DNA from: a bacterium
GTDB lineage: Bacteria; Patescibacteriota; Dojkabacteria; SC72
Assembly: GCA_021107795.1 (NCBI GenBank)
Contig: JAIOSB010000029.1
Location: 1 to 43,039 of the forward strand
Length of the DNA stretch: 43,039 nt
Direction: 5' to 3'
Shown here: positions 1-43,039 of the stretch, one piece after another
Layout: every line of letters starts with the position of its first letter
How positions within the stretch are numbered: the first letter of the stretch is position 1
The notes under the pieces: model-generated
Database searches by the model: none
What the model saw: the letters and a program-made list of their open reading frames with translations, nothing else
Told to the model about the DNA's origin: nothing
Position numbers and translations under genes: made by a program

Positions 1-3000
1 CAATTTGACCAGTATCTGTTATAACCATTCTCTCACTACTATTTGTATCAAATCTAATAAAGTCCTCATCTCCTGTCTCTTCCACTTGAATACCAGTATC
101 TGAATCACCATCCCACATAGAAGTTTCACCACCAACATTTGTCCAACTCAATGCTCCACTACCATCTGTAATTAGAGCCTGCCCACTTGTACCATCTGCG
201 GTTGGGAAGGTATAAGCATCATTAAATCGAATAGCTCCAGTTGCAACAATCCTCATTCTCTCCAATGAGTTTGTTTGGAAGACAATATCTGTATTAACTG
301 CATACCCTCCTGTTCTCATTATAAATTCGTTTGTTCCACCATCATACACAATCCCTCCACCCTCACTTAGTCCACCATCTCCGTTATAGAAACTAAGAAC
401 AGCATCATTAGCAACCCCATTAGCTTCAATAATTGCTGAAGTATTTCCTGCCCCTATACTTTTAACATGAAAATTCCCATCTCTATTTGTAGTACCCACT
501 GTTAAATTATTAGCAACATGTACTTCTCCTCCCATAATCCAAGTCCTGTCATTGACAGAATCAAAAGCTAAACCAGCCATACTAGGATCAGACCCCGGTA
601 AATCAGATGGATTATCAATATTAAAGTAAGCACTTACATATCCATTATCCATCCAATGTAATTCTCCGGAAGCATTAATAAACATCCTCTCAACACCAAG
701 AGTATCAAATCTAATGATATCTTCATCTCCAGTCTCTTCTACTTGAATACCAGTATCACTATCTCCATCCCAAAGAGCAGTAGCACTACTAGAACCCCAA
801 CTCAATGCTCCACCACCGTTAGTCTGTAATACCTGTCCGCTAGTCCCATCTACTGTAGGAAAAGTGTAAGCACTGTTAAAGGTAATCGCACCACTACCAG
901 TAGCATTAGCAAGATGTATACGAGTAACTCCATTAGTCCTAATATCCAAAACATGATTGTCGTTCGTACCAAATACTCCTCCCTGAGAAAACATGTTCCC
1001 GTGCTGTCTCCAAGCACTTGTTCCTCCACTAGCAATCTCAGTCCAAGCATCATCTAATGTCCCAGTTTTAATCCACAAGTGAGTACCTACTACAGCCAAA
1101 GAACCAAGAGGAGCTGGGTAACCTGCTGTTGGCGCTTCATCAATAGAAACAAGATCAAAGTAACTACCCGGTCCGTTCTGAATCCTCACCACTTGATGTG
1201 GATTGAGAGCCTGATTACTAACTATATGAAGGGGAACTGCTGGAGTAGTAGTACCAATACCAACCCTGTCATCACTAGTAAGTCTCATAACTTCTGAACC
1301 ATTAATATTGGAAATAATTGGAGATGTATCAGATGTAAATATATGTAAAGCATTAGCAACCCATCCACTCGCATAACCATTACTACTCATATTCTTCACA
1401 ATTCCAGCGTCCCCCGTAGCACCACCATGCATCACTAAACCTTCTGCCATATCTCCTGACCTAGTTTCTAAGAAAGTATCATAACCATCACCCTCTATAC
1501 CTATAACAAGATCTCCAACAGAAGTCATAATCTGATCACCACTACTGACAATCAAATTACCCATCGTAGTATTGCTTGTTCCAATAGCCACATTACCATT
1601 ACTACCTATTATCATTCTCTCACTACCAAGTGTATCAAATCGAATCATATCTTCATCACCTGTTTCTTCTACTTGAATACCTGTATCACCATCTGTATCC
1701 CAAAGAGAGGTAGCACCACTACCAGTGGATATCCAACTCAATGCTCCACTACCATCTGTTGCCAACACCTGATTGTTTGTACCATCTACATTTGGAAAAC
1801 TGTAAGCATTTGCAAATCGGATACTACCCTGAGTACCTGTTCCACTTGCAACACCTGGTATCAAATTAATATTTCCAGAAGTACCATCTACTACACTACC
1901 TGTTTCAATATTAAGAGCCGTAGTCCCTATTGCCCCTGTTTTATCTTTAGTTGCAAGGCTCAGACCTGCATCAGCTACAATCTCCAATGCACCGTCCTGT
2001 TGATCAATAATCATATCACCATTACTATTCTGTATTGTAAACACTCCAGCATTGACGTAAATAACACGCTCCACCGCTCCACCATCAAACATAAGCATAG
2101 CACCATCATCTATAGTCACATTATCACCACCAGTTGTAGTAGACAAAAGAGTACCAGTTCTACTCCAAGGTCCACCAGTAGTGATTGCACCATCTACATA
2201 TCCCTTATCAACCAAAGATCGATCTACAAAATTAGCAGAGTAATCTTTATCATAAGTAGCTCCTTGAAAGGTAGTATTATCCATCGATATTTCGAACAAA
2301 TTACTCTGGAGCGCTAACGAGGTTTCATTACCAACCCCTCCAACTGTATTTCCCCTAAGAGTTAAAGTTCCTGAATTGTTACCTACAATCATTGCCGCTT
2401 GGAATGTTGTGTTATTTTGTGCATACATCTGAAAAAACCAAGGTTCTATATCAAAACGACTCCTACTTGATACATCATCAGCTATAATTGCAGAAGCATC
2501 ATCATTAATTTCATAATCAATAAAACCATTATGGAAATTTAAACCAAACCCATTAGCGTCAACAACTCTAGCTCCAGTAAGTGTTCCATCAGCAGTATAA
2601 ATGTTGTCACCACTAGCTGTATTCCAACTCAATGCTCCACTACCATCAGTTTGTAAAACTTGCCCGCTAGTCCCATCAGCATTTGGTAAAGTCCAAACCA
2701 AATCAGCTACAATACTATCTGGTGCTTTAAATCCAACATAGTTGGTACCATTAGCAACTATCTCATTAAACACTATTGGTCTTGTAACTCCACCACCTGA
2801 AGGACGTAAACTGAGACGTCCATCACCTATAACCACAGCGTTTGCTTTTATTCCCACATTTCCCATTGTATCTACACCAAGTAACACGTTATCATTTTGA
2901 TCAACAATCATTGAGTCAAATCCAAAATCGTCATGTCCAAAAGCAATACTTGAACCATCAGTTGTGTTCTCTGACATAATTGTACGAGGAGTAGGAGAGT

Positions 3001-5266
3001 CTGTAGCAACATGTAGTAGTTCCCCAGGAGTATTCGTCCCTATTCCCAACCTATTAGTAGTATCATCCCAGAAAAGATTAGCATTATCCTCTGTTACTTC
3101 ACTACCCGAAGTGAAAAGAAGTGAACCTTCTGTGTATACTGCAGGGGTATCTGTAAGAGCTAGGAAAGTTGAAGCTCCCGTATTGTTAACAACATAAGTC
3201 CCTACAGCATTAAGAGCATGAATCAACGAAGTAGACGTCTCTCCAACACCAATGGTAGAACCAATCGTTCCTGTTGCACTATAAATCTCTCCTCCACCGT
3301 TTAAGAAATCATCTCCCATAGAACTCCCTGTCTGAGAGAGGTGTAAACTATCATTCACATCAGCAAATCTTACTTGCCCACCAAGCATCTCTATGACTGC
3401 TCCATTTGTTTGAAAAAGGATTGCAGCAGAGCCTATACCAGAAGTATTTGTCGCAAACAGATTAATTAAAACATCATCTGAATCATTATTCTCGTAAGCA
3501 CCAATAAAAGCTCTACGTGTAGGAGATGTAGACATAGGATTGGAATTGGCAGCATCTATTGCTACGAATTCCTGTAACCCTGCACCCAATGTTGAACCAG
3601 TATAGTTACCTAACATAACATATCCCATACCACCCAACACCGGATCAAGACCGTTTGGATCAATAGCCAATCCAGCTGTCGCTATTGTTGGATTCGTATT
3701 ATCTATCCATCCTCCATGACCAACTGTAAAATCTTGCATAATCACCATATCGTTATATGGTTGCAGTCTCAGTGTCCCATCCGTCCCACCAGCAGTAGAG
3801 ATTGTTAAATTACCATCCCCGGAATCTGATCTAACCAAACTCCCATCAGAAAGTGTAGTAGTAGCTCCCACTACAAAAGCTCCGTCAGTATAGACATTCC
3901 CCTCCACCCCTAACTGATCCTGCACAAACATATCCCCTATATCCAACACAAACCCTGCATTCTCCAATGTCTCTACTTGGTCTATCCCCACTATCACCCC
4001 TTTATCATCCTCAAAAACACCATTCGTACCATCTTCCCAAAAACCACCACCACTACCCGCACCTACCAATGTACCGTTCCAGTAGAGACTCCCTCCAACA
4101 TTGTAAAGTTTGTCAGTAGTAACAGCAGGCTCAGCAATTTGACCTAAAGAAACCGACCCATCATTATTAACCACAAACAAATCAGCAGTCGTACTATTAC
4201 CAAAAGTGATAAGAGCACCACTACCAAACTGCCTACCCCACAACAAAGCGTCTCCCGTTGCGTATGCTGAAAGAGTACCAGTTTCAAAGTACGACTTCTC
4301 CCCAATACATTCACAAGGATCCCCATCACTATCAGCAGTTCCTGTGGTAGAGGTATTAGTCCCTGCACAAGTTCCCGCTACACCACCAACCGTCATAGTA
4401 CACGCCTCACCAGTTACAATCTCACAACCATTCCCACTACCTCCCGTATCAATATCTGCATCTCCATCATTATCATCAAAGTCAATATTCCCAGATTGAC
4501 AACCACAAACCCCACTCCCACCTGAACAGTAGGTAGTCCAAGCATGTCCTCCACAACTAGCAGTACCATGATATTGAGATTCACAACCATTTCCTACAGT
4601 AGCTGTCGAAGAATCACAATCGAAGTGATCAGATGTACTCCCTGATGTTCCTGTACCACTCACCGAATCATACCTACAAGTACATGCTCCAGAGGCTCCA
4701 GAACAACCAAGGTAATCTCCTTGACTAGAAATACCACAACTATCTCCATCATGGATTTCACAACTCTGATTATCAGCATCACAATCGTGGTAATCTGTAT
4801 GACAACTTCCAGAACACTCATATGAGTTTGCTTGATATGCAAATGTACTCGCTTTACAAATGGTATTCCTATGCCAAGTCACACACTGAGGATCACGATT
4901 ACACCAGAAATTACCACTATTATCACAATATGGAGAACCACCATCTACAGCAGTGTAACAATCCACTACATAACCACCATTAGTTAAGCCATTGTACTGA
5001 GTATTAGATGCTGCACTATCTGAACCAGGAGCAACCATAGTGGACATGTCATAACACTGAGAAGTACCACTATCATCTCCACAAATGAGAAGTGATCCTG
5101 GACAACTCTGTCCAGGGAAATTTGATTCATCAGCCGCAGGACAAGAATTAGGATTCTCCTGCCAATTTACAGCAGCATAAGCTAATTTAACACCAAGAGT
5201 CCAACTACCAACCAAGATAATTGATACTATTAATACTATTCTTAAATTGTTTCGTTTAATTCTCAT
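1..5266 (-). CDS. Giant secreted modular fibre/adhesin-like protein (Cys-rich N-terminus, repeated fibre modules), partial, runs off left edge
   Basis: Manual reverse-strand translation from ATG at 5266-5264 (MRIKRNNLRIVLIVSIILVGSWTLGVKLAYAAVNWQENPNSCPAADESNFPGQSC...) stays open to base 1 (>=1755 aa). Signal-peptide-like N-terminus. Contains modules shared with the next two CDSs (FLALTDTPAVYTEGSLLFTSGSEVTEDNANLFWDDTTNRLGIGT; NADGTSGQVLQTDGSGALSW; DYSANFVDRSLVDKGYVD). Absent from the ORF track because no stop lies in the window. Confidence 0.9.
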   Translation of the reverse strand, partial: MRIKRNNLRIVLIVSIILVGSWTLGVKLAYAAVNWQENPNSCPAADESNFPGQSCPGSLLICGDDSGTSQCYDMSTMVAPGSDSAASNTQYNGLTNGGYVVDCYTAVDGGSPYCDNSGNFWCNRDPQCVTWHRNTICKASTFAYQANSYECSGSCHTDYHDCDADNQSCEIHDGDSCGISSQGDYLGCSGASGACTCRYDSVSGTGTSGSTSDHFDCDSSTATVGNGCESQYHGTASCGGHAWTTYCSGGSGVCGCQSGNIDFDDNDGDADIDTGGSGNGCEIVTGEACTMTVGGVAGTCAGTNTSTTGTADSDGDPCECIGEKSYFETGTLSAYATGDALLWGRQFGSGALITFGNSTTADLFVVNNDGSVSLGQIAEPAVTTDKLYNVGGSLYWNGTLVGAGSGGGFWEDGTNGVFEDDKGVIVGIDQVETLENAGFVLDIGDMFVQDQLGVEGNVYTDGAFVVGATTTLSDGSLVRSDSGDGNLTISTAGGTDGTLRLQPYNDMVIMQDFTVGHGGWIDNTNPTIATAGLAIDPNGLDPVLGGMGYVMLGNYTGSTLGAGLQEFVAIDAANSNPMSTSPTRRAFIGAYENNDSDDVLINLFATNTSGIGSAAILFQTNGAVIEMLGGQVRFADVNDSLHLSQTGSSMGDDFLNGGGEIYSATGTIGSTIGVGETSTSLIHALNAVGTYVVNNTGASTFLALTDTPAVYTEGSLLFTSGSEVTEDNANLFWDDTTNRLGIGTNTPGELLHVATDSPTPRTIMSENTTDGSSIAFGHDDFGFDSMIVDQNDNVLLGVDTMGNVGIKANAVVIGDGRLSLRPSGGGVTRPIVFNEIVANGTNYVGFKAPDSIVADLVWTLPNADGTSGQVLQTDGSGALSWNTASGDNIYTADGTLTGARVVDANGFGLNFHNGFIDYEINDDASAIIADDVSSRSRFDIEPWFFQMYAQNNTTFQAAMIVGNNSGTLTLRGNTVGGVGNETSLALQSNLFEISMDNTTFQGATYDKDYSANFVDRSLVDKGYVDGAITTGGPWSRTGTLLSTTTGGDNVTIDDGAMLMFDGGAVERVIYVNAGVFTIQNSNGDMIIDQQDGALEIVADAGLSLATKDKTGAIGTTALNIETGSVVDGTSGNINLIPGVASGTGTQGSIRFANAYSFPNVDGTNNQVLATDGSGALSWISTGSGATSLWDTDGDTGIQVEETGDEDMIRFDTLGSERMIIGSNGNVAIGTSNTTMGNLIVSSGDQIMTSVGDLVIGIEGDGYDTFLETRSGDMAEGLVMHGGATGDAGIVKNMSSNGYASGWVANALHIFTSDTSPIISNINGSEVMRLTSDDRVGIGTTTPAVPLHIVSNQALNPHQVVRIQNGPGSYFDLVSIDEAPTAGYPAPLGSLAVVGTHLWIKTGTLDDAWTEIASGGTSAWRQHGNMFSQGGVFGTNDNHVLDIRTNGVTRIHLANATGSGAITFNSAYTFPTVDGTSGQVLQTNGGGALSWGSSSATALWDGDSDTGIQVEETGDEDIIRFDTLGVERMFINASGELHWMDNGYVSAYFNIDNPSDLPGSDPSMAGLAFDSVNDRTWIMGGEVHVANNLTVGTTNRDGNFHVKSIGAGNTSAIIEANGVANDAVLSFYNGDGGLSEGGGIVYDGGTNEFIMRTGGYAVNTDIVFQTNSLERMRIVATGAIRFNDAYTFPTADGTSGQALITDGSGALSWTNVGGETSMWDGDSDTGIQVEETGDEDFIRFDTNSSERMVITDTGQI

Positions 5267-5270
5267 ACTT

Positions 5271-8200
5271 TTATTGACAACAACTTAGAGGTAACGTAGT
5301 CTCACAACTTACTAACCAACCCTTTCCACCACCAACACTATCATATGCCCAGTAAGCTCCAAGTTGAGCAGTACCACTATTAGTCCAACCACTACAGTCA
5401 TTTGAATTAGAGGTATACCCTGGAGGCCCTTCAGCTATCCAAGCATCAGCAGAAAAACCAGCAATACTGTGTTCTGCTATAAATTGTATTATCTCATCAG
5501 TTCTACAAAAGTGACTACCAGGAAAAGCCGTATTACAAATATCGTTAGCTGCTTGATAACCGACATAGCCACCACTACTAAATGACCCACTATATGAAGC
5601 TGCTGTTTTACTAATACTAGTTGCACCACCTGTCACTTCTGAAGCCAAAGCCAGTCGTTCCCAGCCAGTATTGGTTCCATCTCCGGAGGCTTTGATATAC
5701 ATATCTCCATTAGTGCCATCTACAGTCAAATCACCAATGGATCCAGCTACTGAAGATTCGGGGGTAGCATCTACCCTAAAGAATTGGAAGTCTCCAGCAG
5801 TATTTGCAAGAGTAAGAAGGGCAGTAGCATTAACAGCATTTGAATTAATATGGAGAGTAGTTGTAGGAGCATTCGTCCCAATCCCTAGCATATCACCAGT
5901 ATCATCCCAAAAGAAATTCGCATTATCTTCTGTGACTGTACTACCTGATGTAAACAGTAATGACCCAACAGTATATGCCATAGGGGTGTCTGTAAGGGCT
6001 AAGAAAGTTGAAGATCCCGTCACACTATCTACATACCCTTTATCCACCAAAGACCTATCTACAAAATTCGCAGAATAATCACCTGAATAGACTACTCCAA
6101 CTTGTGCTGCTCCAGCCCTATTATCAGTAAATCTAAATGAATTTATACTATCATCTAAATGAAAACTAAAATTAGGAGCATCAAAAGAGAAATCTCTTCC
6201 AGCTTTTACTTCATATTTAACTGACGCTCCATCATCATCTATTTCATAAGAAGGCATATCCATAAAGAAAGAATTACCACCTCCAACTTGATTGTCAAGT
6301 GCTCCTTGCCATGTTAATGCACCAATATGGTCATCAACATATTCTCTATCCACCAAGGATCTAGCTGTAAAATTAGCTGAATAATCATCTCCATATACAA
6401 CTCCAGTATTATTTATACCATCTTCAAACACCATTTGACCTCCTAAGTGAAGCATGTTAGCGCTTACACCATTATTATACTGAAGATGAAAACCACTTGG
6501 ACTATGTAGCATTTCTGTCCAAGTTGTTCCATCTGTTATTCTAGTTTCAATTTGATCTGGACGCATCTCAATATGAGATGATCCAGGACCATCATTTGTT
6601 TCTAACAAGATAGTATTCTCACTTGTCCCTGTAAAAGTTAACGCATTACCATTAGAAGTAATGGTTCTGTCGCCCGTCAGTGTTCCGTCTATTCCATAGA
6701 TATTTCCAGAAGAAACAGCCCCATCAACATACCCTTTATCAACCAAAGATCTATTTGTAAATCCTGTTGAGTAATCGGCTGCATATTCAAACCCCTTTGT
6801 TATAACTCTATGATCTGTAATGATTGAATCTACATTATTAACATCTATATCAAAATTAGAAGTAGTATTAGTCACATACCAGAATAATGAATCTTGATGT
6901 CCCATTTCGAATTGACCAGCACCAGATGCTGCAAGCTTTAATATTGCTCCATCATATTCTATTTCAGCATCTGTCCCATAGAAACCATATGCACCTAAAT
7001 TATTAAACCATAAGTGATTTCCGTTACCATCAATACTTCTGCTTCCAGTAAGTGTCCCATCAGTATTATAAATATTAACAACTCCATCCGTTATAGCGTC
7101 ATCCACATACCCTTTATCAACTAGTGTTCGATCTGTGAAGTTAGCAGAATAGTCAGCGGCATAAAGAGCCCCTCTATTACTCAAAAGATCAGTGATAATG
7201 ACACTATCCCCTACTTCAAGACTAACTCTATTCGCAGGCCCTCCTGGATCATGATAAAGGAGAGTTGAAACGTGATTATAAACTATTCCAGAATCAATCA
7301 ACCCATCAGTCATGTTAAATTCTACTTGATTCCCCCCTGTTCCAGAAATCAATCTATTCTCAGATATTGTTCCATCATCTGTGTAGATATTGCTCATGGT
7401 AGCACTAGTAGCTACCTGCACCCAACCTGTATTAGTTCCATCTCCTGTATTCTTAATATACATATCTCCACTTGTTCCATCTACTACTAAGTCCCCTACT
7501 GAACCTGTTACAAAACTCTCTGGTGTAGCATCTGTTCTGAACATTTGGATATCTCCAGCTATATTTTCTAATGTTAATATTGCTGTTGTATTTGCTCCAT
7601 TACTATTTATATGAAGTACTGTGGAAGGGGCAATGGTTCCAATTCCTACTTCTCCACCCATAATACAGAGGGAGTTAGCTTGGTTACAATTTGTTCCAGT
7701 TTGATCATTCAGTGCAACAGCAACAACATTATTTGCTCCCGCTTCAATTCCGTATCCTATTGCTGTCGACATCATCCCAGACGCAGTTGTTTCTATACCC
7801 ATTGCAGTTGAAGAAAATCCTGAAGCAATTGTATCACTCCCTATTGCTGTTGAATAAAATCCTGAAGCAGTTGTATTATGACCTACAGCAAATGAATGAC
7901 TACCAATATTACCATCATCCCACTGAACACCATCTATTCGTCCTGCTCTAAATGCTGACTTTCTTGGATACCACATCATTCTTGATCCTGCTCCTAAATC
8001 CGGTTCTATCCAACCAGCACCATGAGTTCCTGTAGCTAGAATCGCTCCATCACCACCAATTTCTAATGCTGTTCTTGGAGTACTTGTCCCTATCCCCACA
8101 TTACCTCCATCAAGTATTACAAAAGATGTTACCCCATTGTCTTGTACCTCAAAAAGACTCCCTGTTCCTAATTGATTTATTATCAACGCTGGAGTTACAT

Positions 8201-8744
8201 CGTTAGAAGTCATTTGGATATTACCTGCAGAGTTAAAAACTACATTACCTGAGTTCTCTGTCTCTACCTGTATATCCTCACTATCTGCATACAATCCCCC
8301 TGCCCTATGTGCATATGGATTACTTGAAAGTGGTATTCTAGGTGTAGCTTCTCCATCTACCCCTACCTTCACTCCTATGTAATATTCATCTGTAAAGTCC
8401 ATATATGCAGGGAACACTACACAGGTAGCTAACCTCTGTCCAAAGATTCCACTAGCATCTGGATCTATCTGCATACAATTCCCCACTGCTTGATCATATA
8501 TCTCTGTCCAAAGTAATGGTCCAGTAGATGATGGAACATCCGTAGGTGCTCCATTACTAAGATGGTTGTAGATTGAGAATTGTATGGTAGTAGGAGTTGT
8601 AATTGGTGTTCCTACATTGTCTTTAAGTTTACCTTGGTAGTTAAGATTCTCGGGGATGGCTGCACTAACCGAAGTTGTAAAAAACAGCAAAAAAGCTAGA
8701 ACCAATAGGGTTATTCCTTTGTTAGATGTAGGCAGTTTGTTCAT
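5271..8744 (-). CDS. Giant secreted modular fibre/adhesin-like protein with YadA-head-like repeats and a Cys-rich C-terminal lectin-like module
   Basis: 1157-aa ORF with signal peptide (MNKLPTSNKGITLLVLAFLLFFTTSVSA). N-terminal domain IPENLNYQGKLKDNVGTPIT...; AxGxxTxASGxxSxAxG repeats; four DYSxNFxxRSLVDKGYVD modules; C-terminus ANDICNTAFPGSHFCRTDEIIQF...SGWTNSGTAQLGAYWAYDS..GWLVSCETTLPLSCCQ. Confidence 0.92.
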   Translation of the reverse strand: MNKLPTSNKGITLLVLAFLLFFTTSVSAAIPENLNYQGKLKDNVGTPITTPTTIQFSIYNHLSNGAPTDVPSSTGPLLWTEIYDQAVGNCMQIDPDASGIFGQRLATCVVFPAYMDFTDEYYIGVKVGVDGEATPRIPLSSNPYAHRAGGLYADSEDIQVETENSGNVVFNSAGNIQMTSNDVTPALIINQLGTGSLFEVQDNGVTSFVILDGGNVGIGTSTPRTALEIGGDGAILATGTHGAGWIEPDLGAGSRMMWYPRKSAFRAGRIDGVQWDDGNIGSHSFAVGHNTTASGFYSTAIGSDTIASGFSSTAMGIETTASGMMSTAIGYGIEAGANNVVAVALNDQTGTNCNQANSLCIMGGEVGIGTIAPSTVLHINSNGANTTAILTLENIAGDIQMFRTDATPESFVTGSVGDLVVDGTSGDMYIKNTGDGTNTGWVQVATSATMSNIYTDDGTISENRLISGTGGNQVEFNMTDGLIDSGIVYNHVSTLLYHDPGGPANRVSLEVGDSVIITDLLSNRGALYAADYSANFTDRTLVDKGYVDDAITDGVVNIYNTDGTLTGSRSIDGNGNHLWFNNLGAYGFYGTDAEIEYDGAILKLAASGAGQFEMGHQDSLFWYVTNTTSNFDIDVNNVDSIITDHRVITKGFEYAADYSTGFTNRSLVDKGYVDGAVSSGNIYGIDGTLTGDRTITSNGNALTFTGTSENTILLETNDGPGSSHIEMRPDQIETRITDGTTWTEMLHSPSGFHLQYNNGVSANMLHLGGQMVFEDGINNTGVVYGDDYSANFTARSLVDREYVDDHIGALTWQGALDNQVGGGNSFFMDMPSYEIDDDGASVKYEVKAGRDFSFDAPNFSFHLDDSINSFRFTDNRAGAAQVGVVYSGDYSANFVDRSLVDKGYVDSVTGSSTFLALTDTPMAYTVGSLLFTSGSTVTEDNANFFWDDTGDMLGIGTNAPTTTLHINSNAVNATALLTLANTAGDFQFFRVDATPESSVAGSIGDLTVDGTNGDMYIKASGDGTNTGWERLALASEVTGGATSISKTAASYSGSFSSGGYVGYQAANDICNTAFPGSHFCRTDEIIQFIAEHSIAGFSADAWIAEGPPGYTSNSNDCSGWTNSGTAQLGAYWAYDSVGGGKGWLVSCETTLPLSCCQ
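7720..7905 (-). repeat. YadA-head-like repeat block inside CDS 5271..8744
   Basis: FAVGHNTTASGFYSTAIGSDTIASGFSSTAMGIETTASGMMSTAIGYGIEAGANN. Confidence 0.85.
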
Positions 8745-8793
8745 CTATTCTTTTATTTAAGCATGCTAACTAAATAGCACTATACTATACACC

Positions 8794-8806
8794 TTATACA
8801 ATACCA
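8794..8806 (-). promoter_or_regulatory. Candidate promoter element TGGTATTGTATAA upstream of second giant-fibre transcription unit
   Basis: Identical 13-mer to 17326-17338, located in the 187-bp gap between CDS 8932..13584 and CDS 5271..8744. Confidence 0.45.
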
Positions 8807-8931
8807 CTAAACAGATACTAGATGCAAGAGAATATATACTAGGAAAGAATTTGCGTAACATTACTCTGTTGGATAAAAAAGTTTATAGGGAACGCCTGAA
8901 CTATGTATAATAAAAACTACTGCTCACATGC

Positions 8932-11900
8932 CTACTCTTCACACCACCTTTCAATCCCAAGTACGCACAAATCTTCTTTCATCAGTACATTATCTGACTT
9001 TAATGCTTCATTCTCAGATTTCAATAAATCAACCTCTGTATCATTATCATCAAGCCTAGTTTCTACACCATCAACCCTATCAACCAAATCATTGAGTAAA
9101 CTAACGAACTCTTCGTTATCACCCAAATCTCCTAGGCTATCTATCTTTATGTGCAACTCTTTGATTGCTTCAATAAGGATTGGAGCTATTCTTGAATACG
9201 ACACTCCCCAATATTCTCCGTCTGTATCTACAATCTCCGGGAAGTATCCTTCTACCTCCTGAGCAATTACCCCTATTTCTGTGTTATCTGTACCTATAAA
9301 GTTATACCTCACTCCTCTCATATTCAGAACGCTTTCTAAAGCATTATCTATAGTAATTACATTCTCTTTAAGACGAATATCTGAATTTGCCGTCCAAGAT
9401 GTTGCATCTTGGGCTATATAAACTCCATTGTCATTATCATTATCTGTGATATATAACCTGTCAGAATTATCACCATCATTGTAAATATTCCACTGTACAG
9501 TACCATTTTCAGAAAGATTAATTTCTGCGTCGTTATCTGCCGCTGAATCAATTGTTAAGATAGGAGCAGAGGCTTCAAGTTCTAGAATACTTGCTGGACT
9601 TACAGTGCCAACACCAACCATGCCATCATCACCTTGTGGAAAAATCAAAAATCTATTATTACTTGGGGCAAAGGCTTGAGCAGAAGCTGAATATCCCCAA
9701 ACAAAAGTTCCATCCCCTGAAGTTGGCTGCATATTGCTTCCACCAGTAAAGGCGTAATTACCGGCAACGTCCGAAGAATAACCAATTGCCATTGAATATC
9801 TTCCTGAAGCCCTAGAACCACTACCAAATGTGGACGAGTATCTTCCAAGGGTTGATGTATTATAACCAGTCGCAAAAGTATAATCTTCAGAAGCAGTTGT
9901 TCTACCTCCTATTGCAGTTGAGTAATCTCCCGAAGCAGCTGTGTCGTAACCCATTGCAACTGAATAATTACCAATATTGGTTTCATTCCAGTGAGTACCA
10001 GTTACCCGTCCTACTCTAAATGCCGATTTCTGTGGGTACCACACCATTCTTGTCCCTGCTCCCAGATCTGGTTCTGTCCAACCTGAGCCAAAAGTTCCTG
10101 TTGCTAGAATAGCTCCATCACCACTAATTTCTAATGCTGTTCTTGGAGTATTTGTATTAATACCTACATTATCTGTACCTGCATCTACAAAGAACAAATT
10201 TGCTTCTGTATCACCTTCAACTCTAAAATCAACATCCGAGCTGTATTCATTAATTACAACTGAATCACTAACCCCTTCTATAAGGCTCAACATCCTCACT
10301 CCACCTGCCCTTATTTCAAGACTATCCTCATCTTCAAAATCAATATATGTATCTAGATCAGCCCGACGAACAATCTGAGATCCAACATATAAAGATTTAC
10401 CAATTTCTATATATTGATCAACATATAGAGATCCACTTCCAGAAATATGAGTTGGTATTGCATCACCAACTATAACCTCTCCTCTACTTTTTATAGACAT
10501 TCTAATATCATCTTTTGCTACTTCAGTTGAATCAGCGTTATTATCTGTAGCAAATATCAAATCCCCTCTACCATAAGTGTCTGTTCTATTAAAGAATATA
10601 CCTCCTTTTGCAGGGCTTACACTCAAATCCCCTGACACAGCAAATAATAAACCTACTTCATCATCATTATTCCCATCTGAATCATGGATTAAAATTCTCC
10701 CTTCGTCATGATCTCCCGAGACTTGGAATTTGTGAATGGGAGCTGTTGCTCCAATCCCAACTCTACCATTAGTAGCATTTACAAAAAACGCATGTTCATC
10801 AGTATCACTTTCTACTCTAAAACTTGTAAAATCGTTACCGTCTTGGTTTATTACAACCTCGCTGTGATAACCAAGATATAAACTCTTTCTTCCATATAAA
10901 TCAATGAAACTCAAGCTTGCTCCGTCAGCAATCATTCGCCATTGGTCTGCACTATCATCTCCTTGGTCTGCCCAAATTGTTAAAGTGGCAGTTTCTCCTT
11001 GTGCACCAACAATATGAACATTTTCATCCGGAGTTACAGTCCCTATCCCCAATCTCTTATTAGTATCATCCCAGAAGAAGTTTGTATTGTCTTCTGTTAC
11101 TTCACTACCTGATGTAAATAGAACTGATCCCGCAGTGTATGCTGCTGGTGTATCTGTAAGAGCTAGGAATGTTGTAGCTCCACTATCAGCAACCCAACTC
11201 AAAGCTCCACTACCATCAGTTTCTAAAACCTGACCATTTGTACCATCAGCATTTGGTAAAGTCCAAACCACATTACTTGCAACAGTAGCAGGTGCTATAA
11301 ATCCTACATAATTTAATCCACCTGTATTACCCTCATTAAGACGAATACTTCCACCAATAGAGCCACTATTTGCACTCACTCTCATTACTCCTCCAGCTAA
11401 AGCCACAATCTCACTTGGTAAAACAGAAAGATAAGAACTAGAGAGATCATCAGTAGACACAAAATGAATGGCGTTACTTCCACCCAAATCAGCTGCTATC
11501 AATAGATCATTATTTGCCTGATTAGTTCCATCATCTAGAAACATTCTCCCCAAGCTTGTACTATCAAAAGCAATTCCATAAGTTTTATCAATATTCACGT
11601 TTCCTCCGGCAATATGCAAACGATCCTCCACACTGGTAGTACCAATAGCTATATCTCCACCATTAAAATAAGTATCACCATTTCCATTAATTTTAACTGT
11701 ATTTACATTATTATCCTTAATATTCAATGAATTCTCAGAGTTCCCATTAACTTGAATAGATACAGCAACATCCCCCCCAACAGATTCATAAACCTGAAGA
11801 GGATTTTCCCAAGCATCTATTGGATTAATAAGAACTTGTCCTGCATTTACATAAATATTTCCAGCAACTTCTAAACTTTCTCCTGGAGTACTCGTCCCTA

Positions 11901-13584
11901 TCCCCAACCTGTTAGTAGCATCATCCCAAAAAAGATTAGCATTGTCTTCTGTCACTGCACTACCTGAAGTGAAGAGAAGAGAACCAGCTGTGTATGCTGG
12001 TGGTGTGTCTGTAAGAGCTAGGAAGGTTGAAGCTCCTGAACCTGTAGCTAATTGCTCCCAACCTGTGTTAGTTCCAGTTCCTGTATTCTTAATATACATA
12101 TCTCCACTTGTTCCATCTACTGCTAAATCACCGACTGATCCTGTGATTGCAGATTCTGGTGTTGCATCTGTTCTAAATACTTGAAAATCTCCTGCTGTGT
12201 TTTCTAATGTTAATATTGCTGTTGTATTAGTTCCATTACTATCTATATGAAGTGCGGTTAAGGGAGCTATAGTTCCAATACCTACTTCTCCACCCATAAC
12301 ACAAAGCGAGTTGGCCTGGTTACAGTTTGTCCCTGTCATATTATCCAATCCAATAGCAATAGTATAAGTTGAACTTGCTTCAATCCCACTCCCCATTGCA
12401 GTTGCCCAATCTCCCGAAGCAATTGTACCCTGACCTAACGCAGTTGCGAAATGCCCCGAAGCAGTTGTGCCATAACCCATTGCAGTTGCCCCATCATGTG
12501 AGGCGGTAGTGTTATGCCCTATCGCAATTGAACCATCCATTGTGGAAGTTGCTCCACTACCCATTGCGATGGAACCATTACCTGAAGATGTCGTATTAGA
12601 ACCCATTGCAATTGAACCAGTGTCTGTAGCTTGGGTACCACTTCCCATTGCAACTGCCGCTGTACCTGAAGCAGTCGTTTCTTCACCTACTGCGAAGGCA
12701 TAATTTCCTGAAGCGATTGTACTATAACCCATTGCCACCGAATAATCACCAATCTCCCCATGATCCCACTGAGTACCATCTACATATCCTGCCCTAAACG
12801 CCGCCCTTCTTGGATACCACATCATTCTTGCCCCTTCGCCTAAATCTGGCTCTGTCCAACCTTCATCATAAATCCCAGTTGCCAAAAATGCTCCATCAAG
12901 CTCTAACGATGTTCTTGGTGTTGATGTCCCTATCCCTACATTACCTCCATCAAGTATTACAAAAGATGTTACCCCATTATCTTGTACTTCAAAAAGATTC
13001 CCTGTTCCTAATTGATTTATTATCAACGCTGGAGTTACATCATTAGAAGTCATCTGGACATTACCTGCAGAATTAAAAACTACATTACCTGAGTTCTCTG
13101 TCTCTACCTGTATATCCTCACTATCTGCATACAAACCTCCTGCTCTATGCGCGTACGGATTACTCGAGAGAGGAATCCTAGGTGTAGCTTCCCCATCTAC
13201 TCCTACCTTCACCCCTATATAATACTCATCTGTAAAGTCCATATATGCAGGAAACGAAACACAAGTACCTAATCTCTGTCCAAAGATTCCACTATCATCC
13301 GGATCTATCTGTATACAATTTCCTGCCCCTTGATCATATATCTCTGTCCAAAGTAGTGGTCCAGTAGATGATGGAATATCACTAGGTGCTCCATTACTAA
13401 GATGGTTGTAAATTGAGAACTGTATAGTAGTTAGACCTGTAATTGGTGTCCCTACATTGTCTTTAAGTTTACCTTGGTAGTTGAGATTCTCTGGGATTGA
13501 TGCACTGATTGAAGATATAGACAAAAAAAGGAAGATGACTGTTAGTAAAACTATTCTTTTTTTATATTTAGGCAATTTGTACAT
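8932..13584 (-). CDS. Giant secreted fibre/adhesin-like protein with YadA-head-like repeats and C-terminal Peptidase_S74 intramolecular chaperone
   Basis: 1550-aa ORF with signal peptide. C-terminal SDIRLKENVITIDNALESVLNMRGVRYNFIGTDNTEIGVIAQEVEGYFPEIVDTDGEYWGVSYSRIAPILIEAIKEL is a classic S74 pattern, followed by a coiled coil. Two blocks of about 14-residue YadA-head-type repeats. Confidence 0.93.
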   Translation of the reverse strand: MYKLPKYKKRIVLLTVIFLFLSISSISASIPENLNYQGKLKDNVGTPITGLTTIQFSIYNHLSNGAPSDIPSSTGPLLWTEIYDQGAGNCIQIDPDDSGIFGQRLGTCVSFPAYMDFTDEYYIGVKVGVDGEATPRIPLSSNPYAHRAGGLYADSEDIQVETENSGNVVFNSAGNVQMTSNDVTPALIINQLGTGNLFEVQDNGVTSFVILDGGNVGIGTSTPRTSLELDGAFLATGIYDEGWTEPDLGEGARMMWYPRRAAFRAGYVDGTQWDHGEIGDYSVAMGYSTIASGNYAFAVGEETTASGTAAVAMGSGTQATDTGSIAMGSNTTSSGNGSIAMGSGATSTMDGSIAIGHNTTASHDGATAMGYGTTASGHFATALGQGTIASGDWATAMGSGIEASSTYTIAIGLDNMTGTNCNQANSLCVMGGEVGIGTIAPLTALHIDSNGTNTTAILTLENTAGDFQVFRTDATPESAITGSVGDLAVDGTSGDMYIKNTGTGTNTGWEQLATGSGASTFLALTDTPPAYTAGSLLFTSGSAVTEDNANLFWDDATNRLGIGTSTPGESLEVAGNIYVNAGQVLINPIDAWENPLQVYESVGGDVAVSIQVNGNSENSLNIKDNNVNTVKINGNGDTYFNGGDIAIGTTSVEDRLHIAGGNVNIDKTYGIAFDSTSLGRMFLDDGTNQANNDLLIAADLGGSNAIHFVSTDDLSSSYLSVLPSEIVALAGGVMRVSANSGSIGGSIRLNEGNTGGLNYVGFIAPATVASNVVWTLPNADGTNGQVLETDGSGALSWVADSGATTFLALTDTPAAYTAGSVLFTSGSEVTEDNTNFFWDDTNKRLGIGTVTPDENVHIVGAQGETATLTIWADQGDDSADQWRMIADGASLSFIDLYGRKSLYLGYHSEVVINQDGNDFTSFRVESDTDEHAFFVNATNGRVGIGATAPIHKFQVSGDHDEGRILIHDSDGNNDDEVGLLFAVSGDLSVSPAKGGIFFNRTDTYGRGDLIFATDNNADSTEVAKDDIRMSIKSRGEVIVGDAIPTHISGSGSLYVDQYIEIGKSLYVGSQIVRRADLDTYIDFEDEDSLEIRAGGVRMLSLIEGVSDSVVINEYSSDVDFRVEGDTEANLFFVDAGTDNVGINTNTPRTALEISGDGAILATGTFGSGWTEPDLGAGTRMVWYPQKSAFRVGRVTGTHWNETNIGNYSVAMGYDTAASGDYSTAIGGRTTASEDYTFATGYNTSTLGRYSSTFGSGSRASGRYSMAIGYSSDVAGNYAFTGGSNMQPTSGDGTFVWGYSASAQAFAPSNNRFLIFPQGDDGMVGVGTVSPASILELEASAPILTIDSAADNDAEINLSENGTVQWNIYNDGDNSDRLYITDNDNDNGVYIAQDATSWTANSDIRLKENVITIDNALESVLNMRGVRYNFIGTDNTEIGVIAQEVEGYFPEIVDTDGEYWGVSYSRIAPILIEAIKELHIKIDSLGDLGDNEEFVSLLNDLVDRVDGVETRLDDNDTEVDLLKSENEALKSDNVLMKEDLCVLGIERWCEE
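9740..9972 (-). repeat. Second YadA-head-like repeat block inside CDS 8932..13584
   Basis: SVAMGYDTAASGDYSTAIGGRTTASEDYTFATGYNTSTLGRYSSTFGSGSRASGRYSMAIGYSSDVAGNYAFTGG. Confidence 0.85.
12355..12750 (-). repeat. YadA-head-like tandem repeats (about 42-nt / 14-aa units) inside CDS 8932..13584
   Basis: Protein shows VAMGYSTIASGNYAFAVGEETTASGTAAVAMGSGTQATDTGSIAMGSNTTSSGNGSIAMGSGATSTMDGSIAIGHNTTASHDGATAMGYGTTASGHFATALGQGTIASGDWATAMGSG. Confidence 0.88.
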
Positions 13585-13591
13585 CTATATT

Positions 13592-14305
13592 TCAAAAACT
13601 CTGATCAAGAAAATTAAAATCTTGCTGTTTTGTAAACACAAATTCAAAAGTCTCTTCTTCAATACTCTCCCCTTCTTGCCAATAGTAGATGATTGTTGTT
13701 TGATATGTTTCTCCATCCCTATCTACCTCTCTATTAATTTCCACACTTATCGGACCACTCAATCCCTCATCAGAATGACTATCTCTCCAACTATTCTTTA
13801 GTGCTAAATATTCTTCTTCAGACCACTCCTCTTTTTGTTCTTCTGCTAGAAACTGATAAAGTATTCTATACTTACGAAATCTTTCTGCTTCTTCGACCTG
13901 TCGTAAGAAAACCAATACACTACTCTCAATACCAATCTCGATATTCTCCCTCTTCTTAACAGGAATCTTTACCTCTTCAAAGAAATCTTTTCCAACTAGT
14001 ACCAAAGTGTCATCATTCCATACTTCAAGACTAAACTCTCCTTGAGCATCTGTTAATATATCTAAATCTCCTTCAATCAAACTATTCACTTCTACTCCCT
14101 CAAGGGGTTCTTCTGTATCCAAATCAAATACTCTACCTTCTACTTCTATTCTCTCCGCAGGGATTTCTCTGTTGAGAAACTTCACAAAAGAAAATATCAA
14201 TAGCCCTACTACCCCAAGGAGAAGGATTATACGAAGAAGTTTTATACTCCAAATGTTTAAGAATATTCCCTTCAACCTAGTTTTCTTCTCTCTAATCTTC
14301 TTCAT
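13592..14305 (-). CDS. Membrane-anchored protein with carboxypeptidase-regulatory-like (CarbopepD_reg) domain
   Basis: 237 aa. N-terminal TM (LLRIILLLGVVGLLIFSFVKFL), then VEGRVFDLDTEEPLEGVEVNSLIEGDLDILTDAQGEFSLEVW (Ig-like CarbopepD_reg pattern). Start overlaps the upstream stop (ATGA). Confidence 0.8.
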   Translation of the reverse strand: MKKIREKKTRLKGIFLNIWSIKLLRIILLLGVVGLLIFSFVKFLNREIPAERIEVEGRVFDLDTEEPLEGVEVNSLIEGDLDILTDAQGEFSLEVWNDDTLVLVGKDFFEEVKIPVKKRENIEIGIESSVLVFLRQVEEAERFRKYRILYQFLAEEQKEEWSEEEYLALKNSWRDSHSDEGLSGPISVEINREVDRDGETYQTTIIYYWQEGESIEEETFEFVFTKQQDFNFLDQSF

Positions 14306-16524
14306 TTCCTTTTCTTGTTTTTAAGTTTACTCCATTTTCTATATTGCCAAAGGTTGATGATAATGAGGATAACGACAATTATCCAGAACCACCAAAGTAT
14401 TAATTGCTTACGAATAATCTCAAACTCTCCTACCCATTTCTCATCCACAACTTCCTTACCACCTTTCATAGAAACTGCATATACATCATGTATTCCTTCT
14501 GGAAGAATATTGGCTGCTCGAATTTGCCATTTACCCTCTTCATCTGATGTTGTCATCAAAATGAGGGGGTCGGATTTGACCATTATAGCTACTAGCATAT
14601 TTGGGTCTGCTTCCCCAGAGAAGATAATTTCATCTCCTTCTATCCTTATCCTCACTGAAATATCCCCTACTCCTACTGATTGCCCATTAATCTCAGAGAG
14701 TGTTACAGACTCCAAACCAGAAGATGATGGCAACACTATGCTTGCACTTGTACAAATCAGTTCCCCTATTCTCTGAATCTCCTCTTGTGGTAGTTCACTA
14801 ATTTCTGGACACTCTTCACACTCCTCACACTCTTCACAAGTCGGACAAGTCTCACAAGTTGGACACTCTTCTGATTCAGTAGTTCCAATAGCTAGACCGT
14901 AGGAGACTTGGTCCATAGCGTTGTTCGCTATATCCCTCACATTTATTATCACCTCTAGAGCATAATAAAGATCAAAATCATCATCCGGATTGATTGTAAT
15001 GAAGTAGTCAGAAGAATCTCCAGAGTATGTAAATGGAGGTACACCAGATCGTGTGTATGTTATACCATTGACTATGATAGATAGGCTATCTATATCAACC
15101 CCTGTTCCCTCATCTGTACAATGGAAAGTAATATCATCGGAGACTGCCATAGAGACCGCGTTTCTCTCTGGAGTATACAAACTACATTCAGGAGCAACTG
15201 TATCTGCGGTTGTAAAAGAGTAAGAAGTATTTAGTGTATTGATAGTAGGTAGTCCATAGTCATCAACAGTGATACTCACATTGACAAGCGTATTCTCTGG
15301 GAAGTCTGTATCTGGATTAATACTAATACCGTAGTCGAAAACATTACCGTAGTCATTGTTACCCAATACTGTGACTATCATTTCTGGATCTGCATTGGTG
15401 TAAACCTCAGTTCCCCAACCAGCAGCCGAAATGGTTACACTTAGGGTAGAAATATCAACACCGGTACCGGGATAACCGCCTGGTACTGCTATATCTCTCA
15501 CATTGAAGTTGACATTGGTCATTGTAGAAACACCATTCTGTCCGTTGTTAGGATTACGATTGTAAACAGCAGGAGCATCATTATCATCCTCTACAGTAAA
15601 TGTGTACGTATGGTTGGATAGAGTATGAACAGTAGGTACTCCCAAGTCAGAGATGGTAATATCAACTGTCATCACTTCTGTGTAGTAGAAGTTGTTTGCA
15701 GGGTTGATAACTACATCACAGTAATCCACTCTGTTAGCATTTGTAGTATGACAATTGTATGATACCCCCCCACTTACTTCAGTGTAATTCACTGTCCCCC
15801 AGTTAGCACCAGAGACAGTCACATCTAATGTGGAAATATCAACACCAGCATCACCGTCATTAAGTCTAAACTCAATATTATCATTCGCTGGAACATTGGT
15901 AGCACCATCATCAGGATCACGATCACTTACAGTAGGAGTATCACTGTCAGCTAGCAATGAGACTGTATAGTTATCAGCCTGCTCAAGGATATCATTCCCT
16001 GTACCATATTCAGCCAAATTACAATCAGTCGTTATACCTGGAGTAAAATCATAGTCCCAATCATAGTTACCGCTATCAGAGAGAACAGTATAGTAGAAAT
16101 ATGCGAAAGTACCAGTACCGTTGTAAGAGTTCCCAGGATTGTTGTAAGAACCCAATTTAATCTGGGTAGTAGAAACAATATTGTTGGTATAGTTATTGTA
16201 CTGAGAACCAGTATAGATAGAGGTGGCTGCAGTAGAACAGTTACTCTGGACAATCTCAACTAAGGTATTGTCATAGTCAATGATCAAATCAGCACCACCA
16301 GTATTATGACCATCTGTATCTAGTACAACATTAGCTCGAACACATCTACCTCTATAGAACTCATTATTCAATACACCTTGACCTTGAGGAATATCAAAAG
16401 TAAAAGATGTTGCAGCTTGTACTACCGAAGGAATTGCAAAAGCTATTCCAACGAGTAGAAAGATTTTAATTACCTTTTTGAACTGAATATTTTTCATAAT
16501 TCCTTCTCTTATTTTAATCTCCAT
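14302..16524 (-). CDS. Secreted, C-terminally membrane-anchored protein with cohesin-like N-terminal domain, Ig-like repeats and (CxxC)n stretch
   Basis: 740 aa with signal peptide. VRANVVLDTDGHNTGGADLIIDYDNTLVEIV...GTGTFAYFYYTVLS is cohesin-like. Repeats VSDRDPDDGATNVPANDNIEFRLNDGDAGVDISTLDVTVSG and YNRNPNNGQNGVSTMTNVNFNVRD. C-terminal TM LILWWFWIIVVILIIINLWQYRKW plus a basic tail. Confidence 0.8.
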   Translation of the reverse strand: MEIKIREGIMKNIQFKKVIKIFLLVGIAFAIPSVVQAATSFTFDIPQGQGVLNNEFYRGRCVRANVVLDTDGHNTGGADLIIDYDNTLVEIVQSNCSTAATSIYTGSQYNNYTNNIVSTTQIKLGSYNNPGNSYNGTGTFAYFYYTVLSDSGNYDWDYDFTPGITTDCNLAEYGTGNDILEQADNYTVSLLADSDTPTVSDRDPDDGATNVPANDNIEFRLNDGDAGVDISTLDVTVSGANWGTVNYTEVSGGVSYNCHTTNANRVDYCDVVINPANNFYYTEVMTVDITISDLGVPTVHTLSNHTYTFTVEDDNDAPAVYNRNPNNGQNGVSTMTNVNFNVRDIAVPGGYPGTGVDISTLSVTISAAGWGTEVYTNADPEMIVTVLGNNDYGNVFDYGISINPDTDFPENTLVNVSITVDDYGLPTINTLNTSYSFTTADTVAPECSLYTPERNAVSMAVSDDITFHCTDEGTGVDIDSLSIIVNGITYTRSGVPPFTYSGDSSDYFITINPDDDFDLYYALEVIINVRDIANNAMDQVSYGLAIGTTESEECPTCETCPTCEECEECEECPEISELPQEEIQRIGELICTSASIVLPSSSGLESVTLSEINGQSVGVGDISVRIRIEGDEIIFSGEADPNMLVAIMVKSDPLILMTTSDEEGKWQIRAANILPEGIHDVYAVSMKGGKEVVDEKWVGEFEIIRKQLILWWFWIIVVILIIINLWQYRKWSKLKNKKRK
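14808..14870 (-). repeat. 9-bp tandem repeats encoding (C-x-x)7 stretch CPTCETCPTCEECEECEEC
   Basis: Directly visible ctcttcaca/ctcctcaca/ctcttcaca/agtcggaca/agtctcaca/agttggaca units on the plus strand. Confidence 0.85.
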
Positions 16525-17290
16525 TTATTCCATAATTATTAATTAATTTCGTCATATCCAAAGAATTGACCTGATGATTTTCATCAACATCGGCTCTTTC
16601 ATCAGAAACACCTCCATCATTTTCTCCCCAATGAGATACTAGATATGTAGCATCCAAAGAGTTCACTTGATTATCCCCATCAGGAGTAGTTACACCCGTA
16701 TACACATCACCACACAAGAGAGGATCAGCACCAACTAGAGTGAAATCTAAGATATTGGTTCCTTCTGCTAAGGATTGGGCTGGTAACATCTTCTTAAGGT
16801 GAGCATAGCCTTTCACTACTACATCATAGACACCCGGTGGGATACCAGTTAATTGAAGATTAGAATATTCTCCATCATTATTGGTAGCAACAGCTGGATA
16901 TGTGTTTATGGCGGTTGTCTCTCCTACATTCCTAACTTCGATAATTGCTAGAGTCGAATTATTCCCAACCGCAGGAAGACGTTTTTCAGGAATTACAGTG
17001 AAGTCAATAAAGACATCACCTTCATCACCGTATAAATATCCGTGTAAGATATTAAAGTTTGCACTATCAGACTCACCAATAGCTAAATCTCCAACTTGTT
17101 GATTCTCTATTTCATAGCCCGCAGAGGATGAGTCTTCACCACCACTATTCCCAGAGTTATCAGGGTCAATTGTGTAATTGGTAGAAGAAGTTGCTCTAAC
17201 TTCACTTTGTATGAAGACCCCTAATAAGAGGACCATTATAGGTGATAGAGCGTATATCATTATTTTTTTAGTTATAGACAGTTTTTCCAT
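16514..17290 (-). CDS. Secreted protein with C-terminal dockerin type I-like domain
   Basis: Likely start at Met25 of the listed ORF (MEKLSITKKIMIYALSPIMVLLLGVFIQSEVRA = signal peptide). C-terminus GDVYTGVTTPDGDNQVNSLDATYLVSHWGENDGGVSDERADVDENHQVNSLDMTKLINNYG has two dockerin-like Ca-binding loops. Overlaps the next gene by 11 nt. Confidence 0.82.
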   Translation of the reverse strand: MEKLSITKKIMIYALSPIMVLLLGVFIQSEVRATSSTNYTIDPDNSGNSGGEDSSSAGYEIENQQVGDLAIGESDSANFNILHGYLYGDEGDVFIDFTVIPEKRLPAVGNNSTLAIIEVRNVGETTAINTYPAVATNNDGEYSNLQLTGIPPGVYDVVVKGYAHLKKMLPAQSLAEGTNILDFTLVGADPLLCGDVYTGVTTPDGDNQVNSLDATYLVSHWGENDGGVSDERADVDENHQVNSLDMTKLINNYGINGD

Positions 17291-17325
17291 TTGTAGATTG
17301 ATTAAATCACATCTAGCCGTGTACT

Positions 17326-17338
17326 TTATACAATACCA
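17326..17338 (-). promoter_or_regulatory. Candidate promoter element TGGTATTGTATAA upstream of dockerin operon
   Basis: The same 13-nt core occurs at 8794-8806 upstream of CDS 5271..8744, about 35-60 nt from each start. TATAAA/TATAAG could be a -10. No good -35 was seen. Confidence 0.45.
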
Positions 17339-17479
17339 CCAAATAGAGATATTAAGCAACATTAATTAGGGGGTAGTGAAACCTATAATCATTATTTCCC
17401 CTCCTTCCTTTTGCTTTTTTCCGAAACATCGTATATATTTAATTAGTGATTTATTCATTTAATTTTTTTATTAATAAAT

Positions 17480-17947
17480 ATGAAAGAAGCAAAAACACTA
17501 CCAAAGAAAAAGGGCTTTGTTAAATTACTCTTACCTCTTCTAGTTGTACTCTTAGCAGGGGCTCTTGTATACCTCTATCTGCAGTATGATAATGCTCAGA
17601 AGGAGATTGTAAGATTAGGAGATCCTGCATATATTTCAGAGATGCAAGAGAATCAAGCAAATATAACTTTGGAGAAGTTAGGGAAGTTAATGTTACTTCC
17701 AGATGAGAGTCCAACAATTGCAACCATCGTAGATGCAGATGCATTAAGAGGAGAGAATGAGTTGTTCTACAAGGATGCTCAGAATGATGATAAGTTGATT
17801 ATCTTTTCTGATAAGGCAATTCTTTTTAGAGAGAGTGAAGATTTAATCGTAAATGTTGCTCCTGTATTTCTAAATCCAGAGGCTGAACAAGCAACAGATG
17901 AAGTAGTAGATGAGGTAGCAGATGACACCCAAGAGGAAACGTTCTAA
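17480..17947 (+). CDS. Small membrane-anchored protein with Asp/Glu-rich tail, unknown function
   Basis: 155 aa: MKEAKTLPKKKGFVKLLLPLLVVLLAGALVYLYLQYDNAQKEIVRL..., single N-terminal TM. Followed by a strong terminator. Confidence 0.8.
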   Translation: MKEAKTLPKKKGFVKLLLPLLVVLLAGALVYLYLQYDNAQKEIVRLGDPAYISEMQENQANITLEKLGKLMLLPDESPTIATIVDADALRGENELFYKDAQNDDKLIIFSDKAILFRESEDLIVNVAPVFLNPEAEQATDEVVDEVADDTQEETF

Positions 17948-17975
17948 CCTCTGATTCTAACGATATCTAACGAAT

Positions 17976-18006
17976 TAGACAGGATTAATATCCTGTCTAG
18001 TTTTTT
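17976..18006 (+). terminator. Rho-independent terminator of CDS 17480..17947
   Basis: Perfect 10-bp stem tagacaggat / atcctgtcta with a taat loop, followed by gtttttt. Confidence 0.88.
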
Positions 18007-18016
18007 ATTATCTATA

Positions 18017-18093
18017 TGGTGGGAGTAGATGGGCTTGAACCATCGACCTCGGCTTTATAAGAACCGTGCTCTAACCACCTGAGCTATACTCCC
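18017..18093 (-). tRNA. tRNA-Ile, anticodon UAU (18057-18059), CCA encoded
   Basis: Reverse complement GGGAGTA-TA-GCTC-AGGTGGTTA-GAGC-A-CGGTT-CTTATAA-AGCCG-AGGTC-GATGG-TTCAAGC-CCATC-TACTCCC-ACCA folds as a 77-nt cloverleaf. Loop CTTATAA gives anticodon TAT. Confidence 0.92.
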
Positions 18094-18126
18094 ATACCCT
18101 GTGATTTTACCAAAAAAGCCCTTAAA

Positions 18127-20646
18127 CTAAAACCCCATTGGAGGAAAACCCCCACTCTTAGGAACAGGCTTCACCTCTTTGTCTAAATCTGCCCTCCTAC
18201 TAATATCAGCATTAACCACATTAACATCCCTACCATACCTAGTCCTAGAAAGATTCTTAATAAGGGCAGAAGCCTCCTTATTAACCGTCATATCAAACCC
18301 AGACATAGGATACTCCTTACCATACAAAGTATTAAGCGAAAAAGGACCCGGATAGTTACCACTACTAAGCATCTTCACATAGTAATGACCCAAACCCTGA
18401 TTAATTAAATCCCCAGAGGTAAGTATAGGGTCAAACTGAGGCTCTAAAAACTGCCCATCCTCTGCACTACACCTAGCAACAAACAAAGAACCCACATTAC
18501 CAAACACAGCATCCTTAATATTATCCGGTAACTGACCAATATACTGATGAGCCATTGTTAAATTCAAACGATACTTCCTAGCCTCAGACAATATTGAACA
18601 AAAATCATCCGTTGCAAAATTCTGAAACTCATCAGCATAGAAAAAGAAATCCTTCCTCTGACTCTCATCAACATCCTGCCTACTAAGTGCAGCCGCCAAC
18701 ATCTTCTGTACCAACAAAAGACCTACAAAAGACATATTCTCTTCACCAAGTACACCCTTAGAAAGATTAATAATGAGAATCTTCTGATTATCCATTACAT
18801 CCCTAAAATCAAAAGAAGATTGAGACTGACCAATGATATTTCTAATAGCTAAGTTGGTTGTAAACTTATCAAACTTAGAAATAAAGTAACCCAAACTCTC
18901 AGACTTAGTCTTCTGATCAGTCTTAGCAACCTGATCTACCCAATACCTCTTTACCATCTCATCCTTGATGATAGGCAACCACTTATCCTTAACCCACTGC
19001 TCATCCTGCAAAACACGCACAACCTCGATAAGAGTAGAACCCTCCTCAGACATAACAGTAAGCATAGAATTCCTTACAGCCTGCTGCATCATAGGGCCAA
19101 CATACCCCTGATTATGTGGATCAAACATACGAATAAGTAATGCAATAAAACTATTCACTACCTGATGCTTATGCTGCTCATTGTAATACTCCATAATATT
19201 TAAACCGAAAGGTCGTTCAAAATCCCCTGCATTGAAATAGATAACATCCTCTACCCTCTCAGGAGGTATTCTCTCTAAAACCATCTCAGCAGTCTCACCG
19301 TGAGGATCAATAAAACAAACACCATCACCATTATAAATATCCTGCACTATCATCCTAGTCAAAAGCCAAGACTTACCAGTACCAGTCTGACCAAGAATAT
19401 ATGAATGCCTACGCCTATCTACCCTATCAAAACAAACCCTCTGCACCTTTCCCCTATACTCATTATTCCCCATCCATATTGTATCTATACTGTTAATATC
19501 CTGACTAATCTCATTAGACGCAGGTATCGCCCTAGAAAGTAGCCAATGAATATTAGGAGTAGTAATATCCTTGTTAGGAAAATGATACAAAGCAGCAAGC
19601 TCTTCAATATTTAACACACTCTTACAATCCAAAGGAGTCTTCCTGTAGATAACATCGTGCATAAACTCATCCCTCTCTCCCTTCTTGACCTTTTTCTTCT
19701 TAAGCTTGTTAATCCCAGGATTACTAAACTGACTAAACGCACCTACAATATTATCCAAATGCATCTTAACCAACTCCTTGCTAGGAGCACTCGCTACAAT
19801 ACGAATATCTGTAAGAAAACCAACCTTAGATATCTTCTTACTAATATCCTGCATCTTCTCTTGAGAAACATCAATCCTTTTCTTCTCGGGATCTGCATTA
19901 TTAGACTCAACCTTACTCACAAACTTCTCACCATTCTTTCTCCACTTACTACCTGCAGGAGACATCACAATCTGAATCATTGCACCCTCTCCATCAGACA
20001 TCTTACTCAAGGTACTTAGAATATTTGAAAGAGGATCGCCCTGAAAATCTTCCGCAACCCTAATTGGACAATAACTTTCTTCTTCTAGCTCTAACCTAGC
20101 AAATTCCACACATGCACCCTTATCAAATATATTGTAATCATTCACCTGCTTAACATCAGCATCTTGATATGATCCTAGTATCTGTTTTTCTACTAATTCA
20201 GACAAATTCTTCGGACAATGTACATAGAAACGCAATTCTCCGGGTACAGCCATTATCTCAAAACTAATAGAGTTGTTTACAGTAAAGTTCTCAGCCAATC
20301 CCTTACCTCTTCCTCCTATACTTGCTAAATTAGCAAACATCTTCTCAGCCTCCCCTATCTCTATCTCATTGTTTCTGGGTACTCTTACTTCATAGAGTGT
20401 CCACTTACTTGCTTTTTCATCTCTATCTTTTTTCTCTAATTTCTTTTTTAAGATAAAGAAGATAGTAACTACCATACCAAGAAAACAGAAAAGAAAGATT
20501 ATCCAACCCCATGGGTTATTTATATCATTAACATTGTAAGAATCATTGGAATACTCTGTCTGCGTACCCGGTTGTACAGCATCAGAGGAAGGTATAGGGC
20601 CTACTTGTGCAAATATCTCATCATTAAATATATATTCAGTACTCAT
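18127..20646 (-). CDS. TraD/VirD4-VirB4-type (type IV secretion/conjugation) ATPase, membrane-anchored
   Basis: 839 aa. N-terminal TM (WGWIIFLFCFLGMVVTIFFIL), Walker A GQTGTGKS, CFIDPHGE, FFYADEFQNFATDDFCSILSEARKYRLNLTMAHQYIGQL. Confidence 0.88.
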   Translation of the reverse strand: MSTEYIFNDEIFAQVGPIPSSDAVQPGTQTEYSNDSYNVNDINNPWGWIIFLFCFLGMVVTIFFILKKKLEKKDRDEKASKWTLYEVRVPRNNEIEIGEAEKMFANLASIGGRGKGLAENFTVNNSISFEIMAVPGELRFYVHCPKNLSELVEKQILGSYQDADVKQVNDYNIFDKGACVEFARLELEEESYCPIRVAEDFQGDPLSNILSTLSKMSDGEGAMIQIVMSPAGSKWRKNGEKFVSKVESNNADPEKKRIDVSQEKMQDISKKISKVGFLTDIRIVASAPSKELVKMHLDNIVGAFSQFSNPGINKLKKKKVKKGERDEFMHDVIYRKTPLDCKSVLNIEELAALYHFPNKDITTPNIHWLLSRAIPASNEISQDINSIDTIWMGNNEYRGKVQRVCFDRVDRRRHSYILGQTGTGKSWLLTRMIVQDIYNGDGVCFIDPHGETAEMVLERIPPERVEDVIYFNAGDFERPFGLNIMEYYNEQHKHQVVNSFIALLIRMFDPHNQGYVGPMMQQAVRNSMLTVMSEEGSTLIEVVRVLQDEQWVKDKWLPIIKDEMVKRYWVDQVAKTDQKTKSESLGYFISKFDKFTTNLAIRNIIGQSQSSFDFRDVMDNQKILIINLSKGVLGEENMSFVGLLLVQKMLAAALSRQDVDESQRKDFFFYADEFQNFATDDFCSILSEARKYRLNLTMAHQYIGQLPDNIKDAVFGNVGSLFVARCSAEDGQFLEPQFDPILTSGDLINQGLGHYYVKMLSSGNYPGPFSLNTLYGKEYPMSGFDMTVNKEASALIKNLSRTRYGRDVNVVNADISRRADLDKEVKPVPKSGGFPPMGF

Positions 20647-20686
20647 ATTGAGTACAGTTTAGCATAGAAAAAGGAAGTTGAGAATT

Positions 20687-20989
20687 TTATTTGTAACCTA
20701 CAGAGATAGAAGCACCACCACGTTTTCTATCTAATATCCCTCTAAAAGAGGTTGGTGGTATAGAGGAGTTAAGCTCTTGTAAAGGAATTCGTGTGTCACT
20801 TACTGGTATATTTGCTTGAGCAATAGCGTCAGCACCACTTGCAATACTAAGAATGTCTTGCGGAAGCTCAGAAGGAATATCACTAGGAGAACTACCAACC
20901 ACTTCAGTAGCAGATACAGGAACCTCTGAAGTTACAGGTAAATCTCTAAGTCCTTGTTCTATTGTTTTTGGCTCTATATTATTATTCAT
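20687..20989 (-). CDS. Small hypothetical protein, low-complexity/disordered
   Basis: 100-aa ORF in the tight minus-strand gene run, between smpB and the ATPase gene. Confidence 0.6.
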   Translation of the reverse strand: MNNNIEPKTIEQGLRDLPVTSEVPVSATEVVGSSPSDIPSELPQDILSIASGADAIAQANIPVSDTRIPLQELNSSIPPTSFRGILDRKRGGASISVGYK

Positions 20990-21000
20990 ATCCTATAACA

Positions 21001-21444
21001 TTATACCATGTATTTCCTCTTGACTCTAGCCATATCCCTCTTTACATCCCTATCCTTCTCTACATTCTTCTTCTCATGCTTCCTCTTACCCTTCCCCAAT
21101 CCTACTTGAACCTTAATTAGATTCCTAGTGGTATATATACTCACAGGTATTAAAGTCAACCTCCCCTGCTTAAGCTTCCTCTCCAACTGATCTATCTCCC
21201 TCCTCTTTACAAGCAACTTCCTACTCCTTGCACTATCGTAATCAACATTACCATCATATTTATACTTAGCAATATCCGCATTCACCAACCAAAGCTGATT
21301 ATCAAAAATCTTAACATACGCATCAGAGAGATTACACCTACCACTCCGTATAGATTTAACCTCAGCACCAGTTAAGACAATACCAGCCTCAAAGGTGTCT
21401 TTAATATCATAATTGAAATATGCTTTCTTATTAGTAATTTTCAT
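21001..21444 (-). CDS. smpB: SsrA-binding protein SmpB
   Basis: NKKAYFNYDIKDTFEAGIVLTGAEVKSIRSGRCNLSDAYVKIFDNQLWLVNADIAKY...LIPVSIYTTRNLIKVQVGLGKGKRKHEKK; basic C-terminal tail. Confidence 0.97.
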   Translation of the reverse strand: MKITNKKAYFNYDIKDTFEAGIVLTGAEVKSIRSGRCNLSDAYVKIFDNQLWLVNADIAKYKYDGNVDYDSARSRKLLVKRREIDQLERKLKQGRLTLIPVSIYTTRNLIKVQVGLGKGKRKHEKKNVEKDRDVKRDMARVKRKYMV

Positions 21445-21455
21445 ACATGATTATA

Positions 21456-23585
21456 CTACAAACCCATTCTCCATACAGTATGATCATCAAGAATATACAT
21501 ATACTCCTCACTCCTATCGACAACAATATCCTTCACATCACTCCACATAGCCTCATTGGGACCCCTATACACATACTGATTAAGAAGAACTAATTGATCA
21601 GGATGTAACTTATCATTGTAAGAATCCTTCGGCTTTTCAAACCTCAACACTCTCCTATTCGTACTATCAAATACATACAAACCAAAATCTTGATTTACGG
21701 TAGTATCACCACAGCACAAATTCCCAAGCTCCCCCTCTATACCCAACAACTCTATTGGTCTAGGCTCACCAGCAGTATATCTCAAAATACCCTCATTACC
21801 AGACGCAAGAGCATAGATACTAAAATCTGCGAAAAAGTCAGTAGTACCCACAAGACCAGAATCTTCTACAGACTTAACAGTACTACTACTATATCCAGTA
21901 CCATAGTTGACACTCTTTGAAATCTTCCCGCTAACACTATCAAGGTAGTACAAATTATCACCATATACACCAAACTCAACAACCTCATCAATCTTAATAT
22001 TACTAATACCAGCACCTGTAATCTTTCTGAAAGAACCCCAACCACTATCCTGCTTAGATGCTTTCACTACTCCAGATACAGAGTCATATATGAAGATACT
22101 AGAATCCTCCCCAAGATCTACAAACATTGGCTCTTTTAAGAGACTATCCTCATCTGTTATCTGCTCCTTCTCTTTGGAGAAAATAGAGACACGATATACC
22201 TTACTCATTCCCTTATCAGTTACAACCAAGACCTCGTTACCAGACTCATCCAAGAGATACTTTATATCCTCTACCTCAGAATTCTCCTCAAAGAAACCAA
22301 CCAAAGATTCTGGAAGAACCACAACCCTTTTATACAAACTATCCTCTATCTCCAAGACATCCTCTTCAAGAGCATTTAACCTATCAATATATTCCTGCTC
22401 TATACCATCAGGAACTTGAGCAAGAAGAGAATTAGCAGAGAAGATTAATACCTCAGCCCCTTCCCTATCCGTACTCAATTTCTCTTTAGCACTACTTAAC
22501 TTACTCTCTACTTCTTCAAATTTCTCGTCAGCCAAAGAATGTAAATCTCTTAACTCCTGCTGTTGCCTTGTATATTGATAGCCCCCTACAAGAACTACAA
22601 CAGCTAAGGTGGCTAATATCACTACCTTAAACCTCTTGACCTTCTCATTCTTCACCCTATACCCATCTATCCTCACATTCAGTTTCCTCGCCTTCCCCAA
22701 CCTTTTCTCGGAGAGCTTCGCAGCATATTTCTTGAACCATATCTTGTTACCCAGTTTACTCCCTACATACCCTTTTACTTTAGAAAAATAGTTCTTAACA
22801 ATTCCTCCTACTTTCTTAAACCAACTCAAAACATCTACTACATATTTCTTCAGTCCTAATTTCTTCACTTTAGGTTTAACTACACTTGGTACAATTACTG
22901 GAGGAGCACTCTCTACACTCTCCTCCACTACTGGCTCTAATTTCTTCTTCTCACTCTCTCCAGTATGAAGACATAGCATACCTTGATCTGGAAGTAGTGT
23001 CTTACCCAATATGCTTAACCCTTTTAATATCTCTTCCCTACCACTTTTACCAACTAACAGATGCATATTTTCACTAAGCAAAGAGGTAGTAGAAACAACA
23101 ACAAGGTCATCCTCATCTACAGAAAAACCAGCTGTCTGAGCCTTGCTTTTCTCTAAAACATCAATGATGTTTACAATCTTCCCTCCCTTGTAAACAAATA
23201 TCTCATTCTCTCCCAAGTTAGCTAAATATATTCCCTCTTTTGTAGGAGCAATGATTACAAGACTAATATCTATCCCTGACTGCTCCAAACTTTTACTGTT
23301 ACGCATCAATTCTTTCAATCTTCGTGTAAATTCTACAATAGCTGTCTTAAGAGATTCTGAAACAGATTTTGTACTGGAATACATATATCCTTCTACAACA
23401 CCATCCCATGCCATATGGGCTACTCTCTCTGCTGGGAAGTCTTGGTCACTAGAGATTTCTAAGAGAGCGTATAGTTCTCCTTCTTTTATAGATTTAACCC
23501 CAGAAGTTTTTACATATCTAAACACTCCAACAAAGGAGTTCCCTTTCTTACTATTACGAATATATTTTACGGAAGTAACTGACAT
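21456..23585 (-). CDS. PP2C-like phosphatase domain + TM + C-terminal propeller-like domain
   Basis: 709 aa. N-terminal region resembles the PP2C/SpoIIE fold (ELYALLEISSD...VDEDDLVVVSTTSLLSE). TM VVILATLAVVVLVGGYQY. Repetitive beta-rich C-terminus (VLRFEKPKDSYNDKLHPDQLVLLNQYVY...VVDRSEEYMYILDDHTVWRM). Confidence 0.65.
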   Translation of the reverse strand: MSVTSVKYIRNSKKGNSFVGVFRYVKTSGVKSIKEGELYALLEISSDQDFPAERVAHMAWDGVVEGYMYSSTKSVSESLKTAIVEFTRRLKELMRNSKSLEQSGIDISLVIIAPTKEGIYLANLGENEIFVYKGGKIVNIIDVLEKSKAQTAGFSVDEDDLVVVSTTSLLSENMHLLVGKSGREEILKGLSILGKTLLPDQGMLCLHTGESEKKKLEPVVEESVESAPPVIVPSVVKPKVKKLGLKKYVVDVLSWFKKVGGIVKNYFSKVKGYVGSKLGNKIWFKKYAAKLSEKRLGKARKLNVRIDGYRVKNEKVKRFKVVILATLAVVVLVGGYQYTRQQQELRDLHSLADEKFEEVESKLSSAKEKLSTDREGAEVLIFSANSLLAQVPDGIEQEYIDRLNALEEDVLEIEDSLYKRVVVLPESLVGFFEENSEVEDIKYLLDESGNEVLVVTDKGMSKVYRVSIFSKEKEQITDEDSLLKEPMFVDLGEDSSIFIYDSVSGVVKASKQDSGWGSFRKITGAGISNIKIDEVVEFGVYGDNLYYLDSVSGKISKSVNYGTGYSSSTVKSVEDSGLVGTTDFFADFSIYALASGNEGILRYTAGEPRPIELLGIEGELGNLCCGDTTVNQDFGLYVFDSTNRRVLRFEKPKDSYNDKLHPDQLVLLNQYVYRGPNEAMWSDVKDIVVDRSEEYMYILDDHTVWRMGL

Positions 23586-23594
23586 ACAACTACC

Positions 23595-23849
23595 TTAGAG
23601 TAGAATTAATATGAATGCTAATATCCCTCCTGCTGCAGATACAAGAATATTGATTGTAATAGCTAATTTCATAGTATCTTTTCTTGCAATGGAGACAGTG
23701 TCTTTGAGTACTCGGACTTTAAGAAGAAGCATAAAGGCGTAAAAGACGATTGCGAAGAGAGCAATCCCTACAAGCAATTTAATTGCTCCTCCTGCAAGGG
23801 AAAAACCTAAGTTAAAATCTGTGTACATACTTGTATATTCAATATCCAT
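23595..23849 (-). CDS. Small two-TM membrane protein
   Basis: 84 aa, two hydrophobic segments flanking KVRVLKDTVSIARKDTMK. In the tight gene run. Confidence 0.7.
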   Translation of the reverse strand: MDIEYTSMYTDFNLGFSLAGGAIKLLVGIALFAIVFYAFMLLLKVRVLKDTVSIARKDTMKLAITINILVSAAGGILAFILILL

Positions 23850-23857
23850 ATTCCTCC

Positions 23858-24475
23858 TTACAACTTCCCGTTATGGGTAAGTTCTACTAAATTATCAATA
23901 ACGTCTTGGACATCCCTTGGGTTTTGTACCAATGGAAGTTTTAGATCAATATCTGCACCTGCAGTATCAATATATATGGTTCCAAGATCAAAGATTGAGC
24001 TAAGTGCTCCTACACTGTCATGACTAATATCCTGAACTTTTCTCCAGAGGATTTCTGTATAGTTGTGATGAAAAACGTTTGCAACAGTTAGTGTAACAAT
24101 CTTTTTGTCTGTAATGATTGAGACATTGTAATACCATTGTAGAAAGGTGGTAACCAAGATATTTGTAGATAGCACTAGAGAGGTGACAAAGAGTCCCAAG
24201 TACAGGGTGATACCTACAGAGTCATTGTGAGGAAGGAATAGGAGGATAAAGGGTATTAGGGGGATTATGAGGGCAATAAGTACGTGAGATATATAAGCAA
24301 TCCAATGTCTTCGAACAACAAGTAGAACTTCTTCATCTTGTTCTTTTCTTGAAAACTCCACATTGCTAGGAAAAGGAGTTAGGGTTTTATCTTTCTCTTT
24401 CTCATCTACAAGAGTTCTAAAAAAGGTAAAATCTTTATCTCTAAACTTTTTTGGGACGTTTGTTTTCTGTGCCAT
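23858..24475 (-). CDS. Bacterial PH-domain (bPH_2/YdbS-like) membrane protein
   Basis: 205 aa. VVRRHWIAYISHVLIALIIPLIPFILLFL, two TMs, then WYYNVSIITDKKIVTLTVANVFHHNYTEILWRKVQDISHDSVGALSSIFDLGTIYIDTAGAD, typical of the family. Confidence 0.8.
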   Translation of the reverse strand: MAQKTNVPKKFRDKDFTFFRTLVDEKEKDKTLTPFPSNVEFSRKEQDEEVLLVVRRHWIAYISHVLIALIIPLIPFILLFLPHNDSVGITLYLGLFVTSLVLSTNILVTTFLQWYYNVSIITDKKIVTLTVANVFHHNYTEILWRKVQDISHDSVGALSSIFDLGTIYIDTAGADIDLKLPLVQNPRDVQDVIDNLVELTHNGKL

Positions 24476-24544
24476 AGTGTATATTAAGATATCACAGAAC
24501 TAGCTTAAGGACAAGGAATTGTTGGAATAGTTTGTACTTATCTC

Positions 24545-26410
24545 TTACGGTTTCTTCTCAACATTGACATGTACAAACCCACTCTGAGGAATTCTTAAAT
24601 GACCAGGAGCTCTCATATTGTAAATTGTCTTAAAATCATTACCGCTCATAGAGAAAGATCCTGCATTAGTATAGAAAGTGACATTACTTGTAGACCCTCC
24701 ACCATTACTCGTCACTGCCATAGATACAGAAGTAACAGGTTTAGCAGCTAAGTTTCTTAACTCAGAATGAGAGTAAGGATTCGCTCCTGACGGAGGATTC
24801 CCCCTCAAACGACATGGATCGTTGATAGTGATAGGGACGATTCTACTATCGCTCCTGTTGTGTGCAACCCATACTTGATATGCATTTACAATGTCTGACA
24901 TCTCCGCTTGGGTTAGCCATGGATTTCTATAACAGCTGTCCCAGTTCACCGTATTCCCATAGGTATATGAATATCTATACCACGTCTTGTAGAACCAAGA
25001 CACTCCAGAAATACTGTCATACGCATTAGCCATCCAATCACCATTACCATTGCCATTGGTAGTATCCCAACCAGATGTATTACTCCATCCACCATGTACA
25101 GCTGCGTATTGTGTAGAAACAGGATTACCAGCACCATCTGTTAAAATTTGACCCCGGGTTTCATTTATCGCCTGAACCCAAGCACCTGTATAATGACTAC
25201 TACTGTAAACTTGACAAGACTGGGTTGCACAAATAGAACTTGCCCCATTATTAGTTCGACGTACTGCATATGTACGAGCAGCAATAACTTGAGCTTTCAA
25301 GACATCCATATCACCAGCTACATTCCAAGCACCATTTATCTCCCTGATACCATGCAAGTAAGAATCTTCAAAACTCATTGTGCCATAACCATCTACTGTA
25401 ATATTCTCCATGATATTCCTTGAGCTTCCGTTTATTACCACAGTACCAGTTCTAGTTTGAGTACCAGGATAGTATGCATCCAAAATCGTACTATATGATT
25501 GACCTGCATCATCACGAGCTTTTGCCCCCCACTGACTCATACCATTCCTATGCGTATAAGCTCCAATTGAAAACACCCCAAATGTATTGCTGGGTGCATT
25601 AGCCATAAAACCAGCTAAAGAGCCATTAACATCCGAACTACTTGCAGGTACAGAATTAATATTTACATTAGTACCACCCTGCCTTACTATCAACAATTGA
25701 TACTGCAAATCAGACAACTCTGCCTTCAAGCCATTCACTGTTCTACTAACTAAATCCCTACTATTATACTTCTCATTCAACTCACTCTCTAACTTCTTTT
25801 TCTCTGCCATCAAAAGATCATACGAAGCATCTAACTCCTCTCTTTGACCATCAAGCTCCTTTTTTTCATCATCCAACTCTCGTTTAAGTACATTCAAATC
25901 ATCAAACTCTCCAGTAATCTCTGAAATCTCATCCTTTAATACCGTTATTGCAGTCCTCTTTACAAAAAATGTCTGCATCTTCTCCTCCATACGGCTGTTT
26001 GAGAAAATGAACTCTATAGAACCTACTCTACTTTCCATATATAGCTGGCTGGACACTGAAGAAAGAGAACCCTTTTTCTTAAGAAGAACCTCTTCCTTAG
26101 CCTCTATCTCCTCTAACTTCTCATCAATCTCTGCATCCTTCTCATCAATGATCTCTTGCATATCCCCTATCTCACTACTCAAGAGAGCAATCTGTTGAGA
26201 AACAGAATAGTTGCTATTAGTAATCTCAGAAATCCTAGCCTCAATACTTTCCAACAAAGACTCATTCTCCTCTATCTCATCCTGCGTATTCTCTATATCA
26301 TTCTCTAAATCATCCTCAGCACCAGAGTGCACAAAACTATATTGCGAAAAGAAAAAGAAAGAGAGGATTATAACCAGAAAGGAAAGTTGTAATATTGGCA
26401 GTTTTCTCAT
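24545..26410 (-). CDS. Coiled-coil (PcsB/EnvC-like) + SpoIID/LytB domain protein
   Basis: 621 aa. Signal/TM, long Glu/Lys coiled coil, then GVFSIGAYTHRNGMSQWGAKARDDAGQSYSTILDAYYPGTQ...DVLKAQVIAARTYAVRR...TRGQILTDGAGNPVSTQYAAVHGG (SpoIID motifs). Confidence 0.88.
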   Translation of the reverse strand: MRKLPILQLSFLVIILSFFFFSQYSFVHSGAEDDLENDIENTQDEIEENESLLESIEARISEITNSNYSVSQQIALLSSEIGDMQEIIDEKDAEIDEKLEEIEAKEEVLLKKKGSLSSVSSQLYMESRVGSIEFIFSNSRMEEKMQTFFVKRTAITVLKDEISEITGEFDDLNVLKRELDDEKKELDGQREELDASYDLLMAEKKKLESELNEKYNSRDLVSRTVNGLKAELSDLQYQLLIVRQGGTNVNINSVPASSSDVNGSLAGFMANAPSNTFGVFSIGAYTHRNGMSQWGAKARDDAGQSYSTILDAYYPGTQTRTGTVVINGSSRNIMENITVDGYGTMSFEDSYLHGIREINGAWNVAGDMDVLKAQVIAARTYAVRRTNNGASSICATQSCQVYSSSHYTGAWVQAINETRGQILTDGAGNPVSTQYAAVHGGWSNTSGWDTTNGNGNGDWMANAYDSISGVSWFYKTWYRYSYTYGNTVNWDSCYRNPWLTQAEMSDIVNAYQVWVAHNRSDSRIVPITINDPCRLRGNPPSGANPYSHSELRNLAAKPVTSVSMAVTSNGGGSTSNVTFYTNAGSFSMSGNDFKTIYNMRAPGHLRIPQSGFVHVNVEKKP

Positions 26411-26422
26411 TACCCCATTATC

Positions 26423-26683
26423 CTACATTCCTACTATGTAATCAACAAGCCCCCGAATCAACATACCAATTAAGAGAAGAACTACTAAACCAATGATAGC
26501 CCATGTTAAAGTTGCTTGTGCCTGTTGAATCTTTTCAGGATTTCCAGCAGAAGTCATCCACTTATATCCAGAGAGGATGATCATAACGACTGCAAGAAGA
26601 ATACCAACAGGAACAATACTGTCTATTACACCATCAAAACTACCAAACAGTTCTCCTAATTTTGGTGGAAGTGTATCCCCCAT
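26423..26683 (-). CDS. T4SS pilin-like (VirB2/TrbC-like) two-TM protein, copy 1
   Basis: ILSGYKWMTSAGNPEKIQQAQATLTWAIIGLVVLLLIGMLI. Confidence 0.82.
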   Translation of the reverse strand: MGDTLPPKLGELFGSFDGVIDSIVPVGILLAVVMIILSGYKWMTSAGNPEKIQQAQATLTWAIIGLVVLLLIGMLIRGLVDYIVGM

Positions 26684-26956
26684 TTATATCCCCATATTTA
26701 ATTGATCTACTACAAACTTCACTAACAAAGGTGCAATAAAAACAATAACCAGCCCTATCAATGCAAACATCAAAGACTTAGTTGCACTCTGTATCTTCTC
26801 CTCATCCCCCATTGCAAAGATATATTTGAAACCAGAAATGATTAAAGCTACAACAGCAAGCAATACAGACAAACCTACCGCATAAGTCAAAATATATTGA
26901 ACAAAAGCTTCAAGGTTTTCATACATTGTTGGATTAGTAACAATACTAAAGTCCAT
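26684..26956 (-). CDS. T4SS pilin-like two-TM protein, copy 2
   Basis: IISGFKYIFAMGDEEKIQSATKSLMFALIGLVIVFIAPLLVKFV. Confidence 0.82.
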   Translation of the reverse strand: MDFSIVTNPTMYENLEAFVQYILTYAVGLSVLLAVVALIISGFKYIFAMGDEEKIQSATKSLMFALIGLVIVFIAPLLVKFVVDQLNMGI

Positions 26957-26968
26957 ATAACTCCCTTC

Positions 26969-27316
26969 CTACTTTGTTACTGGTTGTCCAAGAATATCTG
27001 ATAATACAAAATTCACTAACATTACTGCTATAAAACAAATTACTAAACCAATGATTGCAAATGTCAAAGACTTTGTAGCCTTTTCAACCTTAGCCTCATC
27101 ACCAGCAGCGGTAATATACATATAACCAGAAGCAATTAAAATTGCTACACATGCTACAGCTGCAGTACCTACTGCAAAGTTAAGGGCATTTTTAACGAAA
27201 TCCCCAAGAGTTCCACTAGCTGAGGTAATCTCACCGGGATCAATCAACCCTGCTGCAGATATTGTACTAAGTGCTAGAACTGGATATGTTGCTAATGTTG
27301 CTAATATCTTTTTCAT
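26969..27316 (-). CDS. T4SS pilin-like two-TM protein, copy 3
   Basis: Signal peptide plus IASGYMYITAAGDEAKVEKATKSLTFAIIGLVICFIAVMLVNFV. Confidence 0.84.
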   Translation of the reverse strand: MKKILATLATYPVLALSTISAAGLIDPGEITSASGTLGDFVKNALNFAVGTAAVACVAILIASGYMYITAAGDEAKVEKATKSLTFAIIGLVICFIAVMLVNFVLSDILGQPVTK

Positions 27317-27380
27317 AAATAGATAATTATAAATAATTTATATATTGGATTTTATCAAACATCACTAATTATATCAATAT

Positions 27381-27716
27381 CTAGCCAGTATAACCAATAA
27401 ATTCCAACAACCATTTAACTAACATGCCTGCAATCCATACAATAACTAAACCAATGATAGCACCCGACAATGTCTTTTGCCCCTGCTCTACCTTCTCTGG
27501 ATCACCAGCCGAAAAGATGAAAGTATATCCACCTACAATAATCATGGCAACAGCTACTACAGAACCCAAACCAATTAGAATATTAATCAAAGAGATCACA
27601 TCATTAAAGACACCCTTGATAGATAACCACTTCCACTCGACAGGGGTATCTACAGAGAATCCTCCAATAATTACAAACATCCCTCTATTTAAATACCCTT
27701 TAATTTTATTCATCAT
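27381..27716 (-). CDS. T4SS pilin-like two-TM protein, copy 4
   Basis: IVGGYTFIFSAGDPEKVEQGQKTLSGAIIGLVIVWIAGMLVKWL; overlaps copy 5 by 4 nt. Confidence 0.84.
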   Translation of the reverse strand: MMNKIKGYLNRGMFVIIGGFSVDTPVEWKWLSIKGVFNDVISLINILIGLGSVVAVAMIIVGGYTFIFSAGDPEKVEQGQKTLSGAIIGLVIVWIAGMLVKWLLEFIGYTG

Positions 27717-28075
27717 ATTTGTCCTACACCAATATTAGACTTAAAAATATTAAGATCAAAAACATTAGAGACTAAAAGAAGTATTGCTACTGAAAGAAGT
27801 ATAAACACTAAACCTACTATAGCATTAGTAATCATCTCTTTAGCATCATTTAGCTTCTCTGGATTCCCCTGACTTGTAATCATCTTCATGCTAGCTACAG
27901 CTATTAAAAGAATTGCCACAATACCTGCTAATGGCATAGCTATCGAAACAATTGTTCCTACAATATCACCAACTTCACTCTGCCCCTCTAACTCTGTCAC
28001 CTGATTGAGTGTATCAGACAGTGTACTAGCATATACTTTTGTAATTATTCTATTCATACCTCGTATTATACACAA
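27713..28075 (-). CDS. T4SS pilin-like two-TM protein, copy 5
   Basis: VASMKMITSQGNPEKLNDAKEMITNAIVGLVFILLSVAILLLVSNVF. Confidence 0.84.
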   Translation of the reverse strand: MCIIRGMNRIITKVYASTLSDTLNQVTELEGQSEVGDIVGTIVSIAMPLAGIVAILLIAVASMKMITSQGNPEKLNDAKEMITNAIVGLVFILLSVAILLLVSNVFDLNIFKSNIGVGQI

Positions 28076-28088
28076 TCCTCTAACTTAA

Positions 28089-31000
28089 CTAAACAGTAGC
28101 CTCTTTACAGACTGAACTGTAATCACAATATCTACACATAAAGCCAGGAGTTGCCCTGAAATCTTTCCCCTTTATCTTCTCAATTATTCCCAACACATTC
28201 TCTCTTGCTTTCAACTTCCTCTCACTAGAAACATCTACCTCCACCACTTCACTATGCTCTACAAATACATACTTAGCACCCACTACTTTCAAGCCTAACT
28301 TCTCTTCTGCAAAGAGAGCATACAAAGGCAATTGCAAATCCTTCTTGATATTTGCATCATTCTTAACTTTCCCTGTTTTGTAATCTACAATCTCTACTTC
28401 AAGAACCTCTTTACTATCATCTACAATATCAATCCTATCTATCTTCCCTACAAAAACACCCTCCCCCAAATGTGCAGAGAACCCCTCTTCTAAAAGATAT
28501 GGTCTTTGGTCATCGCTGTATAAATTGTCGTAATATTTACTCAACATTTTCCTCCCAGAAAGTTTTCTCTCTTGCTCATGAGAGTTACTATCATAACCAC
28601 TACTAACCCATCTCTTTTCATAGAGTTCTAACAAAGTCTCCTTTGTAGGTTTCTCCACTATACCTTCCAAACCCTCTTTAGAATCTCTAAAAAAAGTATA
28701 GAAGTCGTACAGTGTGTTGTGGATAGTACTACCAAAAGACAATGAAGCGTGAGGCCTTGAGGGAACCTTAAGTACATAGGAGTACTTGTATTTCTTTGGA
28801 CAACCTTCATATGTATTAAGCTGAGAATAGCTAACCCTTTTTGTTGTGTCTATCTCCTTCATACCTTCCTCCACTATATCATCATCCATCTGGTAATATC
28901 CTAAATCCTTCTTCGCACTCTCAGAAACCAGATTATTAAACTCCTCTTGGAGATCCCTATCCAAAATATCATACAAAAATATACTAGGCTTCTTCTTAGT
29001 CTTAGCATTGCCATAGAAATGGGAAGCAGTAAGATACAATCTCTCTTTAGCACGGGTAACACCAACATAGAACAACCTCCTCTCTTCTTGAATATGCTCT
29101 TCTTTACTACTCACATCCTCGGACAATTCTTCCTTGATCAACTCTTCAGGCATAGGGATCCTATCACTCCTATTCCTTGTCGGGAATCTATCCGATACCA
29201 AGTTACAAAGGAATACAACTGGAAACTCTAAACCCTTAGCACTATGTACAGTAGAGATATTTACTCCATCAAAATCATCGAAATCAGAACTGTCAATCGA
29301 TGGAGACTCCCCTACTTTAATACAATATTCAAGATAGTCAACATATTCATATATATTAGTCCCTGCATTATTCTTCTCAAAGTCTTTAACTAGATCAAAA
29401 AACTTAGAAATATTGGTAATCCTAAACAAGTTTTCTGAATTCTCATCTTCTAACAGAGAGTTCATATACCCACTTTTTGTTACAAAGTCATACAGAATCT
29501 CACCAATAGATTTGTTTCCTTTTACCAATTTAATACCATTATGCATAATCAAGAGCAAATCACTCATACGAGAGATACTCTCAGGTGAAAGGATGTTGTT
29601 TAATATGTTCTTCTCATCTACCTTCAGGTCTTCAATATTCCAATCATCCTCTCCTAGCTTAATTTCCCACAATCTCTCTAATTCTTCAAAGAGCGATATC
29701 CTCTCTTCTCTAGCCAATTTGTTTAATTCTATAAACTCCCTAGGACTGAGACCCCAGATATCCATAGTAAGGAGCTTGTACATAGCTATACCATCTGTAT
29801 AATCAGTAAGAGCTCTGAGGTATGAAATAAGGTTTTGAATTTCATCTCTGCTATACAACCCCCTCTGCCCGCTTAGCTTGTAAGGAATACCGTAGTATCT
29901 TAAGGTTTGAACAAATATCTCAGAATGAGAATTAGCTCTGGTTAAAATCGCAAAATCTGAAAACTTATACTCCTTACCAACATCACCATCAACCAAACTA
30001 GACTGCCCTGACTCATCAAAAGCAACTCCGTCTTCACCCTCTTTCGTATTATCACTATGCCCAGTCAATCTGAGAATCTCTTTAGCAACCCACTCAGCTT
30101 CACCATTATCACTACCTGTTACTACCAAATTCACACTATCTCCATCTATTTCCTCAAACACCCTTGATGCTTTCAATTTCTTATCCACCTTCTCTGTTAC
30201 TTCCAACCTATATGGATCATTATGCTTAATCAACCTATACGCACTATCAAGAATCTCCTGTCTTGATCTGTAATTCTGATTAAGAACTATTTCTTTTGCA
30301 TCTGTAAATATCTCTTTGAATTGTAGAATGTTAGAAATTGCAGCGCCTCTAAATTTGTAAATAGCTTGATCGTCATCCCCTACTACAGTTAAGTTCCTAG
30401 GTAATTTCCTCTTGTTTTTGTAATCAGTACCAAGCACCAAGGTGTTAACCAATACATTCTGTGTGTAATTAGTATCTTGGAATTCGTCCACAAGAATATA
30501 TTTGAATTGGTCTTGATATTTCTTTAATACGCTTGGTCTCTTTCTTAGCAATGTCAATGTAAGTAGTATTAAATCTCCAAAATCTATCTTAGATTCCTCT
30601 ATCTTCAACTTTGTATACATCTCATATGTCTGTGCTAATTCCTTAAGTTCTAAATGTCTCTGTTTTTCTTCTTGATTACCTTGAGGAAGTTTTTTTACAA
30701 ATTCTAGATACTCCTCGGGGGAACTGTCTTCGTCTTGGAGCCTTGAGAAGTGTCTGATGAGGTCATTGATAAAGTCGGTGGGATTTCCTTGAGGTCGAAA
30801 TATCTCTAATGGGAATTTGAATAGGTGTTTACGCATAAAGATATAGCTTTGGGCTTGAGTCATGAGAGAGTAACTTGTATCAAGGCCGATATAGTGACCC
30901 TCTGCTCTTAGTATTCGATCACAAAAAGCATGAAAGGTAGAAACCCATGGTTGTTCATATCCATACTCCATCTCTAAATCAATACGTTCCATCATTTCTT

Positions 31001-31190
31001 GAGAAGCCTTTTCTGTGAATGTAAGAGCTAATATCTCTGAGGGAGTAGCCCATCCAGATTTCATAATGTGGATGATGCGTTGTGTAACTACAGCAGTTTT
31101 TCCAGTACCTGCTCCTGCTATGATTAGGAGAGGACCTTCTTTGTGCTCTACTGCTAACTTTTGTTGTTTGTTGAGTCTAACTTGTGCCAT
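28089..31190 (-). CDS. UvrD/PcrA-family helicase with C-terminal RecB/Cas4-like PD-(D/E)XK nuclease domain
   Basis: 1033 aa: IIAGAGTGKT, ILVDEFQDTNYTQ, VVGDDDQAIYKFRGA, VSTVHSAKGLEFPVVF-type motif. C-terminal SYSQLNTYEGCPKKYKY, EIVDYKTGK, LQLPLYAL, CRYCDYSSVC (likely Fe-S Cys set). Confidence 0.93.
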   Translation of the reverse strand: MAQVRLNKQQKLAVEHKEGPLLIIAGAGTGKTAVVTQRIIHIMKSGWATPSEILALTFTEKASQEMMERIDLEMEYGYEQPWVSTFHAFCDRILRAEGHYIGLDTSYSLMTQAQSYIFMRKHLFKFPLEIFRPQGNPTDFINDLIRHFSRLQDEDSSPEEYLEFVKKLPQGNQEEKQRHLELKELAQTYEMYTKLKIEESKIDFGDLILLTLTLLRKRPSVLKKYQDQFKYILVDEFQDTNYTQNVLVNTLVLGTDYKNKRKLPRNLTVVGDDDQAIYKFRGAAISNILQFKEIFTDAKEIVLNQNYRSRQEILDSAYRLIKHNDPYRLEVTEKVDKKLKASRVFEEIDGDSVNLVVTGSDNGEAEWVAKEILRLTGHSDNTKEGEDGVAFDESGQSSLVDGDVGKEYKFSDFAILTRANSHSEIFVQTLRYYGIPYKLSGQRGLYSRDEIQNLISYLRALTDYTDGIAMYKLLTMDIWGLSPREFIELNKLAREERISLFEELERLWEIKLGEDDWNIEDLKVDEKNILNNILSPESISRMSDLLLIMHNGIKLVKGNKSIGEILYDFVTKSGYMNSLLEDENSENLFRITNISKFFDLVKDFEKNNAGTNIYEYVDYLEYCIKVGESPSIDSSDFDDFDGVNISTVHSAKGLEFPVVFLCNLVSDRFPTRNRSDRIPMPEELIKEELSEDVSSKEEHIQEERRLFYVGVTRAKERLYLTASHFYGNAKTKKKPSIFLYDILDRDLQEEFNNLVSESAKKDLGYYQMDDDIVEEGMKEIDTTKRVSYSQLNTYEGCPKKYKYSYVLKVPSRPHASLSFGSTIHNTLYDFYTFFRDSKEGLEGIVEKPTKETLLELYEKRWVSSGYDSNSHEQERKLSGRKMLSKYYDNLYSDDQRPYLLEEGFSAHLGEGVFVGKIDRIDIVDDSKEVLEVEIVDYKTGKVKNDANIKKDLQLPLYALFAEEKLGLKVVGAKYVFVEHSEVVEVDVSSERKLKARENVLGIIEKIKGKDFRATPGFMCRYCDYSSVCKEATV

Positions 31191-31192
31191 TT

Positions 31193-31303
31193 CTAGTTAA
31201 GGAAAAGGTATGTAGCAAAGGTGCAAGCAAGAAGTGTAAGACCGATTGCACTCATTACCAATATCCTTACCAATTTACCAGCTCGAGGTTTTTCTTTTTC
31301 CAT
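31193..31303 (-). CDS. Single-TM microprotein (36 aa), below ORF-track length cutoff
   Basis: Manual translation MEKEKPRAGKLVRILVMSAIGLTLLACTFATYLFLN*. Stop lies 2 nt before the helicase ATG, suggesting translational coupling. Confidence 0.45.
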   Translation of the reverse strand: MEKEKPRAGKLVRILVMSAIGLTLLACTFATYLFLN

Positions 31304-31328
31304 ATTTATATTTATATATATTAGATAT

Positions 31329-32198
31329 TCACTTAGCTAATTTCTTCATTGTATTAATCTCCTTTTCCATTGTACCACTAGATTTAAGAGCAGGAGTTTC
31401 TAATATGAATGGGGTTTCTTTGAATTCCTTCCTGTGTAGCAATTCTTTCAAAGTTTCACTTCCTATTTCTCCTTCTCCTAAATTCGCATGTCTATCTTTG
31501 TTAGATGAGAGTTTAGTTAAGGAATCGTTCAGATGTATGGCTCTAATGTTTGATATTTCTAATTCTTGTTCCATATCTTTTACAACATTATCCATATCGT
31601 TTACCCAATCATATCCTGCTACGTATGTGTGTTGTGTGTCTACTACAAACCCTACTCTCTTTTTGTCTTCTACTCCTTCTCTCATTAGTCGTAATTCTGC
31701 GAAGCTTCTTCCCAAATTATTCCCCATTCCAGCTGTAGTTTCTATGAGGAGTTTCTGTTTCCCAGGTACTTTATTCAAAACCCAGTTCATACCGTATGAT
31801 ATTCTCTCTATACTATCCTCGTATGAGAGTTCTTTCTGTGATCCGGGATGGAAGCATACTCCCAATATTTCACATTCAATCTTCTCTTTTTCTATTAATT
31901 CCCCTACTCTCTCTGCAAAGTCTAAGTATATGACTAATCCCATCTTACTAAGGTGAAAGAGTTTTTTGTCTTTTCTAGCTAAATTGGTTAGATATATTCC
32001 ATGGAGTAGAATCTTTTTTAATTGAGATTGTTTGAGTTGTTCTACAAACTTTTCTATGTCCTCCTGTGGTACTAGTTTAGTAGCCCATCGCATAGGGGGA
32101 GTGATCATCATTTGTATTGTATTAATGTTGTACTTGTCAGCAGTTTTAATTGCATTTTCTATTCCTCTAGCTGTTGATACGTGTGCTCCTAAGTACAT
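31329..32198 (-). CDS. nfo: Endonuclease IV (AP endonuclease)
   Basis: 289 aa: MYLGAHVSTARGIENAI...LLIETTAGMGNNLGRSFAEL...VGFVVDTQHTYVAGYD...IHLNDSLTKLSSNKDRHANLGEGEIG, matching the Nfo metal-ligand motifs. Confidence 0.95.
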   Translation of the reverse strand: MYLGAHVSTARGIENAIKTADKYNINTIQMMITPPMRWATKLVPQEDIEKFVEQLKQSQLKKILLHGIYLTNLARKDKKLFHLSKMGLVIYLDFAERVGELIEKEKIECEILGVCFHPGSQKELSYEDSIERISYGMNWVLNKVPGKQKLLIETTAGMGNNLGRSFAELRLMREGVEDKKRVGFVVDTQHTYVAGYDWVNDMDNVVKDMEQELEISNIRAIHLNDSLTKLSSNKDRHANLGEGEIGSETLKELLHRKEFKETPFILETPALKSSGTMEKEINTMKKLAK

Positions 32199-32233
32199 AC
32201 CTTATTTTAGCTTTGATGCAAAGAAAATACAAA

Positions 32234-32262
32234 TTGGATAATTAACAAACGTTTGATATAAT
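32234..32262 (+). promoter_or_regulatory. Sigma-70-like promoter for tRNA-Ser
   Basis: TTGGAT - 17 nt - TATAAT; the -10 ends 11 nt before the tRNA 5' end. Confidence 0.75.
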
Positions 32263-32272
32263 ACAGCGGTAT

Positions 32273-32364
32273 GGAGAGGTGCCTGAGTGGTCGAAAGGAA
32301 CTCACTGCTAACGAGTCATAGGTGTTACAGCCTATCGCGGGTTCGAATCCCGCCCTCTCCGCCA
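32273..32364 (+). tRNA. tRNA-Ser, anticodon GCU, long variable arm, CCA encoded
   Basis: GGAGAGG...CTGCTAA...CATAGGTGTTACAGCCTAT...GCGGGTTCGAATCCCGC-CCTCTCC-GCCA. Class II tRNA; one A.C mismatch at the base of the anticodon stem. Confidence 0.95.
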
Positions 32365-32418
32365 GTTTAGAATTTTGATAGACCTTTTGTAAGCAATCAT
32401 TTTCCAATTAGTAATATC

Positions 32419-33624
32419 ATGAAGAAAACCTTTAAAATAAATAATGAAATCGATTTGGGAGAAGCAATCTGGGCTTCAAAAGATGGTGATAAGATTGTTT
32501 TTCAAAAAGGAGAATATGGGAATATCCCTTACAAGAAAGGTATTTCCTATATTTTCCCAAAAGATAAAAGTGTGAGTGTGGCCAATATCCTAGGAATTGG
32601 ATTTTTTGGTGAACTTTCTGGAGGTAGCATTAAAAATAAAGATTTTTCGGTAGAAAATCCAAACATCAGACCTCAAAATATAAAGTCTATTTATATTTTT
32701 CGAAAGAAGCTACCTTTCAATATTCGGTTTGGTTGTCCTTTAGGTTTTGTTCACGCAAACGGAGTCGTACTAAATTTCTCTGGAAATGACAAAGAAAGTT
32801 TTTGTATGGGGGGAGAACAAAGTCTTCCAAAAGGGATTGTAGAAATCATTGTCCCGATTCTTGAAGAAATAGATATTGAAAGGTCTGATCCTTTTTATTC
32901 TTCAAAAATCTTTGGAATGGATATTTCAAAAAAAGAAAAAGAAATTAAGTGTAAAAAACATAAAAATGCAAAACAAAAGAGGGTTGAAACTGAACAATTA
33001 GAGTGTAATAGAGAGATTGGTTTGAATTTAAATGATATGGAATATAAAGCTCTTTGGGCATTAAATCACTTTATTCGACAATATGGGAAAGTAGCAGAAG
33101 ATAAAAGAATAAAAGGATTTAGTGTTGCTGAATTTAAAGACAATTTGGAATTTGGAGGAGGAAAGGAGGAGGAAGATATCCCTTGTGTGTCACTGAATTA
33201 TATAGAACAATATAGTAGTGGGAAGATATCACAAGAATCTTTGAATGACTTACAGGATTTGTTTCTGTCTTCCCCAGACTATTCTGTGATGGATTATGTG
33301 GAATTTCATCTTAATCATTTGAATTATAGTTTGGCAACAATTGGCATGTATCAATGGTTTGAGGGTTTATGGAAGAACTCCGATTCTCCAGGCGATAAAT
33401 GGGAATTTATAGGATCAAAAACAAGTGATGTAAAAATTAAACAATATTTATCTGAAATGATAAATGCAAGAAATAATACCGTTCATCATAAGAAACTTGA
33501 GACGAGACAAACTGAAAAGAATAAATTAAAAACAGACTGGGGAGCTGAAGAAATGACAGAATATAAAATGTTTGCAAACAAAAGACCTTGGCTTTGGTAT
33601 AGTACATTAAGAGATTTCGAGTAA
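32419..33624 (+). CDS. Uncharacterised protein with C-terminal HEPN-like RX4H motif (ARNNTVHH)
   Basis: 401-aa ORF, AT-rich, plus-strand gene directly after tRNA-Ser. Motif MINARNNTVHHKK (R codon 33469-33471, H codon 33484-33486). N-terminal AIWASKDGDKIVFQKGEYGNI is reminiscent of beta-helix starts. Confidence 0.75.
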   Translation: MKKTFKINNEIDLGEAIWASKDGDKIVFQKGEYGNIPYKKGISYIFPKDKSVSVANILGIGFFGELSGGSIKNKDFSVENPNIRPQNIKSIYIFRKKLPFNIRFGCPLGFVHANGVVLNFSGNDKESFCMGGEQSLPKGIVEIIVPILEEIDIERSDPFYSSKIFGMDISKKEKEIKCKKHKNAKQKRVETEQLECNREIGLNLNDMEYKALWALNHFIRQYGKVAEDKRIKGFSVAEFKDNLEFGGGKEEEDIPCVSLNYIEQYSSGKISQESLNDLQDLFLSSPDYSVMDYVEFHLNHLNYSLATIGMYQWFEGLWKNSDSPGDKWEFIGSKTSDVKIKQYLSEMINARNNTVHHKKLETRQTEKNKLKTDWGAEEMTEYKMFANKRPWLWYSTLRDFE

Positions 33625-33625
33625 T

Positions 33626-33719
33626 AATTACTTATTAATTGATGAAGTAAAGATTTATGATTATGTATTATCTAACACAGAGTTGGATTTTCTTTATAAA
33701 TCAGGATAATAAGAGAGTT
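33626..33719 (+). pseudogene. Remnant of the C-terminus of a LamG/concanavalin-like domain protein
   Basis: Translation NNYLLIDEVKIYDYVLSNTELDFLYKSG* resembles IDEVAVWNRGLSSTEILDIYKRG and IDETAIWSRSLSPTEILDIYKRG of the LamG genes at 35-40 kb. No start codon or upstream domain; it abuts the HEPN-like gene stop. Confidence 0.6.
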
Positions 33720-33730
33720 TTTACTTTAAA

Positions 33731-33904
33731 CTAACTATTAATTGCTTTAAGTATAGCGCTAAAAACAAAACACAATGCTCCATAAGAAGATAATACTGTA
33801 AGGAGAACTAAATACTTCTTGTTTGTTTTAAGATACGCAGCTAAAGTAAATAGGGATAGAAAAACCAAGATATGAATTGCCCAGAAGTGAAATGTAAAAA
33901 TCAT
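33731..33904 (-). CDS. Small membrane protein (57 aa), below ORF-track cutoff
   Basis: MIFTFHFWAIHILVFLSLFTLAAYLKTNKKYLVLLTVLSSYGALCFVFSAILKAINS*, two hydrophobic segments. Confidence 0.45.
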   Translation of the reverse strand: MIFTFHFWAIHILVFLSLFTLAAYLKTNKKYLVLLTVLSSYGALCFVFSAILKAINS

Positions 33905-34060
33905 AGAAGTTTTTATTAAATAAATAAAATATTTTTTGTTTTAGCCATTGAACATAATTACATTTAACTGGTTATTATACTCAATACATGTCTAAACATC
34001 TGAATTGTATCATAAAAGTTCAACGTGATCAGGCTTTTCTCGGAGTAAAGAGGAGCTAAC

Positions 34061-34180
34061 TTATAAATTCTTATTTATAGTTTTAAGCAACTCAACAAAT
34101 GCAGACTGCGAGAAATGCGTCCTATCTTTAAATTTTAAAAACTTTGCCTTTGGTAAATGCTTCTTAAGAATCAATGTCAT
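34061..34180 (-). pseudogene. Remnant resembling the C-terminus of an alpha/beta-hydrolase (YdeN/RBBP9-like serine hydrolase)
   Basis: MTLILKKHLPKAKFLKFKDRTHFSQSAFVELLKTINKNL* has a hydrolase-tail LPxAxxxxFxxxxHF pattern. In-frame stop shortly upstream and no hydrolase N-terminus. Confidence 0.4.
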
Positions 34181-34184
34181 GTAA

Positions 34185-35006
34185 CTACTCTTTTTTCTTC
34201 CCTAATTGCCACTTTGTAATAAACCCAATTGCCAATGCCACACAACCACCTACCACAGTTACTATTAGATACAACGGCCTATTCAACACATTATGGACAT
34301 TACCGCTTAATACACTATCCATTGTTTCATTAGTTAATAGAATCGAATACCAAAAATTATCAGCAGCGTGAAGAATAATACCACCTACTAATAAACTACC
34401 CTTTGTCTTATTATAAACCCATGTAATTAATATCGACAAAGAAATTTCTCCAATCAAGAATATTGGTAACCATTCCAAACCTATTTGATTATGTAAGGAT
34501 TCTGCCTGGAAGAATATTGGTAAATGCCACAACCCCCAAACTGTTCCAATAATTATACTTACTATAAAAGGATTTATTCTTTTTTGTAAATACGGTTGAG
34601 CAAACCCTCTCCAACCCAATTCTTCTGCTAAAGGCCCTCCAAGGATAGTCATCACGAAGTATAGAGGTAGCCAATACCATTTTTCGTGGAGAAAAGTAAA
34701 ACTGATTGTTCCACCATCCAAAATTGCAAAAATCCCAATTGCTGTAAGTGATATTAGGGCTGATACAAACAGAGCTACCAACCACCATCTCCAACCAACC
34801 TTCCATCGTAACGCTTGTTGTGTTACTTTTCTGAGACCATCCTTCCCCTGAGTTAGTGCAATTACAATAATACCTGCTATTGACGGACCAAATATGATTA
34901 GTCCAGCTTCTCCCATAATCCAAGGAAACCAGCTAATAATAAAAGTTACTATTAAGAAAACAACAAATACGTGTTTTTTAAGAAACGCTTTAGATTTACT
35001 CTGCAT
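34185..35006 (-). CDS. CPBP-family intramembrane (CAAX-like) glutamic endopeptidase
   Basis: 273 aa multi-TM. GPLAEELGWRGFAQPYLQKRINPFIVSIIIGTVWGLWHLPIFF and HAADNFWY are CPBP motifs. Confidence 0.92.
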   Translation of the reverse strand: MQSKSKAFLKKHVFVVFLIVTFIISWFPWIMGEAGLIIFGPSIAGIIVIALTQGKDGLRKVTQQALRWKVGWRWWLVALFVSALISLTAIGIFAILDGGTISFTFLHEKWYWLPLYFVMTILGGPLAEELGWRGFAQPYLQKRINPFIVSIIIGTVWGLWHLPIFFQAESLHNQIGLEWLPIFLIGEISLSILITWVYNKTKGSLLVGGIILHAADNFWYSILLTNETMDSVLSGNVHNVLNRPLYLIVTVVGGCVALAIGFITKWQLGKKKE

Positions 35007-35052
35007 TATAATAAACTTGTTGACAAGTAAAATGAGGTCTCTCCACCAACAA

Positions 35053-37383
35053 TTACTTCCTTATCTTACCTACACGTTTCAGCAAAGAACCTGTAGCTTC
35101 TTTGTATTTCTTAATAAGTAATGATCCTCCAGACGTTAAATCTATAATCCCTGCTAGAACAATTGTAGAATCCAAGACCTTCCTTACTCCTTGATAATTA
35201 TCGATCTTATACTCCACCTCCCCTAGCAATGTTACCTCCTTACTCTCTAATAAGTTACGCTCCTCATCATACGCTTGTATCTCTATTACATTTTCTCCAG
35301 ATTCAAGATATTTCCTTATTCTACTGATTGAGAAGCTCATCTCCCAAGCCTCGGAGTTTGCATAAACAGACGCTATTGTATCCCCATCTAACTTAGCAAT
35401 AATCCACACCTTCTTAAGTGCAAGACCCTTAAGCTGAACCATATCCCTATCCTCAATATCTATCTCGGCAATATATATATCGAAAACATCCTCCTCCTCT
35501 GCTTCTGGAGTAGTATCTTCCTCGTTCTCATCTTCTTCCTCTTCGTCATCATTGTTTGATTGTGTACCTGATGGGACGTAAGTATTTCCATCATCGTCAT
35601 CATCCTCTGGTGGAGGGTCTTCAGTCCCAGTGGTATACCAAAGCTCTACCGAATTTATCTCAACCTGCTGTGTATTATCTGATGTCAAAAACCCTCTGAA
35701 AAAGAACTCCCCCGTACCTACTGAACTATGAAAAGTTGACATATTTGCAGATATGACACTTGCTGTACTCGCCTCAGATGGTGCTCCCTGTCCTGTCTCC
35801 TTAATCCACTCCGTACCACCCCAGTAATACCAATCCCCATTGTTATTAGAAATCTGATATCTTACAACTCCTTCATTCCCTGCTCCCAGTACTTCTGTAA
35901 AGGATGTTAGTTGTGTATATGTAGTACCTGTATTGTTTGAAACTGTTGGGCTGTCTGTAGAGTAATGGTCTGGTCCTACTTCTATACTCTTTAGCTCTGG
36001 TGTGTAAGAAGAGTTGTCTGTTTCAAAATATGTCTTGTATTGAAAATATTGGTTGTCTGTGACATTGGTCAAACTCAGACTTGGTGTACCAAGAGTTGAA
36101 TTACTCAGTTCATCGTAAAAGTCCCCTGTTGTTCCATTTGGTCCTACAAAGTTTCCAGTCAAAGGGTTGGTGTCTCCACTTCTCACTTGAATCTTTAGTC
36201 GCAATGCTCCTCTTTTGTAGATATCAAGTATCTCCGTTGAAGACAAGCCCCTATTCCATACAGCTACCTCATCTATATCTCCATGGAAGAAATGAGCTGC
36301 TGAATCAGAATACCACCTACCAATGATTGTTTCTATCTCAACAGGATACAATGTTACACCACTTTGAGTCTGAGTTTGCTGTACGCCGTCCACATACATA
36401 TACATTGTTCCACTATCTACCACTCCTACCACATGGTACCACCTACCTGTAACTGCTGGATCGTTTGAATGTATTGCCCAATAAGCTGTAGTATTTCGAC
36501 CCACAAAGTAAGTCCATCTCTGATCAGTCCACTTTCCTAATGTAGTACCCCTTCTATTACCAATTGAATTACTTCCACCATACATTCCTTGATAACTGCC
36601 TAAACCGTCTAATTTCAACCACATGGAAACGGTGATATTACCTCCAATATGCAAACTATCCGCATTCCCACAATTGATAATGTCGTTACTGCCATCGAAA
36701 CCAATTGCATTATTTAATTTTCCAGACTGGGAATACAAAGTTCCATTGTAAGTTCCACTATTCCCTTGTCCAGAACTATCCACTATTGTTCCACTTGCTT
36801 CGTTCATATGCATTAACAAAACATTTCCACTCATATTTGCATTACCCGAATTGTAACCTGTTTCTGTTTGAGCATTACCCGGAAGTTCTTTGTATGTTGG
36901 TCGTTGTGGAGCCCAAGATATTGTATCCCAGCTTGTACTACCTTTTGCGTCCAATACTCGTGATGTAAAATCTCCACTCCCACTTATCTGTCCAGCAGTT
37001 GTTAATTCTACCCATTCACTACTACTATCCCACTGAGTATTAGAATGTGTACCATCTCCAAACCCTTCTTGTGTATTGTCCGAATCCTCTTGATCAAATG
37101 GTATTAACTTTACAACTCCACCAACAATCTCCGCATAAGTATCATCAGAAAGAGTATATTTAGAAGAGTCTGCAAAACTCCATTCCGTTGTTCCACTTTG
37201 TACCCCTAATATTGTCCCCTCTACTTCAAATATGGAAAAATTCGTTTCTTCACCAAATATAGAAAGAAGAAGTCTACACACTATGAGAATTAGAAACAAA
37301 GCTGTCAGCAGGATAGGAATAAAGAATGGACTTTCTCGTAAGCTTTGTATCTTAAATTTTCTCATTCGATTATTCTTTTCCAT
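35053..37383 (-). CDS. LamG/concanavalin-like domain surface protein, paralog 1
   Basis: 776 aa. N-terminal TM; LLMHMNEASGTIVDSSGQGNSGTYNGTLYSQSGKLNNAIGFDGSNDIINCG...YHVVGVVDSGTMYMYVDG...GDIDEVAVWNRGLSSTEILDIYKRGALRLKIQ; acidic linker; C-terminal hydrophobic/basic segment. Confidence 0.9.
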   Translation of the reverse strand: MEKNNRMRKFKIQSLRESPFFIPILLTALFLILIVCRLLLSIFGEETNFSIFEVEGTILGVQSGTTEWSFADSSKYTLSDDTYAEIVGGVVKLIPFDQEDSDNTQEGFGDGTHSNTQWDSSSEWVELTTAGQISGSGDFTSRVLDAKGSTSWDTISWAPQRPTYKELPGNAQTETGYNSGNANMSGNVLLMHMNEASGTIVDSSGQGNSGTYNGTLYSQSGKLNNAIGFDGSNDIINCGNADSLHIGGNITVSMWLKLDGLGSYQGMYGGSNSIGNRRGTTLGKWTDQRWTYFVGRNTTAYWAIHSNDPAVTGRWYHVVGVVDSGTMYMYVDGVQQTQTQSGVTLYPVEIETIIGRWYSDSAAHFFHGDIDEVAVWNRGLSSTEILDIYKRGALRLKIQVRSGDTNPLTGNFVGPNGTTGDFYDELSNSTLGTPSLSLTNVTDNQYFQYKTYFETDNSSYTPELKSIEVGPDHYSTDSPTVSNNTGTTYTQLTSFTEVLGAGNEGVVRYQISNNNGDWYYWGGTEWIKETGQGAPSEASTASVISANMSTFHSSVGTGEFFFRGFLTSDNTQQVEINSVELWYTTGTEDPPPEDDDDDGNTYVPSGTQSNNDDEEEEDENEEDTTPEAEEEDVFDIYIAEIDIEDRDMVQLKGLALKKVWIIAKLDGDTIASVYANSEAWEMSFSISRIRKYLESGENVIEIQAYDEERNLLESKEVTLLGEVEYKIDNYQGVRKVLDSTIVLAGIIDLTSGGSLLIKKYKEATGSLLKRVGKIRK

Positions 37384-37409
37384 TTTCCTTGTTGTCTTTA
37401 TAGTTAATT

Positions 37410-37437
37410 ATTATACCTATTTTTGGACCAATGTCGA
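37410..37437 (-). promoter_or_regulatory. Promoter of LamG paralog 1
   Basis: Minus strand TCGACA - 16 nt (TTGGTCCAAAAATAGG) - TATAAT; shared architecture with 39943-39970. Confidence 0.75.
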
Positions 37438-37508
37438 AAGTCTTATATACTACCTCCGTAAAATTGTAAAACTTTTTTTCTTAGTATATACTTTTTAATA
37501 ATTACATT

Positions 37509-37538
37509 CTTTCATTTTAAATTGCCTCAAAATGAAAG
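37509..37538. repeat. 10-bp perfect inverted repeat (ctttcatttt / aaaatgaaag, 10-nt loop) just past LamG paralog 2
   Basis: Directly visible. Possibly terminator-like, but no strong U-tract on the minus strand. Confidence 0.6.
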
Positions 37539-37565
37539 GTTGCTTAACATTCCATATTGTATTGG

Positions 37566-39905
37566 TTATTTCTTTTTTGCACGGCGCTTTGAAGGCTTTG
37601 ATGGTTTCGTATATTTCTTAACAAACAATGTCCCTCCAAGGGCTATATCTCCTCCTCCTACCAATGCGAGAGTTAGGTCTAAACCCTTTCTAATTTTTTG
37701 ATAATCATCAGATTTATAGTTAGTCTCCCCCAAGATGGTTACTTCCCTACTTTCTAACAAGTTGCGTTCTTCATCATATGCTTGTATCTCAATTATATTT
37801 TCTCCCTGTTCCAGATCTTTCTTTATTTCACTGATTGAAAAACTCATCTCCCAATCTTTCTCCTCTACAAAAACTGCCATTATTGTCTCATCCATATATT
37901 TTGCTACAATCCAAATCTCTTCATATGCAAGACCTTTTAATTGAATTATTTCTTTATCCTCCGAGTTCATTACCACCATATATATATCAAACATCTTCTC
38001 CTCTACTTCTGAAACATCCTCTTCTTCCTCCTTCTTCTCCGATGTTGCCTTTTGTGTAACATAGACAATATTGTTATCATCATTGTCGTCGTCGTCATCA
38101 TCGTCTGGTGGAGGATCCTCTGTACCAGTACTGTAGCTTAGTTCTAAAGAATCTATCTCAACTTGTTGCTCACCATCCGATGTAAGGAACGATTTGAAGT
38201 AGAACTCTCCAGTACCAATTGATTCTTGAAATGCTGATATGTTTGTAGATATGACACTTGCTGTGCTTGCCTCAGATGGAGAACCTTGTCCTGTCTCTTT
38301 AGTCCACTCCGTTCCTCCCCAGTAATACCAATCTACACTGTCATTAGAAATCTGATACCTTGCAACTCCTTCATTTCCTAAGCCCAGTACTTCTGTAAAG
38401 GATGTTAACTGAGTATATGTAGTACCCGTACTGTTTGAAACTGTTGGACTATCTGCAGGGTAATGGCCTGGTCCTACTTCTACACTCTTTAGCTCTGGAG
38501 TGTACGAAGAGCTATCTGTTTCAAAGTATGTCTTGTATTGGAAATATCGGTTGTCTGTGACATTGGTTAAGTTAAAACTTGGTGTACCAAGAGTTGAATT
38601 ACTCAGTTCATCGTAAAAGTCTCCTGTAGTTCCATCTGGTCCTACAAAGTCTCCTGTCAAAGGAGTAGTATCTCCACTTCTTGCTTGGATCTTTAGTCGC
38701 AATGCTCCTCTTTTGTAAATATCAAGTATTTCAGTTGGAGAAAGGCTTCTACTCCATATTGCCGTCTCATCTATATCTCCAGTAAACAGGTATCCATTCC
38801 CAAAACCAGACGATCCTAACTTTGTGTTTGCCACTTTGTTGCTAAAAGCTGCAGAGGTGAGCCCATATGTATTCACTTCTACACCATCTACATACACCCT
38901 TGCTGTTGTACCATCCCAAGAGTTTACAACATGATACCAAGTATCCACTTGAGCATTTATTCCTGTTGCTCCTGCCATATATCCCGGTCCTGAACCAGCC
39001 CCTATGGTAGCAACAATTTGCTGCGAAGTTGTTTCAAGTCCTATAAAGAAGACGGAAGAACCGACAGAAGTTCCATCGTTTCTGTGTAGCATAGTTGTCC
39101 AACCACTGGTAAGACCCGTTGGTTTCCACCATGAGCTGATAGTCATAGATGTGTAATTCCCATCTGCTGTATCTCCACAATCAACATAGTCATCTGTCCC
39201 ATCGAAACCAATAGCTCCTCCCAATTTACCAGTTTGAGAATACAGAACTCCATTGTACGTTCCATCATTCCCCTGTCCAGAGCTGTCCACTATCGTTCCA
39301 CTTGCTTCATTCATATGCGTTAGGAATATATTCCCCGTCATGTTTGCATTACCTGAACTGTAACCTGTTTCTGTTTGAGCATTACCCGGGAGTTCTTTGT
39401 ATATTGGTCGTTGTGGAACCCAAGATATTGTGCCCCAACTTGCACTACCTTTGACATCAAATATTCGTGATGTAAAATCTCCACTCCCACTTGTCTGTCC
39501 AGCAGTTGTCAATTCTACCCATTCACTTCCACTATCCCACTGAGTATTAGAATGAGTACCTGCTTCAAATCCACCCTGTGTATTATCCGAATCTTCTTGA
39601 TCTATTTGTAGAAGTTTTACAACTCCTCCTGATATTTCAGCTGTAGTATCATCAGAAAGTGTATAGTTAGAAGGATCTAGAAAGTCCCACTTCTTTGTAG
39701 CACTCTGTACACCCAATATTGTTTTATCCATATCCAATATTGAATACTCACTTTGTTGCCCAAGAACTGGAAGTAACAATCTGGTTATGGAAATAAGTCC
39801 AAAGGAAATTGTCAACACAACAAGCAATGAGAAACTCTTCCCCTTAAAAACACCCTTCTTAGGCTTTTTTCTCTTGCTCTTTGCTTTCTTTGTCCCTTTT
39901 ACCAA
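37566..39905 (-). CDS. LamG/concanavalin-like domain surface protein, paralog 2
   Basis: 779 aa, closely similar to the 35053..37383 product over its whole length except parts of the LamG core. Asp-rich linker DPPPDDDDDDDNDD. Confidence 0.9.
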   Translation of the reverse strand: MVKGTKKAKSKRKKPKKGVFKGKSFSLLVVLTISFGLISITRLLLPVLGQQSEYSILDMDKTILGVQSATKKWDFLDPSNYTLSDDTTAEISGGVVKLLQIDQEDSDNTQGGFEAGTHSNTQWDSGSEWVELTTAGQTSGSGDFTSRIFDVKGSASWGTISWVPQRPIYKELPGNAQTETGYSSGNANMTGNIFLTHMNEASGTIVDSSGQGNDGTYNGVLYSQTGKLGGAIGFDGTDDYVDCGDTADGNYTSMTISSWWKPTGLTSGWTTMLHRNDGTSVGSSVFFIGLETTSQQIVATIGAGSGPGYMAGATGINAQVDTWYHVVNSWDGTTARVYVDGVEVNTYGLTSAAFSNKVANTKLGSSGFGNGYLFTGDIDETAIWSRSLSPTEILDIYKRGALRLKIQARSGDTTPLTGDFVGPDGTTGDFYDELSNSTLGTPSFNLTNVTDNRYFQYKTYFETDSSSYTPELKSVEVGPGHYPADSPTVSNSTGTTYTQLTSFTEVLGLGNEGVARYQISNDSVDWYYWGGTEWTKETGQGSPSEASTASVISTNISAFQESIGTGEFYFKSFLTSDGEQQVEIDSLELSYSTGTEDPPPDDDDDDDNDDNNIVYVTQKATSEKKEEEEDVSEVEEKMFDIYMVVMNSEDKEIIQLKGLAYEEIWIVAKYMDETIMAVFVEEKDWEMSFSISEIKKDLEQGENIIEIQAYDEERNLLESREVTILGETNYKSDDYQKIRKGLDLTLALVGGGDIALGGTLFVKKYTKPSKPSKRRAKKK

Positions 39906-39942
39906 CCTCTTAATCAGTCGAAATTAACTACTACCGCCCTTT

Positions 39943-39970
39943 ATTATACCTGTTTTCGTAACAATGTCTA
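39943..39970 (-). promoter_or_regulatory. Promoter of LamG paralog 2
   Basis: Minus strand TAGACA - 16 nt (TTGTTACGAAAACAGG) - TATAAT. Confidence 0.75.
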
Positions 39971-40046
39971 AAGATTTAAACTATATATATTTTCCAGCTT
40001 CTCTACCAAACAAGAAGCAACATTTCTTAAACAAGAGGTCCTTCCT

Positions 40047-41786
40047 TTGATAATAAAATCTGATATACTTCCCTTAGTGAATTCCTTCAAACATCTTAAA
40101 AAATACATAACTCGAAAAGAATACCTCTTAATGATGCTCGGGGGTTTTCTTGCATTAATCCTTGCACACTCTGTAGAACTCCTCTTCCCTACTCTAGTAT
40201 CTCAAGTCCTAGATCAATATATTCTTACACAAGCAATTGATAGTAAATACTACCTCTACACAGGAATAATACTTGTAATCGGCACCCTCTTTACATATCT
40301 AAATACATATCTAAATACACTCCTGGGAGAAAAGATAGGACAAGATCTTAAAGACAGGCTTTTCAGGAAAGTACTTAAACACAACTATTCCTACTTGGTA
40401 CACAACAAGCCTTCCAAGATATTGACCGTAATTAACAGCGATACTATATATATTAAAAACACCTTTACACAATTCGTAGGCTTAACAATCTCTTCAATAT
40501 TCTTACTAATTGGAAGTGTCGTACTAATGTTCTCTCTGAATACTCAATTAGCAACGATAATCGTGATTACAGTCCCTACTGTGATAATCATTCTACTACT
40601 ACTCATCAAAGATAAATTCAAACTCTTTAAGAAAGTCCAAGAATTAAGAGATTCCCTCAACAAGATTACAAGTGAAAATATTAAAGCAACTATGCTTGTA
40701 AAAGTTTTTGTGTCTGAAAAAACAGAAATTAAGAAATTTAAAAAAGTAAACCAGAAAAACAAAGATATCGGATTAGAAATCAATCGGATTTTCTCCCTTG
40801 TAGTACCAATTGTAAACTCTCTGGCGATAATAGCTACAATGATAATAATATACTTCGGTGGAAAACAAATAATCTATGGCGATATGACAATAGGAGAAGT
40901 GACAGCATTCAACACCTATGTACAACTCTTTACACTACCAATCCTAATGCTTGCTCTAATGACAGCAATGATAGGACAAGCAATAGCCTCTCTTAAACGT
41001 ATAGATGAAATTCTGAGTGCACCAGTAACCTTCAAAGATGGGAAATTAGCAGTAAAGAAACTTGAAACCTTCGAAGTAAAAGATCTCTCACTTAAAATTG
41101 AAGATACCGAGATATTAAAAGGTGTAAATTTTGAAATAAGGAGAGGAGAAAAGATTGGGATAGTAGGATTAACAGGTTCAGGAAAAACAATGTTTTTAAA
41201 ACACTTACTCAGAGCACTAGAACCAACTTCTGGAGAAATATTCCTGAACAAACATCCTCTGAAGGATTACAAGATTAAAGATGTTAGAAACCTTACAGGT
41301 TTTTCCTTTCAAGAGAACTTCCTGTTTAACTCCTCCGTCCTAGACAACATTAAATTCGGAAGAAATATACCAACAAAGAAAGTACTACAAGTTGCACAGA
41401 TAGCAGAGGCTGATACGTTTGTAAAAGATATGCAAGACGGCTACAACAGCAATGTAGGAGAGTTAGGAGGAAATCTCTCTGGTGGTGAGAAACAAAGGAT
41501 AATGATAGCTAGAGCATTAGCAGGAGACCCTCAACTACTCATACTAGATGACGCAACAAGCCGATTAGATATAGCTACTGAGGATAAAGTGTTTGAAAAT
41601 ATTAGAAAGAATCACAAAGACATCTCTATCATCCTCGTTGCTCAAAAGATCTCTTCTGTTAAAGATTGTAATCGTATATATATTTTCGATCAAGGAAAGA
41701 TTACGGAATTTGGTACACACGAAGAATTACTTAAACATTCTGTTCTCTATCAAGAGATAGAACTATCGCAAAAGAACTATGGATAA
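40047..41786 (+). CDS. ABC transporter, fused TMD-NBD (exporter half 1)
   Basis: 579 aa. Walker A GLTGSGKT, signature LSGGEKQRIMIARAL, Walker B LLILDDATSRLD (D in place of the catalytic E). Confidence 0.93.
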   Translation: MIIKSDILPLVNSFKHLKKYITRKEYLLMMLGGFLALILAHSVELLFPTLVSQVLDQYILTQAIDSKYYLYTGIILVIGTLFTYLNTYLNTLLGEKIGQDLKDRLFRKVLKHNYSYLVHNKPSKILTVINSDTIYIKNTFTQFVGLTISSIFLLIGSVVLMFSLNTQLATIIVITVPTVIIILLLLIKDKFKLFKKVQELRDSLNKITSENIKATMLVKVFVSEKTEIKKFKKVNQKNKDIGLEINRIFSLVVPIVNSLAIIATMIIIYFGGKQIIYGDMTIGEVTAFNTYVQLFTLPILMLALMTAMIGQAIASLKRIDEILSAPVTFKDGKLAVKKLETFEVKDLSLKIEDTEILKGVNFEIRRGEKIGIVGLTGSGKTMFLKHLLRALEPTSGEIFLNKHPLKDYKIKDVRNLTGFSFQENFLFNSSVLDNIKFGRNIPTKKVLQVAQIAEADTFVKDMQDGYNSNVGELGGNLSGGEKQRIMIARALAGDPQLLILDDATSRLDIATEDKVFENIRKNHKDISIILVAQKISSVKDCNRIYIFDQGKITEFGTHEELLKHSVLYQEIELSQKNYG

Positions 41787-43039
41787 AGATTACAACCTAA
41801 ACAAAGATGAGAGAGTAAATACAAAGAAAGGTCTCTCTCTAATAGTACGTCATTTCAAACCATACCTTTTTACACTAGTCCTAATATCTTTTGCGCTCCT
41901 CGCTTCCAATATCTTAGGTGTTGTTTTAATCCCTAAGCTTGTTCAAAGATCAATAGATATAGATATCGCAAACAAAGATATAGATGGACTCTTAAATACA
42001 GTTACTACAGCACTCTTTGTCCTAATCTTCACAGCAATAGCTAACTATATAAGAGTAAGAACCACAGGGATACTCTCCCAAAAGGTTCTTTTTAATATAA
42101 GAGAGGAGATATTTAAAAAGATTCAAGAATTACCAACACAATTTGTTTCAGATAATCAAACAGGAGACATAATACAAAGGCTTACAGGGAATGTTGATGG
42201 TCTTAACAAGTTTTTTTCAGAAGGATTAGTTAGACTCATGAATATCTCCTTTATGATGCTCACCATATTAACAATGCTTTTCTCCCTAGATTGGAGAATA
42301 GCTTCTATTTCTCTTCTCTCTACCACTGCAGTATTCGTATTTCTTCTCGTTCAAGGAAAGTTCTTAGAGAAACCTATCAAACAGGCCTTAGACAAAGAGG
42401 GTATGGTAAGTGCTAAGGTACAAGAGTCTTTAGACGGATTTCTCCCTATCCAATCTAATAATCAACAAGGTTATTGGTCTAAACAATTGGAGAGTCTCAC
42501 ACAAAGCTATTACAAGACCTCCAAGAAAGTCTCAGCTATATCCGCAAGTGCAGACACTTTTATCACAATGATGAGTATCCTTTCTGTTGGTACTACCCTC
42601 CTCTATTCTCTTCACCTCATGTCCGCAGGGATTGTCACTTTGGGTATGGTCGTACTTTTTAATGCATACTCTCGGCAGCTTTTTAGTGGCTTAAACAAAA
42701 TCTCATATATTTGGCAGAATATTAAAACGGGATTAGCCTCAGCTTCTAGACTAAGTGAGATCTTGGAATTAGAGAATAATATTTTTTCTCCTAAGAAGGC
42801 ATACTCTCCAAAAGATATTAAGGGAGGGATAGAGTTTAGGGATGTAAACTTTGGATACAACAGTAATGATGTTGTACTCAAGGATATTAACTTTGTAGCA
42901 TATCCTGGCAAGACAATAGCTATTGTCGGTCCTACTGGCGGTGGTAAGACTACCTTCGTAAACCTCATTGCGCGACTCTATGATGTTAAGAGTGGAAAGA
43001 TTTTAGTAGATGGTACAGATGTAAAGGATTGGGATTTAG
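41779..43039 (+). CDS. ABC transporter, fused TMD-NBD (exporter half 2), partial, runs off right edge
   Basis: Manual translation from ATG 41779: MDKDYNLNKDERVNTKKGLSLIVRHFKPYLFTLVLISFALLASNILGVV...IEFRDVNFGYNSNDVVLKDINFVAYPGKTIAIVGPTGGGKTTFVNLIARLYDVKSGKILVDGTDVKDWDL. Overlaps the previous gene by 8 nt. Not in the ORF track because no stop lies in the window. Confidence 0.92.
   Translation, partial: MDKDYNLNKDERVNTKKGLSLIVRHFKPYLFTLVLISFALLASNILGVVLIPKLVQRSIDIDIANKDIDGLLNTVTTALFVLIFTAIANYIRVRTTGILSQKVLFNIREEIFKKIQELPTQFVSDNQTGDIIQRLTGNVDGLNKFFSEGLVRLMNISFMMLTILTMLFSLDWRIASISLLSTTAVFVFLLVQGKFLEKPIKQALDKEGMVSAKVQESLDGFLPIQSNNQQGYWSKQLESLTQSYYKTSKKVSAISASADTFITMMSILSVGTTLLYSLHLMSAGIVTLGMVVLFNAYSRQLFSGLNKISYIWQNIKTGLASASRLSEILELENNIFSPKKAYSPKDIKGGIEFRDVNFGYNSNDVVLKDINFVAYPGKTIAIVGPTGGGKTTFVNLIARLYDVKSGKILVDGTDVKDWDL

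What the first reader, a model, noticed from the sequence alone, without database searches (positions are those of the whole stretch)
14302..17290. Adjacent cohesin-like and dockerin-like genes heading a giant-fibre operon
Seen: CDS 16514..17290 ends in a duplicated dockerin-type loop pair (DVDENHQVNSLD fits positions 1/3/5/9/12; PDGDNQVNSLD is partial, with T at position 1). The next gene, overlapping by 11 nt, has a signal peptide, a cohesin-like N-terminal domain, Ig-like repeats and a C-terminal TM anchor. Known: cohesin-dockerin pairs scaffold extracellular complexes. Inference: a minimal membrane-anchored cohesin/dockerin assembly in a reduced CPR-type cell, possibly organising the giant fibres encoded downstream.
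Basis: partly seen in the sequence, partly recalled or inferred. Interest (0 to 1): 0.72.

Follow-up and report, generated by a model that had tools for sequence, protein, structure and literature searches.

The report
Paired cohesin and X-dockerin surface genes
Two overlapping genes in a tiny Patescibacteria-type genome encode a plug (X-dockerin) and its probable socket (a membrane-anchored cohesin), and this pair recurs side by side across many relatives, which points to a conserved way of building structures on the cell surface rather than to cellulose digestion.

Summary
The 258-aa gene (16514-17290, -) is an X-module plus dockerin: Pfam Dockerin_1 is 31.4 bits (cut-off 22.9), and its AlphaFold model's ten best PDB matches are all type II X-dockerins of cellulosomes. 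The 740-aa gene, overlapping by 11 nt, carries a cohesin domain: isolated, it scores 25.8 bits (cut-off 24.1), and its model (pLDDT 92.8) has cohesins as all 50 top PDB hits. The genome has one dockerin and one such cohesin.

In 86 genomes of the same class, this cohesin and the X-dockerin occur (strong matches) in the same 21 genomes and 22 loci; 65 have neither. In all 20 further loci read, the X-dockerin gene lies directly upstream of the cohesin gene (gap -65 to +57 nt). Elsewhere in the phylum the pair expands into arrays with Coh...Doc adaptor proteins.

Best reading: a non-cellulosomal, type-II-like anchoring pair on the cell surface. That it organises the giant fibres is not shown: the order doc-coh-carbR-fibre was seen in three genomes of the order only, and no dockerin was found on a fibre. 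Binding itself could not be tested. New variant of a known kind.

The parts
16514..17290 (-). X-dockerin gene (258 aa): N-terminal hydrophobic segment, about 55-residue linker, X module, C-terminal dockerin
   Evidence: PF00404 31.4 bits; Foldseek top 10 all XDoc type II structures; A5 profile vs 2b59_B E 9.9e-9
17207..17263 (-). hydrophobic segment (residues 10-28), signal peptide or signal anchor; VRA/TSS is a plausible cleavage site
   Evidence: hydropathy scan; cleavage is inference
17021..17236 (-). N-terminal segment related to the N-terminus of NCBIfam 'CPR-type pilus protein PamT' (partial, far below cut-off)
   Evidence: 36.3 bits vs cut-off 240; low AF2 confidence between residues 35 and 88
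16733..17017 (-). X module, CarboxypepD/transthyretin-like beta-sandwich (about residues 92-186)
   Evidence: AF2 pLDDT mostly above 90; matches X modules of CipA/ScaA XDoc
16529..16711 (-). dockerin domain (residues 194-254) with two helices and two calcium loops
16652..16708 (-). calcium loop 1, lengthened (D195..D213); positions D/E1, D5, N9, D12 conserved in 22-23 of 23 relatives
16556..16591 (-). calcium loop 2, canonical DVDENHQVNSLD (residues 234-245)
14302..16524 (-). membrane-anchored cohesin protein (740 aa): hydrophobic N-terminus, cohesin, Ig-like repeats, Cys-rich linker, C-terminal TM and basic tail
15940..16410 (-). cohesin domain
   Evidence: PF00963 25.8 bits > 24.1; AF2 pLDDT 92.8, pTM 0.86; 50 of 50 top PDB matches are cohesins
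15595..15948 (-). Ig-like domain Big_5 (best of two stretches)
   Evidence: E 4e-7, 31.1 bits > 23.6
14347..14403 (-). C-terminal transmembrane anchor (residues 708-726) followed by a basic tail
   Evidence: hydropathy
13592..14305 (-). third gene of the conserved trio ('carbR'): N-terminal TM plus CarboxypepD_reg-like domain (237 aa); such domains are fused into the cohesin protein itself in other families
   Evidence: CarbopepD_reg_2 24.0 bits, below cut-off 32.2; orthologues in L009 and G029, counterpart in G079; fusions
8932..13584 (-). giant fibre 1 (1550 aa) downstream: YadA head repeats, C-terminal S74 chaperone; link to the pair not shown
5271..8744 (-). giant fibre 2 (1157 aa)
   Evidence: YadA_head 26 bits; Bdello_MAT_N 16 bits, cut-off 60
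2..5266 (-). giant fibre 3 (at least 1755 aa, runs off the contig)

Best explanation
The two genes encode a dedicated, non-cellulosomal cohesin-dockerin pair of type-II-like (X-dockerin) build. The 740-aa protein is exported, held in the membrane by its C-terminal helix, and carries a cohesin at its outer end on an Ig-like stalk. The 258-aa protein is exported and ends in an X-dockerin that plugs into that cohesin, with Ca2+ bound in the dockerin loops. The X-dockerin has no enzyme or recognised cargo domain, so it most likely works as a fastener: its N-terminal part, or whatever that part joins, is clamped to the membrane-anchored receptor. Shown here: domains, predicted folds, overlap, one copy of each in the genome, conserved pairing. 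Inferred: that the two bind each other (about 0.8), that binding needs Ca2+ (about 0.75), and that the job is surface assembly or attachment rather than digestion (about 0.7).
For: Dockerin HMM over cut-off and unique in the genome. Cohesin domain over cut-off when isolated. Folds: 50/50 cohesins and 10/10 XDoc; the X-dockerin profile also matches solved XDoc chains by sequence, E 9.9e-9 to 3.7e-7, covering X module and dockerin. A cohesin HMM made from three sequences found 19 further class genomes with strong matches, and all 20 loci read there have an X-dockerin gene directly upstream on the same strand; 14 of 20 pairs overlap. Both partners occur in the same 21 of 86 genomes and 22 loci (1/C(86,21) = 1.7e-20, not corrected for kinship). 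G041 has two separate pairs. Trees of the partners correlate, Mantel r 0.69. Ca2+ ligand positions conserved in 22-23 of 23 for most positions. In L009 (43% identical cohesin) the trio stays together although the dockerin gene is inverted. Coh-X-Doc and Coh...Doc proteins in other lineages. Established knowledge: type II pairs attach cellulosomes to the cell surface (PMC12484212).
Against: No direct evidence of binding; co-folding could not be run. Cohesin membership of the window's domain passes by only 1.7 bits and is missed in the full-length protein. Many relatives in the same family have a cohesin-domain protein and no dockerin match, so a cohesin domain does not by itself imply a dockerin partner. 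In several relatives the X-dockerin's N-terminus lacks an evident cleavage site and may be a membrane anchor, which would change the geometry. The tree correlation and the co-occurrence probability are not corrected for species relatedness.
Confidence: 0.76

Rival explanations
1. A cis clasp: both proteins stay in the membrane of one cell (the X-dockerin by an uncleaved N-terminal helix), and the pair ties two envelope proteins together without any third partner. This is a variant of the best explanation that shares its binding step.
For: The family X-dockerins are short (198-335 aa) with an N-terminal hydrophobic segment and mostly no cargo domain; several N-termini have no evident cleavage site.
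Against: In the window, G029, L009 and G079 the segment is followed by a plausible signal-peptidase site (VRA, VRA, TKA, VSA; read from the sequence); two-ended Coh...Doc proteins elsewhere suggest chains rather than closed clasps.
Confidence: 0.25
2. The pair anchors or organises the giant trimeric fibres encoded downstream.
For: Same strand and short gaps between doc, coh, carbR and fibre 1; the order doc-coh-carbR-fibre is kept in G029 and in G079 from another family of the order. A faint cohesin match lies on fibre 2 (6816-7007, 13.4 bits, E 0.029, far below the cut-off of 24.1). For Bdellovibrio MAT fibres the surface element they bind is still unknown (PMC10769870).
Against: No giant fibre was seen next to the pair in the other class loci read; no dockerin on a fibre and no cohesin over cut-off; fibres vary in number and sequence between G000 and G029 while the trio is constant.
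Confidence: 0.17
3. Cohesin and dockerin folds are present but do not bind each other; the cohesin is a generic stalk or adhesion domain, as may be the case for the cohesin of animal TMEM132, and the dockerin a Ca2+-stabilised cap.
For: Cohesin-domain proteins without a dockerin in the genome are common in family f1; TMEM132 has cohesin plus Ig domains plus TM without a known dockerin (PMC6030884).
Against: The window-type cohesin and the X-dockerin co-occur in the same 21 of 86 genomes, always as neighbours in the loci read.
Confidence: 0.12
4. A reduced cellulosome for digesting polysaccharide.
For: Same domain types as cellulosomal anchoring pairs.
Against: Only one dockerin and one such cohesin in the genome; the dockerin protein has no recognised catalytic or carbohydrate-binding domain.
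Confidence: 0.03

Closest known systems
Type II X-dockerin / cohesin anchoring complexes of cellulosomes (PDB 2B59, 5G5D with CipA XDoc; 4WI0, 4U3S with ScaA XDoc; 5M0Y, 5K39)
   Same: X module plus C-terminal dockerin, cohesin on a cell-surface protein; best sequence-profile and fold matches for the dockerin protein; type II cohesins among the best fold matches
   Different: 12-17% identity; no scaffoldin or enzymes; receptor held by a transmembrane helix, not SLH or sortase; first calcium loop lengthened; the two genes overlap as one pair
Archaeoglobus fulgidus non-cellulosomal cohesin and dockerin (cohesin PDB 2XDH)
   Same: small non-cellulolytic cohesin-dockerin set; its cohesin is among the fold matches; archaeal pairs bind specifically (as cited in PMC9012536)
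   Different: archaeal; no class-wide X-dockerin plus cohesin operon is described in the papers read here
ANME archaea dockerin/cohesin proteins (PMC9012536)
   Same: non-cellulosomal, discussed for extracellular assembly and syntrophy; proteins with a dockerin and several cohesins
   Different: large variable sets carrying ABC-transporter binding proteins; here a fixed one-to-one pair without cargo
TMEM132 (cohesin, three Ig domains, TM)
   Same: cohesin followed by Ig-like domains and a TM anchor (PMC6030884)
   Different: animal; no dockerin partner known
Southlakia epibionticum SEML1_0315, an essential dockerin protein of a Patescibacterium (PMC10633639)
   Same: dockerin surface protein in the same broad group, essential for growth on the host
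   Different: orthology and a neighbouring cohesin were not tested; the authors suggest glycan targeting, not a cohesin partner

Membership tests
Dockerin (PF00404) | Pfam Dockerin_1 over the gathering score | tested here: met
   31.4 bits > 22.9
Dockerin (PF00404) | duplicated calcium loop plus helix with D/N ligands at 1, 3, 5, 9, 12 | tested here: met
   loop 2 fully canonical; loop 1 lengthened but positions 1, 5, 9, 12 kept, position 3 unclear; two helices in the model
Dockerin (PF00404) | Ca2+-dependent binding to a cohesin | not testable with these tools
   needs protein work or co-folding of two chains
Cohesin (PF00963) | Pfam Cohesin over the gathering score | tested here: met
   isolated domain 25.8 > 24.1; orthologue 30.7; full-length window protein missed
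Cohesin (PF00963) | cohesin beta-sandwich fold | tested here: met
   AF2 pLDDT 92.8; top 50 PDB matches all cohesins, best E 2.3e-7, TM about 0.5-0.75
Type II X-dockerin/cohesin pair | X module directly before the dockerin | tested here: met
   sequence profile and fold
Type II X-dockerin/cohesin pair | partner cohesin of type II on a cell-surface anchor | tested here: inconclusive
   TM-anchored cohesin present, but fold matches mix type I, II and III cohesins
Cellulosome | scaffoldin with several cohesins | tested here: not met
   one cohesin of this type in the genome
Cellulosome | dockerin-bearing polysaccharide-degrading enzymes | tested here: not met
   single dockerin gene, no recognised catalytic domain
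CPR-type pilus protein PamT (NF058579) | score over the curated cut-off | tested here: not met
   36.3 vs 240 bits, N-terminal 72 residues only

The most novel reading that the evidence does not exclude
Patescibacteria build host- or surface-attachment structures by cohesin-dockerin chains: a TM-anchored cohesin receives an X-dockerin, and in some lineages Coh...Doc adaptor proteins extend the chain outwards to adhesin-like proteins (beta-helix, fn3, Ig). The window would then be the minimal two-part version, and essential dockerins such as that of Southlakia would work through such partners.
Probability: 0.3. Interest if true: 0.85.

Novelty: new variant of a known kind. Interest (0 to 1): 0.62.

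Why it matters
Cohesin-dockerin bonds are among the strongest known protein plugs and are mainly studied in cellulose digestion. Here they form a strictly conserved gene pair in tiny, probably host-dependent cells that carry no cellulosome, with chain-forming versions in related lineages. A dockerin protein is already known to be essential for epibiotic growth of one Patescibacterium, with no partner named (PMC10633639). The pair gives a concrete, testable candidate for how such cells fasten surface structures, and two small domains suited to binding tests.

Tried and rejected
PF00963 on the whole genome and on the full-length 740-aa protein missed the cohesin; isolating the domain and using the orthologue resolved this. 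phmmer of the single cohesin against PDB found nothing; the family profile reached cellulosomal cohesins only at E 0.08-0.5, so the fold and the pairing carry the argument. PamT 'CPR pilus' membership rejected: partial hits far below cut-off throughout the class. Viral contigs: no relative of the X-dockerin. Promoter scan: no excess over shuffled sequence; terminators 8 against 4.6 +/- 2.1, so neither settles the operon limits. Papers: no description of cohesin-dockerin pairs in Patescibacteria found in the open-access library searched; subscription papers and preprints are not covered, and Peer et al. 2009 was not held. Co-folding of the two chains was not possible: the structure tool takes single proteins as encoded.
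Full report
WHAT IS THERE. The window is contig 4 of a 667-kb, 30-contig genome, 98.65% complete. On the minus strand a run of co-directional genes reads: X-dockerin (17290-16514), cohesin protein (16524-14302), a small TM protein with a CarboxypepD-like domain, 'carbR' (14305-13592), and three giant fibres (13584-8932, 8744-5271, 5266-2). The first two overlap by 11 nt and the next two by 4 nt. A 187-nt gap separates fibres 1 and 2, so whether all six form one transcript is open; pattern scans do not decide it.

THE DOCKERIN PROTEIN. Pfam Dockerin_1 scores 31.4 bits (cut-off 22.9) at residues 204-251, the only dockerin in the genome. Loop 2 (DVDENHQVNSLD) is canonical. Both loops carry S-L at positions 10-11, which in classical dockerins contribute to partner recognition (own knowledge), so the dockerin is internally near-symmetric. 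In front lies an X module: the family profile matches the X-dockerin chains 2b59_B (E 9.9e-9), 5g5d, 4wi0, 4u3s and 5k39 over X module and dockerin together, and the AlphaFold model (mostly confident from residue 90 on) has such structures as its ten best PDB matches. The first 90 residues are a hydrophobic helix and a low-confidence linker with a weak, partial match to an NCBIfam 'CPR-type pilus' model, well below its cut-off.

THE COHESIN PROTEIN. The full-length protein misses PF00963, but the isolated domain (15940-16410) scores 25.8 bits against a cut-off of 24.1 and the same-genus orthologue 30.7. The model of this domain (21-sequence alignment, pLDDT 92.8, pTM 0.86) has cohesins as its 50 best PDB matches, of types I, II and III and including the Archaeoglobus cohesin. 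Big_5 Ig-like domains follow, then a Cys-rich linker and a C-terminal TM helix with a basic tail.

IS THE PAIRING REAL? A cohesin profile built from three sequences only (window, G029, L009) was run on 86 genomes of the same class. Besides the window and G029, 20 loci with strong matches were read out; in 20 of 20 the gene directly upstream on the same strand is an X-dockerin protein, gap -65 to +57 nt, 14 of 20 overlapping (gene starts are mechanical, so single gaps are approximate). Pfam Dockerin_1, which owes nothing to this work, rings next to the cohesin in 12 of the 22 loci, window included. In the reverse direction, the X-dockerin profile finds strong matches (E <= 1e-47) in exactly the same 21 genomes and 22 loci; 65 genomes have neither (weak extras: XDoc in G052:C36 and G072:C22, cohesin in G079:C13 and G059:C56). 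That profile was seeded from these loci, so finding them again is no surprise; what is informative is that almost no X-dockerin turns up without the cohesin. Drawing the same 21 of 86 genomes by chance has probability 1.7e-20, though related genomes are not independent. G041 carries two separate pairs. Trees of the two partners correlate (Mantel r 0.69; 0.60 without the window's clade), without correction for species relatedness. In several other families CarboxypepD_reg domains are fused into the cohesin protein itself, which suggests that the separate carbR gene works with it.

BEYOND THE CLASS. The enlarged cohesin profile finds matches in 71 of 380 genomes sampled across the phylum. Of 20 such loci read, 17 have a dockerin in the same or a nearby gene. 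Several encode proteins with a cohesin at one end and a dockerin at the other: L150 (374 and 338 aa, both Coh-X-Doc, then a 501-aa cohesin protein with a C-terminal TM), L141 (542 aa), L144 and L146 (about 630 aa; L144 with fn3 and Ig modules between), L152. Such two-ended proteins could link head to tail; this is inference from domain order. The large dockerin proteins scanned at these loci carry beta-helix, TIG, fn3 and Ig modules rather than recognised glycosidases.

HOW IT MOST LIKELY WORKS. An exported X-dockerin plugs, with Ca2+, into a membrane-anchored cohesin on an Ig-like stalk. As the X-dockerin carries no recognised enzyme or cargo domain and the genome has no other dockerin, a cellulosome-like role is unlikely; a fastener in surface assembly or attachment fits best. 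Shown: domains, predicted folds, overlap, uniqueness, conserved pairing. Inferred: binding, Ca2+ dependence and role. In some relatives the X-dockerin's N-terminus may be an uncleaved anchor, so a same-cell clasp remains possible.

THE GIANT FIBRES. Fibre 1 has YadA head repeats (95 bits) and an S74 chaperone (52 bits); fibre 2 has a weak trace of the Bdellovibrio MAT N-terminal model (16 bits, cut-off 60). But the fibres differ between G000 and G029 while the trio is constant, no giant fibre was seen beside the pair in the other class loci read, and the only trace of cohesin or dockerin on a fibre is a sub-threshold cohesin match on fibre 2 (13.4 bits). The idea that the pair organises the fibres remains possible, not supported.

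CAUTIONS. Cohesin-domain proteins without any dockerin match in the genome are common in the window's own family: about 240 aa, signal peptide-cohesin-PSTG-TM, next to glycosyltransferases in the three loci read. A cohesin domain alone is therefore no proof of a dockerin partner; the strict pairing is the argument here. The literature check covers open-access papers only.

NOVELTY. Each domain is a member of a known family by curated threshold and fold; the combination (overlapping X-dockerin and TM-anchored cohesin genes, lengthened first loop, strict one-to-one co-occurrence, chain-like arrays in relatives) was not found described. I rate it a new variant of a known kind.

Noticed in passing
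L150 (6758-7882, 7887-8903), L141 (8242-9870), L144 (1093-2985), L146 (677-2563), L152 (5039-7570): Two-ended proteins with a cohesin at one end and a dockerin (some with X module) at the other, in tandem with further cohesin genes: possible head-to-tail surface chains in other Patescibacteria lineages.
   Followed up: partly
window 26423-28075 (-) and 18127-20646 (-): Five small TM, pilin-like ORFs in a row and a TraD-like ATPase; resembles the essential pilin-bearing T4SS cluster reported for Southlakia (PMC10633639).
   Followed up: no
window 2-13584 (-): Three giant fibres, two with YadA head repeats and fibre 1 with an S74 chaperone, recalling the MAT fibres of predatory Bdellovibrio; number and sequence vary between G000 and G029, and G029 has a phage-antirepressor-like gene between two of them (L007 3498-4337).
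   Followed up: partly
L096 5049-5747, L100 4824-5561, L102 5119-5832 and similar loci of family f1: A second cohesin class: about 240-aa signal peptide-cohesin-PSTG-TM proteins next to a GT4 glycosyltransferase, in genomes mostly without a dockerin.
   Followed up: partly
window 35053-37383 and 37566-39905 (-): Two similar neighbouring surface proteins; the first has a laminin-G/ConA-like lectin domain (83.5 bits), both have an N-terminal and a possible C-terminal TM.
   Followed up: no
window 17480-17947 (+); L077 8095-8595; L081 4086-4910: A small TM protein with a conserved motif (DE.PTIATIVD...FY.DA.N.DKL) lies near the pair in several families; function unknown.
   Followed up: no
L084 788-2101 (G062:C100): One cohesin copy is split by a stop or frameshift, unlike its sister in G063; pseudogene or assembly error.
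   Followed up: no
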